Assembly (NCBI RefSeq): GCF_014297445.1
Contig: NZ_JACORU010000001.1
Location: 124,001 to 188,000, forward strand
DNA from: Ramlibacter albus
Lineage (GTDB): Bacteria > Pseudomonadota > Gammaproteobacteria > Burkholderiales > Burkholderiaceae_C
Direction of reading: 5' to 3'
Length of the DNA stretch: 64,000 bases
Shown: positions 1 through 64,000 of the stretch, piece after piece
Position numbering within the stretch: position 1 is the stretch's first letter
Layout of the letters: every line of letters begins with the position of its first letter
Position numbers and translations under genes: made by a program
The notes under the pieces: model-generated
Seen by the model: only the letters and a program-made list of their open reading frames with translations
Told to the model about the DNA's origin: nothing
Database searches by the model: none

Positions 1-122
1 GGGGCGGCGGCATCGGCGTCGGAGTAGACGGCGACGGTGCGCAGCCCTACGGCGCGCGCGGTGCGGATGACGCGCCGCGCGATCTCCCCGCGGTTGGCGA
101 TGAGGAGGGTGTCGAAACGCAT
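1..122 (-). CDS. Acyl-CoA carboxylase alpha subunit, N-terminus (cut by window edge)
   Basis: Only about the first 40 codons lie in the window. They encode the start of a biotin carboxylase domain, with the hallmark [18 protein letters not shown] followed by a VAVYSDADA segment. Family members carry biotin carboxylase, ATP-grasp and biotinyl domains and carboxylate biotin for a partner carboxyltransferase. The ATG lies 2 nt after the stop of the upstream acyl-CoA dehydrogenase, so the two are co-transcribed. The natural partner is the carboxyltransferase at 2605-4221 in the same cluster. The substrate cannot be told from this fragment. The same N-terminal motif opens the three complete alpha subunits at 16421, 36785 and 42490. 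Confidence 0.9.
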
Positions 123-124
123 CG

Positions 125-1288
125 TCAGCCGCGCTTTGGGAGGATGCCCATGTGCTTGCAGATGATGGTCAGCATGATCTCGTCGGCGCCGCCGCCGATG
201 GAGATCAGGCGCAGGTCGCGCCAGGCGCGGGATACCGAGTTGTCCCAGGTGAAGCCCATGCCGCCCCAGTACTGCAGGCAGGAGTCGGTGACTTCGCGGC
301 ACAGGCGGCCGGCCTTGAGCTTGGCCATCGAGGCCAGTTCGGTCATGTCGCCGTCGTCCATGTGGATCTGCGCGGCGCGATAGATCAGCGAACGCAGCAT
401 CTCCACCTCGGTCTTGAGTTCGGCCATGCGGAAGTGCACCACCTGGTTGTCCAGGATCGGCTTGCCGAACGCGATGCGCTGACGGGTGTACTCGATGGTT
501 TCGTTGATGACGTTGGTGAGCGCAGTCACGCGGCGGGTGGCGCCGCTCAGGCGCTCCTCTTGGAACTGCTTCATCTGGTAGGTAAAGCCCTTGCCCTCTT
601 CGCCCACGCGGTAGCGCTGCGGCACGCGAACGTCGTCGAAGAACACCTGCGCCGTGTCGGACGACCACATCCCCACTTTCCGGATCTTGTTCATCGTGAT
701 GCCCGCGCGCAGCTTGCCGTTCTCCCGCAGGGGCAGGCAGATCATCGACTTGTTGCGATGCACGTCGTCGCCGCCGGTGTTGGCGAGCAGGCACATCCAA
801 TCGGCCTGCGTGCCGTTGGTGATCCACATCTTGGCGCCGTTGATCACGTAGTCATCGCCGTCCCTGCGCGCCGTGGTCTTGAGCGACGCGACGTCGGAAC
901 CGGCGCCGCTCTCGGACACACCCAGGCACACTACGTAGTCGCCGGCGATGGTCGGTTTCAGGAACTGCTCTCGCAGCTCGTCGGAGCCGAAGCGCGCCAG
1001 GGCCGGTGTGGCCATGTCGCACTGCACCGCGATGGCCATGCCCACGCCACCCGATCCGATCGCGCCGATGGCCTCGCAAAAAGCGATCTCGTACGAATAG
1101 TCCAGGCCCATGCCGCCGAACTCCACCGGCTTGTTCACGCCCAGGAAGCCGGCGCTGCCCAGCTTCTTAAAGAGGTCGTGGGCCGGGAATATCTCGGCGG
1201 CTTCCCATTCATCAATGTGCGGGGTGATCTCGCGAGCAATGAATTTGGCGACGCTGTCTTGCAGCGCGATATGGTCGGGTGTCAGCAT
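125..1288 (-). CDS. Acyl-CoA dehydrogenase (citronellyl-CoA dehydrogenase-like)
   Basis: A 387-aa FAD flavoprotein expected to introduce an alpha,beta double bond into an acyl-CoA and pass electrons to ETF. The full fold is present: an N-terminal helical domain with [11 protein letters not shown] (about residue 57), the FAD/substrate motif [10 protein letters not shown] followed by MWITNG, and the C-terminal [10 protein letters not shown] and QYWGGMGFT segments. The site that holds the catalytic Glu (YEGT) in short- and medium-chain enzymes reads IGGGADE, so the base must sit elsewhere, as in isovaleryl-CoA-type enzymes. The [11 protein letters not shown] segment recalls AtuD of acyclic-terpene degradation. 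Its place between carboxylase beta and alpha genes matches atu/liu gene sets. The assignment to citronellyl-CoA rests on memory of the family, not on a search. Confidence 0.9.
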
Positions 1289-1452
1289 GCTTGGGTCTTG
1301 CTTGAAGGAGAGAACGAGGAAGGTTGGGGACCATGCCGCCGCCGCCGCCGCGCGGACGATTCCGGTGGAAGCGGAAGGGCCGGCCCGCCGCGAGAAGTGC
1401 CGGTGGGCGACCGACTGGATGAAGGCGGGCGTCCGGCCTTGGCCTGCGCCGG

Positions 1453-1533
1453 CAGGCTGTTGCGCTGCTGCGGTAGGCGCAACGCGAGCACGCCGGTGCG
1501 GCCGGCCACCTCAAACGAGAGCGTCTCTTGCAT
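1453..1533 (-). pseudogene. N-terminal stub of an enoyl-CoA hydratase (crotonase)
   Basis: An ATG 7 nt below the Bug-protein stop opens a frame beginning MQETLSFEVAGRTGVLAL and continuing to LPQQRNSL, which resembles the first beta-hairpin and the RPxxRNAL motif at the start of crotonases. After about 27 codons the frame loses all resemblance and runs on as low-complexity Arg/Ser/Pro sequence to about 1282. Liu and Atu clusters carry a hydratase gene at this kind of position between the carboxylase and dehydrogenase genes, so a large internal and 3' deletion is likely. The identity rests on a short match and is tentative. Confidence 0.4.
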
Positions 1534-1540
1534 CGGCCAC

Positions 1541-2554
1541 TCAGTTGGGCTGGATCTTGGCGGCGCGGATCGCCTGGCCCCAGCGCTCGGTCTCGCGGCG
1601 CTGCAGTGCGAGCAACGATTCGGGCGAGCCGGGATAGGGTAGAAGGCCGAGCTTGTCCAGGTTCGCCAAGGCGGCCGGAGTGCTCAGGGCATCGTTGATC
1701 ACAGTGCTGGCGGCGCGCACCTGGGCGGCCGGCGAGCCAGCACGCGCCCACACTGCCAGCCACGAGGCGAAGTCGAACTCGGGAAAGCCCTGTTCAGCGA
1801 TGGTCGGAAGGTCGGGCGCGCCCGGCAGGCGCTGCGCGACCGTGACGCCCAGCGGCATGGCCTTGCCTGTCTTGACCTGCGCCAGTGCGCTGGCCGCGTC
1901 GGCGATGAAGAAATCGACGTGGCCGCCGAGCAGGTCCGTCATGGCCTGCGCGCCCGATTTGTAGACCACGTTCACCGCGTCGAAGCCGGCCATCAGCTTG
2001 AGTTGCTCAACGCCGACGCGACTCGCGACGGCGGCGCTGGCGTAACTGAGTTTGCCGGGGTTGGCCTTCGCGTTGGCGATGAAATCCTTGAGCGTGCGGG
2101 CACTCACCCGTACCGGGTTTACCAACAGAATGTAGGGCACGCGCGCGTACGTGGTGACGGGCGCGAAGTCCTTCTCCGGGTCGAACCCCAGCGACTTGTA
2201 GAGGTGGACGTTGGCGGCGTGCGTGTTGTTGCCCGTGACGAGGAAGGTGTGCGCATCGGCCGGTGCGCGCGCTACGGCTTCCGCGGCCACGTTGCCGTCG
2301 GCGCCAGTGCGGTTCTCCACCATCACGGGGTGGCCAGACTTCTCCCCGATGCGTTCGGCGAAGTAGCGTGTGAGGATGTCCGAGGCTGAGCCGCCGGCCG
2401 CCGCGCCCACGATGAAGCGGACCGTCTTGTTCGGCCATGCGGGGGTTGCGGAGCCGCCTTGCGCGGCGGAAGCCGTCTGGGCCAGGCCCGGCAGTTGCGC
2501 GGCGCCGGCGGTGGCCGCCAGGAATGCGAGGGTTTGCCTTCTTCCGATCGTCAT
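1541..2554 (-). CDS. Bug/TctC-family periplasmic solute-binding protein
   Basis: A 337-aa extracytoplasmic receptor of the Bug family, which binds small carboxylates or related organic solutes. The N-terminus GRRQTLAFLAATAGAAQL looks like a twin-arginine-type signal peptide with cleavage near residue 30. The mature part has the family landmarks WPNKTVRFIVGAAAGGSASD, VENRTGADGN, APADAHTFLV, NPGKLSYAS and a YKSGAQAMTDLLGG segment. It sits between the carboxyltransferase and dehydrogenase genes of cluster I on the same strand. No TctA/TctB membrane genes are in the window, so it is an orphan receptor, which is common in Burkholderiales. Confidence 0.93.
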   Translation of the reverse strand: MTIGRRQTLAFLAATAGAAQLPGLAQTASAAQGGSATPAWPNKTVRFIVGAAAGGSASDILTRYFAERIGEKSGHPVMVENRTGADGNVAAEAVARAPADAHTFLVTGNNTHAANVHLYKSLGFDPEKDFAPVTTYARVPYILLVNPVRVSARTLKDFIANAKANPGKLSYASAAVASRVGVEQLKLMAGFDAVNVVYKSGAQAMTDLLGGHVDFFIADAASALAQVKTGKAMPLGVTVAQRLPGAPDLPTIAEQGFPEFDFASWLAVWARAGSPAAQVRAASTVINDALSTPAALANLDKLGLLPYPGSPESLLALQRRETERWGQAIRAAKIQPN

Positions 2555-2604
2555 GCCGTTGTCTCCTTTTGGGGTTGCTGCCGAAGAACGCGAGAGTTGG
2601 GCGG

Positions 2605-4221
2605 CTACAGCCGCGCGACGCCGAACTGGATCGGGTGCACCGGTTGCGTGCGGCCCTGCATTACCGTCTCGAGCGCGATCCCCAGCACGTCGCGAGTGTC
2701 GCGCGGGTCGATGACACCATCATCTAGCAGCAGGCTGCTGGTGTGGATGGCACTGGACTGGGTGTTGAAGGTGTCTACGATCTCCTGGCTCTCGCGCGCG
2801 AGGGCGGCTTCGTCGGGCGCCTTGCCGGTGCGCCGGGCCGCGGCTTCGGCCACCTGCCGCATCGTCATTGCCGCCTGCTCGCCGCCCATGACGGCGGTCT
2901 TGGCGTTGGGCCAGGAGAACAGGAAGTCGGGACGAAACGCGCGCCCGCACATGCCGTAGTTGCCGGCTCCGTACGAGGCGCCACACAGCACCGTGATCCT
3001 CGGCACCGGCGCGTTGGACAGCGCTTGGATGAGCTTGGCGCCGTGCTTGATCATGCCGGCCTCCTCGTGCGCGCGGCCGACAATGAAGCCGGTGATGTTC
3101 TGCAGGAACAAAAGCGGCCGTCCGAGCTGCACGCACAGCTGGATGAACTGCGCCGCCTTGGTCGAGCCGGCAACATCGAGCGGACCGTTGTTAGTGAGAA
3201 TCCCGACAGCGCGGCCCTTGACGTGGGCATAGCCGCACACTGTGGCGCTGCCGTAGAGCACCTTGAACTCCTGGAAGGCCGAGTCGTCGACCAGTCGGGC
3301 GATCACCTCGCGCATGTCCACCGGCGTGCGGCTTTCGGAGGGCATGAGGCCGAGCAGTTCGTCGCTGTCGAAACGCGGTTCGCGCCACGACGGTTCCGCT
3401 GCGGGCTGCGGCCATTCGAGCGAGCGCAGAACCTCACGTACCCGGGCGATGCCGTCGAGATCGCTGTCGGCAACATAGTCGGCCAAGCCCGAGGTGCGCG
3501 CGTGCATGTCGGCGCCTCCCAGTTCCTCCTCGCTGGCCTCCTCGCCAGTGGCGGCCTTGAGCAGCGCCGGGCCCGCAAGGAAAGCGCGCGCCTGCTGGCG
3601 CACCATGACGACGTAGTCGGACAGGCCGGGCAAATAGGCGCCGCCAGCGGCCGACGAGCCGTGGATCAGGGAGATCACCGGCACGCCCGCCGCCGACAGA
3701 CGCGCCAAGTTGTAGAACATGCCGCCGCCCACGATGAAGCGCTCGACGCGGTACTTCTTCAGATTGCCACCCGCGCTCTCGACCAACTGCACGAACGGCA
3801 GCTTGTGGGTCAGCGCGATCTCCTGCGCGCGGATGAGCTTCTGCCCGGTGAGCGCCTGCATCGCGCCGGCACTGATGCCGGCGTCGTTGATGGCGACCAT
3901 GCAGCGCGCCCCGCCCACCGTGCCAATGCCGGTGATCAGCCCCGAGCCGGGCACGCTGGTGGCGGGGTCCGGGTCCTCCAGGCCACAGTAACCGGCAAGC
4001 GTCATCAGTTCCAAAAACTGGGTGCCGGGGTCGAGGAGGTGGGCCAGGCGTTCGCGGGGCAGGAGCTTGCCGGTTTCATGGAAGCGCGCCTTCGAACGCG
4101 CCGACCGGTCAACCGTGCGGGCTTCAAGCGCGCGCACCTGACTGATAAGTTCTTGCATGGACTTCGCGTTGCGCTTGAAGTCAGGCTGGGACGGGGACAC
4201 CGTTGACTGCAATGTGGCCAT
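2605..4221 (-). CDS. Acyl-CoA carboxylase beta subunit (carboxyltransferase; MCC/GCC type)
   Basis: A 538-aa biotin-dependent carboxyltransferase that moves CO2 from carboxybiotin to an enoyl-CoA or acyl-CoA. Both crotonase-fold halves are intact. The N-domain has VESAGGNLKKY and the glycine pair in HGSSAAGGAYLPGLSDYV. The C-domain has NNGPLDVAGSTKAAQF, GFIVGRAHEEAGMIKHGAK and the oxyanion loop CGASYGAGNYGMCGR. The length matches methylcrotonyl- and geranyl-CoA carboxylase beta chains. It is the first gene of cluster I; the alpha partner begins at position 122. Cluster order (beta, dehydrogenase, alpha) resembles liu/atu. The substrate is inferred to be a 3-methyl-branched enoyl-CoA. Confidence 0.93.
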   Translation of the reverse strand: MATLQSTVSPSQPDFKRNAKSMQELISQVRALEARTVDRSARSKARFHETGKLLPRERLAHLLDPGTQFLELMTLAGYCGLEDPDPATSVPGSGLITGIGTVGGARCMVAINDAGISAGAMQALTGQKLIRAQEIALTHKLPFVQLVESAGGNLKKYRVERFIVGGGMFYNLARLSAAGVPVISLIHGSSAAGGAYLPGLSDYVVMVRQQARAFLAGPALLKAATGEEASEEELGGADMHARTSGLADYVADSDLDGIARVREVLRSLEWPQPAAEPSWREPRFDSDELLGLMPSESRTPVDMREVIARLVDDSAFQEFKVLYGSATVCGYAHVKGRAVGILTNNGPLDVAGSTKAAQFIQLCVQLGRPLLFLQNITGFIVGRAHEEAGMIKHGAKLIQALSNAPVPRITVLCGASYGAGNYGMCGRAFRPDFLFSWPNAKTAVMGGEQAAMTMRQVAEAAARRTGKAPDEAALARESQEIVDTFNTQSSAIHTSSLLLDDGVIDPRDTRDVLGIALETVMQGRTQPVHPIQFGVARL

Positions 4222-4497
4222 TTCTTTCCAGTTCGGCTCAGTTCCTCGGATAGAAGACGCGCGGCCGCGAAGGCTTGGTGACGGGTCATCATTGCACGAC
4301 AGATGGCGTCGGTTCCATCAAGAAAAATCACCATATTAATTAAGAGGTTCTTATGTGAGGTGGGTCTGACGTCAGCACGTCTCGGGAACGTCAAGCTGGA
4401 CGGATCCGTGCGACCGGCAGATCACTACGGCGGCAGCATTCCCTGAAACACCCATGAAGGGTTGCTGTCTTTCGCGCACCCCGGCAGGCCAGGGTCG
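4222..4497. other. Non-coding region upstream of cluster I
   Basis: No coding potential is seen here. Around 4330-4360 there is a short AT-rich tract containing the palindrome TTAATTAA, unusual for this GC-rich sequence and about 110-140 nt upstream of the minus-strand carboxyltransferase start. It could hold that gene's promoter, but I find no convincing -35/-10 pair. Confidence 0.4.
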
Positions 4498-4527
4498 CTG
4501 CTGCACTTTCTAGAAGTGACGCAGCAG
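4498..4527. repeat. Imperfect inverted repeat beside the IS remnant
   Basis: Left arm CTGCTG-CACTT (4498-4508) pairs with AAGTG (4514-4518) and, after a 3-nt bulge, CAGCAG (4522-4527), giving an 11-bp stem around a 5-nt loop. It has no T-run and no adjacent gene end, so it is not an obvious terminator. It lies just before the transposase fragment and may be part of the decayed element. Confidence 0.4.
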
Positions 4528-4589
4528 TTGCGTGCCAGTGCGGACTGCGCCAAATCGCCGAGGCAGAACTGCGCCTGGGGCACAGCCTG

Positions 4590-4655
4590 GGCGACGACAT
4601 CACCTACATACGCGCGTGGCAGGGATGGCTGTACCTGGCCATGGTGGTTGACCTG
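4590..4655 (+). pseudogene. IS3-family transposase (OrfB, DDE domain) fragment
   Basis: A 22-codon piece reads GDDITYIRAWQGWLYLAMVV, the first-aspartate region of the DDE integrase core of IS3-family OrfB proteins (usual form GDITYI...GWLYLA..D). The flanking sequence lacks the rest of the domain. The match ends exactly where a sequence resembling an IS left end begins (TGAGGTGTCCCC at 4654), suggesting that another IS3-type element landed inside this one. Confidence 0.65.
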
Positions 4656-5226
4656 AGGTGTCCCCGAATTTCGGAGTTCATAGCTAAACCCGGAAAATGC
4701 CGGGAGAGGAGCTGAGTGATAAACGAGGAACGCAGCCGAGGCAAATACACGCTGGAGTTCAAGCAGGAGGCGGTCCGGCAGGTGAAGGCCGGACGCGCGG
4801 CGTCGGTGGTGACCAACATGCTGGGGATGCCCAAGGCGAGCCTGACCAACTGGGTGCGCGCCGCTGCTTCTATAGGGGGCAGTTGGGAATGACGGCCTAG
4901 GGCAAGGCCGCACCGGTGGTCACCCCCGCAGGCTGAGATCGCCCGGCTTCGGGCGGAGTTTGCCCGGCTGAAGATGGAGCGCGACACCGCAAAAAAAGCC
5001 GCGGCGAAATTTGCACAGGATGTGCTGCAAGTTAGGCCTGGATTCGGTCGATGAAGCGATGAAGCCGCGCTGGCCGATAGCGCTGATATGCGAGGTGCTG
5101 GAGGTCAGTCCCAGCGGGTCTTTCGGTCTAGCTCAGTCCGATGCAATACGAGCAACGCTTGTTGGCGGCGGAGCGAAAATCTGCCGCCGGCCGATCGAGC
5201 TACTGAGTCATCCTCATCGAACTTGA
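4656..5226 (+). mobile_element. Degenerate IS3-family element (orfA and start of orfB)
   Basis: An orfA-like frame starts at GTG 4716 with YTLEFKQEAVRQVKAG, a helix-turn-helix of the IS3 OrfA type, and ends at a TGA after NWVRAAA. The matching OrfA sequence continues two bases out of frame as KAAPVVTPA and returns to the first frame at 4932 with AEIARLRAEFARLKMERD. At least two frameshifts and two stops therefore break it. A frame at 5011-5226 carries RWPIALICEVLEVSPSGSFG, the N-terminal segment of OrfB, then loses similarity. No right end or DDE core follows. The element is dead and incomplete. Confidence 0.75.
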
Positions 5227-5284
5227 ACTTATTACGTGCAGGCGGCTTCGCTCCGAGGCACATTCAAGAGAAAAGGGGGCCGGA

Positions 5285-6022
5285 TCAATAGCTGAAGCGC
5301 GGCGATCCGAGTTTCGACGAGATCTGGTGTCGCGCCTGCAGCATGCAGCGCAGGTTGCGCTCCTGCTGCGCTTTCATGCGGTTCTCGGGTCCAGTCAAAG
5401 TCAGGGCGTACTTGCCGGTGTTCTGCATGTCGTAGATCGCCACCGAAATCGCAAGCGAGCCCGGCACGCGCTCGCTGCTGGTCACCGCATAGCCCTGCTT
5501 GCGGATCGTGGAGAGTTCCGCTTTCAGCTGCGCCTGCGTGAAGGGCGCGTTGCGCGGCAGGGTCTTGACGATGGCGGCCTGCTCGTCGGCCGGAAGGTGC
5601 GCGAGCAGGGTCTTGCCGGTGGCGCCGTAGAGCAACGGCGCATGCTCGCCGAGGTTCACGATGTGCATCAGCCGCGCGGTCGATTCGACCACGTCCACGC
5701 AGACGCGATCCACGCCGACGACCGTGTTGAGGCTGACCGTTTCTCCGGTGACTTGCCCGATCTCCACCATCTTGGGGTGTGCGATGTCGCGGATGGCCAA
5801 GCCGCCCGCGACCACTCCGGCTAGGCGCACCAGCTTCATCGAGAGGCAGTAGCGCTGGTCATCCAACCGCACCAGGTAGCCCGCGTCGCTCAGGCTGTTG
5901 ACCAGCCGGAAGGTGGTGGCCTTGGATAGTTCGATGCGGTCGCTGATCTCCTGCAGGGTCAGCTTGGGCTGCTCCCGCGTGAAGGCGTCCAGAACTGAGA
6001 AGATGCGGTCGACAGCGCGCAC
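5285..6022 (-). CDS. IclR-family transcriptional regulator
   Basis: A 245-aa regulator with an N-terminal winged helix-turn-helix (LTLQEISDRIELSKATTF, then RLVNSLSDAGYL) and a C-terminal GAF-like effector domain (about residues 75-235, including TGETVSLN and GATGKTLLAHLP). IclR proteins usually bind small organic acids or their CoA esters and control a neighbouring catabolic operon. The start is a GTG that gives the typical VRAVDRIFSVLDAF opening. It is the last gene of minus-strand cluster II, 35 nt below the acyl-CoA synthetase, so it probably controls that operon or the divergent cluster III. Confidence 0.92.
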   Translation of the reverse strand: MRAVDRIFSVLDAFTREQPKLTLQEISDRIELSKATTFRLVNSLSDAGYLVRLDDQRYCLSMKLVRLAGVVAGGLAIRDIAHPKMVEIGQVTGETVSLNTVVGVDRVCVDVVESTARLMHIVNLGEHAPLLYGATGKTLLAHLPADEQAAIVKTLPRNAPFTQAQLKAELSTIRKQGYAVTSSERVPGSLAISVAIYDMQNTGKYALTLTGPENRMKAQQERNLRCMLQARHQISSKLGSPRFSY

Positions 6023-6057
6023 GGTGGGGGTCGAGGGAGAAGCAGTAGCGCAGTCTA

Positions 6058-8145
6058 CTACTTCAGGACCACGAGCCCGTCCAGCGCGCGCACGCCTTCG
6101 CCTTCGCCCAGGACCATGAGGGGATTGATCTCCGCTTCGGCCACCGCGGGGTCGGCCGCGACCAAGGTGGAAACCCGTGCAATCGTGCGAGCGAGCGCAT
6201 GCACGTCGCCGCGCGGCAGGTTGCGGTAGCCCTTGAGCGCAGCGAAGGCCTTGACCTCCGCGATCATCGCGTGCGCTTCCTGTTCGCTCACCGGTGCGGG
6301 CCGGATGCTCACGTCGTGGTACAGCTCGGACAGCACGCCGCCCATACCCACCGACACCACGGGCCCCACCGTCGCGTCGCGCGAGAAGCCCACCAGAACT
6401 TCGGCGAGGCCGCGCGCGGTCTCCTGCACCTGGAAGCCCTCGATGTGGGCGTGAGGCAGGGCGGCAGTGACGGACCGCCTCATCTCAAGTGCGGCGGCTT
6501 GCAGCTCGTCCGCATCGCCGATGCCCAGCTTCACGCCGCCGACCTCGGTTCTGTGCGGCACGTCGGGAGAGGACACCTTCAGCACACAGGGATAGATGAT
6601 GCCGGAGACAGCCTCGCGGGCCCACGAGCCGGGGTCGGCGTGCAGCACCCATTCCCGCACCTGCTCGATGCCCAGCGAGGCGAACACCGCCTGCGAGTCC
6701 ACCGCGTTGAGCGTGGCGCCGCTCGCATGCCGGCGCAGCTGCTCGCTGGCCGCGTCCGCTCGCACTGTGTCCAGTGTGCGCGGTGCGCGCCAGCTCGCCC
6801 AGGCGGACATCGCATCGGCGCAGGCCTCAGGTTGCGAGAACACCGCGATGCCCGCTTCGCGCAGCAGGCGCTGCGAGCGGTCGGCCTGCGGCGTGAGGAA
6901 AACGGCCAGCGGCTTGCCGGTGCGCCCGGCGAGGATGGGTGCTACCGCGCGCTCCGGCCGGAATTGCGACGAAGAGCCGACCACGCAGACGAGCGCGTCG
7001 ATCCCGTCTTCGGCGAGCACCTCGCGCATCACGGCGCCGTAGGTAGCGGGGTTGGTGCCGGCGAGGGTCAGGTCCACGAGCGGCGCCGCGCCGACCGCTA
7101 TGCCCTGCTGCGCGAGCCGTTCGCGCGCGGCGGCCGGCGGCGGGCTCACGTGCAGGTCGCGCTCGCCCAAATTGTCGACGACCAGTGCGCCGCCACCGCC
7201 GGTGGTGGACATCACGGCCACGCGCGAGCCGGTCGGCCGCGCGCCGCGAAAGAGCGGTGCCCCATCGATCAGCGCATCGAGGTTGCGCACCTCGGCCACG
7301 CCGATGTCCCGCAGGAATGCCGATGCGGCCCGGCCGCTGCCTGTGAGCGCGCCGGTGTGTGACACAGCGAGTTCCTGCCCCAGCGCCGAGCGGCCGAGGC
7401 GATAGGCCAGCACCGGTTTTCCCGCTGCCGTGGCCATGGCCACAGCGCCGCGCAGCGCCTCGGGCGCGCGGATGGTTTCGATGAACAGCTGAATCACGCG
7501 CGTGTGCGCATCGGCAGCCATGATCTCGACGAGCTCGGCCACCGTGATATCGGCTTCGTTTCCCACCGACACCAGCTTGGAGAAACCCACGCCGCGAGCG
7601 GCGCCTCGCGAAAGGATCGCCCCAAGCATGCTGCCGCTTTGGGAGATGAGGCCAACGTCGCCCGCAGGCAACTCGCACAGCGACAGCACCTCGTTGGCCG
7701 AGAGCGCCACCTTGGCATGCAGGTCTACCACGCCCAAGGCATTGGGCCCAAGCAGCCGCGTGCGCGAGCCGGTAAGCAGCGCCAGCAGCTGCGATTGACG
7801 CTCGTGCCCGACCTCGCCGGCTTCGGCGAAGCCGTTGGACATGATGGTCATGCAGCGCACGCCCGCAGACACGCAGTCGCGCGCGGCGGCCAGTACCTGC
7901 TCCGTGGGCAGCATGATGTAGGCGTGGTCCACGGGCGAGGGCACGGCGCTAACGCTCGCATAGGCCTTCAGGCCCAGCACCTCGGTTCGGCGAGGGTTGA
8001 TGGGGTAGAGCGCGCCCGCGTAACCGTGCTGCGCCAAGTGGCGCTGCGGCAGCGCGGAATGCTTGCCTGAGTCGGCCGATGCGCCCACGAGCGCGATCGC
8101 CTTTGGCCGGAAGATCGCTTCGGCGAGTTCGGTCATGAGAATCAT
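6058..8145 (-). CDS. NDP-forming acyl-CoA synthetase (acetate-CoA ligase ADP-forming family)
   Basis: A 695-aa fused alpha-beta synthetase. The N-terminal CoA-binding Rossmann domain has ALVGASADSGK (about residue 18) and a succinyl-CoA-synthetase-like domain with GLISQSGSMLG. The phosphohistidine segment VSHTGALTGSG puts the catalytic His at about residue 263. A C-terminal ATP-grasp domain (about 470-695) contains CVLKVSSPDVPHRTEVGGVK. It would make an acyl-CoA from a free acid, CoA and ATP, or run in reverse. Its ATG overlaps the stop of the upstream crotonase by 4 nt, so translation is coupled. A second ATG three codons in is possible. The substrate is unknown. Confidence 0.9.
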   Translation of the reverse strand: MILMTELAEAIFRPKAIALVGASADSGKHSALPQRHLAQHGYAGALYPINPRRTEVLGLKAYASVSAVPSPVDHAYIMLPTEQVLAAARDCVSAGVRCMTIMSNGFAEAGEVGHERQSQLLALLTGSRTRLLGPNALGVVDLHAKVALSANEVLSLCELPAGDVGLISQSGSMLGAILSRGAARGVGFSKLVSVGNEADITVAELVEIMAADAHTRVIQLFIETIRAPEALRGAVAMATAAGKPVLAYRLGRSALGQELAVSHTGALTGSGRAASAFLRDIGVAEVRNLDALIDGAPLFRGARPTGSRVAVMSTTGGGGALVVDNLGERDLHVSPPPAAARERLAQQGIAVGAAPLVDLTLAGTNPATYGAVMREVLAEDGIDALVCVVGSSSQFRPERAVAPILAGRTGKPLAVFLTPQADRSQRLLREAGIAVFSQPEACADAMSAWASWRAPRTLDTVRADAASEQLRRHASGATLNAVDSQAVFASLGIEQVREWVLHADPGSWAREAVSGIIYPCVLKVSSPDVPHRTEVGGVKLGIGDADELQAAALEMRRSVTAALPHAHIEGFQVQETARGLAEVLVGFSRDATVGPVVSVGMGGVLSELYHDVSIRPAPVSEQEAHAMIAEVKAFAALKGYRNLPRGDVHALARTIARVSTLVAADPAVAEAEINPLMVLGEGEGVRALDGLVVLK

Positions 8146-8924
8146 TCGCCCTTGAACTGCGCGGTGCGCTTTTCGAGGAAGGCCGAGATGCCCTCGGCCT
8201 TGTCCTTCGTGCCGTACACGGTGGTCACGAGCATGGTCTCGAATTCGATCGCCGAGGCCAAGTCCATCTGCATGCCTCGGTGCACCGCTCGCTTGACGAA
8301 GGCCAGCGCCAGCGGTGCGCGCGTGGCGTAGTGGTTGGCCAGCTTCACCGCTTCCGCCAGCGCGCCGCCCTTGGGCGTCCGGCGATTGATGAGGCCGATG
8401 CGATAGGCATGGTCCGCATCGACCGGCTCGGCGGCAAACAGCATGTCAAGCGCGTGCGCCATGCCCACCACGCGCGGCAGGCGCTGCGTGCCACCCGCGC
8501 CGGCCACGGTGCCGATGCGCGCGCTGGTGATCGCGAAGCTCGCGTCCTCGGAGGCGATGCGCAGGTCGGCCGCCAGCGCCAGTTCGAGCCCGCCGGTCAT
8601 GCAGAAGCCCTCGATCGCGGCAATCACCGGCTTGGGCGATTCCTCCAGCGCCTGGTTCAGGCGATGCCAATGGCTGAAGTAGCGGCGGCCCTCCTGCGCG
8701 GTCGTGACCTGGAAGGCCTCGTTCAGGTCGGCGCCGGCGGAAAAATACCCTTCGCCACCGGTGATGACGATGGCAGCCACCTCCTTTATACCGGCCGCTT
8801 CTCCGCACGCGTCGACGATGTCGTCCATCATGCGTTCGCTCACCGCGTTGCGGCGATCAGGGCGGTTCATCTGGACGATGAAGGCGGCGCCCTCGACGCG
8901 GGTGAGAATGGTTTCGTAGCTCAT
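8142..8924 (-). CDS. Enoyl-CoA hydratase/isomerase family protein
   Basis: A 260-aa crotonase-fold protein. The N-terminal RPDRRNAVSE, the oxyanion segment YFSAGADLNEAF and the helix GFCMTGGLELALAADLRIAS are present. Of the two hydratase glutamates, the first is kept (GGLEL) but the second is Ala (ITSARIGTVAG in place of the usual PE), so simple hydratase activity is doubtful and isomerase or hydrolase activity is possible. The open frame extends further upstream, but the ATG at 8924 fits the family N-terminus and overlaps the hydrolase stop as ATGA. The stop likewise overlaps the synthetase start. Confidence 0.9.
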   Translation of the reverse strand: MSYETILTRVEGAAFIVQMNRPDRRNAVSERMMDDIVDACGEAAGIKEVAAIVITGGEGYFSAGADLNEAFQVTTAQEGRRYFSHWHRLNQALEESPKPVIAAIEGFCMTGGLELALAADLRIASEDASFAITSARIGTVAGAGGTQRLPRVVGMAHALDMLFAAEPVDADHAYRIGLINRRTPKGGALAEAVKLANHYATRAPLALAFVKRAVHRGMQMDLASAIEFETMLVTTVYGTKDKAEGISAFLEKRTAQFKGE

Positions 8925-9748
8925 GGACGGCTCCCCGGGAGGTGGAATTCGGCGATGCGGCGGTTCACGGCATCGTTCGCCTCGTACTGCAGCCAGTGCC
9001 CGCCGGCGAGCGCTTCCACGCGTGCGTCGGGCAGGGCTTCGCGGATGCGCGCGATGCGCGCAGCCAAAGAGGGGAAGATCAGCGGGTCGGCCTCGCCCAG
9101 CAACAGCTGAACCGCCGCGCCCGAGGCGCGCAGGGCATGAAGCGTGCTGTCGCGGTAGCTGATGGGCCGACTGTCGAAGCGGGCGCGCGCGAGGTTGTCC
9201 AAGTGCAGGTCGACGGCAGGGTCGCCGGCGGAGGGTGCGCTCGACAACATCCACACGCCAAGGTTGCGTGCGGTCGCTGCGCGCAGTTCAGAGTCGGCGT
9301 GGTCGGCGCTCCGCTTGATTTTTTCCAGCACCACGCTGCGCTGCTCGGGCACGCCGAATCCCGAGGGGCTCACGAGGGTGATGCGACGCGGTCCGCAGCC
9401 GCGCGCGGCGAGCGTTGCCGCGACGATGGACGTGATGGCCCCACCGAAGCTGAAGCCCACCATGTCGAAGGGCTCCCCAGCCAAGTGCGCCTCGATGGCT
9501 TGACCGATCCACACGAGGTATTCGTCATCGCTGATACCGGGGGGGGGCGTTGCCGATTCGCCGAGGCCGGGCAGGTCCAGCGTGAGCACGCGCAAGTGCT
9601 TAGAAAGCTCGCGCACGTTGCGCACCCAATGGTTGCGCGAGCCCGAGCCGCCGTGCAGCAACAGGAGACTTGATCCTTGTCCCGTGCTGCGAAAAGCCAG
9701 CCCGGCCGCAAACCGACGCGCGCCATACAGGTCTTGATGGGTTTTCAT
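8921..9748 (-). CDS. Alpha/beta-fold hydrolase (MhpC-like)
   Basis: A 275-aa hydrolase with an HGGSGSRNHWVRN oxyanion region, the nucleophile elbow GFSFGG, an acid residue in GEADPL and the catalytic His in AGGHW. The class includes C-C bond hydrolases, esterases and thioesterases, so the reaction is not fixed. I chose ATG 9748 (MKTHQDLYG) over the ATG at 9820 because the longer form adds a 24-residue tail translated from the divergent promoter region. It heads cluster II. A paralog with the same HGG-x-GS-x2-HWVRN signature lies at 23487-24392. Confidence 0.88.
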   Translation of the reverse strand: MKTHQDLYGARRFAAGLAFRSTGQGSSLLLLHGGSGSRNHWVRNVRELSKHLRVLTLDLPGLGESATPPPGISDDEYLVWIGQAIEAHLAGEPFDMVGFSFGGAITSIVAATLAARGCGPRRITLVSPSGFGVPEQRSVVLEKIKRSADHADSELRAATARNLGVWMLSSAPSAGDPAVDLHLDNLARARFDSRPISYRDSTLHALRASGAAVQLLLGEADPLIFPSLAARIARIREALPDARVEALAGGHWLQYEANDAVNRRIAEFHLPGSRP

Positions 9749-9828
9749 GCTTTCGCAAAAATTGGCTTTAGGATATTCTAATGGACGAAATTGATTCTGC
9801 CTACTGAAACCGAAGACCATCCTCCTTG

Positions 9829-11811
9829 ATGGACCTACCTTATTCAGATGTCGTGGTAGTGGAGCTCGGCGCGCGCATCGCGGCGGCGGCCTGCGGGCGC
9901 CTGCTGGCCGACCTCGGCGCGCAGGTGCACGTGGTAGAGCCGCGCAAGGCGATCGGCAAATGGAAGTGGGCCGACCGCGTGAGTGCGGTGGCCGGCAAGG
10001 AAAGCCTGCTGTGCGACCCCGGATCGGCCGAAGACGTGCGGGCCGTCGCCGCGTTGATCGAACGCGCCGGCGTGGTGATCGTCAGCACCGATGTGGACGG
10101 TCCGCTGCCCGATGCGTGGACGGCTGCAATTCGCCGCACGCCCATCTTGTGCGACGTGACGGCGTGCGGTTCCAGCGGTCCGCTTGCGAGGCTGCCGCTC
10201 GCCGAACAGGATCTTCAGGCCATGACCGGCGTAACGGCTACAACCGGCCTGCCGGAAGGGGATGCCACGGCGAGCACTGTGCCCGTTCTAGAAATGTCTG
10301 GCGGCTTGTATGCTGGCGCGGCTATTGCCATCGCGCTGGACGTGCTGCGCAAGGATGGTGCAGGCCAGCGCATTGAGGTCGCGCTATTCGACGTCGGCAT
10401 CAACGCGCTCACCACGTTCATGCCTGCACACTTCGCGGGCCTGCAGCCCAAGCGCCTGGGTAATGGGCACGGCATGGCCGTGCCGTGGAACGCCTACCCA
10501 ACGGCCGATGGCTGGGTGTTGGTGTGCTCCACGAACGACGCGCAGTGGAAACGCATCGCTGCGCTCGTGGGCCCTGCATTGGCGCAAGAGCCTCGTTTTA
10601 CCAAGCTCGCGGACCGTCTCACGCACCGGCACGAGATCGACGCGCGCATTGCCGAGTGGTCCGCGCCGCTTCCGTTGGAAGCTGCTGTGTCGAAGCTGAA
10701 CGGCGAAGGTATCCCCTGCGGCGGCATCGTCACGATGGCGCAATTGCGAGGCGAAGCCAACGTCGTGTTGCGCGGGAGCATCGTCCAGACGCGCGACCCG
10801 GTATCGGGCCGCATCGTGCAGGTGTCAGCGCCGCTGATTCGCTTCGAAGATGACGGCCAAAGCGCAGGCGTGCGGGTGCCTCCGCCGGATTCCAGCCGCA
10901 AGGCCGCCCTCGTTCATGCCCGGCCCGCTGCCACGGCGAGGGGCGCCCCGTCCGCCCTGCCGCTGGCTGGCCTGCGCGTCATCGAGATCGGCCAACTCAC
11001 CACCGCGCCGCTCGCCGCGCGCCACCTTGCGAGCTTTGGCGCCGAGGTGATCAAGGTCGAGCCGCCGGGTGGCGAGAGCGCGCGCTTCTGGGCGCCGCTG
11101 CGCGGCGGCACCAGCCACTTCTTCATGGTCACCAACGGCGAGAAGCGCAGTGTCACGCTGGACCTGCGCGCACCGCAGGGGCTCGCTGCCCTCAAGGCGC
11201 TGGTGCGCGACGCGGACGTGCTGGTGGAAAACCTCAAGCCCGGCGCATTGGCCGCGATGGGCCTGGACGCCGACGCGCTGAACGTGCTCAACCCGCGCCT
11301 CGTCTACTGCGCCATCTCCGGCTTCGGCCAGCGCTCGGCCTATCCCGGCCGCCCGGCGGTCGACACGGTTGTCCAGGCGATGTGCGGGATCATGGATGCG
11401 ACGCGCTGCGGCGGCGTGCCGGTGAAGACCGGCATATCCATCGCCGACATCGCGGGCGGCCAGACGGGTCTCGTCGCCATCCTCGCGGCGCTTGCGCGGC
11501 GCGACCGCACTGGACGCGGTGCTGTGATCGATATCGCGATGCAGGACATCGGCGTTTGGATGGCGCAGAGCGCATGGAACGGGGCCCCTGCTGCACCGGC
11601 GTGCTCGCTGGAGCCGCTCAGCGTGGCCGAAGCCTGCACGCATCCACACACCGTCGCGCGCGCACTCATCGGCGCGCGCAAGGACGCGGCAGGGCGTAGC
11701 TGGGAAGTGTTCGCATCGCCCATGCGCCTGTCACGCACACCCGCGTGCACAGGCACGCTGATCGGCGAACCGCAGGCCGGCAACATCGACTGGACACCCC
11801 GACAGACCTGA
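9829..11811 (+). CDS. Tandem class III (CaiB/BaiF) CoA-transferase, second domain shortened
   Basis: A 660-aa fusion of two family III CoA-transferase units, which exchange CoA between an acyl-CoA and a free acid. Unit 1 (about 1-345) is complete, with large and small domains, but the catalytic Asp position reads VPVLEMSGG, with Glu near residue 155. Unit 2 (about 380-660) starts normally with LAGLRVIEIGQLTTAPLA and has an Asp near residue 540 in GISIADIAGG. After MAQSAWNG it jumps almost at once to the C-terminal AEACTHPHTVARALIG segment, skipping roughly 130-150 residues of small domain. The preceding TTG at 9826 is an alternative start; no good ribosome-binding site is visible. It heads cluster III. 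Confidence 0.88.
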   Translation: MDLPYSDVVVVELGARIAAAACGRLLADLGAQVHVVEPRKAIGKWKWADRVSAVAGKESLLCDPGSAEDVRAVAALIERAGVVIVSTDVDGPLPDAWTAAIRRTPILCDVTACGSSGPLARLPLAEQDLQAMTGVTATTGLPEGDATASTVPVLEMSGGLYAGAAIAIALDVLRKDGAGQRIEVALFDVGINALTTFMPAHFAGLQPKRLGNGHGMAVPWNAYPTADGWVLVCSTNDAQWKRIAALVGPALAQEPRFTKLADRLTHRHEIDARIAEWSAPLPLEAAVSKLNGEGIPCGGIVTMAQLRGEANVVLRGSIVQTRDPVSGRIVQVSAPLIRFEDDGQSAGVRVPPPDSSRKAALVHARPAATARGAPSALPLAGLRVIEIGQLTTAPLAARHLASFGAEVIKVEPPGGESARFWAPLRGGTSHFFMVTNGEKRSVTLDLRAPQGLAALKALVRDADVLVENLKPGALAAMGLDADALNVLNPRLVYCAISGFGQRSAYPGRPAVDTVVQAMCGIMDATRCGGVPVKTGISIADIAGGQTGLVAILAALARRDRTGRGAVIDIAMQDIGVWMAQSAWNGAPAAPACSLEPLSVAEACTHPHTVARALIGARKDAAGRSWEVFASPMRLSRTPACTGTLIGEPQAGNIDWTPRQT

Positions 11812-11838
11812 ACCTGAAAGAGAGACGCGAAGCCCATC

Positions 11839-12642
11839 ATGAATTTCGACGACATCCTTTACAGCACCGAACATGGCATCGCCACCATCACCATCAACCG
11901 CCCCGAGGTACGCAACGCGGTGCGCCCGCGAACGTACGAAGAGCTCACCGCTGCGATGCACATGGCGGCGGACGACTCCAGCGTCGGCGTGGTGGTGATC
12001 ACCGGCGCAGGCGACAAGGCCTTCTGCTCCGGCGGCGACATCCGCGACCAGCAGGAGCGCGTCCCCGACGCGGGCCGCAAGCACATGCGGCGCCTGTTCG
12101 CGCTGTCGTCCGTGATGCGCATGATGGACAAGCCCATCGTGGCCAAGGTGCGCGGCTTCTGCGTGGGCGGCGGCAACGAGATCAACCTGTTTTGCGACAT
12201 GACGATCGCAAGCGAAGACGCGAAGTTCGGCCAGACCGGCCCGCGCGTGGGCAGCGTTCCGATCTGGGGCGCCTGCCAGTTGCTAGCGCGCTACGTGGGC
12301 GAGCGCAAGGCGCGCGAGATGCTCTACACCTGCCGCCTCTACACAGCCCAGGAAGCGGTGGCCATGGGCTTGATCAACCAGGTGGTGGAGGCCGGTGAAC
12401 TCGACGCCACGGTCGACCAGCTGTGCCAGGACATCCTGGACAAGAGCCCGCAGAGCGTGCGCATCGCCAAGCTCGCGCTCAACACAGGGTCTGACCAGGA
12501 ATTCTACGCCTCCTACTTTCCCACTTCGGAGCTGCTCGCTTCCATCTACGGCAACGCCGAGAACATGGAAGGCATCACGGCCTTCCTCGAGAAGCGCGAG
12601 CCCGACTTCCGGCAGTACCGGGGCCGCCGCCCCGCGCGCTGA
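11839..12642 (+). CDS. Crotonase-family hydrolase resembling BadI/MenB
   Basis: A 267-aa crotonase-fold protein. FCSGGDIRDQQ forms one oxyanion element and FCVGGGNEINLFCDMTIAS the other. FGQTGPRVGSVPIWG, KAREMLYTCRLYTAQEA and the ending FLEKREPDFRQY match MenB (naphthoyl-CoA synthase) and BadI (2-ketocyclohexanecarboxyl-CoA hydrolase) better than hydratases. The second hydratase Glu is absent, as in those two families. A ring-opening or Dieckmann-type C-C reaction is therefore more likely than hydration. It lies 27 nt below the tandem CoA-transferase and 22 nt above the MmgE/PrpD gene. A menaquinone role is unlikely, since no men genes are near. Confidence 0.85.
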   Translation: MNFDDILYSTEHGIATITINRPEVRNAVRPRTYEELTAAMHMAADDSSVGVVVITGAGDKAFCSGGDIRDQQERVPDAGRKHMRRLFALSSVMRMMDKPIVAKVRGFCVGGGNEINLFCDMTIASEDAKFGQTGPRVGSVPIWGACQLLARYVGERKAREMLYTCRLYTAQEAVAMGLINQVVEAGELDATVDQLCQDILDKSPQSVRIAKLALNTGSDQEFYASYFPTSELLASIYGNAENMEGITAFLEKREPDFRQYRGRRPAR

Positions 12643-12664
12643 GCGCACGCAGAATGCAAGCACC

Positions 12665-14047
12665 ATGAGCGAAACGGATACTCCCGACCGCACGCGCCGG
12701 CTGGCCGAGCGCGCGCTGGCTGTCACGCCCGCAAGCCTGCAGCAGAAGGACGTGGCGCAGCTGCAGCGCCTGCTGCTTGACTACTTCGGCGTCACCTTCG
12801 GCGGCGCGGACCGGCCGTGGGTGGAGGCGCTGCACGTGTGGGCCAAGCCGTTCGCGGGCACCGGTCGCTCGCGGATCGCCGCGAGCGACCTGGATGTGGC
12901 GGCGCATGTCGCGGCGCTGGTCAACGGCGCCGCCGCCCACTCCTTCGAGCTGGACGACACGCACGACGGTTCCATGAGCCATCCGGGCTCGGTGGTCATC
13001 TCCTCAGCGCTCGCAGTCGCTGCCGAACGCGGGGCGCCTGCCGACGCCTTCTTGGCCGCAGTTCAAGCGGGCTACGAAGTGATTGCGCGCATCGGCCGCG
13101 CAGCGGGCGCCAACCGCGTAATCGCCACAGGCTTCCACCCTACGCCGCTGTTCGGTGTGTTCGGCGCGGCCACGGCGGCGTGCAAGCTGTACGGCCTCGA
13201 CGCCACTGCGCTATGCCGCGCGTGGGGCCATGCGCTGTCCCTCACGGCCGGCTCGATGCAGTTCTCGCAGGAGGCGGTGGGCGCGGAGGTCAAGCGCATG
13301 CACGCGGGCTACGGCGCGCACAACGGCGTGCTGGCCGCTCAGTTCTCCATGGCCGGCATCGAAGCGCCGCACAGCGCGCTGGACGGCCGCTACGGCTTCC
13401 TGCCGCTCTACGGCGAGCAGCCCGACATGGATGCGCTCACCGCCGAAGGCCCGGCGGCGATCCACGAGATCAGCCTCAAGCCCTACTCATGCTGCCGCCT
13501 GCTGCACTCGATGATCGACGGCCTGCGCGAGGTTACGCAGGACTTCTCGCTGCCTTTCGAGCGTATCGCCTCCATCCGCGTGACCGGCCCGTCGAAGCTG
13601 CAGCAACAGCACGTCGTGCGCCGGCCCGCCACCGCGATGGCAGCGCAGTACAGCCTGCCGTTCACCGTGGGCGCCACGCTCGCCTGTGGCCCGCACCGCT
13701 TCGACGCCTACGAAACGGTGAACCTCTCCAATCCTGAGGTGCTGCGCTGGGCCGACAAGGTGGAGGTGGGCGAGGACGCGGAGTTCGAGCGGCTCTACCC
13801 GGAACACTTCGGCACGCACACCGAGATTCGCCTAGCCGATGGCGAGGTGCGCGTGGCGCGCGTGCTCGACAGCAAAGGCACGCCCGCCAACCCGATGCCG
13901 CTGGAAGAGGTGGCCGCCAAGGCCCGGGGGCTGATCCATGTGGTCGCGCCGCGATACGACATGCATCGCCTGCGCCAGACCGTGGCCGACTTCAGCGGCA
14001 CTGCTTCCGTCGCGAACCTGCAGTCACTGCTCGCGCGCCCCCACTGA
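12665..14047 (+). CDS. MmgE/PrpD family protein
   Basis: A 460-aa member of the MmgE/PrpD family, which includes 2-methylcitrate dehydratase and cis-aconitate decarboxylase. Recognisable segments are VNGAAAHSFELDDTHDG (about residue 85), HPGSVVISSALAVAA, GFHPTPLFGVFGAA, KRMHAGYGAHNGVLAA and KPYSCCRLLHSMIDG. The family is cofactor-independent and removes water or CO2 from tri- or dicarboxylates. I chose ATG 12665 because the longer frame upstream overlaps the crotonase gene. It sits 14 nt above the enolase-superfamily gene. The substrate is unknown; the context suggests a hydroxylated or branched dicarboxylate. Confidence 0.9.
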   Translation: MSETDTPDRTRRLAERALAVTPASLQQKDVAQLQRLLLDYFGVTFGGADRPWVEALHVWAKPFAGTGRSRIAASDLDVAAHVAALVNGAAAHSFELDDTHDGSMSHPGSVVISSALAVAAERGAPADAFLAAVQAGYEVIARIGRAAGANRVIATGFHPTPLFGVFGAATAACKLYGLDATALCRAWGHALSLTAGSMQFSQEAVGAEVKRMHAGYGAHNGVLAAQFSMAGIEAPHSALDGRYGFLPLYGEQPDMDALTAEGPAAIHEISLKPYSCCRLLHSMIDGLREVTQDFSLPFERIASIRVTGPSKLQQQHVVRRPATAMAAQYSLPFTVGATLACGPHRFDAYETVNLSNPEVLRWADKVEVGEDAEFERLYPEHFGTHTEIRLADGEVRVARVLDSKGTPANPMPLEEVAAKARGLIHVVAPRYDMHRLRQTVADFSGTASVANLQSLLARPH

Positions 14048-14061
14048 ACTCCTAAGGAGAA

Positions 14062-15234
14062 ATGATGGACACGACAAAAGCGACGAACTGGCCAGGCAGC
14101 GACCGCTACATGGGCGGCGTAGTCCGCAGCGTGGAGCTGATCCCGGTGCGCCTGCCGTTCAAGAACGAATTCAAGATCGCCGCCGGCGGCCCGCGCCCCG
14201 GCATCGACGTGATGGTTGTGAAGGTGCACACCCAGTCTGGCGAGGTCGGCATCGGCGAGACGCACGCGTGGATGCGCCAGGGCAGTCGCGAGACGCTCGC
14301 GAGCCTGCGCTCGGTGATCACCGACCACTTTACGCCCCGCCTGGTCGGCCGCAGCGTCTTCGACTCGGCAGCGATCATCGCGCAGCTGCGCGAGGCAGTG
14401 TGGAACACCAGCTACGCGGTCGCGCCAGTCTCCGACGCACTGCTGGACCTGCAGGGCAAGCTGCTGGGCTTGCCAGCCTACCAAGTGCTGGGAGGCCGCG
14501 CGAAAACGTCCGTGGCGGCGGGCATCACGCTCGGCATCATCCCGGACCACAACGAGCTCATCGCCGAAGTGGAGCGGCGCGTGGCCGAAGGCTACAGCAG
14601 CTTCACGGTGAAGGTGGGCAACGACCCCGAGCGCGACGCGCAGGCCGTGGAGCGGCTGGCGGCGAACATGGGCGGGCGCATCGTCATCCGCGCCGACGGC
14701 AACAGCGGCATGGACTTTGCCGGCGCGATGCGCTTCATGAACCGCGTGCAGGACCTCGGGCTGGACTGCGTGGAGCAGCTGCTGCCGCCGGCCGACCTTG
14801 CGGGCATGGCCGAACTCGCGCGCCGCTACAACGTGCCCTTCATGGCTGACGAGGCCGTCTCTTCCGAAGCCGACCTGCTCAAGGTAATAGGCATGCGCGC
14901 AGCGAGCGTGTTTCAGACCAAAATCGCTAAGAACGGCGGTGCCTGGCAGTGCAAGCGCCTGTGGGAGATTGGAGCGGCCGCAGGCATGCGCATTTTCCCG
15001 GGCAACCATCCGGGCGCAAGCGTCGCGACGGCATCGGCGCTGCACCTCGCGACCGCGTGGCCGGGCGAATTGCTCGAAGGTCCGTTCGCCGTGGGCGTCA
15101 ACGAGATCCTTGCCGAGGACATCATCACCGATCCGATCCGCCGCGAAGGCAAGCACATGTTTGCGCCCGACCGGCCGGGCCTGGGCGTCGAGCTGGACGA
15201 AGAGAAGCTGCGCCGGTTCCGGGTTGACGCCTGA
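14062..15234 (+). CDS. Mandelate racemase/muconate lactonizing enzyme family protein
   Basis: A 390-aa enolase-superfamily enzyme with an N-terminal capping domain and a C-terminal barrel. Metal ligands appear as Asp212 (IRADGN), Glu238 (CVEQLL) and Asp263 (MADEAV). Lys184 (FTVKVG) and Lys287 (FQTKIAKNGG) are placed as the two acid/base lysines. The KxK of the MLE subgroup is reduced to TxK. Such enzymes abstract a proton alpha to a carboxylate, leading to racemisation, cycloisomerisation or dehydration. An AAGGAG ribosome-binding site at 14054-14059 is spaced better for the second ATG (14065) than for the first. It is co-transcribed with the MmgE/PrpD gene. Confidence 0.9.
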   Translation: MMDTTKATNWPGSDRYMGGVVRSVELIPVRLPFKNEFKIAAGGPRPGIDVMVVKVHTQSGEVGIGETHAWMRQGSRETLASLRSVITDHFTPRLVGRSVFDSAAIIAQLREAVWNTSYAVAPVSDALLDLQGKLLGLPAYQVLGGRAKTSVAAGITLGIIPDHNELIAEVERRVAEGYSSFTVKVGNDPERDAQAVERLAANMGGRIVIRADGNSGMDFAGAMRFMNRVQDLGLDCVEQLLPPADLAGMAELARRYNVPFMADEAVSSEADLLKVIGMRAASVFQTKIAKNGGAWQCKRLWEIGAAAGMRIFPGNHPGASVATASALHLATAWPGELLEGPFAVGVNEILAEDIITDPIRREGKHMFAPDRPGLGVELDEEKLRRFRVDA

Positions 15235-15268
15235 GGCGCCGCCCACCGGCCCGCATCTTTGCAGTGGC

Positions 15269-15297
15269 TTGTACGGGTGTCGAGTTCGGGTTATGCT
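15269..15297 (+). promoter_or_regulatory. Candidate sigma-70 promoter for the Bug gene at 15370
   Basis: TTGTAC (15269-15274), a 17-nt spacer and TATGCT (15292-15297) lie in the 135-nt gap before the Bug gene. This would give a 5' leader of about 65 nt ending in an AGGAG ribosome-binding site. The receptor may therefore be expressed apart from cluster III. Confidence 0.5.
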
Positions 15298-15369
15298 ACT
15301 TACGGAACGCGTTTCATTCATTGGAACTAGGAGTTCGAGCCCCCTTTCATTCACTTTTAGGAGACATCG

Positions 15370-16356
15370 ATGTTCCGCATGATCAAGACCCTGCTCGGCG
15401 CCGCCCTCTCCAGCGCATTCGTGTTCGCGCCCGCGCAGGCTCAGGAGGCCAGTTGGCCCAACCGCCCCATCAAGTTGATCGTGGGCCTCACACCTGGTGC
15501 CTCGTCCGATACCGTGGCGCGGGAGTTCGCCAAGGGCCTCGGTGAGCGGCTGAAAGTGTCGGTTGTGGTGGAGAACCGCCCGGGCGCCAACACCATCATC
15601 GCGTCCAACCTGGTGGCCAAGGCGCCGGCCGACGGCTACACCTTTCTCATATCCAGCAGCATGAATGCCACCAACCCCTGGGTTTATGAGAAGCTGCCCT
15701 ATGACTATCGCAAGGACCTTAAGAACATCGTGCTGCTGGGCGAGGCGCCCAATCTGATGGCCGCGTCCTCCAAGGTGCCGGTGAACAACCTCACCGAGAT
15801 GATCGCGTACGCCAAGAAGAACCCCGGCAAGTTCTCCTACGGCTCCGCCGGCGTGGGGTCTGTGCACCACCTGCTGATGGAAATCGTGGCCAAGCGCTCA
15901 GGCATCGAGGTGAACCACATCCCCTACAAGGGCGGCTCGGTAGCGATCCAGGATGTGATCGGCGGTAACCTCGACTCCTACTTCGGCACCATCTCGTCCA
16001 CGCGCAACTTCATCCAGCGCGGCGATATGAAGGCGCTGTTCGTCACGAGTGAGAAGCGCTCCAAGTACATGCCCAACGTAGGCAGCCTCGAGGAGCATGG
16101 ACTCAAGGGCCTGAACTCTGGCTACTGGCTCGGCGTGGCCGCGCCCGCGGGCGTGCCTGACGCGATCATCCAGCGATTCAACCGAGAAGCCAACGAAGTG
16201 CTCAAGTCGCAAGAGGTTATCGACCGCCTGGAGCGCCAGGCGATCGACGTGAAAGGCGGCTCGGTGGCCGACATGGAGCGGTTCTTCGAGCGCGAACTCG
16301 AATTCTGGAAAGAAGCTGCGTCAGCTGCGAGGGTGTCCCCGATGGCCGTGCAGTAA
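15370..16356 (+). CDS. Bug/TctC-family periplasmic solute-binding protein
   Basis: A 328-aa receptor with an ordinary Sec signal peptide (hydrophobic TLLGAALSSAFVFA, cleavage after PAQA near residue 24). The mature protein follows the Bug pattern: WPNRPIKLIVGLTPGASSD, VENRPGANT, APADGYTFL, NPGKFSYGSAG and a PYKGGSVAIQDVIGG loop. The start has a clear AGGAG 6 nt upstream. It closes cluster III and meets the carboxylase alpha gene tail to tail. The ligand is likely a carboxylate handled by the preceding enzymes. No membrane partner is present. Confidence 0.94.
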   Translation: MFRMIKTLLGAALSSAFVFAPAQAQEASWPNRPIKLIVGLTPGASSDTVAREFAKGLGERLKVSVVVENRPGANTIIASNLVAKAPADGYTFLISSSMNATNPWVYEKLPYDYRKDLKNIVLLGEAPNLMAASSKVPVNNLTEMIAYAKKNPGKFSYGSAGVGSVHHLLMEIVAKRSGIEVNHIPYKGGSVAIQDVIGGNLDSYFGTISSTRNFIQRGDMKALFVTSEKRSKYMPNVGSLEEHGLKGLNSGYWLGVAAPAGVPDAIIQRFNREANEVLKSQEVIDRLERQAIDVKGGSVADMERFFERELEFWKEAASAARVSPMAVQ

Positions 16357-16420
16357 ACCGGGCCACGAGGCGGCTTGCGGAAACGCCGGCTCCGATCCGA
16401 GGGGGGCGGCGCGGCGCGGC

Positions 16421-18421
16421 TCAGTCCGGCGTAATCGAGGCAAGCAACGCGTTCCGCTCGACAGTCTGCCCTGCCTGGCAGGCCACCGAAGCCACGGTAC
16501 CCTGGCAATCCGAGAGGATCCGCATCTCCATCTTCATCGATTCCAGGATGGCGACCACTGCGCCCTTCTCGACGCGATCCCCCGGCGCGACCTGCACTTT
16601 CAGGATCAGCCCCATCATCGGCGCCTTCATGTCCCCGCTGGCCTGGGACGCGGCGCTGATGTAGGCGAGATAGGGAACCGCCTTCAACACATGGGCGCCG
16701 CGGCAGTCGCGCACGTACAGCATGTCGCCGTCCTGATGGAGGGCCACCCGTTCCCGAAGCGTGTCGCAGACGGCGATCCAATGGCCTTCACCCTCGGCGG
16801 GTTCCAGGCCGATGCGGATCCTCGCAGCGCCGGCACCGACAAGCAGCGCGCCGTCGGCCGTGACCGGGCCGAAGCGGATCTCGGCACTGGCACCATCGGC
16901 GCTTTCGACATGAAGGCTGGGGATCGGCGACAGGCCGTCGTCGTCCGCACGGAGCTGCCACCCGGTGCCTGCCCACGCCGTCCAGGGGCCGCGCTTTCCG
17001 GCATCATCGCGTCGATGCCCGCGCAGCCAGTACGCGGCGGCGATGGCGAGCGTCCGCGAATCCTGGCTCGATCCGCCCAGTGCCCAGCTGCCGATCTGCT
17101 CATCAATCAGCCGCGTGTGGAAGCTTGCCTTGCGAGTCTCGGGCAGGTCGACCAGCCGGCGCAGGAAGCCGATGTTGCTGGTGACGCCGAACACGGTCGT
17201 TTCGCCAAGGGCCAGATCGAGACGGTCCAGGGCTTCGTCACGCGTCGGCGCGTGAGTGATCAGCTTGGCGAGCATCGAGTCATAGAAAGGAGTGACTTCG
17301 CTGCCCGACTCCACGCCCGTCTCGACACGGACGCCGGATCGCGGGAATTCCAATTGGGAGATCCTGCCGGTAGAGGGCAGGAAATTGGCAGCCGGGTCCT
17401 CGGCGCAGATCCGCGCTTCGACGGCATGGCCCCGAATGGCGACGTCTTCCTGGCGGAGCGGTAGCCCCTCGCCGGAAGCGATGCGCATCATCACCTCGAC
17501 GATGTCGATGCCGGTGATCGCTTCCGTGACGGGATGCTCGACCTGCAGGCGAGGGTTGACCTCGAGGAAGTGATACTCGTCCTCACCAACGATGAACTCG
17601 ACCGTGCCCACCCCCCGGTATTTGAGCCGCTGGCCCAGACGCACCGCGTCGGCCGCCATGCGATCGCGCAGCGCCGGATCGAGGTTGGCGGCGGGCGCTT
17701 CCTCGATCACTTTCTGGTGGCGGCGCTGCAAGGTGCACTCGCGTTCGAAGAGATGGATGACCTCGCCCTCGCCGTCGCCGGCAATCTGGATCTCAATGTG
17801 GCGCCCGCGGCGAATGAGCTTTTCCACGATCAGCCCGGCATCGCCGAACGCGTTCTTCGCCTCGCGCATCGCCGACTCGATCTCCTGCTCCAGCCCGTCC
17901 ATCGACTGGATGCCGCGCATGCCCTTGCCGCCGCCGCCTGCGGCCGCCTTGAGCATCACCGGGAGGCCGACACGGCGCACCGTGGCCGCAATCTCCACAG
18001 GGTCCGTGCTGGGCATCTGGCTTCCGGGAACGATGGGAACGCCGGCCGCTTCAGCTTCGCGCTTTGCGGCGGCCTTGTCGCCGAGTCTTTCGATGACCTC
18101 CGGCGTCGGGCCGATGAAGACCAGCCCCGCGGCCTCCACCGCACGGGCGAAGGCCGCGTTCTCCGCGAGGAAGCCGAAACCCGGGTGGATGGCCTCGGCG
18201 GCCACAGCCCGGGCGGCTGCGATCACCGCGTCGATCCGCAAGTAGCTTTGGGCTGCTGCCGCGCCGCCGATTTCGACGGACTCGCCTATTTCCCGGACAT
18301 GCAAGGCATTCCGATCGGCCGCCGAATGCACGCCCGCAGCGGCGACGCCCAGGCGGCGGCAGGTCCTCGCGATGCGGCAGGCGATCTCGCCGCGATTGGC
18401 AATCAGGATCTTGCTGAACAT
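16421..18421 (-). CDS. Acyl-CoA carboxylase alpha subunit (biotin carboxylase + BCCP)
   Basis: A 666-aa protein with the biotin carboxylase opening [20 protein letters not shown], the ATP-grasp glycine loop KAAAGGGGKGMRG (about residue 160), ECTLQRRHQKVIEEAP, and EVNPRLQVEHPVTE. A middle domain of the MCC/PCC type follows, and a C-terminal biotinyl domain has the biotin-accepting Lys in ILESMKMEM. It carboxylates biotin with ATP and bicarbonate. ATG 18421 is chosen because the longer open frame is antisense-like read-through of the upstream gene. It lies 14 nt below the carboxyltransferase at 18436-20007 and probably also serves the protein at 20100-21527. Confidence 0.94.
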   Translation of the reverse strand: MFSKILIANRGEIACRIARTCRRLGVAAAGVHSAADRNALHVREIGESVEIGGAAAAQSYLRIDAVIAAARAVAAEAIHPGFGFLAENAAFARAVEAAGLVFIGPTPEVIERLGDKAAAKREAEAAGVPIVPGSQMPSTDPVEIAATVRRVGLPVMLKAAAGGGGKGMRGIQSMDGLEQEIESAMREAKNAFGDAGLIVEKLIRRGRHIEIQIAGDGEGEVIHLFERECTLQRRHQKVIEEAPAANLDPALRDRMAADAVRLGQRLKYRGVGTVEFIVGEDEYHFLEVNPRLQVEHPVTEAITGIDIVEVMMRIASGEGLPLRQEDVAIRGHAVEARICAEDPAANFLPSTGRISQLEFPRSGVRVETGVESGSEVTPFYDSMLAKLITHAPTRDEALDRLDLALGETTVFGVTSNIGFLRRLVDLPETRKASFHTRLIDEQIGSWALGGSSQDSRTLAIAAAYWLRGHRRDDAGKRGPWTAWAGTGWQLRADDDGLSPIPSLHVESADGASAEIRFGPVTADGALLVGAGAARIRIGLEPAEGEGHWIAVCDTLRERVALHQDGDMLYVRDCRGAHVLKAVPYLAYISAASQASGDMKAPMMGLILKVQVAPGDRVEKGAVVAILESMKMEMRILSDCQGTVASVACQAGQTVERNALLASITPD

Positions 18422-18435
18422 TGATGCGGCCTCGA

Positions 18436-20007
18436 TTACATGCGGAACACGCCGAAGCTCGACGGCTGCAGGGGCACCCGGCCCGCGAGATCGAGCAGCA
18501 ACGCCATCACGTCCCTTGTCTCCGTTGGCTCGATGATCAGGTCGCACCAGGTGTTTCGGGCGAAGTTGTACGCGTTGGCGAAGTCCTCGAAGGTCTTGCG
18601 AACGGGCGCCTTGTAGGCCTCGCGCTCGGCATCCGTCCAGCTTGTGCCATCCCGCTTGTGCTGGTCGTCCTTCACCATGGCAAGGGTCGTGGCGGCCTGC
18701 TCCGGCCCCATGATCGCGGCCCTCCCGTTCGGCCACATCAGCATCGCATTGGGCCTGAATGCGCGGCCGCACATCGCCAGGTAGCCCGCCCCGTACGAGC
18801 CCCCGATGATCAGGGTGTACTTGGGGACGTTGGCGCACGTCATCGCGGTGATCATCTTCGCGCCATGCTTGGCGATCCCGCCCTCCTCCGCTTCGCGGCC
18901 GACCATGAAGCCGTTGATGTCGGCCATGAACAGAAGCGGGATGTCCCGCTTGCAGCACAGGTCGATGAATTGCGTGGCCTTGAGGGCGCTCTCCGAGAAG
19001 AGGACGCCGCTGTTGCAGAGAATTCCGATGTCGAACCCCTGGATGCGCGCGAAACCCGTGATGATGGTCTCGCCGAAATCGGGCTTGAACTCGTGCAGGT
19101 CGCTTCCGTCGATGAGACGCAGCAGGATCTCGCGGTTGTTGGTAGGAACGCGCGGGTCGGCGCTGACGATGCCGTGGATTTCCCGCGGATCGTGCAGGGG
19201 CTCGCGCGGCTCGGCCACGTCGCGGCGCTGCGCCGGCACGTCACCGAGGTGGCCGACCAGGTCGCGCAGGATCGCAATGGCATGCGCGTCGCTTTCGGCG
19301 AGCCTGTCGGTCACACCGTCCTCACGGTTCGAACGCTCGGCGTCGGCCGGCGCCGGCTCGGCGGGGCCGAACGCGAGAGCGCCGCGGCCGCGCACCACGA
19401 CGACTTCGTCGCACATGGCTGCGACGAAAGCGGCAGCGTCCGCCGCAGGGCCGTGGACACTTGCGATTTGCGCGATGCCCTCGCGCGACATCCGCGTCTG
19501 GTTGTACAGGATGGAGCCGAACTGTCCCTCGTCGGCGAAGACACCGGGCTTGGCGCCGGGCTGCTGCGCGCCCGGTTGCAACATCGTCACGCAGGGCAGC
19601 CGTTGCTGCCACGCGAAGCGCTGGGCCCGCACATGGCGCTTGCAGGTGTGCGCGTTGTAGGTGCCGTCGTTGACCGTGGGGTCGCTGGCGATGACCATGC
19701 AGGGGCGGCCGGCGATCATTCCCACGCCGGTGACAACGCCGGCGCCCGGCGGGTCATCGCCGTACAGTCCCTCGCCCGCCAGTTGGCACAGCTCGAGGAA
19801 CGGCGACCCCGGGTCGAGCAGCGCGCGGATGCGTTCGCGCACCGTCAACTGTCCGGCTTCGCGCAGCCTTTGCAGTGCCGTGGCCGAGCCGACGCCCAGG
19901 GCCGCCGAGCGGCGAGCATGGAGGTCGGCCAAGCGGGCTTTGTAGGCGTCCCGGTTGATGCGCATTTCCTCGGGACTCAGGGTCAGGCTGGAGGCGAGGA
20001 TGCTCAT
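18436..20007 (-). CDS. Carboxyltransferase-like beta subunit with degenerate N-domain
   Basis: A 523-aa protein of the acyl-CoA carboxylase beta family. The C-domain is canonical: NSGVLFSESALKATQFIDLC, INGFMVGREAEEGGIAKHGA, the loop GGSYGAGYLAMCGR (402-415) and AAIMGPEQAA. The N-domain is damaged at the active site. The usual GPxTAGGAY reads GPAADAAAF (186-194), so the glycine pair is Ala-Ala; the VDSGGAFLPD segment reads MLQPGAQQPGAKPG; and the ATGExxxxxxLGGAxMH stretch is shortened to PAPADAERSNRE. Lesions elsewhere are few, which argues for specialisation rather than decay. The divergent neighbour at 20100-21527 shows the opposite pattern. ATG 20007 fits the family N-terminus. Confidence 0.9.
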   Translation of the reverse strand: MSILASSLTLSPEEMRINRDAYKARLADLHARRSAALGVGSATALQRLREAGQLTVRERIRALLDPGSPFLELCQLAGEGLYGDDPPGAGVVTGVGMIAGRPCMVIASDPTVNDGTYNAHTCKRHVRAQRFAWQQRLPCVTMLQPGAQQPGAKPGVFADEGQFGSILYNQTRMSREGIAQIASVHGPAADAAAFVAAMCDEVVVVRGRGALAFGPAEPAPADAERSNREDGVTDRLAESDAHAIAILRDLVGHLGDVPAQRRDVAEPREPLHDPREIHGIVSADPRVPTNNREILLRLIDGSDLHEFKPDFGETIITGFARIQGFDIGILCNSGVLFSESALKATQFIDLCCKRDIPLLFMADINGFMVGREAEEGGIAKHGAKMITAMTCANVPKYTLIIGGSYGAGYLAMCGRAFRPNAMLMWPNGRAAIMGPEQAATTLAMVKDDQHKRDGTSWTDAEREAYKAPVRKTFEDFANAYNFARNTWCDLIIEPTETRDVMALLLDLAGRVPLQPSSFGVFRM

Positions 20008-20062
20008 GATTTCGTGCGTTGGAGTGTCAAGTTCGCGTTGCGCGATCCGCGCGACCGGCGCT

Positions 20063-20092
20063 AGAATACCAAACATTTGTTAGGTTAAGCAA
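20063..20092 (-). promoter_or_regulatory. Candidate promoter with operator in the spacer (minus strand)
   Basis: On the minus strand TTGCTT (20092-20087), an 18-nt spacer and TATTCT (20068-20063) precede the carboxyltransferase at 20007. The palindrome-like operator CAAACATTTGTTAG (20070-20083) fills the spacer. Two other sites in this window (48 kb and 55 kb) have the same architecture. Confidence 0.5.
20070..20083. promoter_or_regulatory. Operator-like site A (CTAAC-N4-GTTAG family)
   Basis: CAAACATTTGTTAG, a near match to the 14-bp palindrome CTAAC-N4-GTTAG, lies between the divergent carboxyltransferase genes at 20007 (minus) and 20100 (plus), where it could control both. Related copies are at 25055, 41263, 48171 and 55442. 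The TetR regulator encoded at 48263 is the inferred binder. Confidence 0.6.
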
Positions 20093-20099
20093 CGAACTC

Positions 20100-21527
20100 A
20101 TGAAGCCGAATGCCGAGCCCACCGGCTCCGTTTCGTACGACGGCCTGCTGGCGACCCTGCGCGCTCGCCAACAGGAGGCCCTCGCTGGCGGGTCGGATAA
20201 GGCACGCAAGCTGCACAAGAGCCGAGGGCAGATGCTGCCTCGCGAACGCGTCACCGCGCTGCTCGACCACGGCTCGCCATTTTGCGAGATCGGGCAGCTT
20301 GCGGGGGCCGACATGTACGAGGGCGTGCCGCCCGGCGCGACCATGATCACGGGAGTGGGAAAGGTCTGCGGGCGCTGGTGCATGTTGCTGGTCAACGACG
20401 CCACGGTCAAGGGCGGCACGATGTTCGGCATGACGACAAAGCGCCACACGCGCGCCCAGCTGTTCGCGTGGCGCCACCGCCTGCCCTGCATCACGATGGT
20501 CCAGTCCGGGGGCGGTTTCCTCCCCGACCTCGCGAACATCTTTCCTGACGAGGGCCAGGCCGGCTCCATCATGTACAACCAGGTGAAGATGTCGGCCGAG
20601 GGTATCGCGCAGATTGCCCTTGTCCACGGGCCTTCGACGGCCGGTGGGGCGTATATCCCGGCGCTTTGCGACGAAGTCGTGATCATCCGCAAGCAAGGCG
20701 CCATGTTCCTCGGAAGCCCGCAGCTTGTCTTCGCGGCCACCGGCGAAGTGATCGACATCGAGCCGCTGGGCGGTGCCGAGATGCACAGCCGGGTGAGCGG
20801 CGTGACCGACCACATGGCCGAAGACGACGCGCACGCCCTGTCCATCACCCGGCGGATCGTCGATCATCTCGGCGAGCCGCCCCGCCTGCGGTGGACGCGC
20901 GCTGAAGTCGAATTGCCTCCGGAAGGCGCCGCCGGCAGCGACATCCCCGCAGGGCTCGTGGACGGAGGCCGCTTCCAGGAGTTCAAGCAACTGCATGGCG
21001 AGACACTGACATGCGGTTTCGCGCGCATCGAGGGTTTCGAGGTCGGAATCGTCGGCGCCCGTGGCGAAATCACGGCGCAGGCTGCCGCCAAGGGCGCGCA
21101 CTTCGTGCAGTTGTGCGGCCAGCGCGATATCCCGATCGTCTTCCTCGTCGATTCGCCCGGCTTTGCGGACAGCAGCCTGCCCGGCCAGTCGACCGTGGGC
21201 AGGCACGGAGCCAAGCTGCTGAATGCGGTGGCGAACGTCGATGTGCCGAAGTTCACGGTCATCACCGGCCGCGCCCACGGCGCGGCTTATCACGCGCTGG
21301 GCGGCCGCGCATTCCGCCCTAACGCGCTGCTGATGTGGCCGCAAGCGCGGGCGTCGGCTTCACCCGACGCGCCCGACGAGGAGGCCGGGGCGCTGAACTG
21401 GGCACGGCAGCTGTGGTGCGATGCCATCGTGGAGCCCGGGCAGACGCGTGCGGTTCTGGCGCAGCTGCTCGACATCGCAGGCCGCCTGCCGGCGCGGGCG
21501 AGCAGCTACGGCGCCTTTCGCATGTAG
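20100..21527 (+). CDS. Carboxyltransferase-like beta subunit with degenerate C-domain
   Basis: A 475-aa member of the same family, about 50-60 residues short of normal. The N-domain is canonical: VQSGGGFLPDLANIFPDEGQ, HGPSTAGGAYIPALCDE with the glycine pair at 182-183, and FAATGEVIDIEPLGGAEMHS. The C-domain is altered: GFMVGRxAExxGIAKHGAK becomes GFADSSLPGQSTVGRHGAK, the loop GxSYGAGxxAMCGR becomes GRAHGAAYHALGGR (390-403), and the AIMGPEQAA motif with the following helical segment of about 40 residues is deleted. It is divergent from, and complementary to, the protein at 18436-20007. ATG 20100 is chosen over an earlier frame start that would lie inside the promoter and operator. Its 3' end overlaps the convergent acetoacetyl-CoA synthetase by 22 nt. 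Confidence 0.88.
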   Translation: MKPNAEPTGSVSYDGLLATLRARQQEALAGGSDKARKLHKSRGQMLPRERVTALLDHGSPFCEIGQLAGADMYEGVPPGATMITGVGKVCGRWCMLLVNDATVKGGTMFGMTTKRHTRAQLFAWRHRLPCITMVQSGGGFLPDLANIFPDEGQAGSIMYNQVKMSAEGIAQIALVHGPSTAGGAYIPALCDEVVIIRKQGAMFLGSPQLVFAATGEVIDIEPLGGAEMHSRVSGVTDHMAEDDAHALSITRRIVDHLGEPPRLRWTRAEVELPPEGAAGSDIPAGLVDGGRFQEFKQLHGETLTCGFARIEGFEVGIVGARGEITAQAAAKGAHFVQLCGQRDIPIVFLVDSPGFADSSLPGQSTVGRHGAKLLNAVANVDVPKFTVITGRAHGAAYHALGGRAFRPNALLMWPQARASASPDAPDEEAGALNWARQLWCDAIVEPGQTRAVLAQLLDIAGRLPARASSYGAFRM

Positions 21528-23506
21528 CGCGGCAACTCGCGGGAGAACTCGACGAAGTACTGGAGCGAGTCCGGGTTCATCATCGCGTCGCGGCTGGCCA
21601 CCTTGTCCGGCGCCGCGCCCAGCAGGATCCTGCGCACAGGCACCTCGAGCTTCTTGCCGGTCAACGTGTATGGAATCGCGCCGATGGGGAAGTACTTGTC
21701 GGGCACGTGCCGCGGCGATCCTTGGGAGCGCAGGGCCTGCGTGATCCGCGACTCCATCGCGGCGTCGAGCGCGAAACCCGGCTTCGGCAGGACGAACATC
21801 GGCATGAAGAACTTGCCGTCCGGCAGATCGAGGTTCACGACCAGGCAGTCCTGCACACCCTCGACCGTGTCGGCGATCCGGTAGATTTCTGCCGTCCCGA
21901 TCCGCACCCCGGCACGATTGAGCGTGGCATCCGACCTGCCATAGATGTAGCAGCCCCCGCGACGGTTGACCTTGAAGAAGTCGCCGTGGCGCCATTGGCC
22001 CGGATAGGCATCAAAGTAGCTGTCGAGGTAACGCAAGTTGTCCTTGTCGCCCCAGAAATAGAGCGGCATCGAAGGCATGGGCTTGCGGATCACGAGCTCG
22101 CCGACGCAGTCCTCCAGCGGCAGGCCCTCATCGTCGAGCGCATGCGCGTCGACGCCCAGCAGGCGCGTCTGGATTTCGCCCGCGTGTACGGGCAGCGTGG
22201 GTGCGGCACCCACGAAGGCCGAGCACACGTCGGTCCCGCCACTTTGCGAAGTCACCCAAAGGTCCTGTTTGACCTCGCGATAGAACCACTCGAAAGTTTC
22301 CGGTGTCGCAGGAGAGCCGCCCAGCAGCACTGATTCCAGCGCGGACAGGTCGTACTTCTGCGCGGGCCGAACCCCGGCCTTGATCATCATCTGCACGAAT
22401 GTCGGGCTGGCGCCGAACATCGTCACCCGGTGTTCCGCCGCGATCTGCCAGAGGCGCTCCGGCTGCGGCGCGAGGGGGTTGCCGTCGTACAGGACGATGC
22501 TGCCGCCCTGGGACAGCGCCATGACCATGAAGTTGAACATCATCCAGCCCGTGGTCGTATAGAAGAACAGGCAGGAATCGGGACTCTGGTTGGCGTGGAA
22601 GGCCATGACCTTGCAGGTCTCGAGCGTCATCCCGCCGTGGCCGTGAGTCATCGCTTTCGGCAGCCCCGTCGTTCCCGACGAGTACAGGATCCACAGCGGG
22701 TGCGAGAACTCGACATCCTCGTAGCGAAAGTCCTCGTGCCGCACGGGCCGCTCCCCCATCACCTCCGACCAGAAACGCGAGGACGGTGTCGGACGCGGCG
22801 CGGCCGGGTTCAGATCGGGCAGGAAGACCACATGTTCCAGCGAGGGCAGGCCCTCGACGAGTCGAGCCAGTTCGCCGGTGCGATCGAAGTCCTTCCCGCC
22901 GAATCGATAGCCGTCCACCGCAAATAGCAGCCGCGGCTCGATTTGCTGGAAGCGGTCGAGGATGCTGCGTGCGCCGAAGTCGGGCGAGCACGCCGACCAG
23001 ATCGCGCCGATCGCAGTGGTCGCGAGCAGCGCTATTACCGCCTCGGGCGTGTTGGGCAGGGTCGAGACCACCCGGTCGCCCGGCCGGATGCCCATGCGGC
23101 GCATGGCTTCGGCCAGCGTCGCCACCTGGTCGCGCAGGTCTTCCCAGTGCAGGGTGGCGGGTGGGCGAATCTCGCTGCGATGGTGGATCGCGGGCCGCCC
23201 TCGCTGCCCCTTGTGAAGCATGTGCCGGGCGAAGTTCACCCGCGCGCCGGGGAACCAGACCGCGCCCGGCATGACGCGCTCCTCCAGGACGCACGAGTGA
23301 GGTGTCGACGATTCGATCCCAAAGTAATCCCACAGGGCGGCCCAGAAATCCTCGATGCGGTCGACGGACCATTCCCAGAGCGAGGCGTGGCCAGGGAAAT
23401 CGAGCCCCCGCTCCCGGCGCAGCCAGTCCATGAACAACGCCACTTGCGAAGACTGCGCGAAGTCGGGACGTGGCGTCCAGAGCAGTTCACCTTCCTTGAC
23501 CGCCAT
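21506..23506 (-). CDS. Acetoacetyl-CoA synthetase
   Basis: A 666-aa ANL-superfamily ligase that would make acetoacetyl-CoA from acetoacetate, CoA and ATP through an acyl-AMP. It has the AcsA/AACS-type N-terminal domain (WEWSVDRIEDFWAALWDYF, WFPGARVNFA), the P-loop YSSGTTGLPKAMTHGHGG, WMMFNFMV, the GGTDVCSAF motif, WRHGDFF and a C-terminal TGKKLEVPVR lysine loop. Length and motifs match acetoacetyl-CoA synthetase rather than acetyl-CoA synthetase. A GAGGAG ribosome-binding site precedes ATG 23506, which overlaps the hydrolase stop by 20 nt. An HMG-CoA-lyase-family gene at 41504 could supply acetoacetate. Confidence 0.9.
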   Translation of the reverse strand: MAVKEGELLWTPRPDFAQSSQVALFMDWLRRERGLDFPGHASLWEWSVDRIEDFWAALWDYFGIESSTPHSCVLEERVMPGAVWFPGARVNFARHMLHKGQRGRPAIHHRSEIRPPATLHWEDLRDQVATLAEAMRRMGIRPGDRVVSTLPNTPEAVIALLATTAIGAIWSACSPDFGARSILDRFQQIEPRLLFAVDGYRFGGKDFDRTGELARLVEGLPSLEHVVFLPDLNPAAPRPTPSSRFWSEVMGERPVRHEDFRYEDVEFSHPLWILYSSGTTGLPKAMTHGHGGMTLETCKVMAFHANQSPDSCLFFYTTTGWMMFNFMVMALSQGGSIVLYDGNPLAPQPERLWQIAAEHRVTMFGASPTFVQMMIKAGVRPAQKYDLSALESVLLGGSPATPETFEWFYREVKQDLWVTSQSGGTDVCSAFVGAAPTLPVHAGEIQTRLLGVDAHALDDEGLPLEDCVGELVIRKPMPSMPLYFWGDKDNLRYLDSYFDAYPGQWRHGDFFKVNRRGGCYIYGRSDATLNRAGVRIGTAEIYRIADTVEGVQDCLVVNLDLPDGKFFMPMFVLPKPGFALDAAMESRITQALRSQGSPRHVPDKYFPIGAIPYTLTGKKLEVPVRRILLGAAPDKVASRDAMMNPDSLQYFVEFSRELPRYMRKAP

Positions 23507-24392
23507 CGGGGCTCCTCTCTTGGTCTTTCATCGCTCGCTCACGGCCGCCGGCACAGCGGGTGACGAAACCGGAAATCAGCTCATTGACGGCGTCGGCCGC
23601 CTCGAAGGCGACCCAGTGGCCTGCGTCCGGGACCACGCGGCAGACGATGTGCGACGCGCATTGCCGAAGGTAGGCGGCGCGGGCCTGCGTATCCGGCCGG
23701 GGAAGCGGATCGCACGCGGGCAGGATCGCGAGGACCGGGCATTGCACTTTCTGCAGGCTCGGCCCCAGGGTATCCCGGTAGCCGAGGTAGCGCGACTTGA
23801 AGCGGGTCATCGCATGGTTGCGCCGCTGCATGGCAACCGTCATTTCGTCGATGCGCTCCGGCCTGGAGATCATCATCATCCCGAGGTTCGCGCGATGGAT
23901 GGCGTTGGCTTCCTCATCACTCGCGCCCGGCGGGACGGCCCTGAGCGGAGGGCGATGCCAGCCTTCGGGGGGAAAGCCCCCCGGGGCGAGCAGGCAGGTC
24001 GCGAACACGTCTCGGGGCCGGCGCGCTGCGAGCCATGCCGCGACGACCCCGCCCCAGGAAAATCCAGCGACGGCAAACTTCCGGCCCGACGGAATCAGAC
24101 CGGCGTCGATCGCGGCAAGAAGATATCGGCCATATCCATCCAGGTCGGTGTCTCGCGGGACGTCCAAGGATTCACCCATGCCGGGGAGGTCCGGAATCAC
24201 CAGGCTGAACCTGCGCGACAGCGGTTCGATGTTGCGCACCCAATGCGTCCACGATCCCGTGCCGCCATGCAGGAGCAGCAGTGTCGGGCCGCTGCCGACT
24301 CTCACCGCCTTGACGCCTGCGACCACGGTGCGCTCGATCCGCAACGCCGGAAAGAACACCTCGGGCCGGATGTCGTGGGGGAGGCCCGTCAA
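23487..24392 (-). CDS. Alpha/beta-fold hydrolase with TTG start
   Basis: A 301-aa hydrolase: oxyanion region LLLLHGGTGSWTHWVRN, nucleophile elbow GFSWGG, acid residue in CDPLPRP and catalytic His in AGHWVAFE. No ATG exists in this frame before 24569, which lies inside the preceding MaoC gene. A strong GGAGGAG sits 6 nt upstream of TTG 24392, and that TTG overlaps the stop of a small upstream ORF as TTGA, so I place the start there. It is a paralog of the hydrolase at 8921-9748. It may cleave a C-C bond or a thioester; the substrate is unknown. Confidence 0.85.
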   Translation of the reverse strand: MTGLPHDIRPEVFFPALRIERTVVAGVKAVRVGSGPTLLLLHGGTGSWTHWVRNIEPLSRRFSLVIPDLPGMGESLDVPRDTDLDGYGRYLLAAIDAGLIPSGRKFAVAGFSWGGVVAAWLAARRPRDVFATCLLAPGGFPPEGWHRPPLRAVPPGASDEEANAIHRANLGMMMISRPERIDEMTVAMQRRNHAMTRFKSRYLGYRDTLGPSLQKVQCPVLAILPACDPLPRPDTQARAAYLRQCASHIVCRVVPDAGHWVAFEAADAVNELISGFVTRCAGGRERAMKDQERSPDGGQGR

Positions 24393-24553
24393 AGCGCCTC
24401 CTCCGTTCCAGGTTTCACGGCCGGTACGAGCTTGCCCGGGGCCTTGCGATGGTTGCTGCCGTAGAAGTTGAGGGCCATTTGGGGTGGCATGCCCGTCCAG
24501 CGTGCTCGCGCCGGACCTGATCGTGCCCCCTCGGCCGGCGTAGCGTGGGTCAT
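24389..24553 (-). CDS. Small hypothetical protein (54 aa) between MaoC and hydrolase genes
   Basis: Its ATG overlaps the MaoC stop (ATGA) and its stop overlaps the TTG start of the hydrolase, giving two coupled junctions. Third codon positions are strongly G/C in the second half, which contains MALNFYGSNHRKAPGKLV. The end of the ORF contains the ribosome-binding site of the hydrolase. It could be a real small protein or a leader that couples translation. I recognise no domain. There is no membrane segment, and the protein is basic. Confidence 0.45.
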   Translation of the reverse strand: MTHATPAEGARSGPARARWTGMPPQMALNFYGSNHRKAPGKLVPAVKPGTEEAL

Positions 24554-25008
24554 ACCAGGTCGTCGACACGCCCGCGGCGCATCATCAGCTTCTCGCTGAA
24601 CTCGAAAACCTGCTGTTCCCGTTGGTTGAACACCCGGACCCGGCCCTGCATGATGCCGCGCTTGCCGTCCGAGAGGTTTTTCTTGCCTTCGACGGTGATT
24701 TCCGCGCGCAAGGTGTCGCCCGGCCGCACAGGCACGGTGAACTTGAAATCCGTCAGTTCGAGTGCCGCGATCGTCGCGGGCCCGAGGATCTCCTCCATCA
24801 TCCCTGCCGCCAGCGCGGCCGTCAGTAGCCCGGGGCAGATGCGCCCGCCGTAGTCCGTGTGCTTCTTCGCGAACTCCTCATTGATGAAGATGGGCAGTTT
24901 CAGTCCGGCAAGACTGGTGAACAGCACGATGTCCGTTTCGGTGACCGTGCGTCCGTAGCTGCGGAACACGTCTCCGGCATTGAGGTCGTCGAGCGAGCGG
25001 TTGGACAT
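24550..25008 (-). CDS. MaoC-like (R)-hydratase/dehydratase
   Basis: A 152-aa hotdog-fold protein. FINEEFAKKHTDYGGRICPG corresponds to the hydratase active-site region (helix plus the loop ending in PG/HG), and the core strands LELTDFKFTVPVRPGDTLRA follow. MaoC proteins reversibly hydrate enoyl-CoA to (R)-3-hydroxyacyl-CoA. ATG 25008 has AAGGAGAT 6 nt upstream; the frame is open further upstream but only through the divergent promoter. It heads cluster V and shares operator B with the acyl-CoA dehydrogenase gene opposite. A related gene lies at 33267-33758. Confidence 0.88.
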   Translation of the reverse strand: MSNRSLDDLNAGDVFRSYGRTVTETDIVLFTSLAGLKLPIFINEEFAKKHTDYGGRICPGLLTAALAAGMMEEILGPATIAALELTDFKFTVPVRPGDTLRAEITVEGKKNLSDGKRGIMQGRVRVFNQREQQVFEFSEKLMMRRGRVDDLV

Positions 25009-25054
25009 GGGATCTCCTTGGCTTGACATATCGGGGTTCCCCCGAGGTGACAAA

Positions 25055-25068
25055 CTAACAGTTGGTAG
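25055..25068. promoter_or_regulatory. Operator-like site B (CTAAC-N4-GTTAG family)
   Basis: CTAACAGTTGGTAG lies between the divergent MaoC gene (25008, minus) and the acyl-CoA dehydrogenase gene (25124, plus). A TAGAAT -10-like hexamer (25066-25071) overlaps its right end, so binding would block the plus-strand promoter. No good -35 is seen at normal spacing. Confidence 0.6.
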
Positions 25069-25123
25069 AATACTGCAGTTCCGGGTCAACGGCTCGCCAG
25101 CCAATCGCACGACGCTCCGCCCA

Positions 25124-26259
25124 ATGCTGTTTTTCGAATCCGAACTTGGACTTCCCTCCGTCGCCGAGGGAACGGGACGACTGCGTGCAGAGGTTCGCGC
25201 CTTCATCGACGAGGAGGTCGCGAACGGCGGTTTCCGTCCCCAATGCAATTCCTGGACCGAGGGCCTGGAAGGCGAATTCAGCCGCAGGCTTGGCGCGCGC
25301 GGCTGGATCGGCTACCACTGGCCGAGGGAGTGGGGAGGCCGCGGAGGAACCGCATTTGAAACCTTGACGATCAACGAGGAATTGCTCGCAGCCGGGGCAC
25401 CGGTGGCCGCCCACTGGATCGCAGCGCGGCAAAGCGCGCCGCTGCTGATGCGCTTCGGCAGCGAACGGCAGCGGCAGGACTTCCTCCCGCGGATTGCCGC
25501 CGGCGACACCTACTTCGCGATCGGCATGAGCGAGCCGGACGTGGGCTCGGATCTCGCGTCGGTTCGCAGCCGGGCCGATCCGTCGGGCGACGTGTGGCGG
25601 CTGACCGGCCGCAAGGTCTGGACCAGCGGCGCGCATGTCGCGCACTACGCGATTGTCCTGTGCCGCACGGCCCCGCTCGACCCGCGTACGCGCCATGCCG
25701 GGCTGAGCCAGTTCATCGTCGACCTGAAGGCTCCTGGCGTGACCATTCGCCCCATCCTCATGCTTGACGGCAGCCACCATTTCAACTGCCGGCGGATCGA
25801 CTGGTGGGCCAGGCCGGCGAAGGATGGAAGCAGGTCACGAGCGAATTGGCCTATGAGCGCAGCGGGCCGGAGCGTTTCCTCAGCACGATGCCCGTGCTCG
25901 AACGCTGCGTGCGTCTCGTGCTGCAGGGCGCATCGTCCCCGGCCGATGCCACTGCGGGGCGCCTGCTCGCCCGCCTGATGACCTTGCGCAACATGAGTCT
26001 GGCGATCTGGGCAGCGCTTCAAGCCGGGCGGTCGCCCGCCATCGAGGCGGCGATGGTCAAGGACCTGGGCACGAACTTCGAGCGTGACACGCTGGAGAGC
26101 GTGCGCGAGGCAATGGAACTCGATGAGCGGGTCGCGAACGACCCTGCGCTGACCGGCCTGCTGGCCGCGGCGTGGCCCCTCGCGCCCACGTACAACCTGC
26201 GTGGCGGGACCAACGAGGTCCTGCGCAACATGATCGCCAAGCAATTGCAGGCCCGATGA
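25124..26259 (+). pseudogene. Acyl-CoA dehydrogenase interrupted by a small frameshifting deletion
   Basis: The N-terminal two-thirds is a normal FadE-type dehydrogenase: GWIGYHWPREWGGRGGT, the FAD/substrate motif IGMSEPDVGSDLAS and KVWTSGAHVAHYA. At about 25785 the text runs GSHHFN and then continues in another frame as LPADRLVGQAGEGWKQV, through to YNLRGGTNEVLRNMIAKQL at the C-terminus. The expected stretch between (EVFFDDVF-like, about 8 residues) is missing. This implies loss of about 25 nt and a frameshift. Without recoding, the product ends as a 20-30 kDa fragment with a foreign tail. A sequencing error alone would not remove eight codons. ATG 25124 is the first plausible start below the -10. 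Confidence 0.75.
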
Positions 26260-26269
26260 GGCAACAGCG

Positions 26270-27349
26270 ATGAGCGAACTGGCCCTACCCCTGTCCGAAG
26301 CCGCCGAGCGACTCTTCTCGCAGCGCTGCGACAGCCGCGTGATGCTCGCCGCAGACGATGGACATTGGCCTTCGGACCTCTGGTCAGCGGCCGAGGACCT
26401 GGGGCCCAACCAGCTGCTCGTGCCCGAGTCCCTCGGAGGCGCGGGCGGCGACTGGGTGGACGCCTGCGCGCTGCTCGAACGCGCGGCGGCACACAGCGTG
26501 CCATTGCCGCTCGCAGAGACGCTGCTGGCCGGCTGGCTGCGCGGCCGCGCGGGTGCGGCCGCGGCTGCCGGGCCGGCTTGCGTGGCAATCTCGGAACTCG
26601 GTCTCGCCGCGATGCGCGAGGATGGACGCGCAAGACTTGCTCTGTCCGGGATTCGATGGGCTCCGCATGCGCGCCATCTCGCTGTGGTGGGGAGCGACGA
26701 CAGCGGAATGGCGCAGTTGCTGTGGCTGCCGCGCGGTGCAGCCACGATCGAAACCGAAGATTCCGCAAACGCGTCTGCCAGCGTGGCGTACCTTGACGTT
26801 GCGCTGAAGCCTGCCGTGGGCGCGGGTGCCGACGAGGCATGGTGCGTTGCCATTCCCGAGATACGCGCAGTCGAGGTTCGAGCGCGTGCTGCCTTGCTCA
26901 CCGCAGCACAGATCGCCGGCGCGCTCGGCCACCTTCTGCAACTCACGCTTGCCTACACGGCGGAGCGTGTCCAGTTCGGACGTGCGATAGGCCAGTTCCA
27001 GGCGGTGCAGCACCAGCTGGCACAGCTGGCCGAAGAAGCGGCGGCGGCGCGGGTGATCTCGCGCGCGGCTGCGGCCACTGATGACTCCCGTTGGTTCATC
27101 GCGGCGGCCGCGGCGGCGAAAGTTCGCGCGGGCGAGGCGGCGGGGCTCGGATCGCGGATCGCCCACCAGCTGCACGGCGCCATCGGTGTCACCGCCGAGC
27201 ACACGCTGCATCACTCCACGCGCAGGCTGCGGCAATGGCGGGACGAACACGGCGGCGAGGCCTTCTGGGCGCGTGCACTCGTCGAGGCGCTGAGGGATCG
27301 CGGCGAGCAGTCCGCATGGCAGGCCACGGTCGCCTGCACGTCGCGGTAG
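26270..27349 (+). CDS. Acyl-CoA dehydrogenase family protein, likely second subunit
   Basis: A 359-aa divergent member of the acyl-CoA dehydrogenase fold. PNQLLVPESLGGAGGDWVDA marks the N-terminal domain, AERVQFGRAIGQFQAVQH the C-terminal FAD-contact helix, and QLHGAIGVTAEHTLHH the helix found in small FadE partners of heterotetrameric dehydrogenases. The middle domain is short, and the SGAGSD/xWITNG FAD motifs and the catalytic Glu are not recognisable. It starts 10 nt after the frameshifted dehydrogenase, which would be its partner. If that partner is dead, this subunit may be orphaned. Confidence 0.82.
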   Translation: MSELALPLSEAAERLFSQRCDSRVMLAADDGHWPSDLWSAAEDLGPNQLLVPESLGGAGGDWVDACALLERAAAHSVPLPLAETLLAGWLRGRAGAAAAAGPACVAISELGLAAMREDGRARLALSGIRWAPHARHLAVVGSDDSGMAQLLWLPRGAATIETEDSANASASVAYLDVALKPAVGAGADEAWCVAIPEIRAVEVRARAALLTAAQIAGALGHLLQLTLAYTAERVQFGRAIGQFQAVQHQLAQLAEEAAAARVISRAAAATDDSRWFIAAAAAAKVRAGEAAGLGSRIAHQLHGAIGVTAEHTLHHSTRRLRQWRDEHGGEAFWARALVEALRDRGEQSAWQATVACTSR

Positions 27350-27358
27350 AGGTCCGGC

Positions 27359-28570
27359 ATGGGAGCGCTCGACGGTATCCGGATCCTCGATCTCACCGCC
27401 TACCTCATGGGTCCGTTCGCGACGCAGATCCTTGGCGACATGGGAGCCGACATCATCAAGGTCGAGTCCCCCGAGGGGGACATCGTGCGCGATCTTGGGC
27501 CTTCGCGCACGCGCCGCATGGGCGGGATTTTCCAGCAGAACAACCGCAACAAGCGCAGCATCGTGCTGGACCTGAAGCAGGCGGCCGGGCGCGATGCCTT
27601 ATTGCGCCTCGCCGCCCGGGCCGATGCATTCGTCTACAACGTGCGGCCCGCAGCGATGGCTCGGCTCGGGCTGTCATACGAAGAGCTGGCTGCCGAGAAC
27701 CCGGGGATCGTCTACGTGGGCGCCGTGGGCTTCGGACAGGACGGCCCCTATGCGTCCCGACCCGCACTCGACGACCTGATGCAGGGGATGTCCGCCATCC
27801 CAAGCCTGTACGCGCGGGCTTCGGGGGGCGAGCCGCGTTACATGCCGATGGCAATCGCGGACCGCTACACGGGGGTGCTGCTTGCAAACGCGATATTGGG
27901 CGGCCTCTTTCACAAGCTGCGCACGGGAGAGGGACAGGCGGTGGAAGTCCCGATGTTCGAGTCCCTCTCGCAAGCCGTTTTCGGCGACCACTTGATGGGC
28001 CACTCATTCGAGCCACCGGTCGGCGAGGTGGGATACCCCCGACACCTCAACCCCGATCGGCGGCCGTTCCGCACGAAGGACGGCTACGTTTGCGCCTTCC
28101 TCATCAACGATGGCCAGTGGCGTTCGGTGCTGGGGCGGCTGGGCGAGCTCCGGCTCCTCGAAGACCCTCGTTTCGCCACCCTGCAGGCCCGTACGGAGAA
28201 CTCCCGCGAGGTCTATGCATGGCTGGAAGCCACCTTCCGCACGCGATCGACGGCTGAATGGCTGGCGATCCTGGCTGACGCGGACGTGCCTGCAGGGCCT
28301 CTGCACACACTGGAATCGTTGCTGCAGGACCCGCACCTGAACGCCGTGGGGTTCTTCCAGCGGATCGAGCACTCCACCGAGGGCACGCTGGTGAGCCTGC
28401 GTCCGCCCTCGCGGTTTTCGCGCACGCCGCAAGCGATCAGGCACCCTCCCCCAAGCCTCGGCGAACACAGCGCCGAACTGCTCCGGGAAGCGGGCTACTC
28501 CGGGGACGAGATTGGCGCCATGGTTGCCGCCGGCGCCACCCTGGAGTCATCCGACGGGAGCGCCGCGTGA
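27359..28570 (+). CDS. Class III CoA-transferase (CaiB/BaiF family)
   Basis: A 403-aa family III CoA-transferase. LDLTAYLMGPFATQILGDMG, IIKVESPEGD and NNRNKRSIVLDLKQ form the N-terminal Rossmann part. AIADRYTGVL holds the likely catalytic Asp (about residue 167), and the C-terminal DADVPAGPLHTLES segment is present. It transfers CoA to or from an organic acid. It is close in sequence to the transferase at 52876-54114 (shared MGPFA-QIL-D-GAD and ESPEGD), so the two are probably paralogs. It ends cluster VI, 9 nt below the dehydrogenase partner gene. Confidence 0.92.
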   Translation: MGALDGIRILDLTAYLMGPFATQILGDMGADIIKVESPEGDIVRDLGPSRTRRMGGIFQQNNRNKRSIVLDLKQAAGRDALLRLAARADAFVYNVRPAAMARLGLSYEELAAENPGIVYVGAVGFGQDGPYASRPALDDLMQGMSAIPSLYARASGGEPRYMPMAIADRYTGVLLANAILGGLFHKLRTGEGQAVEVPMFESLSQAVFGDHLMGHSFEPPVGEVGYPRHLNPDRRPFRTKDGYVCAFLINDGQWRSVLGRLGELRLLEDPRFATLQARTENSREVYAWLEATFRTRSTAEWLAILADADVPAGPLHTLESLLQDPHLNAVGFFQRIEHSTEGTLVSLRPPSRFSRTPQAIRHPPPSLGEHSAELLREAGYSGDEIGAMVAAGATLESSDGSAA

Positions 28571-28602
28571 AGACTCGGGCCCGTAGCTTGCGTCACTCGC
28601 GA

Positions 28603-29385
28603 TCAGGCACCGCGGAACTCAGGTTTACGTTTTTCGAGCAATGCGGCGACGCCTTCCTTCGCGTCGGACATCTCGAGCGTGCGCGACTGCAGCAACGCCT
28701 CGACCTCACCGGCCGATTTCGGGTCCCAGTCGAGACCGCGGTACAGCGAGCGTTTCATCATCCTCACGGCCACCGGCGCATTGGCGGCGATCTCGTCCGC
28801 AAGCTCCCTCGCGCGCGCGAGGACCTGCCCGGGCTCGACTGCATGGTTGGCAACGCCCATCGCTGCGGCTTCGGTACCCGAGAACACCCGGCCCGTGAAG
28901 AGCAATTCGGCCGCACGCGGCACGCCGCACACGCGTGGCAGGAGATAACTGATCGCCATGCCGGAATGCAGGCCGAGCCGGGCGAAATTGGCGCCGTAGC
29001 GCGCGTCGCGGTTCGCCACGCGCAGGTCGCACACGAGTCCCAGGCCGAAGCCGCCGCCGATCGCATGGCCGTTCATCGCGGCAATCACAGGAACCGGCAC
29101 ATCGAGGATGGAAAGGAACGGCCGGTAGATGCCATAGGACGCGTCATGCGGCAGTTCATTGCCGCGGTCGAGCAGGTTGCTGCGGAAGTCGGCACCGGAG
29201 CAGAAGTTCGCACCGCTGCCGGCGATGACGACGCAACGCAGGTTGCGATCGTCCTTCACCTTGTCGATCACTTGCTGGAAGGCCTGAAGCAACTCCGGAG
29301 CCATGGCATTGCGTTGCTCCGGGCGATTCAGAGTGATTTCGCACACGAAGTCGCGGCGGCAGACAAGGACTGCGGGGTCGGTCAT
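28603..29385 (-). CDS. Enoyl-CoA hydratase/isomerase family protein lacking both catalytic Glu
   Basis: A 260-aa crotonase-fold protein with NRPEQRNAMAPE, NFCSGADFRSNLL and the ending ALLEKRKPEFRGA. The helix that normally carries the first hydratase Glu reads HAIGGGFGLGLVCDLRVA, and the second Glu site reads GANFARLGLHSG, so both glutamates are absent. Isomerase, hydrolase or a different chemistry is more likely than hydration. ATG 29385 has AAAGGAAAA upstream, while the longer frame is promoter read-through. It is transcribed alone, convergent with cluster VI and divergent from the Bug gene. Confidence 0.88.
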   Translation of the reverse strand: MTDPAVLVCRRDFVCEITLNRPEQRNAMAPELLQAFQQVIDKVKDDRNLRCVVIAGSGANFCSGADFRSNLLDRGNELPHDASYGIYRPFLSILDVPVPVIAAMNGHAIGGGFGLGLVCDLRVANRDARYGANFARLGLHSGMAISYLLPRVCGVPRAAELLFTGRVFSGTEAAAMGVANHAVEPGQVLARARELADEIAANAPVAVRMMKRSLYRGLDWDPKSAGEVEALLQSRTLEMSDAKEGVAALLEKRKPEFRGA

Positions 29386-29503
29386 CGGTTTTCCTTTGGT
29401 TGGGGTTGTCGTGAGTTTAGAAAGTTGCGGCCGCATTTGCCACGGGCATGAACGCAAAGGGTCCCCGTGTGTGTTCGATTCGATCAAGACGAAGGAGATC
29501 CGG

Positions 29504-30475
29504 ATGAAAGTCTTTAACAGGTGGGTACTCTGTCTATCGGCGGTAATCGGCATTGCAGCTCCGCTGCATGCAACGGCGCAGCCGTGGCCGTCCAAACCGC
29601 TGCAGATCATCGTTCCGCAAGGCGCGGGGGGCAGCACCGATGCCTTGGCGCGCGTTGTGGCGCAAGCACTTGGGGAGCGGTTGGGCCAGAGCGTCGTCAT
29701 CGACAATCGCGCCGGAGCCGGTGGCATCCTGGGAGTGGCGGCCGCAGCGAAGGCCCCAGCCGATGGATACACACTCCTGTTCGGGTCCAACACCACCGTC
29801 GCGGCCAACGCTTTCCTCTACTCAAGCTTTCCCGTCAAGCCCCTCGAGGACCTGGCGCCGCTCGCAATGGTGGCCGACGCGCCGTTCGCCTTCGTCGTTC
29901 CCGCCGGTTCGCCGCTGAAGAACATGCGCGACCTCTTGGCAGCTGCCAAGGCTTCACCCGGAAAACTCAACTACGGCTCCGGTACCAGCTCCGCATTGCT
30001 GTGCGCGGAACTTCTCAAGCGAGCCGCTGCCGTCGACCTGACGCGCGTGCCGTATAAGTCGTCGGCGCAAGCCCTGACCGACCTGATCGGAGGGCAGCTC
30101 GACGTCATCTGCGAGCCGCTTTCGACGAGCCTGCCGAACATCCGCGCAGGACGGCTGCGGTCACTGGCACAGACCGGCTCACAGCGTTCAGGTCTCGCAC
30201 CCGACATCGAAACTGTCGGGGAGGCAGGTATCAAGGGCGTCGAATACAGCGCCTGGATAGCCGTATTCGCACCGGCGGGTGTTCCGCGTGAAATCCTGTC
30301 ACGTCTTTCCTCGGAACTGCTGGCGGTCCTGAGGTTGCCGGCGACGGCGGAAAAGATTCGCGGCGTGGGATTTGAACCGCGCACGGGGGATGCCGAGGCA
30401 CTGGCGGCCGCGCACAAGGCCGAGCTGTCCTCGGTCGCCGCAACGGTCAAGGCGGCCGGGATCAAGGCAGAGTAG
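29504..30475 (+). CDS. Bug/TctC-family periplasmic solute-binding protein
   Basis: A 323-aa receptor with a Sec signal peptide (VFNRWVLCLSAVIGIAAPL, cleavage after ATA near residue 25). The mature part follows the Bug pattern: WPSKPLQIIVPQGAGGSTDA, IDNRAGAGGILG, APADGYTLLFGSN, SPGKLNYGSGTS and VPYKSSAQALTDLIGGQ. GAAGGAGAT lies 4-5 nt above ATG 29504. It is the first gene of cluster VII, upstream of two hotdog proteins and a CoA-transferase, and is the third orphan Bug receptor in the window. Confidence 0.93.
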   Translation: MKVFNRWVLCLSAVIGIAAPLHATAQPWPSKPLQIIVPQGAGGSTDALARVVAQALGERLGQSVVIDNRAGAGGILGVAAAAKAPADGYTLLFGSNTTVAANAFLYSSFPVKPLEDLAPLAMVADAPFAFVVPAGSPLKNMRDLLAAAKASPGKLNYGSGTSSALLCAELLKRAAAVDLTRVPYKSSAQALTDLIGGQLDVICEPLSTSLPNIRAGRLRSLAQTGSQRSGLAPDIETVGEAGIKGVEYSAWIAVFAPAGVPREILSRLSSELLAVLRLPATAEKIRGVGFEPRTGDAEALAAAHKAELSSVAATVKAAGIKAE

Positions 30476-30517
30476 AAGCTCCCGCCCAGAGCTGAGCGCG
30501 ACTGCTTCACCTTCTGT

Positions 30518-30958
30518 ATGGAGCCTTCCTTGTTCGTCGAATCCCACCTGGGGCGCGTGTCGCCCATCGAGTGCGACCAGCTCGGCCACATGAACGTGCA
30601 GTTCTACGTGGCGAAGGTTTCCGATGCCGCCTGGCACGTGATGGCGTCGATCGGCATCACGCCGGATTACATCCGGGAGCGCCGCCGCGCGCCGGCGGCG
30701 GTCAGGCAGGACGTTTTCTACCTCAAGGAGTTGCTTGCCGGCGATCTCGTGCGCATGGATAGCGGTGTGCTCGAGGTCAGCGAGCGCAAGATCACCTTTT
30801 TCCACCGTTTGACGAACGTCGAGACCGGTCACGTGGCGATGAAAAGCAGGGTCTTCACGGTGATGATGGACCTCGACGCGCGCCGGTCCACCGCGTTGGA
30901 CCCGGACGTGTTTGCGCGCGCGCGGGAGCGGCTCTTGCCTGTGGGGAGCGACGAATGA
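30518..30958 (+). CDS. Single-domain hotdog (4HBT-type) acyl-CoA thioesterase
   Basis: A 146-aa protein with the 4HBT/FcbC-like active-site line ECDQLGHMNVQFY (Asp at about residue 20) and the core strands RMDSGVLEVSERKITFFHRL. It probably hydrolyses an acyl-CoA thioester. Its stop overlaps the start of the next gene by 4 nt. That gene's first domain has almost the same active-site line, so the pair arose by duplication and may form mixed oligomers. Confidence 0.85.
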   Translation: MEPSLFVESHLGRVSPIECDQLGHMNVQFYVAKVSDAAWHVMASIGITPDYIRERRRAPAAVRQDVFYLKELLAGDLVRMDSGVLEVSERKITFFHRLTNVETGHVAMKSRVFTVMMDLDARRSTALDPDVFARARERLLPVGSDE

Positions 30959-31857
30959 ACGACCGCACCTTCGTCACGGGCCGCGGTTCGGTGAACATGG
31001 CCGAGTGCGACCAGTGGGGCCACATGAACGTGCAGTTCTACCTCGCGCGTGCGACCGATGCGCAGGCGCATCTCGCCGCGCGCATCGGCCTCGCCCCCTC
31101 GCGGCTGCGAAAGGAAGCGTTATCCCTCAGGCCGCTGGCCGATCGGACCTTGTTCAAGCGCGAACTGCGGGGCGGTGACATTCACATGATCCGCTCCGGC
31201 ATCCGCGCGGTGCATCCCGAAGGAACGATCGACATCGCGAGTCGGATGACAAACCTCGTGACCGGCGTCGAATCGGCGGCATTCGACACGCGGCTGGCGC
31301 TCGTGGGTCCCGACGACGCCACTCGACCATTGCCCGATGACGTCCGCTCCGCTGCGCTCGACCTTTCCGGCGACCTCCCCGAAATGCCCGCACCTCCACC
31401 GATGGCGGCAGTGCAGCCGCTCGGTGCGCCACCGCTCGACCGGATGCTGCTCACTTATCGCGGCTCGATCGAGCCATGGGATTGCGACACGGACGGCGTG
31501 GCCCCACCTCGCGCACACATCGCGCGCTTCAACGACGCGATCACCCACCTGTTCCGCGCGATGGCCCTGGACCGGAGGGCGCTCCTCGCCGAGGGAACCG
31601 GCTCCGCGGCACTCGACTACGACATCGCCTATCACCGCCCGCTGCGCGCGGGCACCGCCGTGGAAGTGCGCAGCGGCGTGCTGGCAGTCGGCGAGAAGGT
31701 CTATCACATCATCCACCACGTCGTGGATTCCAAGGAGGGGTTCATCTACACGAGCATCTTGGTCGCCGCGCTCTTCTTCGACTTGCAGCGGCGCAAGTCG
31801 GTGCCCATCCCTGCGTCGATACGTACTGCCGCCGAAAGGTTGATCGCTCATGCCTGA
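30955..31857 (+). CDS. Tandem hotdog-domain thioesterase-like protein
   Basis: A 300-aa protein with two hotdog units. Unit 1 (about 1-130) keeps the active-site line ECDQWGHMNVQFYLAR. Unit 2 (about 150-300) has the corresponding WDCDTDGVAPPRAHIAR, where the GHMN part is lost, so it may be structural or bind a different acyl group. The linker is Pro-rich (PEMPAPPPMAAV). Double-hotdog fusions usually arrange one active site per pair of units. It overlaps the upstream single-domain gene by 4 nt and the downstream CoA-transferase by 8 nt. Confidence 0.85.
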   Translation: MNDRTFVTGRGSVNMAECDQWGHMNVQFYLARATDAQAHLAARIGLAPSRLRKEALSLRPLADRTLFKRELRGGDIHMIRSGIRAVHPEGTIDIASRMTNLVTGVESAAFDTRLALVGPDDATRPLPDDVRSAALDLSGDLPEMPAPPPMAAVQPLGAPPLDRMLLTYRGSIEPWDCDTDGVAPPRAHIARFNDAITHLFRAMALDRRALLAEGTGSAALDYDIAYHRPLRAGTAVEVRSGVLAVGEKVYHIIHHVVDSKEGFIYTSILVAALFFDLQRRKSVPIPASIRTAAERLIAHA

Positions 31858-33085
31858 GTCAGTGTCTGGTGCCCCCCGCGCGCTCGAAGGGCTTCGCGTG
31901 ATCGACCTTTCGCGCGTCCTGGCCGGGCCGCTGTGCGCCCAGATGCTGGCGGACCATGGCGCCTCGGTCATCAAAGTGGAACCGCCAGATGGCGACGAGG
32001 CGCGGCGCATCGGCCCGCCCCTGGACGAGCGCGGAGAGGTCGCCTACTTTGCAGCCCTCAACCGCGGCAAGCGCTCGATCGCGGTCGACCTGTCGCGTCG
32101 GGCAGGCCGGGAGATCTTGGAACGACTGCTTCAGGAGGCGGACGTCGTGATCGAGAATTTCCTGCCTGGCACGATGGAGAAATGGGGCTTGGGTTACGAG
32201 GGTTCGCTGGCGACCCGGCATCCCCGGCTCGTTTACTGCTGCGTGAGCGGCTTCGGTGCCGACGGCCCGCTGGGGGGCCTGCCGGGCTACGATGCGGTGG
32301 CACAAGCGATGTGCGGGCTCATGAGCGTCAACGGCACCGCCGATTCAGGGCCGGTGCGGCTGGGTGTGCCCGTGGTGGACTATCTCACCGGCTACAACGC
32401 CATGGTGGGCGTGCTGCTGGCCCTCGGTGCGCGCACTCGCACCGGCCGCGGCCAGCGCGTGGAAGCGACGCTGTTCGACACCGGTCTGTCGCTGTTGCTG
32501 GCGCCGCACGCATCCAACTGGTTCTACTCCGGTAGCATCCCGCAGCGGATGGGCAGCGCCCATCACAACATCGTGCCCTATGACTGTTACGCGACCGCTG
32601 ACGGCCCCATCTTCCTCGGCGTGGTCAACGACGGCCAATTCCGCCGGCTGTGCGAATGCGTGCAGCGCCCGGACCTGGCGTCCGACCCGCGCTTCGAGAG
32701 CCCCGTTGCGCGCAGGGAAAATCGCGACCGGTTGCGAACGGAACTGGAAAGAACCCTTCGTCCATATTCTGCGGAAGAGCTGTGCGCGACATTGATGCAA
32801 CGCGGCGTCCCCGCTGCGGTGGTGAACGATGTCGGGCAGGCGCTTTCGCATCCGCACGCCGCGCACCGGCAGATGGTCGTCGAGGCGGAGGGACACCGGC
32901 ACATCGGAGTGCCGGTCAAGCTGAGCGCTACGCCTGGGCAAGTGGCGAGCCTGCCCCCTCGGCTCAGCGAACACGCCGACGCGATCCTGGCGGAGATCGG
33001 CTTCTCCGAAACCGAACGCTCGGCGCTGTTCAGCGATGGAACCGTGATCAAGCGGCCCTGCGCCACTCGTCCCGCTGGCGGATGA
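31850..33085 (+). CDS. Class III CoA-transferase (CaiB/BaiF family)
   Basis: A 411-aa transferase with LEGLRVIDLSRVLAGPLCAQ, SVIKVEPPDGDEAR and NRGKRSIAVDLS in the N-terminal part. The Asp of GVPVVDYLTGYNAMVG (about residue 173) is the expected acyl-anhydride-forming residue, and the C-terminal HPHAAHRQMVVEAEGH is typical. It is closer to formyl/succinyl-CoA-type transferases than to the pair at 27359 and 52876. It ends cluster VII. With thioesterases and a Bug receptor in the same unit, it may activate the imported acid. Confidence 0.92.
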   Translation: MPESVSGAPRALEGLRVIDLSRVLAGPLCAQMLADHGASVIKVEPPDGDEARRIGPPLDERGEVAYFAALNRGKRSIAVDLSRRAGREILERLLQEADVVIENFLPGTMEKWGLGYEGSLATRHPRLVYCCVSGFGADGPLGGLPGYDAVAQAMCGLMSVNGTADSGPVRLGVPVVDYLTGYNAMVGVLLALGARTRTGRGQRVEATLFDTGLSLLLAPHASNWFYSGSIPQRMGSAHHNIVPYDCYATADGPIFLGVVNDGQFRRLCECVQRPDLASDPRFESPVARRENRDRLRTELERTLRPYSAEELCATLMQRGVPAAVVNDVGQALSHPHAAHRQMVVEAEGHRHIGVPVKLSATPGQVASLPPRLSEHADAILAEIGFSETERSALFSDGTVIKRPCATRPAGG

Positions 33086-33266
33086 GCGCAAACGTGTCCG
33101 GAGGGTGACGAGACGGAGGACGTGCTCTGCCGCGCCCGGTCGCGGCGGCACGCACGCGCTCGACCGAACGAGTTCATCAGGCTGGAAGCGGGCCTGGGTC
33201 CGACAGCGAGCACGGCCAGGTTCTGGCGTCGGTGAACGCGAGAAGTCCATCGGCATTGTCGCGCCC

Positions 33267-33758
33267 TCAACCAGGCTCGACGGCACCCTCAGGCAGAAAA
33301 GTGATCGTCTCGGTGAAGTCGACGAGCACTTCGCCGTCCTGGTTGACGACTCGGTGGTGCAAATCCATCAGTGTGTATCCGCGCGAGGTGGTCGGCCGCA
33401 GCCAGGCTTCGCCTTCGACGTGGATCGTGTCGCCGGGGAACAGCGCACCCTTCACTCGCGCCTGAACGCCAGTCATGCCGCCGAAAGGACCGTGCTCGCG
33501 CCCCTCGAGCACACGTTCGATGACGCCGGCCACGGTCGGCGCCAGCAGCCCCATGCCCAGTGAGATGATCATCGGCCCTGGCGCGAAACGGTTGCGGTGC
33601 TTGCCCGACATGTTGCGCCTGATGTACTCCATGTCGATGAAGAACGGCTCGTGCAGCCCGACCACATTGACGAACGTGACGATGTCGGTTTCGGTGATGG
33701 TGCGGTTGTGCGTGCGGAACGGCACAACGCTCACGCCGGCCGGGGCTTCGCTGGACAT
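33267..33758 (-). CDS. MaoC-like hydratase/dehydratase family protein
   Basis: A 163-aa hotdog protein. TITETDIVTFVNVVGLHEPF, the PG-ended loop NRFAPGPMIISLGMG and the strand segment RVKGALFPGDTIHVEGEAW give the MaoC fold. It resembles the MaoC protein at 24550-25008 in the TETDIV opening. The active-site His of true hydratases is not clear, since the helix reads EYIRRNMSGKHRNR. ATG 33758 has GAAGGAGA upstream; the longer frame runs through the SDR gap. It is the last gene of the long minus-strand cluster VIII. Confidence 0.85.
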   Translation of the reverse strand: MSSEAPAGVSVVPFRTHNRTITETDIVTFVNVVGLHEPFFIDMEYIRRNMSGKHRNRFAPGPMIISLGMGLLAPTVAGVIERVLEGREHGPFGGMTGVQARVKGALFPGDTIHVEGEAWLRPTTSRGYTLMDLHHRVVNQDGEVLVDFTETITFLPEGAVEPG

Positions 33759-33799
33759 GATGCGGGTCTCCTTCGTCGTTGCGGGTGCTGGCGGGACGT

Positions 33800-34687
33800 T
33801 CATTGGGCGCCGGGTTCGAGGCACTCGGGCATCTTTGCCAGCGGGAATCCTTCGTACGGCCGGCTGCGGCTGTGTTCTTCCAGCTTCCAGGTCTGGCGCG
33901 CATTCGGCACGCCGCCGTCGACACGGATGAAAGAGCCGGTGATGTATGCGGCTCCTTCGGAAAGCAGGTACGCCACCGCCGAAGACACTTCGGCCTCGGT
34001 GCCATAGCGCTGCAGCGGCGCCGTCTTCATTAGGCTGCGGAATTTGGCCTTCATCTCCGGACCGTACGTGTCGAAGCCGCTGCTGGCGACGAAGCCCGGC
34101 GCGACTGCATTGACACGCACACCGGCGTGTCCCCACTCGCAGGCCGCCGTCTCGGTGAAAGACAGCATTCCAGCTCGTGCTGCGCCACTATGGGCCATGC
34201 CCGGCATCCCCATCCACATGTCGGCGATGATGTTGACGATTGCGCCGCCATGGGCTTCCATCCACTGCGTGTAGGCCTCGCGCGAGACGAGAAAGCCCCC
34301 GTGCAGGTTGTTGCGCACGACGGCGTCCCAGCCCTTGAGCGTGATGTCCCGCACCGGCTGCGGGTACTGTCCGCCGGCGTTGTTGACAAGGCCGTCGATG
34401 CGTCCGTGCGTGGCAAGTACATCGGCCACCATTTGCTTCACGCCGGCTTCGTCGCGGATGTCGCACGAGTGGAGTGAAACCTTCGCTTCCGCCGCCGCTG
34501 TGGCGATCTCCGTGCGGATGGCTTCCAGCTTCTCCACTTTCCGGCCCACGAGTGCAAGCCGCGCACCCAGGCTCGCCAGCTCATGGGCGATGCAGCGGCC
34601 GATACCGCTACCCCCGCCGGTGACGATGACGGTCTGCCCGGCGAACAGGCCGGGCCGGAAGACGGAACGATACGATGCGATGGTCAT
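33800..34687 (-). CDS. SDR oxidoreductase resembling peroxisomal 2-enoyl-CoA reductase
   Basis: A 295-aa short-chain dehydrogenase fold: the NADP(H) glycine motif TGGGSGIGRCIA, NNAGGQYPQPVRDI and a C-terminal ITGSFIRVDGG. The usual YxxxK is replaced by the segment GMAHSGAARAGMLSFTE, as in the PECR/DECR branch, which reduces enoyl- or dienoyl-CoA. A C-terminal extension of about 35 residues (LEEHSRSRPYEGF) follows. ATG 34687 overlaps the thioesterase stop as ATGA. Two further members of the same branch lie at 51120 and 51992. The exact substrate is unknown. Confidence 0.87.
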   Translation of the reverse strand: MTIASYRSVFRPGLFAGQTVIVTGGGSGIGRCIAHELASLGARLALVGRKVEKLEAIRTEIATAAAEAKVSLHSCDIRDEAGVKQMVADVLATHGRIDGLVNNAGGQYPQPVRDITLKGWDAVVRNNLHGGFLVSREAYTQWMEAHGGAIVNIIADMWMGMPGMAHSGAARAGMLSFTETAACEWGHAGVRVNAVAPGFVASSGFDTYGPEMKAKFRSLMKTAPLQRYGTEAEVSSAVAYLLSEGAAYITGSFIRVDGGVPNARQTWKLEEHSRSRPYEGFPLAKMPECLEPGAQ

Positions 34688-35142
34688 GGGTTGCCTTGGG
34701 ATATTGCGGCGGGTTTGAGCATGAAATTGCCGTGGCCGACGGAGATGGGCGTGTCGGGACTGGACTGCCAGGCCTCGACACGCAGGTGAGCCACGCGCTT
34801 GCCCTGCTTGACCATGAAGACGTTCGCATAGGTGTCCACGGGCCGGCCGGAGCGCAGGTATTCGAAGGTGAAGTTGATGGTCTTGGGAAGATCCACGCTG
34901 TCCATGTCCCAGAGCAGGTAGAAGAGCCCGGCGCATTCGAGGAAGCCGCCGATCGCCCCGCCATGCAGCGCGGGCAGCGCCGGGTTGCCGATGAGCTTCT
35001 GGTGAAAGGGCATGCATGCGGTGTACTGCTCGCCCCGGATGTCCAGCCGTACATCGAGAAAACGCGCGAACGGAACGAGATCCACGAGCGGCGCCCAGTT
35101 CCGGCTCGCGCGCGCGGCGGCAACGATCGTTTCCACGGTCAT
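34684..35142 (-). CDS. PaaI-family hotdog thioesterase
   Basis: A 152-aa hotdog protein with the PaaI-type segment ALHGGAIGGFLECAGLFYL (about residue 58), FTFEYLRSGRPVD and VAHLRVEAW. PaaI enzymes hydrolyse aryl- or short acyl-CoA thioesters. It overlaps by 4 nt both the upstream PaaI-family gene and the downstream SDR gene. It differs clearly from its neighbour at 35139, so the two could form one heteromeric enzyme or have separate substrates. Confidence 0.87.
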   Translation of the reverse strand: MTVETIVAAARASRNWAPLVDLVPFARFLDVRLDIRGEQYTACMPFHQKLIGNPALPALHGGAIGGFLECAGLFYLLWDMDSVDLPKTINFTFEYLRSGRPVDTYANVFMVKQGKRVAHLRVEAWQSSPDTPISVGHGNFMLKPAAISQGNP

Positions 35143-35627
35143 GGCGTATCTCCCTTCATCTTGTCCAGCGCATTTTCGAGCGAGATCACCGGCCCACCGG
35201 TAAACATGAAGATGGCCGACGAAGTGGCGATCGGGTCGTCGGGGCTCTCGTGATACGCGGCGCCGCGGACGAACGCGAGTTCGTGCCCCAGCTTGTAGCA
35301 GACGGCGCCGCCGTAGATTTCCCGGCCGGGCGTGGCCGCTTTCAGGTAGTCGATGCGAAGGTCCAGTGTCGCCATCGCGCGCAGAACGTTCATGCGCACG
35401 AAGATCGCCAGGCCGTAACAGCTGTCAAGGAGGGCAGTGACCACGCCGCCATGCACGACTCCGGTGGCCAGGTTGCCGACCACGCGCCCATCGGGATTGA
35501 CCGCGATCACGCACCAATCCGGCTCCACCTTGTGCAGCCTCAGGCCCAGCTCACGGCTGTACGGCGAGATCACGGTGATCTGCTGCCACTTGCGAACCAG
35601 TTCCGCTTCGTCCTCGGGTTGAGCCAT
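35139..35627 (-). CDS. PaaI-family hotdog thioesterase
   Basis: A 162-aa hotdog protein in the canonical PaaI form: GRVVGNLATGVVHGGVVTAL (about residue 46), LDSCYGLAIF and LDLRIDYLKAATPGREIY. The HGG element binds the thioester carbonyl. It starts 9 nt after the acyl-CoA dehydrogenase stop and overlaps the next PaaI gene by 4 nt. A likely role is releasing CoA from stalled intermediates; this is inferred from context. Confidence 0.88.
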   Translation of the reverse strand: MAQPEDEAELVRKWQQITVISPYSRELGLRLHKVEPDWCVIAVNPDGRVVGNLATGVVHGGVVTALLDSCYGLAIFVRMNVLRAMATLDLRIDYLKAATPGREIYGGAVCYKLGHELAFVRGAAYHESPDDPIATSSAIFMFTGGPVISLENALDKMKGDTP

Positions 35628-35636
35628 TCCAGGTCC

Positions 35637-36788
35637 TTAAATCCGTTTCGCCACTTCCTCGAGCATGACTTCAGTCGCGCCTCCACCGATGGCTTCCACC
35701 CGGGCATCGCGCACCATGCGTTCGATCGCCGCCTCCCGCATGTAGCCGAAGCCTCCGTGGAATTGCTGACAGTCGTAGAGCACATCGTTGACCAACTCGC
35801 CGCAGAAAGCCTTGACCATCGAAACCTCCTTCACGCAGTCCCTGCCCTGCGCGTCCAGCCACGCGCAGTGGTAGACGAGCGCGCGCCCGGCTTCGACCTG
35901 CGCTGCACGCATCGCCAGGCGCTGGCGGATCGCCTGCTTGTCCCACAGCGGGGCTCCGAAGGCCTTGCGGTCGCGCACGTATTGCACCGTCATCTCGATC
36001 GCCCGCGCGGCCTCGCCCATCGCCGCGGCACCGATCACCATGCGTTCGTTCTGGAAGTTGCGCATGATCTGGTAGAAGCCCTTGTTCTCACCGCCGAGCA
36101 GGTTGGCGGCGGGAATGCGGCAGTTTTCGAACACCAGTTCGGCGGTGTCGCTGCACAGCCAGCCGCTCTTCTCCAGCGCGCGCCCGACGCGAAAGCCCGG
36201 CGTGCCCTTCTCGACGATGAAGATCGAGATGCCGCGCGAGCCCTTGGCGCTCGGGTCTGTCTTGGCGCCGACGAAGTACACGTCGCCGTGCACGCCGTTC
36301 GTGATGAACATCTTGGTGCCGTTGAGCACCCAATGATCGCCGTCGCGCACCGCGCGGGTTCGGATGCCGGCCACATCAGATCCGGCATCGGGCTCGGTCA
36401 CCGCGACCGCGCAGACCTGCTCGCCGCGCGTCAGCGGCGGCAGGTAGCGCTGCAGCTGCTCGGGGCTGCCGAAGTTGGCCAAGTGCGGGGAGGCCATGTC
36501 GGTGTGCACGGTGACCGTGACCGCGAAGCCGCCGAAGGTCGAACGGCCCAGCTCCTCGGCCAGGATCGCGCTGTACACGGTGTCGAGCTCGGATCCACCG
36601 TACTTCTCGGGGTAGCGGACACCCAGGTAGCCGAGCTCGCCCATCTGGCGCAGCACCTCGCGCGGCACCTTGCCGGCCTTCTCCCAGGCGCCGGCCTTCG
36701 GCACGACCTCCTGCTCGACGAAGCGGCGCAGGTTGTCGCGGAACTGGCGGTGTTCCTCGGTGAAATAGATCGGATCGTTCATGCTCAT
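35637..36788 (-). CDS. Acyl-CoA dehydrogenase (isovaleryl-CoA dehydrogenase-like)
   Basis: A 383-aa dehydrogenase with YPEKYGGSELDTVYSAIL, VCAVAVTEPDAGSDVAGI, KMFITNGVHGDVYF, RKAFGAPLWDKQAIRQ and QQFHGGFGYMREA. The position of the classical catalytic Glu reads IGGGATEV, so the base is probably in the helix used by isovaleryl-CoA-type enzymes. With the adjacent carboxylase alpha (36785), methylglutaconyl-CoA-hydratase-like protein (38809), carboxylase beta (39627) and lyase (41504) it completes a liu-like leucine/isovalerate gene set. ATG 36788 overlaps the alpha stop by 4 nt. Confidence 0.92.
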   Translation of the reverse strand: MSMNDPIYFTEEHRQFRDNLRRFVEQEVVPKAGAWEKAGKVPREVLRQMGELGYLGVRYPEKYGGSELDTVYSAILAEELGRSTFGGFAVTVTVHTDMASPHLANFGSPEQLQRYLPPLTRGEQVCAVAVTEPDAGSDVAGIRTRAVRDGDHWVLNGTKMFITNGVHGDVYFVGAKTDPSAKGSRGISIFIVEKGTPGFRVGRALEKSGWLCSDTAELVFENCRIPAANLLGGENKGFYQIMRNFQNERMVIGAAAMGEAARAIEMTVQYVRDRKAFGAPLWDKQAIRQRLAMRAAQVEAGRALVYHCAWLDAQGRDCVKEVSMVKAFCGELVNDVLYDCQQFHGGFGYMREAAIERMVRDARVEAIGGGATEVMLEEVAKRI

Positions 36789-38794
36789 GTCGCACCCTCG
36801 GGTTCGATCGCCACCAGTACATCGCCACCGCGCACTGAATCGCCGACACGGCACCGCAGCTCGGCCACCGTGCCAGTGGCCGGCGCGGCCAGCGTGTGCA
36901 TCATCTTCATGGCTTCCAGGATCAGCACGGCATCGCCGGCTTGCACCCGGGCGCCGATCGAGGTCGAGACAGCGGTCACCAGCCCGGGCATCGGCGCGCG
37001 CAGCGTGGTGCTCGCCGCGGCGCTGCTGGCCGCGGCTCCGGCCAGGGCGTGGGCGGTGCGGTCGATGTGCGTCCAGACGTGCGTGCCCCTCGGCCCATGG
37101 AGCCAGACACGGTTGGCGGAGCCTTCGCGCGCTCGCAAGAAGCGATGCCGCTCCCGGCCACTTTCAATTTCAACCTCCAAGTGACCGGCGTCGAGCCGGG
37201 CGCCGCAGGTGAACCGCCGCTCGCCGATCTCGATGTGCCACACAGCGCTGTCCTGCCGGACGAGCGCCGTGTGCAGGTGATGGGCGGAATCTTCGAGCAG
37301 CACCGGCATAGCCACCGGCGCCGCCGGGCCGAGCAGTCGCCAAGCGCCCAATGCCACCCAAGGTGAGGCTTGCGCCGGCGCCTGTGCGGCCAGCGCGCAA
37401 CCGAGAGCACCTAGCGCGAGTGCTTTCAGTCCGTCGCCTCCTGGCTCCCAGCCCCCGGGGAAGCTGCGCTCGATGTAGTGGGTAGTCAGCATGGCGTCGA
37501 AGGCCGGTGCGCGCAGCAAGTCGGTCAGGAAGCCGATGTTGCTGCGAACCCCGATGAGTTCGAAGCGATCGAGCGCGCCCGCCAGCCTATGGGCAGCCAG
37601 CGGCCGGGTATCGGCGAACGCGATCACCTTCGCAAGCATCGAGTCGTAGAACGGGGTCACCTCGCTGCCGGCACAAACGCCGCTGTCGACACGCACGCCC
37701 TCGCCTGCGGGCTCGGTGTACCCGACGATGGTGCCGATCTCCGGCACAAATCCCTTGGCTGGATCTTCGGCGCAGACCCTGGCCTCGATCGCCCAGCCCC
37801 GCCGCCCGATCTGCTGCTGGTTGAACGCGAGTGGTTCGCCCGCGGCCACGCGCAGTTGCCATTCGACGAGGTCGATGCCCACCGTCGCCTCGGTGACGGG
37901 ATGCTCCACCTGCAGCCGCGTGTTCATTTCGAGGAAAAAGGTGTCGCCACTGGCTGCGTCGTGGATGAATTCGACGGTCCCGGTGGAGTCGTAGCCGATG
38001 GCGTTGCCCACCGCGAGCGCGTGGCGAAACAGGGCTTCGCGCTGCGACTCAGAGAGGTTGGCCGCCGGGGCTTCCTCGATCACCTTCTGGTGGTTGCGCT
38101 GGATCGAACACTCACGCTCGAAGAGGTGGACCAGGTGGCCGTGCTTGTCGCCCAGCAGTTGGACCTCCAGGTGGCGCGGCTCGCCAAGGTACCGCTCGAG
38201 AAGCACGCTGTCGTCCCCGAACGAGGCTTTGGCCTCGCGGCGCACCGTCTCGAGCGCGGCGGTGAACTCGGCAGCCGACTGCACCACCCGCATGCCTTTG
38301 CCGCCTCCCCCCGCCGAGGCCTTGATCATGACCGGATAGCCGACGCGCCCGGCGGCCTCGGCGAGCGCCGCCGGCGCCTGGTCGTCGCCGTGATAGCCAG
38401 GCACCACCGGCACGCCGTGTTCGACCGCGATGCGCTTGGACTCGATCTTCGAGCCCATGCGGCGGATTGCTTCCCGCGAGGGTCCGACGAAGACAATGCC
38501 TGCCCGCTCGCAAGCTTCGATCAGCGCCGGGCTCTCGGACAGGAAGCCGTAGCCAGGATGCACGGCCTGCGCGCCGCTCGCCTGCGCCGCAGCGATGATG
38601 GCGGCCGCGTTCAGGTAGCTGCGGGCCGCCTCCGCAGGGCCGATACGAACGGCCGCGTCGCACTCGGCGACGTGCCGCGCGCGGCGATCGGCGTCCGAGT
38701 ACACGGCAACGCTGCGCATGCCCAGGCGCCGCGCGGTTCGGGCAATGCGGCAGGCGATCTCCCCGCGGTTGGCGATGAGCAAGGTGTCGAACAT
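36785..38794 (-). CDS. Acyl-CoA carboxylase alpha subunit (liu-like module)
   Basis: A 669-aa protein with the biotin carboxylase opening [20 protein letters not shown], the glycine loop IKASAGGGGKGMRVVQS, ECSIQRNHQKVIEEAPAANL and EMNTRLQVEHPVTEATVGID. The middle domain follows, and the biotinyl domain has the modified Lys in ILEAMKMMHTL. It is the partner of the beta subunit at 39627-41216. ATG 38794 is 14 nt below the hydratase stop; the longer frame is read-through. Neighbour content suggests methylcrotonyl-CoA or a related 3-methyl-enoyl-CoA as substrate. Confidence 0.94.
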   Translation of the reverse strand: MFDTLLIANRGEIACRIARTARRLGMRSVAVYSDADRRARHVAECDAAVRIGPAEAARSYLNAAAIIAAAQASGAQAVHPGYGFLSESPALIEACERAGIVFVGPSREAIRRMGSKIESKRIAVEHGVPVVPGYHGDDQAPAALAEAAGRVGYPVMIKASAGGGGKGMRVVQSAAEFTAALETVRREAKASFGDDSVLLERYLGEPRHLEVQLLGDKHGHLVHLFERECSIQRNHQKVIEEAPAANLSESQREALFRHALAVGNAIGYDSTGTVEFIHDAASGDTFFLEMNTRLQVEHPVTEATVGIDLVEWQLRVAAGEPLAFNQQQIGRRGWAIEARVCAEDPAKGFVPEIGTIVGYTEPAGEGVRVDSGVCAGSEVTPFYDSMLAKVIAFADTRPLAAHRLAGALDRFELIGVRSNIGFLTDLLRAPAFDAMLTTHYIERSFPGGWEPGGDGLKALALGALGCALAAQAPAQASPWVALGAWRLLGPAAPVAMPVLLEDSAHHLHTALVRQDSAVWHIEIGERRFTCGARLDAGHLEVEIESGRERHRFLRAREGSANRVWLHGPRGTHVWTHIDRTAHALAGAAASSAAASTTLRAPMPGLVTAVSTSIGARVQAGDAVLILEAMKMMHTLAAPATGTVAELRCRVGDSVRGGDVLVAIEPEGAT

Positions 38795-38808
38795 GCCCGT
38801 TTCCCCGC

Positions 38809-39618
38809 TCAACCCTGGCGCCACGGCGGTGGGCGACGCGCGAAGAAGGCCTCGATGCCAGCCCGGCCTTCCTCGGTCTCCCAGGCATCGGCCAGCTTGT
38901 CGGCGGCGTAGATCATGCTGGTCGGAAGATCGTGGCTGTTTACGTACGAAACGAGCCTCTTGGTCGCGGCCACCGCGCCCGGTGCGCACTGCATCAGGTC
39001 GGCGAGCTCCCGTTCCACCGCGGCGTCGAGCTGGTCGGCAGGGACGATCTCCGAAACCAGCCCAAGCCTGCGCGCCTCCGCAGCGTCCATGCGGCGTGCC
39101 GTGAGAAACGTGCGCCGGGCGTTGGCCTCGCCCATCCGCGCCACGACGTACGGGGAGATGTTCGCCGGGAGCAACCCCAACCTGACTTCGGTGAGGCAGA
39201 AGACGCCGGTGTCCACCGCGACGGACACGTCGCACACCGAGATCATGCCCACCCCGCCTCCGTAGGCTGCACCGTTGATGCGACCGATGAGCGGCACCGG
39301 CAGTTCATTCAGCGTGCGCAACATCAGCGCAAGCTCGAAACTCTCGTCGACGCGCTCGGAACGCGTCTTGCTCATGTTCTGCTGCATCCAACCGAGGTCG
39401 CCACCGGCGCAGAAGGTGGCCCCGGCGCCTGTGAGGACGACAGCGCGAAGGCCCGGGGAGCAACCCAGCCAGTCTGCGGCCTGCTTCAGGTCGGCGATCA
39501 AGGCGGCATTCAATGCGTTGTGCGTATCGGGGCGGTTCAGCGTCAGCGTGGCGATCCGTCGCTGGTCGACCGCGAGCAGCAGCGTATCGAAGGCCGGAGG
39601 AGTCGTCGGTGTCGTCAT
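38809..39618 (-). CDS. Methylglutaconyl-CoA hydratase-like crotonase
   Basis: A 269-aa crotonase. The signature ATFCAGGDLGWMQQN, the helix AYGGGVGMISVCDVSVAV and the active-site stretch CLTEVRLGLLPANISPYVV match LiuC/AUH-type methylglutaconyl-CoA hydratases. These keep only the second catalytic Glu (TEVRLG) and have Gly at the first, as here. It would hydrate the product of the neighbouring carboxylase to a 3-hydroxy-3-methyl acyl-CoA for the lyase at 41504. ATG 39618 is chosen because the upstream extension lies inside the carboxyltransferase 3' region. Confidence 0.9.
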   Translation of the reverse strand: MTTPTTPPAFDTLLLAVDQRRIATLTLNRPDTHNALNAALIADLKQAADWLGCSPGLRAVVLTGAGATFCAGGDLGWMQQNMSKTRSERVDESFELALMLRTLNELPVPLIGRINGAAYGGGVGMISVCDVSVAVDTGVFCLTEVRLGLLPANISPYVVARMGEANARRTFLTARRMDAAEARRLGLVSEIVPADQLDAAVERELADLMQCAPGAVAATKRLVSYVNSHDLPTSMIYAADKLADAWETEEGRAGIEAFFARRPPPWRQG

Positions 39619-39626
39619 GGGCGGCC

Positions 39627-41216
39627 TCACATGCGGTAAACCGGCGTTGCGGTCTGCGGCGGCACGCGACGGGTGCACAACGAGAGCGCCAGCGCGAGCA
39701 CGTCGCGTGACGACGACGGGGCTATGAGTCCGTCGTCCCAGAGCCTTGAAGTGGCGTAGTAAGGGTCCGTCTGGCGCTGGTACTGCTCGCGCACCGCGCG
39801 TTCGGTCTCCGCCATCCTCGCCTCATCGGCTGGCCCTCGCAGGTTGGATCTTGCCAGTTCCAGCATGACATTGCTCGCGATGTCGGCGCTCATCGTCGCC
39901 ACCTGAGCGCTCGGCCAAGCGAACAGGAACTCGGGCTCGAATCCCCGGCCACACATGCCGTAGTTGCCGGCGCCGTAGGAGCCCCCCACGATCAGCGTTA
40001 GCTTCGGGACGCGCGCGCAACTGACCGCATAGACCATGTTCGCACTGTGCTTGGCGATGCCCGCGCGCTCGGCTTCGCTTCCGACCATGAACCCGGCGAT
40101 GTTTTGGAGAAAAAGCAGCGGGACGCCACGTTGGTTGGCCAACTCGATGAAATGGGTGCCCTTGAGCGCCGCCTCTGCCACGAGGGCGCCGTTGTTCCCG
40201 AGGATGCCGACCGGGTATCCGTGGATCGAACCGAACCCGGCGACCAGCTGGCTGCCCCAGTCGGGTTTGAACTCGTGCAGGTCACTGTCGTCGACGAGGC
40301 GCGCGATGATCTCGCGCGCGTCATAAGGCTGCTTGGGATCGGCGGGCACCAGGCCATCGAGCTGCGCGGGGTCGTACCTCGGCGGACATGGGACGCGCGG
40401 CGGCGGTGGAAGATGAGCAGGCGGCAGGCTCCCGACGATTTCGCGCAGTCGCGCCAGCGCCTGAGGCTCGCTCTCAGCCAGATGGTCGTTGACGCCTGAG
40501 ATTCGCGTGTGCATTTCTGCGCCCCCCAAGGTCTCGCCATCCACCGTCTCGTTTATGGCGATCTTCACGATCGACGGGCCGCCGAGGTGGATGCGCGCGG
40601 TGCCGCGCACCATAACGACTTCGTCCGAAAGTGCGGGGATGTAGGCGCCCCCCGCCGTGCATCCACCGAACACCGCGGAAATCTGCGGAACCCTATCCTG
40701 CGACATGCGGCACTGCTGGAAGAAGTTGTTGCCGAAGTGATCGCGATCGGGAAACACACGGTCCTGTTCGGGCAGGAAGGCACCACCGCAGTCCACGAGG
40801 TACAAAACCGGAAGGCGCAGGCGCCAGGCGATCTCCTGCGCGCGGCGGTGCTTCTTGACGGTTTCATGGAAGAACGAGCCGCCTTTCACCGTGGCGTCGT
40901 TTGCGATGAACATGCAAGGCTGGCCGGCGACGATGCCGATGCCAGTTACGACACCGGCGGCAGGAACCTCGTTACCGTACTGGCCCCAGGCGGCGAGCGG
41001 CGAGAGTTCCAGGAATGCCGCAGCGTCATCGACAACCAAGTCGATGCGCTCACGCGCCAACATCTTTCCGCGTGCGCGATGCCGCGCAATATGGGCATCG
41101 CGCCCGCCCATGGCCACGTGAGCCAGCCGCTCTCGCAACTGGGCGATGTCGTTCGCCCTGAGCTCGGTCGTGGCCGCGCCTACCGAGCCGTCGAAGCTGC
41201 TGTTGATCACGGCCAA
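39627..41216 (-). CDS. Acyl-CoA carboxylase beta subunit, MCC-type (TTG start)
   Basis: A carboxyltransferase of about 529 aa with both half-sites intact: VDCGGAFLPEQDRVFPDRDH and GGCTAGGAYIPALSDEV in the N-domain; NNGALVAEAALKGTHFIEL, IAGFMVGSEAERAGIAKHSA and VGGSYGAGNYGMCGRGF in the C-domain. The frame is open far upstream, but no ATG is suitable. TTG 41216 has GAGG 10 nt upstream and lies about 25 nt below the inferred transcription start; GTG 41210 is the alternative. It pairs with the alpha subunit at 36785. Operator C and a TAGAAT -10 precede it. Confidence 0.9.
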   Translation of the reverse strand: MAVINSSFDGSVGAATTELRANDIAQLRERLAHVAMGGRDAHIARHRARGKMLARERIDLVVDDAAAFLELSPLAAWGQYGNEVPAAGVVTGIGIVAGQPCMFIANDATVKGGSFFHETVKKHRRAQEIAWRLRLPVLYLVDCGGAFLPEQDRVFPDRDHFGNNFFQQCRMSQDRVPQISAVFGGCTAGGAYIPALSDEVVMVRGTARIHLGGPSIVKIAINETVDGETLGGAEMHTRISGVNDHLAESEPQALARLREIVGSLPPAHLPPPPRVPCPPRYDPAQLDGLVPADPKQPYDAREIIARLVDDSDLHEFKPDWGSQLVAGFGSIHGYPVGILGNNGALVAEAALKGTHFIELANQRGVPLLFLQNIAGFMVGSEAERAGIAKHSANMVYAVSCARVPKLTLIVGGSYGAGNYGMCGRGFEPEFLFAWPSAQVATMSADIASNVMLELARSNLRGPADEARMAETERAVREQYQRQTDPYYATSRLWDDGLIAPSSSRDVLALALSLCTRRVPPQTATPVYRM

Positions 41217-41248
41217 GGACGGTTCCTCACAAGTAGCTCGATAACGCC

Positions 41249-41254
41249 ATTCTA
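41249..41254 (-). promoter_or_regulatory. Candidate -10 element of an internal promoter
   Basis: TAGAAT on the minus strand lies in the 287-nt gap between the lyase gene and the carboxylase beta gene, just downstream of operator C. No convincing -35 is visible. It may give the liu-like genes separate transcription from the rest of cluster VIII. I see no coding sequence in this gap. Confidence 0.4.
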
Positions 41255-41262
41255 GAATTGAA

Positions 41263-41276
41263 CTAACACTTGGTAG
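41263..41276. promoter_or_regulatory. Operator-like site C (CTAAC-N4-GTTAG family)
   Basis: CTAACACTTGGTAG, almost identical to site B (CTAACAGTTGGTAG), lies about 47 nt upstream of the carboxylase beta start. It would place the liu-like genes under the same regulator as the gene blocks near 20, 25, 48 and 55 kb. Confidence 0.6.
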
Positions 41277-41503
41277 TTTATCGGGAGTCGACCTCTTGCG
41301 CCACCGTTCCGGCAACCGACTGCAGTAGCTTCGCGATGATTTCGTCAAGCCGTCACGTGCTCGCCGCGGCTCGAAGGCTAACTGACGCGGCCTCTCCCGA
41401 CAATTGACCCCACTGATGCCAAATTCATCCGGCACGACGGCATCGCTTCGCCCGGCCCATGGATACCGTGAGGACGCACCGTGGATAGCATCCCGGCACG
41501 GTA

Positions 41504-42475
41504 CTACCGGATCGCTTCGCGCGGATGGCGCATCGACGCGAGCGTGCCACTGCGCATCAACCGGCCGTTCAGGGGCCGCCCGATGATGCGCTCGGCCAGC
41601 CGGGCTGCCTCCACGAGTTGCTCGAGATCGAGGCCGGTCTCGACCCCCATCTCCTCGCACATGAACGCCATGTCCTCGGTACAGATATTGCCTGCGGCGT
41701 CGCCATGCTTGTGACCAGCGAAAGGACATCCCCCGAGCCCCGCAACGGAGCTGTCGAACAGGTCCACCCCCATTTTCAAGGCGGCATAGACGTTCGCGCC
41801 TCCGACACCGCGCGTGTCATGCAGGTGCAGCCCGATGCGCGCTTGCGGCACGAGTTCGCGCACGGCGCCGATGCGGCGTTTGATCTCCTCGGGGTTGGCC
41901 CAGCCCATGGTATCCGCCAGGTAGAACGCTGGGAAGGGAACTCCCCTGTCGGTGCAGGCGTCGACCAGCCACCGGACGACGTCGGTCACCGCCGACACCG
42001 GCACGGGCCCGCCGAGGTTGCAGCCGAATGCGGTGACGACATACGCCTGCTCGAACGGGATGCCCAGCGCGATGTACCGATCGATCCACTTCAGCTGACG
42101 TTCGCGATTCTCGGCAACACTGCAGTTGTTGTTCCGCTGCGAAAACGGTTCCGTGACGTAGAAGACGACTTTGCCGTCGATGTCGATGTTGTCGCAGGCC
42201 CTGGCACGCTCGAAGCCGCTTTCGTTGAGCCAGAGCCCGGTGTAGCGCGTCCCCGGCCGCTTGCGAAGCCTCGCGAACAACTCCGCTGAGTCCGCCATCT
42301 GCGGCACGGCCCGCGGGCTCACGAACGACGCGCACTGCACCTGCCTGAGGCCCGACGCCGCAAGCGCATCGATCAGCGCCAGCCGTTCGTCCAGCGGATA
42401 GGTGGAGGGCTCCATCTGGAAGCCCTCGCGCGGTCCCTCTTCGTGAAACTCGACCCGGCGCGGCAGCGAACCCAT
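41504..42475 (-). CDS. Hydroxymethylglutaryl-CoA lyase family protein
   Basis: A 323-aa TIM-barrel lyase that would split a 3-hydroxy-3-methylglutaryl-type CoA ester, classically to acetoacetate and acetyl-CoA. The opening EEGPREGFQMEPS replaces the usual GPRDGLQ, so the metal-ligand Asp is Glu. The metal histidines (LHLHDTRGVGGAN), the catalytic Cys loop (AGLGGCPFAGHKHGDAAGN) and ICTEDM are kept. CTGAAGGAGATC precedes ATG 42475. It lies 14 nt below the carboxylase alpha at 42490. The altered opening suggests a side branch of the family, possibly with a different acyl chain. Confidence 0.88.
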   Translation of the reverse strand: MGSLPRRVEFHEEGPREGFQMEPSTYPLDERLALIDALAASGLRQVQCASFVSPRAVPQMADSAELFARLRKRPGTRYTGLWLNESGFERARACDNIDIDGKVVFYVTEPFSQRNNNCSVAENRERQLKWIDRYIALGIPFEQAYVVTAFGCNLGGPVPVSAVTDVVRWLVDACTDRGVPFPAFYLADTMGWANPEEIKRRIGAVRELVPQARIGLHLHDTRGVGGANVYAALKMGVDLFDSSVAGLGGCPFAGHKHGDAAGNICTEDMAFMCEEMGVETGLDLEQLVEAARLAERIIGRPLNGRLMRSGTLASMRHPREAIR

Positions 42476-42489
42476 TCTTTCGATCTCCT

Positions 42490-44514
42490 TCAGGAAGTGG
42501 CAGACGCAACGACTTCGGCCAGCGTGTGGTGGCGCTCGACCATGTCCCCGACCGCGCAGTTCAGGCGCGCCAGCGTTCCATCGAACGGCGCGCTCACGTG
42601 CAATTCCATCTTCATCGACTCCAGGACGATTACCGTGTCGCCCACAGAGACTGAATCACCGGCCGCGGCATGAATCGCCACCACCTTGCCCATCATCGGT
42701 GCCAGGAGTGCGCCGTCCGTCCCCTCGCCCGCGAGGGCGCCTCCCAGGAACGGCGTGCAGCTGAAAACGCTGCGGCCAAGCGTGCTGGCGACTTCGAGGC
42801 CCGGGCCGGCATCGGCCACTACCACTTCCAGTGCACGCTCCTGCAGGTGCAGCAGCAATCGCCCCGCACCAAGTGCAGGGGGAGCGCGCAGCGCCGCGCG
42901 CAGCGCGTGCTCGCCAACCATCAGGTCGACCGTGCCGTCGGCCGCAGGCGCCGCGCTGCGAATCGGCCACTCTTCGTTGCCGGCGCCCAGGATCACAGCG
43001 GGAAGCGGCGCGAGCGCGACACTGCCAGCACCAAGTCTCCATCCGGTGAAGCCGGCTGCCTCGCTCCAGCAGCCCAGCTCGGGAACTGCGGCGCGCTCAC
43101 GGCGAAGCCAGTGCAGTGCCGCAGCGACGACGTGTTCCAGCGGTATCGGCGGCGCCTCGGCGGCGCTTGAAGTCCTGCCGACCCGCTCGTCGATCAGGCG
43201 CGTGTGGAAGCTCGCATCGAGCGTTTGCGGCCAGTCGAGCAAGCCTTCGAGGAAGCGAAGGTTGGTCGTCAGGCCGATGACCGTTGTGTCCCGAAGGCCG
43301 CCCGCCAGCGAACGCCGCGCCGCGTCGCGGTCGGGCCCGCGGGCGATCAGCTTCGCGATCATCGAATCGTAGTACGGCGAGATTTCGTCGCCGCTGTCGA
43401 CCCCGGCCTCGACACGGATCGGCTCACCCGGGAAGTCAACGCGCGCGAGGCGGCCGGTTGTCGGCAGGAAGCCCGCATCGGGATCCTCCGCGCACAACCT
43501 TGCTTCGAAGGCATGGCCCTGGCAAGCCACGTCCACCTGGGAGATGGGCAGGGTGCCGGCGTCTGCGATGTGCAACTGGAGCTCGACCAGGTCGAGGCCG
43601 GTGACTTCCTCCGTCACCGGGTGTTCCACCTGCAGACGGGGATTGACCTCCAGGAAAAAGTACTCGCCGCCGGCCACGACGAATTCGACGGTTCCCAGCC
43701 CTCGATACCCGACAGCTGCAGCAAGCTTCACCGCGTCGCTCAGGATTCTTTCGCGCAAAGCCGGCGGCAAGCCCGCGCTGGGCGCCTCCTCGATGACCTT
43801 CTGGTGTCGTCGCTGCAAAGTGCACTCGCGTTCGAACAAGTGGATCGCATTTCCGCGGCCGTCGCCCGCGACCTGCACTTCGATGTGGCGCACCCGCGGC
43901 AGGTAACGTTCGACGATCATCTCGCTGCTTCCGAACGCCTTTTCGGCTTCCCGCATCGCGCTGTCGATGCGGGACTCCAGGCCGTCAAGAGATTCGATCA
44001 CCGCCATGCCGCGCCCACCGCCGCCGGCCACGGCCTTGAGAAGTACGGGCAACTGCATGTCGCGCACGGTTGCGGCAACCTCGGCTGCATCCTTCATGCC
44101 GCCGGCACTGCCGGGTACCACCGGCACACCAACCGCTGCGGCCTCGCGCTTGGCCTGGGCCTTTCCGCCCAGGCGCTCCATGGTCTCGGCGGAGGGGCCG
44201 ATGAAGACGATGCCGGCGGCGTCCAGCGCGCGAACGAAATCGGGGTTCTCGGAAACGAAACCAAAACCGGGGTGCACTGCGTCCGCGCCAACCCGCCTGG
44301 CCGCCGCGACGATTGCGTCGATGCGCAGGTAACTCTCGGACGGCGCGGCGCCGCCGATCTCGACCGATTCGCCGATCTCGCGCACGTGCCGCGCGTCACG
44401 GTCAGCGGTGGAGTGCACGGTGGCGACCTTCAGGCCGAGGCGCCTGCAGGTTCGCGCGATGCGGCAGGCGATCTCTCCGCGATTGGCGATCAGGACCTTG
44501 GTGATGCGCTGCAT
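42490..44514 (-). CDS. Acyl-CoA carboxylase alpha subunit (biotin carboxylase + BCCP)
   Basis: A 674-aa protein with [20 protein letters not shown], the glycine loop KAVAGGGGRGMAVIES, ECTLQRRHQKVIEEAPSAGL, EVNPRLQVEHPVTEEVTGLD, and the biotinyl motif VLESMKMELHV near the C-terminus. It is closest in look to the alpha subunit at 16421 (same RTCRRLG opening and HVREIGESVEIGGAA stretch), so those two probably share a recent ancestor. It starts 11 nt after the carboxyltransferase at 44526, its obvious partner. Confidence 0.94.
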   Translation of the reverse strand: MQRITKVLIANRGEIACRIARTCRRLGLKVATVHSTADRDARHVREIGESVEIGGAAPSESYLRIDAIVAAARRVGADAVHPGFGFVSENPDFVRALDAAGIVFIGPSAETMERLGGKAQAKREAAAVGVPVVPGSAGGMKDAAEVAATVRDMQLPVLLKAVAGGGGRGMAVIESLDGLESRIDSAMREAEKAFGSSEMIVERYLPRVRHIEVQVAGDGRGNAIHLFERECTLQRRHQKVIEEAPSAGLPPALRERILSDAVKLAAAVGYRGLGTVEFVVAGGEYFFLEVNPRLQVEHPVTEEVTGLDLVELQLHIADAGTLPISQVDVACQGHAFEARLCAEDPDAGFLPTTGRLARVDFPGEPIRVEAGVDSGDEISPYYDSMIAKLIARGPDRDAARRSLAGGLRDTTVIGLTTNLRFLEGLLDWPQTLDASFHTRLIDERVGRTSSAAEAPPIPLEHVVAAALHWLRRERAAVPELGCWSEAAGFTGWRLGAGSVALAPLPAVILGAGNEEWPIRSAAPAADGTVDLMVGEHALRAALRAPPALGAGRLLLHLQERALEVVVADAGPGLEVASTLGRSVFSCTPFLGGALAGEGTDGALLAPMMGKVVAIHAAAGDSVSVGDTVIVLESMKMELHVSAPFDGTLARLNCAVGDMVERHHTLAEVVASATS

Positions 44515-44525
44515 GATGGCCTGCC

Positions 44526-46133
44526 TCAGAAACGGAAGACGCCGAAAGGCGTCGGCTTGGCCGGGGTTCGCGACGCCAGGTCCAGCATCAGCCCCATCAC
44601 GTCGCGTGTTTCCGTCGGCGCGATGATTCCATCGACCCACAGGTTGGAAGAAAAGTTGTCCGCCGGCTGGAAGTCTTCGTAGATCTTGCGCACGGGCTGC
44701 TTGAAGGCCTCTTCCTCCGCGGCGGTCCATTCACGGCCTTCGGACTTGTTGATCTGCCGCCGCACCAGGGCCATCACGGTGGCTGCCTGCTCGGGGCCCA
44801 TGATGGCGGCTCGCGCGTTTGGCCATGCGAACATTGCGGTGGGATTGAAGGGCCTGCCGCACATCGCCAGGTAGCCCGCGCCATAGGACGCGCCGATCAG
44901 GATGGTGTACTTCGGAACGTTGGCTGATGCCATGGCGGTGATCATCTTGGCACCGGCCTTCGCGATGCCCGACTGTTCGGCCGCGCGCCCGACCATGAAG
45001 CCGGTCACGTCGGCCAGGAACAGCAAGGGGATGTCCCGCTGGCAGCACAGGTCGATGAAGTGCGCGGCCTTCATCGCACTCTCCGGAAAGAGGACGCCCT
45101 GATTGGCGAGAATGCCGATCTCGTGGCCGTGGATGCGCGCGAAGCCCGTCAGCAGCGTGTCGCCGTACAACGGTTTGAACTCCTGGAAGCGGCTGTCGTC
45201 GACAAGGCGCGCCAGGATCTCCCGCGTGTCGGTGGGAATCTTCGGATCGCGGCTGACCAAGCCGTGGATTTCGGCCGGGTCATGTCGCGGGGGAACACTA
45301 GGCAGCTTCGTCCAGCGGGGTCGGGCGGGCTCCCCCATTTCGAGCAGGATTTCTCGCGTCACTGCCAGCGCGTGGCGATCATCGCTGGCGATGTGGTCGG
45401 TGACTCCACTGATGCTGCAGTGCATCTGGGCGCCGCCCAGCGATTCGCCGTCGACCGTTTCGCCCGTCGCCGCGAAAGTCAGCTCCGGCCCGCCCAGGTA
45501 CATGTACCCTTGCTCCTTCACGATCACGATTTCGTCGCACAGCGCCGGTATATAGGCGCCGCCGGCCGTGCAAGGGCCAAGCACGACCGCAATCTGCTGG
45601 ATGCCTTCCGCGGACATCCGCACCTGGTTGTTGAAGATGCTGCCGAACTGGCCCGCATCGGGAAAGATATTCGCCATGTCGGGGAGGAACGCGCCGCCGC
45701 TGTCGACGAGCGTGACGCAAGGCAGGCGGTGGGCCCAGGCCACCTGTTGCGCGCGGACGTGCTTCTTGCATGTCATCCCGTAGTACGTCCCACCCTTCAC
45801 AGTCGCATCGTTGGCGATCACCATGCAGGCGCGGCCGCCGATCAGGCCGATGCCTGTGATGATGCTCGCACCGGGAGGCACCCCCTCGTAGAGGTCTTCG
45901 CCGGCGAGCATGCCGAGTTCGAGGAACGGCGAACCCGGGTCGAGCAGGACCTCGACCCGGTCGCGCGGGAGAATCTTGTTGCGCGAAAGGTGCTTCTCGC
46001 GGGCCTTGGCCGGACCTCCCGCCATGGCCTTGCGCCGCCGTTCATGCAGCGTGGCCAGCAGCGTCTCGTAGGACGCACGGTTGGCTTGAAATTCGGCGTC
46101 GCTCATCGACGCCCGGGGAACGAGAATGGTCAT
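44526..46133 (-). CDS. Acyl-CoA carboxylase beta subunit (carboxyltransferase), canonical
   Basis: A 535-aa carboxyltransferase with every active-site element in place: VDSGGAFLPDMANIFPDAGQ, LGPCTAGGAYIPALCDEIV, FAATGETVDGESLGGAQMH, ANQGVLFPESAMKAAHFIDL, VTGFMVGRAAEQSGIAKAGA, IGASYGAGYLAMCGRPF and AAIMGPEQAATVM. It serves as an internal reference for the two degenerate beta-type proteins at 18436 and 20100, with which it shares long stretches. It pairs with the alpha at 42490 and starts 20 nt below the crotonase stop. Confidence 0.95.
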   Translation of the reverse strand: MTILVPRASMSDAEFQANRASYETLLATLHERRRKAMAGGPAKAREKHLSRNKILPRDRVEVLLDPGSPFLELGMLAGEDLYEGVPPGASIITGIGLIGGRACMVIANDATVKGGTYYGMTCKKHVRAQQVAWAHRLPCVTLVDSGGAFLPDMANIFPDAGQFGSIFNNQVRMSAEGIQQIAVVLGPCTAGGAYIPALCDEIVIVKEQGYMYLGGPELTFAATGETVDGESLGGAQMHCSISGVTDHIASDDRHALAVTREILLEMGEPARPRWTKLPSVPPRHDPAEIHGLVSRDPKIPTDTREILARLVDDSRFQEFKPLYGDTLLTGFARIHGHEIGILANQGVLFPESAMKAAHFIDLCCQRDIPLLFLADVTGFMVGRAAEQSGIAKAGAKMITAMASANVPKYTILIGASYGAGYLAMCGRPFNPTAMFAWPNARAAIMGPEQAATVMALVRRQINKSEGREWTAAEEEAFKQPVRKIYEDFQPADNFSSNLWVDGIIAPTETRDVMGLMLDLASRTPAKPTPFGVFRF

Positions 46134-46153
46134 TCAGACAGCTCCGCGCGCTT

Positions 46154-46942
46154 TCAGGACCTGAAGACCGGCGGCCGGCGGGTCTCGAACGCAGCCAAGC
46201 CTTCGGTAACATCGTCGTTGAGCAGTTCGCGTGAAATCAGATCCTGCTCGAACACCAAACCTTCGGGCAGCGGCCGGTCGAGTCCCTGACGGGCCAGCCG
46301 CTTCATGGCGGCCAGTCCGGGCCGGCTGCGCGACGCCAGCTGAACGCAGTAAGCCATCGACGCTTCAGCGAGCTTGCCGGGTTCGACGACGTAGTTGACG
46401 AGGCCCCATGCCAGCGCAGTGGGCGCGTCGATCCAGCGCGCGCTGTAGAGCAGGTCGAGCGCGCGCCGCACGCCCACGATTCGCGGCAACCGCTGGGAAC
46501 CGCCCCAGCCCGGCACCAGCCCGTATTGCGCATGCTGGTCCCCGATACGGAAATCGCTCGAAGCGAAGATCACGTCGCAGGCCATCATCAACTCGCTGCC
46601 GCCCGCCAGCGCGAGGCCCTGGCACGCCGCGACTACGGGCAGCTCGCTGGCTTCCAGACGCTGCAGGACGGAGTGACCGTAGCGGATGAAGTGTTCGATG
46701 TCGGCGGGTGAGCTTCGCAGTTTCTTGACTTCGTCGAGATCGGCGCCCGTGCAGAAGTGCTTGCCCTGCGCGCGGATCAGGGCGGCGCGAATGCCCGAGC
46801 CGGGCGCCTCGAACTCATCCAGGGCAGCGGCGATCGCGCCATGGACCTCCAGCGACAGGCAGTTGAACTTGTCGGGACGAGCCAGCTCGATCACGCCGAC
46901 GGCCCCATCGCGATTCACCAGGATGGAAGGCGGCGCGCTCAC
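46154..46942 (-). CDS. Enoyl-CoA hydratase/isomerase family protein (GTG start)
   Basis: A 262-aa crotonase: RPDKFNCLSLEVHGAI, KHFCTGADLDEVKKL, LALAGGSELMMACDVIFAS and YGLVPGWGGSQRLPRIVG. The first catalytic Glu is kept (GGSEL), while the second position reads GDQHAQYGL, with His or Gln in place of Glu. The open frame extends upstream through the dehydrogenase gene, but GTG 46942 overlaps that gene's stop as GTGA and has GGAGAA 6 nt above. It is coupled to the AliB-like dehydrogenase, so it probably acts on that enzyme's enoyl-CoA product. Confidence 0.88.
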   Translation of the reverse strand: MSAPPSILVNRDGAVGVIELARPDKFNCLSLEVHGAIAAALDEFEAPGSGIRAALIRAQGKHFCTGADLDEVKKLRSSPADIEHFIRYGHSVLQRLEASELPVVAACQGLALAGGSELMMACDVIFASSDFRIGDQHAQYGLVPGWGGSQRLPRIVGVRRALDLLYSARWIDAPTALAWGLVNYVVEPGKLAEASMAYCVQLASRSRPGLAAMKRLARQGLDRPLPEGLVFEQDLISRELLNDDVTEGLAAFETRRPPVFRS

Positions 46943-48105
46943 CGCTTGTTCTCCGCCGCGTACTGCACCGCCATGCGGCCGGCGCGCTCGCGGGCGACGA
47001 TGAGCTTCATGACCTGCGCGGTGCCATCGCCGATCTCCAGGCCCATCACGTCGCGCAGCCGTTGCTGGTGCGGCAGGTCCATGCTCCAGCCGTAATGCCC
47101 AAAGGTCAGGAGGCACTGGTGGATCGCGTCGAAGGCCGTCTTGGGACCCATCCACTTGACCATCGCGGCCTCCGCCGTGTGCGGCTGCCCGGCGTCGCGC
47201 AGGGCCAGCGCGTGATAGCAAAGCTCGCGGCACGCGGCGATCAGCGTCTCGAATTCGACGATGGGGAACGAGACCCCTTGGTACTGGACGAGCGGCGCGC
47301 CCATGGCTTGCCGCTCCTGCACGTACGCCCATGTTTCGTCGATCGACGCCTGCGCAGCGCCGATGCACTGCAGCGCGATTAGGATCCGGCTGAAGTCGAA
47401 GCCCTGCATCACCTGCGTGAAGCCCTTGCCTTCGGCGCCCATCATGTTCCCGGCAGGTATGCGCACGTCGTCGAAGAACACCGAACCGCGGCCGATGATC
47501 TTGCTGCCGACATCCTTGAAGCGCGTGCGCTGTATTCCCGGCAGGTCCATGGGCACGAGAAAGGCACTGATGCCCCGGGCACCGGCATCTGCCGCACCGG
47601 TTCGGGCAAAGAGAACCATGGCGTCGCATTGGTCCGAGAAAGTGATGGACGTCTTCTCGCCGGAGAGCACGAAGTGGTCGCCGTCCCTTCGGGCCCTGAG
47701 TTGGAGGTTGGCAGCGTCGGAGCCGCCGCGTGGCTCGGTCAGGCCCAGGCCGACGATGGCCTCCCCGGCGACCAACCGCGTGTTCCAGAACCGCGCCAGG
47801 TCGGGACTTGCATTGCGATGGATGATGGCCCCCATCAGCGATCCCAGCAGCTGCAAGTAGCTGACGTTGAAATCACCGTAGGCCATCTCCTCAGTGATCA
47901 CTCCGGAGGTGACGCCGCTCAGTCCGAGCCCGCCATACTCCTCCGGCAGGTCGGCTCCGATCAATCCCAGGGCGCCCATCTCTTTCATGAGGCCACGGTC
48001 GAATCCGGGCTCCGCTTCGCGCGCCTGGTACCGCGGCTTGAGTTTTTCGCGGGCGAATCGACGGGCGACGTCGCGCAGCGCGACTTGGTCTTCGTTGAGC
48101 AGCAT
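46939..48105 (-). CDS. Acyl-CoA dehydrogenase (cyclohexanecarboxyl-CoA dehydrogenase AliB-like)
   Basis: A 388-aa dehydrogenase with PEEYGGLGLSGVTSGVITEE, YGDFNVSYLQLLGSLMG, LGLTEPRGGSDAANL, EKTSITFSDQCDAMV, SFPIVEFETLIAACREL and DVMGLEIGDGTAQVMKLIVA. The stretches NVSYLQLLGS and GLEIGDGTAQ resemble AliB, which desaturates cyclohexanecarboxyl-CoA; this comparison is from memory. ATG 48105 has GAGGAG upstream. It heads the long minus-strand cluster VIII, divergent from the TetR gene, with operator D between. Methyl-branched acyl-CoA is an alternative substrate. Confidence 0.9.
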   Translation of the reverse strand: MLLNEDQVALRDVARRFAREKLKPRYQAREAEPGFDRGLMKEMGALGLIGADLPEEYGGLGLSGVTSGVITEEMAYGDFNVSYLQLLGSLMGAIIHRNASPDLARFWNTRLVAGEAIVGLGLTEPRGGSDAANLQLRARRDGDHFVLSGEKTSITFSDQCDAMVLFARTGAADAGARGISAFLVPMDLPGIQRTRFKDVGSKIIGRGSVFFDDVRIPAGNMMGAEGKGFTQVMQGFDFSRILIALQCIGAAQASIDETWAYVQERQAMGAPLVQYQGVSFPIVEFETLIAACRELCYHALALRDAGQPHTAEAAMVKWMGPKTAFDAIHQCLLTFGHYGWSMDLPHQQRLRDVMGLEIGDGTAQVMKLIVARERAGRMAVQYAAENKR

Positions 48106-48162
48106 CGGGACTCCTCGGGGGGTATGCGGGCAGCGCAGTTGGCAAAGCGGACAACCAATGCT

Positions 48163-48192
48163 ACCATAACCGAACATACGTTAGTTAGTCAC
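48163..48192 (-). promoter_or_regulatory. Candidate promoter of cluster VIII with operator in the spacer
   Basis: On the minus strand GTGACT (48192-48187), an 18-nt spacer and TATGGT (48168-48163) sit about 60 nt upstream of the dehydrogenase start at 48105. The operator-like sequence at 48171-48184 lies wholly inside the spacer. Confidence 0.5.
48171..48184. promoter_or_regulatory. Operator-like site D beside the TetR gene
   Basis: CGAACATACGTTAG, a match to CTAAC-N4-GTTAG at 8 of the 10 fixed bases, lies between the divergent dehydrogenase (48105) and TetR regulator (48263) genes. Position next to a TetR-type gene is the usual layout for an autoregulated repressor. Confidence 0.6.
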
Positions 48193-48262
48193 GTCTGGCG
48201 TGATGCGACTCAGCCCTAAGGATAAGATTGGCCTTACCGCGTTACCTGCCTAACTTTCGAAA

Positions 48263-48886
48263 ATGCCAACCAAGATGCAAGAAAGGCCAACACAATCGGC
48301 CGCCGACACCGCAACCCGCGAGCGCATCCTGCTCGAGGCTTCGCGGTTGTTCCGCCATCACGGATATGCCGCAACGACATTGCGCGAAGTGGCGGACGCG
48401 GCCGGCATCAAGGCCGGCAGCATCTACTATCACTTCGAGTCGAAGGAGCAGATCCTCGGCGAAGTGCTTGACAAGGGCATCCAGGCCGTGATCGTCGCCG
48501 TGCGTGAACGCGTGGAGGCGCTGCCGAAGAGCGCGACGTCGCGCGCCAAGGTCGCCGCCGCCATCGAGGGGCACCTCTGGGGCCTGCTGCACCACGGCGA
48601 CTTCACGTCGGCCAACATCCGGATTTACGGCCAGATCCCTCTGACCGCGAAAAACCGCCACCGCAAGGTGCGTCGCGAGTACGCAGACTATTGGGACGCA
48701 CTGCTCGACGAGGCAATGAGTCGAGGCGAACTGCGCCGCGACATCGGCGCCACGATCGCGCGCCTGTTCGTGATCGGCGCGTTGAACTGGACGGTCGAGT
48801 GGTACAACCCGCAGAAGGGTTCATTCGACAACTTCGCCAAGCAGATCACCACCATCGTCTTCGACGGAACATTCACGAGGGAGTAG
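48263..48886 (+). CDS. TetR-family transcriptional regulator
   Basis: A 207-aa regulator with an N-terminal TetR helix-turn-helix (RERILLEASRLFRHHGYAAT, LREVADAAGIKAGSIYYHF, residues about 19-62) and a helical ligand-binding domain. TetR proteins of this type in catabolic clusters usually repress in the absence of an acyl-CoA ligand. It is the only TetR gene in the window, and a CTAAC-N4-GTTAG palindrome sits in its divergent promoter region, so it is the best candidate to bind all five such sites. No clear ribosome-binding site precedes ATG 48263; ATG 48275 is possible. The MaoC gene follows after 6 nt. Confidence 0.92.
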   Translation: MPTKMQERPTQSAADTATRERILLEASRLFRHHGYAATTLREVADAAGIKAGSIYYHFESKEQILGEVLDKGIQAVIVAVRERVEALPKSATSRAKVAAAIEGHLWGLLHHGDFTSANIRIYGQIPLTAKNRHRKVRREYADYWDALLDEAMSRGELRRDIGATIARLFVIGALNWTVEWYNPQKGSFDNFAKQITTIVFDGTFTRE

Positions 48887-48892
48887 TCGCGA

Positions 48893-49399
48893 GTGGCGGT
48901 CAAGGCGGGTTGGCAGGGACGATTCTTCGAGGATTTCGAGGTCGGTGACGAATACCGTCATCCGCTGGGCCGTACCGTCACCCAGCAGGACAACATCTGG
49001 TTCACGCTGCTGACCCAAAACGCCGCGGCCGTCCACTTCGATGCGCACTACGCCGGCAAGACCGAGTTCGCCAGACCGCTGGTGAACTCCTGCCTCACCC
49101 TCGCGCTCGTGACCGGGCAATCGGTCATGGACGTTTCCTATAACGTCTTCGCCAACCTCGGCTGGGACGAGGTGCGCTTGCCCCATCCCGTGTTCGAAGG
49201 CGACACGGTCTACTCGCGCTCGACAGTGCTTGAGACGCGCGAATCGAAGTCGCGCCCGAATCTGGGCGTGGTCACAGTGGCGACGGAAGGCTTCAACCAG
49301 GACGCAGTCGTCGTCTGTTGTTTCCGGCGCACCCTGCTGGTGTACCGGCGCGGCATGGCCCCCGATCGCGAGCCTCCCGTCCCGGGAACGGCCGCCTGA
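48893..49399 (+). CDS. MaoC-family dehydratase (mesaconyl/methylmalyl-CoA dehydratase-like)
   Basis: A 168-aa hotdog protein with the line AAVHFDAHYAGKTEFARPLV followed by NSCLTLALVTG, typical of MaoC dehydratases such as those acting on methylmalyl- or mesaconyl-CoA-type substrates. VFEGDTVYSRSTVLETRES gives the central strands. The start is GTG 48893 with GAGGGAG 9 nt upstream. It lies between the TetR gene and the ETF-ubiquinone oxidoreductase gene in cluster IX. A branched 3-hydroxyacyl-CoA is a reasonable substrate guess. Confidence 0.88.
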   Translation: MAVKAGWQGRFFEDFEVGDEYRHPLGRTVTQQDNIWFTLLTQNAAAVHFDAHYAGKTEFARPLVNSCLTLALVTGQSVMDVSYNVFANLGWDEVRLPHPVFEGDTVYSRSTVLETRESKSRPNLGVVTVATEGFNQDAVVVCCFRRTLLVYRRGMAPDREPPVPGTAA

Positions 49400-49436
49400 A
49401 CCCGCGCGCGATTCGAATGCGCGCGCACCACCACGA

Positions 49437-51110
49437 ATGAACCAACAGGAAATCATCGAACGATTCGGCCCGCGCGAGTCCATGGAATACGACGTGGTGA
49501 TCGTCGGTGCCGGACCGGCGGGCTTGGCGGCGGCTATTCGCATCAAGCAGCTTGCCCCGGAAACGGCTGTCGTCGTGATCGAGAAGGGCTCGGAGCCCGG
49601 GGCGCATATCCTGTCAGGTGCGGTGATGGACCCACGTGCCATCACGGAACTGCTGCCGGACTGGAAGGCCCAAGGCGCCCCGTTGCTTCAGCCGGTCACC
49701 GCTGACGACGTGCTCTTCCTGTCGGAGCGGGGTGCCAAGCGCACACCCGACTGGCTGGTGCCACGCAATTTTCACAACGACGGCTTTTACGTCGTTTCAC
49801 TGGGAAGCGTGGTGCGCTGGCTGGCGCAGCGCGCGGAAAGCCTCGGAGTCGAAATCTTCCCGGGCTTCGCTGCATCCGAAGTCCTGCATGACGAGCAAGG
49901 CGCGGTTCGCGGCGTCTCCACTGGCAACATGGGCGTCGGCAAGGATGGCGAACCGGGCGAGGCATTTCAACTCGGAATGGAATTGCACGCGAAGTACACC
50001 GTCTTTGCGGAAGGCGCCCGAGGCCACCTGGGCAAGCAGATGATCGCCCGTTACCGTCTCGACGAAGGGCGAGATCCCCAGAGCTTCGCGCTCGGCATCA
50101 AGGAGCTGTGGGAAGTCGCTCCGCAGCGCGCCACGCCCGGGCGCGTCATGCATACCGCCGGCTGGCCGATGACGGACGGGACTTTCGGGGGCGGCTTTCT
50201 TTATCACCTGCCCGATAACAAGGTCACCCTCGGATTCGTGATTGGCCTGGATTACCGCAATCCGCACATGAGCCCGTTCGAGGAGATGCAGCGATGGAAG
50301 ACCCACCCGGCCATTCGCGAGCACATCGAGGGTGGCAAACGCCTCGCGTACGGCGCACGCGCGATCAACAATGGCACGCTGCAGGCGCTGCCCAAGACCG
50401 TGTTTCCCGGCGGAGCGCTGATCGGCTGCGACGCCGGCTATCTCAATGCCGCGCGCATCAAGGGCAGCCACGCCGCAATCAAGAGCGGCATGCTTTGCGC
50501 CGAGGCGATCGTTCCGGCCCTGCAGTCTGGCCGCCGGCGCGACGAACTGACCGCCTACCCCGAGGCCTTCGAGAAGAGCTGGCTCCACGAAGAGCTGCGG
50601 CAATCCCGCAATTTCAAGCTATGGTTCAAGAAGGGCAAATTCCTGGGCCAGCTGATGACGGGCTTCGAGCAGTGGCTGCTGCCGAAAGTCGGCGTATCCA
50701 GCCCGCCCTGGACGCTGCACTCGAAGACGCGGGACCACGAAACGCTCCGCCGGGCGGATGACGCTCCGCCGATCGTCTACCCAAAGCCGGATGGGGTGAT
50801 CAGTTTCGACCGCCTGGGATCAGTTTTCCTGAGCAATACGAACCACCAGGAGAACCAGCCGTCGCACCTCACGCTCAGGGACAACTCGGTGCCCGTCGAG
50901 GTGAACCTGAAGAAGTTCGGCGGGCCGGAAGCACGCTACTGTCCTGCCGGCGTGTACGAATTCGTCGAGGATTCCGCGGGCCGGCCTCGCTTGCAGATCA
51001 ACGCGCAGAACTGCGTCCACTGCAAGACCTGCGACATCAAGGACCCTGTGCAGAACATCGTGTGGGTCGCCCCCGAAGGCGGCGGCGGCCCCAACTACGC
51101 CGGCATGTGA
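49437..51110 (+). CDS. Electron transfer flavoprotein-ubiquinone oxidoreductase
   Basis: A 557-aa membrane-associated flavoprotein that passes electrons from reduced ETF to ubiquinone. It has the FAD motif VVIVGAGPAGLAAAIRIKQL near the N-terminus, EPGAHILSGAVMDP, the central GGGFLYHLPDNKVTLGFVIG, GCDAGYLNAARIKGSHAAIK and a C-terminal [4Fe-4S] domain with Cys in YCPAGVYEF and CVHCKTCD. Length and all domains are complete. ATG 49437 is chosen over the long upstream frame that overlaps the MaoC gene. It is the electron outlet for the several acyl-CoA dehydrogenases here. Confidence 0.95.
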   Translation: MNQQEIIERFGPRESMEYDVVIVGAGPAGLAAAIRIKQLAPETAVVVIEKGSEPGAHILSGAVMDPRAITELLPDWKAQGAPLLQPVTADDVLFLSERGAKRTPDWLVPRNFHNDGFYVVSLGSVVRWLAQRAESLGVEIFPGFAASEVLHDEQGAVRGVSTGNMGVGKDGEPGEAFQLGMELHAKYTVFAEGARGHLGKQMIARYRLDEGRDPQSFALGIKELWEVAPQRATPGRVMHTAGWPMTDGTFGGGFLYHLPDNKVTLGFVIGLDYRNPHMSPFEEMQRWKTHPAIREHIEGGKRLAYGARAINNGTLQALPKTVFPGGALIGCDAGYLNAARIKGSHAAIKSGMLCAEAIVPALQSGRRRDELTAYPEAFEKSWLHEELRQSRNFKLWFKKGKFLGQLMTGFEQWLLPKVGVSSPPWTLHSKTRDHETLRRADDAPPIVYPKPDGVISFDRLGSVFLSNTNHQENQPSHLTLRDNSVPVEVNLKKFGGPEARYCPAGVYEFVEDSAGRPRLQINAQNCVHCKTCDIKDPVQNIVWVAPEGGGGPNYAGM

Positions 51111-51119
51111 GGCACACCG

Positions 51120-51995
51120 ATGACACAAGACACTTCCCCTTCATTCGGGTTTGACGACCCCACGCTCGCCGCCTTGCCCCTGGCCTACGAGCCCGGACTC
51201 TTCGATGGGCAGGTCGTGATGGTTTCCGGCGCCGGCAGCGGGATCGGCAAAGCGATCGCGTTCCTTTACGCCCGCCTTGGCGCGAGGCTCGTCGTCTGCG
51301 GCAGGGACCGCGCGAAACTGGATGCCTGCGAGCCTTGGCTGCGCCGGCTGGGGAGCCCGGACGTCCTGGTGCAGCCCACCGACATCCGCAGCACGGAGGC
51401 GGTTGCGGCGCTGCTGGACGCGACGTATGCGCGTTTCGGGCGCCTGGACGTGCAGGTGAACAACGCCGGTGGCCAGTTTCCGAAAGCGGCGCTGGACATC
51501 AGCCCGAAGGGCTGGAAGACGGTGGTCGACAACAACCTGAACGGCACGTGGTACATGATGCATGCGGCCGCCAGGCGGTGGCGTGATGCAGCCCAGCCCG
51601 GCAGCATCGTCAACATCGTCCTCACCTTCCAGCGCGGTTTTCCGGGGGTTGCGCACAGCTGCGCCGCGCGCGCGGCGGTCACCTACCTGTCGAAGACCGT
51701 CGCCGTCGAATGGGCCCCCCACGGCATCCGGGTGAATTGTGTCGCGCCCGGGGTGATCGAAAGCACGGGCTTCGCGCACTACTCGCCCGAAGCACGCGCA
51801 CGGTTTTCACGCGGCAACCCGATGCTTCGGCACGGGAACGTCCAGGACATCGCCAATGCCGTCGTCTACCTCACCGGGCCGACCGGGAGCTTCGTCAATG
51901 GCGAGTTGCTCAACGTCGACGGCGGCGGCCTGCTATGGGGCGAACTCTGGACGATTCCGAAACCCGCCTACTTCAGCGAGGAGCAGACGACATGA
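51120..51995 (+). CDS. SDR oxidoreductase (PECR/DECR-like enoyl-CoA reductase branch)
   Basis: A 291-aa SDR: SGAGSGIGKAIAFLYARLGA binds NAD(P)H, then NNAGGQFPKAALDISPKGWK. The active-site stretch GVAHSCAARAAVTYLSKTVA lacks the canonical YxxxK. The tail VDGGGLLWGELWTIPKPAYF carries a DGG-x-x-LWG-x-x-W ending shared with the next gene. It follows the ETF-ubiquinone oxidoreductase by 9 nt and overlaps the next SDR by 4 nt. A 2-enoyl- or 2,4-dienoyl-CoA reductase role is likely. Confidence 0.88.
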   Translation: MTQDTSPSFGFDDPTLAALPLAYEPGLFDGQVVMVSGAGSGIGKAIAFLYARLGARLVVCGRDRAKLDACEPWLRRLGSPDVLVQPTDIRSTEAVAALLDATYARFGRLDVQVNNAGGQFPKAALDISPKGWKTVVDNNLNGTWYMMHAAARRWRDAAQPGSIVNIVLTFQRGFPGVAHSCAARAAVTYLSKTVAVEWAPHGIRVNCVAPGVIESTGFAHYSPEARARFSRGNPMLRHGNVQDIANAVVYLTGPTGSFVNGELLNVDGGGLLWGELWTIPKPAYFSEEQTT

Positions 51996-52879
51996 GCGCC
52001 AGCGACACGCAGCCGAAGTTCGGTCCCGGCGACAAAGCGCTTGCCGAATTGCCCACGGTTTTCCGCAAGGATCTCTTCGCGGGAAAGGTGGTGCTGGTTT
52101 CCGGTGCGGGAAGCGGCATCGGAAAGGCAATCGCCTTCCTGTACGCACGGCTCGGCGCCAGGCTGGTGATCTGCGGCCGCAAGCCGGACGCCTTGGAGCT
52201 CTGTGCCGAGCAGTTGCGCGCCTTGTCGGGCGGCGACGACGTGCTTGCCTACCCGATGACGATCCGCGACCCGGAACAGGTCGACGGCCTGTTTGAAGCC
52301 ACATGGAATCGCTTTGGCACCCTCGACGTGCTCGTGAACAACGCCGGCGGCCAGTTCGCAGCCCACGCGATGGACTTCACCGAGAAGGGCTGGAACGCGG
52401 TGATCGACACGAACCTCAACGGCACCTGGTACATGATGCACGCCGCCGCCAGGCGGTGGGTCCGCGACCGGAAGCGCGGTGCCAGTATCGTGACGATCGC
52501 CGCCGCGGTCGATCGCGGCCTTCCCGGAATGGCCCACACGGCGGCTTCCCGCGCGGGAGTGATCGCGCTTTCGAAAACGGTGGCCGTGGAGTGGGCCGAG
52601 CACGACATCCGCGTCAACTGCATCGGCGCGGGTGCGATCGAAAGCAACGGTTTCAACAACTACAAGGAAGAGCACGTCGGCGGGCTGTTCCGGACGAACC
52701 CGATGCTGCGGGCCGGCGATGTGCAGGATGTCGCCGAGGCCGTCATTTACCTGACCGCGCCATCGGGCAAGTACATCACCGGCGAAACGATCAACCTCGA
52801 CGGTGGCATGGTTCTGTGGGGCGATTTCTGGCCCGCCGGCATGCCCGATTACTTCGATCCGGGCCGCGCCGCAGCATGA
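51992..52879 (+). CDS. SDR oxidoreductase, tandem paralog of the preceding gene
   Basis: A 295-aa SDR nearly colinear with its neighbour: SGAGSGIGKAIAFLYARLGA is identical, followed by NNAGGQFAAHAMDFTEKGWN, an active-site stretch GMAHTAASRAGVIALSKTVA and the tail LDGGMVLWGDFWPAGMPDYF. Ser-Arg replaces Ala-Arg in the active-site helix, and YxxxK is again absent. ATG 51992 overlaps the previous stop, and its own stop overlaps the CoA-transferase start. The two may form a heterotetramer or act on different chain positions. Confidence 0.88.
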   Translation: MSASDTQPKFGPGDKALAELPTVFRKDLFAGKVVLVSGAGSGIGKAIAFLYARLGARLVICGRKPDALELCAEQLRALSGGDDVLAYPMTIRDPEQVDGLFEATWNRFGTLDVLVNNAGGQFAAHAMDFTEKGWNAVIDTNLNGTWYMMHAAARRWVRDRKRGASIVTIAAAVDRGLPGMAHTAASRAGVIALSKTVAVEWAEHDIRVNCIGAGAIESNGFNNYKEEHVGGLFRTNPMLRAGDVQDVAEAVIYLTAPSGKYITGETINLDGGMVLWGDFWPAGMPDYFDPGRAAA

Positions 52880-54114
52880 CGACATCGACACCAACTTCAT
52901 CGCCCGCCGGCGGTCCGCTGGCCGGGGTGCGCATCGTGGACCTGACCGGCGTGGTGATGGGACCCTTTGCCTCCCAAATCCTGGCCGACCTGGGCGCGGA
53001 CGTGATCAAGGTCGAGTCGCCCGAGGGAGACACGGTCCGCTACATCGGTCCCAGTCGAAGCAAGGGCATGGGACCGATGTACCTTGCGCTCAACCGCAAC
53101 AAGCGGAGCGCCGCCTTGGACCTGCGCAAGCCTGAGGCGCTGGCCGCGCTGCATCGCCTCATCGAACGCGCCGACGTCTTGCTGTTCAATCTTCGGCCTG
53201 CCTCCATGGCCCGCCTCGGCCTGGGCTACGACGAGGTGTCGAGGATCAACCCCCGGATCGTCTACTGCGGCTGCTACGGCTTCGGCGAAAGTGGACGATA
53301 TGCCGGCAAGCCGGCGCTGGATGACCTCATCCAGGGTTCGGTGGCGCTGCCGGCACTGGTCGGCCGCATCACCGGAGAACCCCGCTACGTCCCCACGAAC
53401 GTATGCGATCGCACGACGGGTCTGACGGCCGTCTACAGCGTGACGGCCGCGCTTTACGCGCGGGAAAAGACCGGCCAGGGACAGTCCATCGAAGTGCCGA
53501 TGTTCGAGACGATGACGCAATTCGTGCTGTCGGATCACATGTTCGGCCGGACATTCGACCCTCCATTGGCCGAGGCCGGATACGTGCGGCTTCTGTCCAG
53601 GGACCGGCGGCCGCTGCCGACGCGGGACGGGTTCGTCTGCGTGCTGGTGTACATCGACCGGCACTGGAAGAGTTTCTGCAAACTGATCGGCCGCCCCGAC
53701 ATGCTCCAGGATCCGCGCTTCCTGCGTATGTCGGACCGCACCCGGAACATCGATGACTTGTACGCGTTTGTCGCCGAGGTCATCGCCACGCGCACAACGG
53801 ACGAATGGATCGACGCCCTTTCCGCGGCCGACATCCCGGTCGCCCCAATGCATACGCCCGATAGCCTCATGGAAGATCCTCACTTGGCCGATGTGGGGAT
53901 GTTCGAATGGATCGACCACCCCAGTGAAGGCCGCATCCGGCAGATGAACGTGCCGGGAAGATGGTCGCGGACATCGCCATCGATCCGCCGGCACGCCCCG
54001 CTGCTCGGCGAAAACACCCGCGAAGTCCTGGTCGAGGCCGGCTACAGCCCGCAGGAGATCGATCGGATGCTGCGCTCGGGCGCGGCGGCGGAAGCGGAGT
54101 CATCTTCGGATTGA
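52876..54114 (+). CDS. Class III CoA-transferase (CaiB/BaiF family)
   Basis: A 412-aa transferase with GVRIVDLTGVVMGPFASQIL, VIKVESPEGDTVR and NRNKRSAALDLRKP. The likely catalytic Asp is in NVCDRTTGLTAVYS (about residue 177). The C-terminal AADIPVAPMHTPDSLMEDPH is typical. It is a paralog of the transferase at 27359-28570. The start overlaps the SDR stop as ATGA. It is the last gene of cluster IX and meets the racemase gene tail to tail 61 nt later. Confidence 0.92.
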   Translation: MTTSTPTSSPAGGPLAGVRIVDLTGVVMGPFASQILADLGADVIKVESPEGDTVRYIGPSRSKGMGPMYLALNRNKRSAALDLRKPEALAALHRLIERADVLLFNLRPASMARLGLGYDEVSRINPRIVYCGCYGFGESGRYAGKPALDDLIQGSVALPALVGRITGEPRYVPTNVCDRTTGLTAVYSVTAALYAREKTGQGQSIEVPMFETMTQFVLSDHMFGRTFDPPLAEAGYVRLLSRDRRPLPTRDGFVCVLVYIDRHWKSFCKLIGRPDMLQDPRFLRMSDRTRNIDDLYAFVAEVIATRTTDEWIDALSAADIPVAPMHTPDSLMEDPHLADVGMFEWIDHPSEGRIRQMNVPGRWSRTSPSIRRHAPLLGENTREVLVEAGYSPQEIDRMLRSGAAAEAESSSD

Positions 54115-54175
54115 CTCGGCCGGCATTCAGGACCGCCGCTTCGCCGAAGACTTGCGCCTGACCGCGCGTCCGCGT

Positions 54176-55357
54176 TCAAGTCCGCTTGGGGTCGGTCGCC
54201 GGCGGGGCCCCCACCCGAAGCAAACCGCTGCCGACCATGGACTCGATCGCGCCGGGTTCGACCCCCCAGCTTCGCAATTGCTCGCAGGCACCGGCGTCGT
54301 CGGTGTGCGGCGGCCGGGGCGACGCTGCAGGGGTCGCCTGAAATCTGGGCGCAGGCGACGGTTGGCGGATACCCGCAATCTCCACAAACGTTTCCCGCGC
54401 GCGGATGTGCGGATGGGTGTGTGCTTCCAGTGGCGCCAGCACAGGCGCAAAGCACGCATCGGTGCCCTCGAGCAACTCGCACCACTGCTGCCTCGTTCGA
54501 GTGGCAAAGATGGCCGCCAGACGGTCCTTTTCTTCGCGCCACCGTGATGGATCGTCGAAGTTCATCGAATCCGCAGCCACGCCGAGGCGCTCCAGCAATT
54601 CCGAACGGAACTTCAGCTCGATGGGGGCCACGCTCACGTATTCCCCGTCTGCACAGCGGTAAACGTCATAGTGAGGCGCGCCTGAATCGAGAAGATTGGT
54701 GCCGCGATCGCCAAGGTGCGCCCCCGCACCGTACAAGCCGAACATCGACGTCATCAAGGCAGCCGCGCCATCGACCATCGCGGCGTCGACGACCTGTCCC
54801 GGGCCCCCGCGCTGAACGCACCACAGGGCCGCGAGCATGCCGTACGCGAGCATCAAACCACCGCCCCCGAAGTCCCCGACCAGGTTCAGAGGTGGCGTCG
54901 GCGCGGCTCCCTGCCGGCCGATGGCGTGCAGCGCACCCGAAAGAGCAATGTAGTTCAGGTCGTGGCCCGCGGCCTGGGCCAAGGGGCCCGTCTGGCCGAA
55001 ACCAGTCACCCGCCCATAGACCAACCGGGGATTGTCCGCGAGGCACTCCGCGGGGCCGAGACCCAGGCGCTCCATCGTCCCGGGCCGGAACCCTTCGATC
55101 AATCCATCGCTGGCTGCCGCGACGCGGCGCGCGAACGCGACCCCCTCGGCCGATTTGAGGTCGAGTGAGACGGTGCGTTTTCCCCGGTTGAGTAGGTCAA
55201 ACTCCGGTGCGCGCCGGATACCGAGGCCGCTCGCGACCATTCGGTCGATTCGCAGCACCTCGGCCCCGAGGTCGGCCAACAGCATGCCGCACATTGGCCC
55301 CGGCCCGATGCCGGCGAACTCGACGATCTTCAATCCCGACAGCGGCCCGGCACCCAT
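54176..55357 (-). CDS. Alpha-methylacyl-CoA racemase
   Basis: A 393-aa member of the CoA-transferase fold specialised as AMACR/MCR, which epimerises 2-methyl-branched acyl-CoA esters. The three catalytic positions known from the mycobacterial enzyme are present: His in GHDLNYIALSG, Asp in VGDFGGGG and Glu in VSVAPIELKF. The opening GAGPLSGLKIVEFAGIGPGP is diagnostic. I prefer ATG 55357 (GGAAAA upstream) to the longer frame start at 55408. It is divergent from the Liv operon and is direct evidence that 2-methyl acyl-CoA is handled here. Confidence 0.92.
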   Translation of the reverse strand: MGAGPLSGLKIVEFAGIGPGPMCGMLLADLGAEVLRIDRMVASGLGIRRAPEFDLLNRGKRTVSLDLKSAEGVAFARRVAAASDGLIEGFRPGTMERLGLGPAECLADNPRLVYGRVTGFGQTGPLAQAAGHDLNYIALSGALHAIGRQGAAPTPPLNLVGDFGGGGLMLAYGMLAALWCVQRGGPGQVVDAAMVDGAAALMTSMFGLYGAGAHLGDRGTNLLDSGAPHYDVYRCADGEYVSVAPIELKFRSELLERLGVAADSMNFDDPSRWREEKDRLAAIFATRTRQQWCELLEGTDACFAPVLAPLEAHTHPHIRARETFVEIAGIRQPSPAPRFQATPAASPRPPHTDDAGACEQLRSWGVEPGAIESMVGSGLLRVGAPPATDPKRT

Positions 55358-55429
55358 TGATTTTCCGTGATCAGCAGACGTGCGTCGATCATTGGCACAT
55401 CCGCTCATCGCACCATGCAGGAATCCCGA

Positions 55430-55458
55430 TTGACACTCGCCCTAACGTTTGTTAGAAA
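55430..55458 (+). promoter_or_regulatory. Sigma-70 promoter of the Liv operon
   Basis: TTGACA (55430-55435), a 17-nt spacer and TAGAAA (55453-55458) form the best promoter in the window, about 150 nt above the livG start. Operator E fills the spacer and overlaps the -10, so repressor binding would block RNA polymerase directly. The 5' leader of about 145 nt shows no riboswitch I recognise. Confidence 0.65.
55442..55455. promoter_or_regulatory. Operator-like site E, perfect CTAAC-N4-GTTAG palindrome
   Basis: CTAACGTTTGTTAG is the only perfect copy of the ten fixed palindromic positions and defines the consensus. It lies inside the promoter of the Liv operon and 84 nt or more upstream of the divergent racemase gene. 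Confidence 0.65.
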
Positions 55459-55609
55459 CCGGGGTGCAGTCCTTTGTACCAACTTACGCGCGCGAGGCCG
55501 AAAAACCGGCTTCACCCCTGAGTTTCCCTACCCGGCTTTCATTTAACGCCCTCATGATTCGACGACGCCGCGAACTCAACAGATTGCCAGAGGCCATCTT
55601 CGCTCGGCC

Positions 55610-56407
55610 ATGACCGTTTCCCCAACACCTTCTGCCGTGCTTCAATGCAACGGCGTCGAACGCCGGTTCGGCGGCTTGGTTGCCGTTACGGATGTCGACC
55701 TGCGGATCGACCGTGGCGAGATTTTCGGTCTCGTCGGGCCGAACGGGAGCGGCAAGACGACACTCGTCAATGCCATCACCGGCTTCTATCCCCCGCAGAA
55801 GGGCCGGATCTTCCTGGACGGCGAAGACATCACCGGCATGAAGCCGCACCTTGTGGCCCGTCGCCAGGTGGCGCGAACCTTCCAGAACCTCGCGCTGTTC
55901 AACGGCATGTCTGTCCTTGACAACATCCTGCTGGGACGCCACGTGCATCTGCAGCCGAGCATTTCCAAGACGGTTCTCTACTGGTGGCTGGGCCAGCCGC
56001 AGGAAATCGAGCACCGGCGCGTATGCGAGGAAATCATTGAGTTCCTCCAGTTGCAGGGGGTTCGCGACGAGCCCGTGGAGTCCCTGTCCATCGGTTTGAA
56101 GAAGCGTGTCGAACTGGCTCGCGCGCTGGTCGCCGAGCCGACGTTCCTGATCCTCGACGAACCCATGGCCGGAATGAACCAGGAAGAGAAGGAATACATG
56201 GCCCGATTTGTCCTGGACGCGCGCGACGAACGCGGCATCACCGTGCTGCTGATCGAGCACCACATGGACGTCGTCACAGGCATCTGCGATCGCATCATGG
56301 CGCTGAACTACGGCGAAGTCATCGGGACGGGCCTGCCCCGCGACGTCGTCGCGAATCCCCGCGTGATCGAAGCCTACCTCGGAAAGGGTCACCAGCATGC
56401 GGCGTGA
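55610..56407 (+). CDS. livG: Branched-chain amino acid-type ABC transporter ATP-binding protein LivG
   Basis: A 265-aa ATPase with Walker A GPNGSGKTT, the LivG-typical insertion NAITGFYPPQKGRI, the Q-loop region RTFQNLALFNGMSVLDNIL, signature LSIGLKKRVELARAL, Walker B FLILDEPMAGMN and switch LLIEHHMDVV. With LivF it powers uptake through LivHM. It is the first gene of cluster X. The acyl-CoA synthetase gene starts 11 nt before its stop, a coupling seen in carboxylate- rather than amino-acid-type Liv systems. Confidence 0.93.
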   Translation: MTVSPTPSAVLQCNGVERRFGGLVAVTDVDLRIDRGEIFGLVGPNGSGKTTLVNAITGFYPPQKGRIFLDGEDITGMKPHLVARRQVARTFQNLALFNGMSVLDNILLGRHVHLQPSISKTVLYWWLGQPQEIEHRRVCEEIIEFLQLQGVRDEPVESLSIGLKKRVELARALVAEPTFLILDEPMAGMNQEEKEYMARFVLDARDERGITVLLIEHHMDVVTGICDRIMALNYGEVIGTGLPRDVVANPRVIEAYLGKGHQHAA

Positions 56408-58352
56408 AGATCCCGCGCAATGGACCCCCGCCGCAGGGCCCGACACCCGGCAGTGGGACCTCGACCCGAATACGACTCTTGCTCGATTGCTGGAACTCAA
56501 CGCGCGGCATTACGGCAACCGTGTTGCCATGCGCGAAAAGGCCTTGGGGATCTGGCAGGAGTTCACATGGGCCGATGTCCTGGAGGAAGTGCTTTCGGTG
56601 GCTGCCGGTTTGGAACATCTTGGGTTCACGGCGGGCGACTCTCTTCTGGTGCTGGGCGACAACCGGGTTCGCCTTTACATGGGAATGCTCGCCGCCGGCG
56701 CCCTCGGTGGTTACGCGATGCCGGTGTACCCCGATGCGACGCCGGCCGAGGTGCTTCACTTTGCCAGCGAAGCGCAGGCCCGGTTCGCTCTCGCGGAAGA
56801 CCAGGAGCAGGTCGACAAGGTGCTCGACCTGCGCGAGAAGGCTCCCGGCTTGGCCCACGTCATCTTCGATGACCCCCGAGGCCTGAACAACTACCGCGTC
56901 GAGGGGCTGATCGGCTGGGAGAAACTGCGAGATGCCGGGGCCGCGCGCCTGCGCGACCAACCCGCCTTGCGCGAGGCGATCGTGCACCGTTCGCAGCCGG
57001 ACGGACCCGCAGTCTTCGTTCACTCGTCCGGCACCACTGGAAAGCCGAAAGGCGTCGTGCTGAAGCAGCGCAACGTACTGGCGGGCGTGAGCAACGCGTA
57101 CAAGGGCAAGGTCTTCGGCTTCGGGGAAAGCATCCTCGCCTACCTGCCCATGGCCTGGATCGGCGACTTCGCGGTCTCCATGGCCGCCGGGGTGGCCCTT
57201 CGCTTCACGATCAACGTCCCCGAAAGGTCGGAAACGGTGCTACGCAACCTGCGCGAGATCGCGCCGACCTTGTACCTGGCCGCACCGCGCAGCTGGGACA
57301 ACATGCTGACGACGATCCGCGTGAGGATGGAAGACTCAACCCCCTGGAAGAAAAGGGTGTTCGATCACTTCATCGAGCTCGGCGTCGCGGCGGAGCGAAT
57401 GAAGCTGGAGGGGAAGGTTCCTTCGGACCTTCAACGCCTGATGTTGCGCCTAGGCAACTGGATGGTATTCGGACCGCTGAAGGACCAGCTCGGGCTAACC
57501 CGAATGCGCGTCGCGTTGACGGGAGGCGAGGCCATGGGGGAGGACACTTTCCTCTTCTACCGGGCGCTCGGGATCAACCTGCGCCAGCTCTATGGCCAGA
57601 CCGAAAGCAGCGCGTTCAACTCCGTCCAGGCAGCCGATGAGGTGCGCTTGCATACTGTGGGCCGCCCCCTCCCGGGGGTCGAAGCGCGCATCGCCGACGA
57701 TGGCGAAATTCTTCTGCGATCGGGGAGCATCTTCAGCGGTTACTTCCAGAACGAGGAAGCAACCGCCAAGACCCTGATCGACGGTTGGCTTCATACGGGA
57801 GACGCCGGCCACATCGAGCCTGACGGTCACCTGGTGGTGCTGGGCCGCGTGTCGGAAGTTGTGCACACGTCGACGGGCGAGCGCTACATCCCCGGCTATA
57901 TCGAGAACCGGATCAAGTTCAGTCCGTACGTGCGCGACGTCGCCGTCCTCGGGACCGGGAGAGAGTATCTCTGTGCGATGGTCTGCATCGACAGCGAAGC
58001 CGTGGGCCACTGGGCGGAAGTGCGGGGCATTCCCTACATTTCCTACGCGGACCTGTCGCAGAAGCAAGAGGTTTATGAACTGGTGGCAGCCGTCATCCGG
58101 CATGTCAACAACGCACTTCCCGACGGATTGCGCATCAGGCGTTTCGCGAACCTCCATAAGGAGTTCGACGCGGACGACGGCGAGATCACCCGGACACGCA
58201 AGCTGCGCCGTAACGTGATCGACGAGCATTATGCGGCCGTCATCGAAGCCCTGTATTCGGATGCACGCTCGGTCCGGATGAAGGCCCAGATCACCTACGA
58301 CACCGGAGAAACCGGCGTTATCGAGCGCGAGCTTGCGCTGAAAGAGATTTGA
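56397..58352 (+). CDS. AMP-forming (long-chain-type) acyl-CoA synthetase
   Basis: A 651-aa ANL ligase of the long-chain FadD/ACSL-like branch: P-loop VHSSGTTGKPKGVVLKQRN, YLPMAWIGDF, APRSWDNMLT, YGQTESSAF, WLHTGDAGHIEPDGHLVVLG and RKLRRNVIDEHY with the C-terminal part. It activates a free carboxylic acid as acyl-CoA. Its position between livG and livH, overlapping livG, suggests that the imported substrate is esterified at the membrane as it enters. Chain type is not determined; the length suits medium, long or branched acids. Confidence 0.92.
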   Translation: MRREDPAQWTPAAGPDTRQWDLDPNTTLARLLELNARHYGNRVAMREKALGIWQEFTWADVLEEVLSVAAGLEHLGFTAGDSLLVLGDNRVRLYMGMLAAGALGGYAMPVYPDATPAEVLHFASEAQARFALAEDQEQVDKVLDLREKAPGLAHVIFDDPRGLNNYRVEGLIGWEKLRDAGAARLRDQPALREAIVHRSQPDGPAVFVHSSGTTGKPKGVVLKQRNVLAGVSNAYKGKVFGFGESILAYLPMAWIGDFAVSMAAGVALRFTINVPERSETVLRNLREIAPTLYLAAPRSWDNMLTTIRVRMEDSTPWKKRVFDHFIELGVAAERMKLEGKVPSDLQRLMLRLGNWMVFGPLKDQLGLTRMRVALTGGEAMGEDTFLFYRALGINLRQLYGQTESSAFNSVQAADEVRLHTVGRPLPGVEARIADDGEILLRSGSIFSGYFQNEEATAKTLIDGWLHTGDAGHIEPDGHLVVLGRVSEVVHTSTGERYIPGYIENRIKFSPYVRDVAVLGTGREYLCAMVCIDSEAVGHWAEVRGIPYISYADLSQKQEVYELVAAVIRHVNNALPDGLRIRRFANLHKEFDADDGEITRTRKLRRNVIDEHYAAVIEALYSDARSVRMKAQITYDTGETGVIERELALKEI

Positions 58353-58354
58353 CG

Positions 58355-59242
58355 ATGGATTGGGCATTCTTCCTGGAGCTGGCCATCAACGGCGCCTTGT
58401 CCGGACTCATGTACTCGCTGGTCGCGCTGGGCATCGTGCTGATCTACAAGTCGTCTTCCGTGCCGAACCTGGCGCAGGGCGCACTGGCGATGCTGGGCGC
58501 CTACGTCGTGCTCGCGCTCTTCGACACATTGAAGCTGTCCATCTGGGCGGCGCTTCCTGTCGGCATGATCGTGATGTTCGGCATCGGCATGGGCATAGAA
58601 CGCGTCGCCTTACGCCGCCTCGCCGGCCGCCCTCTGGTCATGATCCTCATGATGACGCTGGCAGTGGACATCTTCGTCCGGGCGGCCGCGCTGCTGTCGT
58701 GGGGAGGGACCAACCGTCCGTTGCCGCTGCCCATTTCGTCCGATCCGCTTTTTATCGGCCCGGTACTGATCAATCGAAGCTACGCCGCTGGGGGCGTCGT
58801 GGCGCTCGCGCTCTTCGGTTTCTTTGTCCTCTTCTTCCGCACGCGGATGGGCATCGTGATGCGCGCCATTTCGGACGACTACACCGCTTCCTGGTCGGTT
58901 GGGATTTCCGTTGAGCGTGGCGTGGCCCTGTCATGGGCCATGTCCGCCGTGGTCGCCACACTCGCAGGCGCGCTATGGGGCTCGATACAGGGGGTCGACC
59001 AGTCCCTGTCGCTGCTGCTCCTCATGGGCATCACCGTCGCCGTCCTCGGCGGTCTCGACAGCATCGGGGGCGCGATCGTCGCGGGTGTGCTGCTCGGAAC
59101 GTTCCAGGGCGTGGCTTCGGGTTACCTCGACCGGCTCGTCGGGGGTGGAAGCCGCGAGCTTGTCGTGGCGGCAACCCTCGTTCTTACCATCCTCATCCGG
59201 CCGCATGGACTCTTCGGCCGTGAAGACATCCAGCGGATCTGA
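58355..59242 (+). CDS. livH: Liv-type ABC transporter permease LivH
   Basis: A 295-aa integral membrane protein with about eight hydrophobic segments. It opens with AINGALSGLMYSLVALGIVL, then IYKSSSVPNLAQGALAMLGA, the usual LivH N-terminal signature, and has VLGGLDSIGGAIVAGVLLG near the end. A TTG 6 nt earlier overlaps the synthetase stop, but ATG 58355 has AAGAGA at normal distance. It forms the channel with LivM. Confidence 0.93.
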   Translation: MDWAFFLELAINGALSGLMYSLVALGIVLIYKSSSVPNLAQGALAMLGAYVVLALFDTLKLSIWAALPVGMIVMFGIGMGIERVALRRLAGRPLVMILMMTLAVDIFVRAAALLSWGGTNRPLPLPISSDPLFIGPVLINRSYAAGGVVALALFGFFVLFFRTRMGIVMRAISDDYTASWSVGISVERGVALSWAMSAVVATLAGALWGSIQGVDQSLSLLLLMGITVAVLGGLDSIGGAIVAGVLLGTFQGVASGYLDRLVGGGSRELVVAATLVLTILIRPHGLFGREDIQRI

Positions 59243-59247
59243 CTGCC

Positions 59248-60321
59248 ATGTTCTTTCGTCAAGCGGGCATCCACCACACCACCTATCGCGGCGATCGCCA
59301 GTTGTTTCCGATCCCCTTCGACCGGTTCCAGATCGCGGCGTTGCTCGTGCTGGGAATTGCGGCGCCCCTGCTGCTCACCCCCCTGTACATGAAGAGCTAC
59401 ATGCTCCCATGGCTCATCTGGACCGCCGCGGCCCTGGGCCTGAATCTGATCCTCGGCTGGGCCGGCCAGTTCCACTTCGGGTATGCGGCGATCATGGGCA
59501 TCGGGGCGTACACCGCCGTTCACGCCACCCTGAACCGCGTACCCTTCGAGATCGCTCTGCTTCTTGCCGGTGCGATGTCAACGATGATCGGCTGCGCATT
59601 CGCCATCACGGCGCTGCGCGTGCGAGGCCTGTACCTCGCGCTCAGCACGCTGGCGCTCCAGTTCGTGATCGACTGGGTGATCAACAAGGTCCCCGCCGTC
59701 AGCGGGGGCACCCAAGCCACGATACAGGCCCCACCGATGCGACTTCTTGGCGTGCAGGTCACTTCCGACGTTGCGCTGTACTACGTTGCACTCGGATGGT
59801 GCGTGCTGGTGACCGTGTTCATGCTCAACCTGCGCCGCTCGGGTCTCGGCCGTGCCTTGGTTGCAGTGCGGGAGAAGGACTTCGCCGCGGCCGTCATCGG
59901 GGTCAACAGCTTCTACTACAAGCTTGCGGCCTTCGCCATGTCGTCGTTCATCGGCGGCGTCAGCGGCGCCGTGCTCGTATTCACGTTCTATCACGCTGTC
60001 ACGCCGGAACAGTTCGCAGTGAACGTTTCCATCCAGGTCCTTGCGATGGTCATCGTGGGAGGGTTGGGCAGCATCATCGGCTGCTATTTCGGGGTGGCAT
60101 TCATCCTGCTGCTGCCAGGCGTCGTCTCTAACCTCATCTTCGCCGCCGCCCAGGCCGCGAACCTCAAGATCGGCATCGAGCTGCTCGCGCATGTGCCTGC
60201 GTTTCTCTACGGAGTGCTGATCATCGGGTTCCTTCTGTTCGAACCGCTGGGTCTGGCAAAGATCTACAGCAACGTCCGCAACTATTTCATTTTCTGGCCA
60301 TTCGGCTACGCGAAGAGGTAG
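59248..60321 (+). CDS. livM: Liv-type ABC transporter permease LivM
   Basis: A 357-aa membrane protein with several hydrophobic segments and the LivM landmarks LNLILGWAGQFHFGYAAIMG, LRVRGLYLALSTLALQFVID, GLGRALVAVREKDFAAAVIG and VIVGGLGSIIGCYFGVAFIL. The N-terminus has about 30 hydrophilic residues (FRQAGIHHTTYRGDRQ) before the first membrane segment. It lies 5 nt after livH and 52 nt before the first binding-protein gene. Confidence 0.93.
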   Translation: MFFRQAGIHHTTYRGDRQLFPIPFDRFQIAALLVLGIAAPLLLTPLYMKSYMLPWLIWTAAALGLNLILGWAGQFHFGYAAIMGIGAYTAVHATLNRVPFEIALLLAGAMSTMIGCAFAITALRVRGLYLALSTLALQFVIDWVINKVPAVSGGTQATIQAPPMRLLGVQVTSDVALYYVALGWCVLVTVFMLNLRRSGLGRALVAVREKDFAAAVIGVNSFYYKLAAFAMSSFIGGVSGAVLVFTFYHAVTPEQFAVNVSIQVLAMVIVGGLGSIIGCYFGVAFILLLPGVVSNLIFAAAQAANLKIGIELLAHVPAFLYGVLIIGFLLFEPLGLAKIYSNVRNYFIFWPFGYAKR

Positions 60322-60373
60322 GTCTTCGCTCATGTTCTCTTTCACCCATCCCTTCCAAACGAGGAGAGTTCGC

Positions 60374-61621
60374 ATGACAGGCAGTCTGAAGAAAATCCTG
60401 GGCGCCGCCGCATTGGCATTGGCGATACCTTCGGCGTTCGCGGCCGATCCGCTTCGCTTCGCTCTTTGCTACGACCTCACGAAGGCCTACACGTTCGTCA
60501 CGCCGCAATTCGCCCAGGCCGCGAAAGACTATGCTGCGCTGCTGAACTTGCGGGGGGGCATCGAGGGCCAGCCGATCGAAATCATCGTGCAGGATCACGG
60601 AAACGAGCCGCAACGGGGCATCGAGTGCTACGAACGCGTCAAGGGCCAGGCTCTGACGATCGACACCCTTTCGACGCCGGTTTCGCGCGCCGTCTTGCCT
60701 CGTGCCATGAAGGACGGCGAGGTGATGATCCAGGCCATGGTCGGCCGCGGCGACGCAGTCGACGGCGATGTCTTCAAATGGGTTTTTCCCCTCGGCCCCA
60801 CCTACTGGGGGCAGGCTGCAAATATCGTTTCCCACTACAAGAATCAGGCAGGAGGCAACCTCAAGGGCAAGAAGATCGCATTCCTGTATATCGACTACCC
60901 CTTCGGACAGGAACCGATCCCCGTGATGCAGGAGTTGGCGAAGCGGGAAGGCTTTGACCTCCAGCTTTTCCCGTATCCGCTGCCCGGAAGCGACCAGTCT
61001 TCCGCCTGGTCGCAACTGCGTCGCTTCCAGCCTGACCTGGTCGTTCACTGGGCGTTCTCCGCGATGCACGTCGTCGCTGCGAAGGAGGCCAAGCGCAACG
61101 GGGTGCCGCTGGACCGCATCATCAGTGTCAATTGGTTGAACGACGTGGATATTGCGAACATCGGACCCGAGGCGGCCAAGGGCCTGCGACGCGCGACGCC
61201 TGTTCTGAGCGGCACCGACCACCCTACCGTCAAGGCGATCCTGAGCGAACTCTATGACAAAGGGAAGGGAAACGGCGACCGCAAGTTCGTGTCGGATATC
61301 TACTACACGCTCGGTCTCGCCACATACGCGACGGTGTTCGAGGGTGCGCGCATCGCCATCAAAAATGAAAAGCTGCCACTCACCGCTGAAAAGATGCGCA
61401 AGGGCCTTGAATCGATCAAGAACTATGACGCGGGGGGGTTGATGCCCGCACTGACCGTGACGGCGAAGGACCACGGCGGCGGTGGCAAGACGCGGATCGA
61501 ACGTTGGGATGGCACCCGTTGGGTTCCAGAAGGTGAATGGACGGCTGGCTATTCCGACCTCATCTGGAGCACGGTCAAGCAGCACTCCGGCGAATTTGCC
61601 AAGTCGGGCGGAGCCAAGTGA
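60374..61621 (+). CDS. Liv-type periplasmic substrate-binding protein 1
   Basis: A 415-aa receptor with a Sec signal peptide (ILGAAALALAIPSAFA, cleavage before ADPLRF at about residue 23). The mature protein opens LRFALCYDLTKAYTF, then DYAALLNLRGGIEGQPIEI and DHGNEPQRGIECYERVKG, the type I periplasmic fold. GAGGAGAG precedes ATG 60374; the longer frame would put extra residues before the signal peptide. The following gene is a tandem paralog. The ligand is probably a carboxylate that the synthetase activates. Confidence 0.9.
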   Translation: MTGSLKKILGAAALALAIPSAFAADPLRFALCYDLTKAYTFVTPQFAQAAKDYAALLNLRGGIEGQPIEIIVQDHGNEPQRGIECYERVKGQALTIDTLSTPVSRAVLPRAMKDGEVMIQAMVGRGDAVDGDVFKWVFPLGPTYWGQAANIVSHYKNQAGGNLKGKKIAFLYIDYPFGQEPIPVMQELAKREGFDLQLFPYPLPGSDQSSAWSQLRRFQPDLVVHWAFSAMHVVAAKEAKRNGVPLDRIISVNWLNDVDIANIGPEAAKGLRRATPVLSGTDHPTVKAILSELYDKGKGNGDRKFVSDIYYTLGLATYATVFEGARIAIKNEKLPLTAEKMRKGLESIKNYDAGGLMPALTVTAKDHGGGGKTRIERWDGTRWVPEGEWTAGYSDLIWSTVKQHSGEFAKSGGAK

Positions 61622-61680
61622 CCCGTACGCGCCCGGCCCTCGCGGGGCGGGCGCACCTCCTATCGATCAGGACAACTGCC

Positions 61681-62931
61681 ATGACGACATCCCTTCGCTC
61701 GAAGCTTGCCGCGATCGCACTGCTCGGTGGCGCGATCTTCCCCTCCGCGCACGCTGCAGGCCCGGTCAAGTTCGGCCTCTGCTACGACATCAGCAAGATT
61801 TACGTCGCCGCTGTGCCGCAGGTGGCCCAGGCCGTAAAGGACTATGCCGACCTGCTGAACCTCCGGGGCGGGATCGAGGGCCACCCGATCGAAGTGACCC
61901 TGATCGACCACGGCAACGAGCCGCAGCGCGGCATCGACTGCTACGAGCGCCTCAAACGCGATGGCGTGATGGTGTTCGATTTCTTCTCCACGCCCGTGTC
62001 ACGCGCGGTCCTGCCGCGCATCATGCAGGACGGGAACATCCTGGTGCAGCCGCTGGTCGGTCGCGGCGACGCCGTCGACGGAGAAGTGTTCAAGAATGTG
62101 TTTCCGCTGGCGCCGACGTATTGGGGCCAGGCCGCCAACATCGTGAGCTACTTCAAGAAGCAGGCCAAGGGAGAGCTTCAGGGCAAGAAGGTGGCCTTTC
62201 TCTATCTCGACACGCCATTCGGCCGCGAACCCATCCCGGTCTTCGAGGCTCTCAAGCGGCTGGAACGATTCGACTTCCAGACCTTTCCGTTCCCGGTGCC
62301 TGGAAATGACCAGAGCGCAGCCTTCGCGCAGATCCGCCGGTTCCAGCCCGACTGGGTCGTTCTCTGGTCCTTCTCCCCGCTCAACCCGATCTCCTTCCGG
62401 GAAATGCAACGAAACGGCATCCCGCTGGAGCGAATGGTCACGGTCAACTGGATCAACGAGGTCGACATCAACAACTTCGGCGCCGCTGCCGCCAAGGGGC
62501 TGAAACGATCCGCGGTCGTGAGCGGCGGCGCCGAGCACCCCCTCGTGCAGGACATCCTGCGGGAACTCTACGACAAGGGTAAGGGCAACGGCGACCGGAA
62601 GCTTGTCGCGGACTCGTACTACAACACCGGTTTGGCCGTCTATTCCTCCGTGTTTGAGGGTGTGCGCCACGCGGTGAAGTCCCAGGGCTGGCCATTGACC
62701 CCGGAAAAGATTCGCAAGGGCATGTACAGCCTGAAGAACTACGACGCCAAGGGCTTCATGCCACCGATCACCGTGACCCCGCAGGACCACGGCGGTGGCG
62801 GCAGGACCCGCATCGACATGTGGGACGGATCGAAGTGGGTACCCCAGACCCCCTGGATCGCGGACTACACCGGTTTGGTGAACACGCTCGTCAAGGCCAA
62901 TTCGGCGGAATTCGCCAAGGCGAACAAATAA
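61681..62931 (+). CDS. Liv-type periplasmic substrate-binding protein 2
   Basis: A 416-aa receptor with a Sec signal peptide (LAAIALLGGAIFPSAHA, cleavage near residue 25). It follows its neighbour almost colinearly: VKFGLCYDISKIYVA, DYADLLNLRGGIEGHPIEV, DHGNEPQRGIDCYERLKR and DKGKGNGDRKLV. The two differ in the C-terminal lobe (for example INEVDINNFGAAAAKGLKRS against LNDVDIANIGPEAAKGLRRA). A short SD-like AGGA lies 9 nt upstream. Two receptors serving one LivHMGF system widen its ligand range. Confidence 0.9.
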   Translation: MTTSLRSKLAAIALLGGAIFPSAHAAGPVKFGLCYDISKIYVAAVPQVAQAVKDYADLLNLRGGIEGHPIEVTLIDHGNEPQRGIDCYERLKRDGVMVFDFFSTPVSRAVLPRIMQDGNILVQPLVGRGDAVDGEVFKNVFPLAPTYWGQAANIVSYFKKQAKGELQGKKVAFLYLDTPFGREPIPVFEALKRLERFDFQTFPFPVPGNDQSAAFAQIRRFQPDWVVLWSFSPLNPISFREMQRNGIPLERMVTVNWINEVDINNFGAAAAKGLKRSAVVSGGAEHPLVQDILRELYDKGKGNGDRKLVADSYYNTGLAVYSSVFEGVRHAVKSQGWPLTPEKIRKGMYSLKNYDAKGFMPPITVTPQDHGGGGRTRIDMWDGSKWVPQTPWIADYTGLVNTLVKANSAEFAKANK

Positions 62932-62953
62932 GGAGCCTCGACGGGTACGCACG

Positions 62954-63748
<795 letters not shown>

Positions 63749-63772
63749 CGCTACAAAGATACCGCGCGGGCC

Positions 63773-64000
63773 CTACTTGAACTGCGGCCTGCGCTTGGAG
63801 CGAAAAGCGTCGACTCCTTCCTTGACGTCGTCGGTCTGGAACAGGAAGGGAAACGCATCGACGGCGTAACGCATGTCGTCGCCCCCTAAGCCCCTGTTGT
63901 AGAAAGACTTCGCCATCTGGAGGGCCATTCGCGGCTTGGCGGCCAGCTTTTCCGCGAAAGCCAACGCATCCTCCATCAAGTTCGCATGAGGGACGGCGCG
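63773..64000 (-). CDS. Enoyl-CoA hydratase/isomerase, C-terminal part (cut by window edge)
   Basis: The last 75 codons of a crotonase on the minus strand: EKLAAKPRMALQMAKSFYN, then LFQTDDVKEGVDAFRSKRRP and the stop. The helix with KP-A----K and the DVKEG--AF--KR-P-F ending are standard in the family. The frame stays open to the window edge, so the start lies outside. It meets livF tail to tail with a 24-nt gap. No statement on the active site is possible. Confidence 0.88.
   Translation of the reverse strand, partial: RAVPHANLMEDALAFAEKLAAKPRMALQMAKSFYNRGLGGDDMRYAVDAFPFLFQTDDVKEGVDAFRSKRRPQFK

Follow-up and report, generated by a model that had tools for sequence, protein, structure and literature searches.

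Two genes of Ramlibacter albus, A and B, lie on opposite strands of the window (the whole stretch of 64,000 nucleotides that was analysed) and encode MCC-type carboxyltransferase beta chains, each of which has kept the half of the active site that the other has lost. The two chains very probably form an obligate hetero-oligomer with a single live site per dimer and an A3B3 core loaded by an alpha subunit. The lesions, their conservation, the reciprocal selection on the halves, the co-occurrence of the genes, a shared intergenic site and the MCC-type folds predicted for the single chains come from the data themselves; the formation and stoichiometry of a complex, like the activity and the substrate of the enzyme, are inferred, no complex having been modelled or measured. 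The hetero-oligomer put forward in the initial annotation is supported in this sense, with the complex and the activity of single chains untested.

Complementary lesions in the two chains

The features of the two genes are:
18436 to 20007, minus strand: gene A, MCC-type carboxyltransferase beta chain, C-domain (biotin) half-site intact and N-domain (acyl-CoA) half-site eroded
18691 to 18717, minus strand: AIMGPEQAA of A, intact
18763 to 18804, minus strand: C-domain loop of A, GGSYGAGYLAMCGR, intact
19333 to 19374, minus strand: shortened stretch of A, AFGPAEPAPADAER, with the ATGE/LGGAxMH loop gone (12 residues net)
19426 to 19452, minus strand: GPAADAAAF of A, in place of the N-domain oxyanion motif GPSTAGGAY
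20100 to 21527, plus strand: gene B, MCC-type carboxyltransferase beta chain, N-domain (acyl-CoA) half-site intact and C-domain (biotin) half-site eroded
20553 to 20582, plus strand: GQAGSIMYNQ of B, with Ala154 in third place, opposite the substrate gate Phe191 of human MCC in the alignment
20628 to 20660, plus strand: GPSTAGGAYIP of B, intact N-domain motif
20736 to 20786, plus strand: ATGE to LGGAEMH stretch of B, intact
21267 to 21308, plus strand: C-domain loop of B, GRAHGAAYHALGGR, altered
21345 to 21389, plus strand: junction of the C-domain deletion of B (36 residues net, 3u9r positions 466-501)

Both frames are open at these coordinates (523 amino acids in A, 475 in B), and the family PF01039 matches A with 346.5 bits over residues 49-506 and B with 312.1 bits over residues 40-418. 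Each chain has two domains, in sequence as well as in the predicted model. Neither of the two chains has both half-sites, A being without that of the N-domain and B without that of the C-domain, and the pair has both. The complementary loss described initially is confirmed: the motifs read as quoted, and the lesions recur in every A and B relative aligned, namely 17 sequences of A and 17 of B from Burkholderiales and nine of B', a second B-like gene with lesions of the B type. With one pattern throughout the 17 sequences of A and the 17 of B, chance is excluded. The alignments, and the rate and tree work, do not include two fragments of A (L017, L018), the fragmentary B of L011 or the B' that is broken in L010.

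In the chain numbering of the Pseudomonas aeruginosa MCC beta subunit (3u9r), positions 242-252 are missing in 17/17 A sequences, and the window copy has lost 12 residues net. The lesions uniform among the 17 are T209A, A210D, the loop deletion and the loss of H258. The Ala-Ala replacement of the glycine pair, which had been described as a lesion of A, is present in the window copy but is not uniform: position 211 is Ser in nine sequences, Ala in five, Ile in two and Val in one, and position 212 is Ala in ten, Gly in four and Leu in three. As four of the 17 retain one glycine, the pair was ruled out as the main lesion of A, and the full inactivity of its N-half rests on several lesions combined.

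Regarding B, positions 466-501 are missing in 14/17 sequences and in all nine B' (36 residues net in the window copy of B), and in the other three, from Extensimonas (L012-L014), 475-501 is absent while a handful of unrelated residues remains at 466-474. The altered C-domain loop reported earlier is also present, but it is weak evidence alone, because otherwise intact relatives of the 65249 type read Ala-Ala-Ala at 438-440 (4/4). This change was consequently discarded as the main lesion, and the deletion is, judging from the sequences, the decisive one. Among the columns invariant in 27 intact relatives, A retains 33 of 63 in the N-domain and 46 of 49 in the C-domain, and the corresponding values for B are 60 of 63 and 29 of 49.

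Co-occurrence and organization of the locus

Three genes and one non-coding site around A and B are relevant here:
16421 to 18421, minus strand: alpha subunit with biotin carboxylase and biotin carrier domains (ESMKME at 16526-16543)
20068 to 20083, minus strand: conserved 16-base site CTAACRAATGTTTGKT of the A-B intergenic region, matching exactly in 18/18 loci
21506 to 23506, minus strand: acetoacetyl-CoA synthetase
23490 to 24389, minus strand: alpha/beta hydrolase

Gene A was found in eight of 399 sampled genomes of the same family and B in those same eight, so that the co-occurrence for which a search had been suggested is borne out in this sample; neither A without B nor B without A was found in any of the 399. 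In these searches only the best few candidates per genome were scored under strict cut-offs, and distant relatives therefore remain uncounted; one scan for relatives recovers close ones only. Plasmid relatives are all below 60% identity (439 records; 55.3% for the best among the matches listed).

B adjoins A in the 16/16 A loci that have upstream sequence, and alpha lies directly behind A in 18/18 loci. The alpha subunit had been placed at 16421, which is one end of the gene (16421-18421) but not its start; this lies at 18421, 14 bases past the stop codon of A and on the same strand. The 16-base intergenic site is a probable operator, and a scan of 19900-20250 for consensus promoters and terminators found none. 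Beyond B-A-alpha the neighbours vary between loci: the acetoacetyl-CoA synthetase is frequent and not constant (nine loci, including the window), and the hydrolase is also frequent. Family searches of the flanking genes returned only general acyl-CoA enzymes, and the substrate could not be named from the neighbours.

An intact relative of the 65249 type, at 60-61%, is also present in all eight genomes that hold A and B, and the only other genome among those listed with a relative above the cut-off is G452 (58%). A link between A/B and that enzyme is therefore possible, and A, B or both might be built together with its beta chain into a mixed core, either without activity of their own or with an effect on specificity. 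However, the intact relative sits elsewhere, next to its own alpha homologue (L070, 54% to the window alpha), whereas the A-B pair has an alpha gene right next to it, and a mixed core is considered very improbable.

Selection on the halves and probable history of the duplication

Divided by that of the C-domain, the dN of the N-domain gives 3.69 for A and 0.38 for B, against values of 0.72 and 1.07 for two small groups of intact chains, and the contrast holds in 118/119 matched genome pairs in each of the two directions. Change is slow in the C-domain of A and in the N-domain of B; in agreement with the initial proposal, the remaining half-sites are not relaxed, as these halves also keep nearly all of the invariant columns. 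The two halves of A differ in synonymous rate too (mean dS of 0.55 in the N-domain and 0.31 in the C-domain), which means that mutation or the alignment may account for some of the contrast in its dN.

The faster evolution of one half per chain relative to intact relatives might be expected if A and B were functionless duplicates in decay, and damage has been found, B' being spread over several frames in L010, a metagenome bin, and alpha being split in L008. Against this, all the aligned frames of A and B are open and dN/dS ranges from 0.13 to 0.28 in every half (0.277 in the N-domain of A vs 0.151 in its C-domain), on which grounds pseudogene decay was ruled out. Moreover, the motif positions of the intact half-sites are invariant in the alignment, and the lesions, common to the whole clade, are old and maintained, which leaves decay with hardly any credibility. 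Purifying selection persists even on the dead halves (dN/dS about 0.28), and a purely structural role would explain it.

The domain trees, from which W2605, W39627, L020, L021 and 11/13 MCC-like genome rows were excluded, give stem lengths of 0.57 (N-domain) and 0.11 (C-domain) for A, and of 0.061 and 0.61 for B. The N-domain tree leaves A, L072 and the 65249 type unresolved, and the 65249 type shifts to the side of B in the C-domain tree. The sister of A receives 93/93 support in a separate tree. It is important to note that this tree includes seven MCC rows taken from the wrong strand (L028, L029, L030, L033, L034, L036 and L037), which form a false long clade in it and were corrected in the alignments and domain trees. 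Intact sister genes (L071, L072) persist in one related genome, G011, and the duplication thus probably came first and the complementary decay later. For intermediates, the analysis covered a single genome of that family, G011 itself.

A proposed composite active site and its relation to known carboxylases

In the MCC lineage, each carboxyltransferase site is made up of an N-domain from one chain and a C-domain from the other chain of the dimer. The literature consulted documents such an inter-chain site for the CT dimer of acetyl-CoA carboxylase only, and the accessible portions of PMC7835884 and PMC10148081 do not give the active-site interface. Given this arrangement, an A-B dimer would be live at N(B)/C(A) and dead at N(A)/C(B), and A-A or B-B dimers would contain no live site. 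A and B would then be paralogues that serve as beta chains in one biotin-dependent carboxylase, a member of the MCC/GCC lineage, and would derive from an intact homo-oligomeric ancestor by duplication and subsequent loss of the acyl-CoA half-site in A and of the carboxybiotin half-site in B. The acyl-CoA would be held by B and the carboxybiotin by A, in a core that is most likely A3B3 and would be loaded by the alpha encoded behind A.

The predicted model of A has TM scores of 0.90 to MCC, 0.89 to GCC and about 0.42 to PCC, and that of B of 0.88, 0.84 and about 0.47, respectively. Compared with MCC beta, A gives a Z of 46.9 (rmsd 2.2 over 510) and B a Z of 46.4 (rmsd 2.3 over 456). In these models the connectivity of the N- and C-domains is of the MCC/GCC type and not of the PCC type. 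The MCC/GCC type has a long N-terminal helix that is absent from PCC according to the available part of the source (PMC4673880); the model of A has a helix at residues 12-38 and that of B one at 13-29, where confidence is low before residue 11. Single-chain models that keep the fold, and a strongly conserved half-site in each chain, would also suit two separate homo-oligomers with new functions and no shared site, B being an enzyme or sensor of the crotonase fold that binds acyl-CoA, and A a biotin-side protein. This is nevertheless improbable, since the residues conserved in each chain belong to the carboxylation site, the two losses complement each other exactly and neither gene was found without the other in the sampled genomes.

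For the preferred A-B carboxylase, the residue at the substrate-size gate (Phe191 in MCC, Gly in GCC) is Ala in 17/17 B and Gly in 9/9 B', and Phe in 17/17 A. The Ala of B fits neither the MCC nor the GCC class rule; the substrate is most likely, by inference, a beta-branched alpha,beta-unsaturated acyl-CoA larger than 3-methylcrotonyl-CoA, and gamma-carboxylation of an unsaturated acyl-CoA, a mark of the MCC/GCC class, would be expected only by analogy. A more tentative idea, to which somewhat less than an even chance is given, is that the biotin-side A works with exchangeable acyl-side partners, B and B', that differ in the gate (Ala vs Gly), the dead N(A)/C(B) interface perhaps being structural or regulatory. 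If so, half-site decay freed the acyl half for duplication and re-specialisation and left the biotin half untouched.

The beta chains of MCC, GCC and AccD1 resemble A and B in family, single-chain fold, N-C connectivity and possession of their own biotin carboxylase/carrier alpha, and may resemble the model of A in the long N-terminal helix as well. They differ in that MCC and GCC carry both half-sites in one beta chain, whereas in A/B these are split over two chains with the other half eroded. AccA and AccD of acetyl-CoA carboxylase, which are single-domain products of a gene split, are like A/B in that the half-sites come from two different proteins; A and B, in contrast, are two-domain chains that would have reached the same state via half-site decay. 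This points to another way, alongside the splitting of a gene, of arriving at a two-chain carboxyltransferase such as that of acetyl-CoA carboxylase in bacteria, whose CT subunit is described as having been split in two (PMC3199775, as far as available). Two different beta chains in one complex, as inferred for A-B, have also been described for the mycobacterial long-chain acyl-CoA carboxylase, in which AccD4 and AccD5 are reported to interact in one holo complex (PMC4347857, in the part accessible); these belong, however, to the PCC-like lineage, whose whole-chain fold suits A and B poorly.

General models derive obligate heteromers from duplicated homomers (PMC11066126 and PMC6711710, in the portions available), and A/B share with them duplication followed by mutual dependence. 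Unlike in those models, the two losses in A/B mirror each other inside a single composite active site and can be followed separately for each half. The pair appears to be a naturally occurring example of an obligate hetero-oligomer that arose by complementary decay. With rates readable in this way and intact sisters in a related genome, the step from homomer to heteromer becomes testable with real intermediates. Separate acyl and biotin halves imply as well that the enzyme could be retargeted by the swap of one subunit. As for annotation, A and B each match the carboxyltransferase family and yet are probably inactive alone.

Gene pair, neighbourhood and co-occurrence

The genes called A and B, names also used here for their relatives, encode paralogous carboxyltransferase (CT) beta chains. 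They are divergently oriented in the window, and their surroundings are as follows.

18436-20007, minus strand: A, CT gene (523 aa)
20100-21527, plus strand: B, CT gene (475 aa)
start 18421, end 16421, 14 bases behind A: alpha, with biotin carboxylase and biotin carrier domains
21506-23506, strand opposite to B and behind it: acetoacetyl-CoA synthetase, its end overlapping the end of B

Scanning 84,980 species genomes by pattern has recovered 18 A loci (L001-L018), 74-93% identical and all carrying the title of Burkholderiales or one of its members. B is divergent and adjoins A in 16 of the 16 loci with upstream sequence, and alpha lies behind A in all 18, in two pieces in L008 and L017 and cut by the contig end in L009. 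The L008 alpha (9590-11415, from a metagenome bin) aligns in two pieces, with residues 283-337 of the window copy missing. Of 399 genomes sampled from the same family, 8 carry A-clade genes (at least 73% identity), and the same 8 carry B-clade genes (at least 75%); the handles listed in the two surveys coincide, so that the sample is apparently identical. The initial annotation had proposed an obligate pair, which homologues of either gene regularly occurring without the other would have refuted; none of the 399 family genomes carries A alone or B alone, and this refutation is not met. An intact relative at 60-61% identity (65249 type) is also present in all 8. At order level, the genome of the window itself is the sole one of 399 with an A-clade gene.

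Genome-wide, A has 14 matches, including two that are parts of B. The window holds three other CT genes (at 2605, about 39630 and 44526). A second carboxylase cluster (36785-48177) has two genes each for CT and biotin carboxylase, together with an HMG-CoA-lyase-like gene and an acyl-CoA dehydrogenase; the arrangement in L086 resembles it.

Complementary lesions and reciprocal selection

Seventeen A, 17 B and nine B' sequences (B' being a second B-like gene of some relatives) were aligned with intact relatives and numbered on 3u9r, the MCC (3-methylcrotonyl-CoA carboxylase) beta chain of P. aeruginosa. The B' sequences lie beside B in L001-L007 and L019, plus one contig fragment (L079); the broken L010 copy was excluded. 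In that metagenome bin B' (4672-6226) is spread over three frames, and A, B and alpha are open.

In all 17 A sequences the N-domain, the acyl-CoA-side half-site, is altered at T209, A210, G211 and H258 and has lost positions 242-252; the loop of the C-domain, the biotin-side half-site, is intact in every one, and GPEQAA is kept apart from a Glu/Asp alternation. B shows the complementary pattern: GPSTAGGAY, ATGE and LGGAEMH of the N-domain are intact in 17/17, and C-domain segment 466-501 is missing from 14 of the 17 B and all nine B' (475-501 in three Extensimonas B sequences). Two details of the initial annotation have to be qualified. The Ala-Ala replacing the A glycine pair is not uniform, as one Gly is left in 4/17; the altered C-domain loop of B is present, but a similar change occurs in 65249-type relatives, which weakens it as a lesion. 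Four otherwise intact CT loci of this type (L039, L083, L084 and L085) have Ala-Ala-Ala at the C-domain oxyanion positions, where MCC has Gly-Ala-Gly. It is also worth mentioning that the G202A/G203A substitutions of human propionyl-CoA carboxylase (PCC), known here from the title of PDB entry 8zv3, fall at most one position from the glycine pair lost in A, judging by alignment end coordinates.

The same asymmetry extends to the columns invariant across 27 intact relatives, scored over 15 A, 15 B and seven B' distinct sequences. A retains 33/63 of them in the N-domain and 46/49 in the C-domain (Fisher p 8e-7), B 60/63 and 29/49 (Fisher p 3e-6), and B' 59/63 and 32/49 (p 0.0002). Mean nonsynonymous change in the N-domain relative to the C-domain is 3.69 in the A clade, 0.38 in B and 0.50 in B', with 0.72 and 1.07 in two intact groups (four and three sequences). 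Across 119 matched genome pairs, the N-domain evolves faster in A in 118 and the C-domain faster in B in 118. Every half of A and B is still under purifying selection, with dN/dS of 0.277 (N) and 0.151 (C) in A and 0.126 and 0.282 in B (132 pairs each), although in A the contrast is subject to unequal synonymous rates between halves (0.55 N versus 0.31 C). The contrast is present already at the clade base, as stem lengths in the domain trees are 0.57 (N) and 0.11 (C) for A, and 0.061 and 0.61 for B. Since it arises within one gene and one tree, it is not a product of shared ancestry.

Origin, fold and nearest known systems

In the whole-chain tree, which includes seven faulty outgroup rows absent from both domain trees, the nearest intact relative of A is L072 (support 93/93), truncated at a contig end, and those of B and B' are the tandem pair L071 (100/99). 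Both loci belong to one related genome, G011, and since it holds intact relatives of both sides, the probable order is duplication followed by decay. The placement of the 65249 type remains unsettled, as the N-domain tree puts it near A and the C-domain tree on the B side. In L006 and L007 (4849-6276), the B' C-domain clusters with B and not with other B' (97/84) and the N-domain with B'; gene conversion is possible.

AlphaFold2 single-chain models (mean pLDDT 83.6 for A, 87.1 for B) match whole MCC beta (TM 0.90 and 0.88) and geranyl-CoA carboxylase (GCC) beta (0.89 and 0.84); their fit to PCC is poor (about 0.42 and 0.47). A second structure aligner agrees, placing A on MCC beta at rmsd 2.2 across 510 residues (Z 46.9) and B at rmsd 2.3 across 456 (Z 46.4), with rmsd of at least 22 for whole PCC chains. 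Two long helices of the A model, 435-453 and 459-476, are absent from the B model. By the connectivity of these models, A and B are of the MCC/GCC lineage, to which PMC4673880 attributes carboxylation of unsaturated acyl-CoAs at the gamma carbon.

If two half-sites per chain define the MCC/GCC family, as applied here, A/B is a variant within that kind whose complex and activity are inferred: the pair would work like MCC, but neither chain alone has both half-sites. Among the nearest known systems are the complex that mixes AccD4 with AccD5 (PMC4347857) and the split of CT into AccA and AccD (PMC3199775). No carboxylase with complementary dead half-sites was found in the open-access titles and abstracts searched, most subscription papers being outside this scope.

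Inferred heterodimer, substrate and intergenic site

The beta6 arrangement is the known core architecture. In papers on glutaconyl-CoA decarboxylase and MCC, the MCC lineage reportedly forms head-to-tail dimers with an interface site and acyl-CoA bound by the N-domain. The CT domain of acetyl-CoA carboxylase is likewise described, in PMC11735997, as a head-to-tail dimer with an interface active site whose N-domain binds acyl-CoA. Given such a site, A and B would make up for each other's losses only in a heterodimer, with acyl-CoA on the B N-domain and carboxybiotin on the A C-domain; the second interface, N(A)/C(B), would be dead. The complementary loss itself points to inter-chain sites, because intra-chain sites would leave neither gene workable. 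A core of A3B3 may be inferred as the simplest fit to beta6.

The gate for larger substrates is Phe191 in MCC and Gly162 in GCC (PMC4673880, which specifies human numbering in the case of alpha). Ala154 of B is the residue that pairs with human MCC residue 191 (chain 8j4z) in the alignment. This position is Phe in 13/13 MCC-like genome rows, both PDB rows, 17/17 A and 10 of the 12 intact relatives with the residue present, the exceptions being the G011 pair (one Gly, one Ala); it is Ala in 17/17 B and Gly in 9/9 B'. Judged from this residue, the acyl groups accepted by B and B' would probably be larger than those of MCC, with a difference between B and B' as well. The neighbouring acetoacetyl-CoA synthetase would fit an MCC-like route ending in acetoacetate.

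The 16-mer CTAACRAATGTTTGKT is present once, without mismatch, between A and B in all 18 loci compared (L001-L016, L019 and the window). In the genome of the window this intergenic copy is the only exact one, four others carry two mismatches, and the reversed 16-mer, used as a control, has no matches there. One two-mismatch copy has the following setting.

48169-48184: two-mismatch copy of the 16-mer, overlapping the start of an acyl-CoA dehydrogenase gene
48263-48886: TetR-family regulator gene, adjoining that acyl-CoA dehydrogenase gene

From this proximity, a putative TetR-type operator is a fair guess for the intergenic 16-mer. Weaker copies, with three mismatches, lie in the window at 25053, 41261, 48173 and 55440; the matches number six, where the expectation is 0.35.
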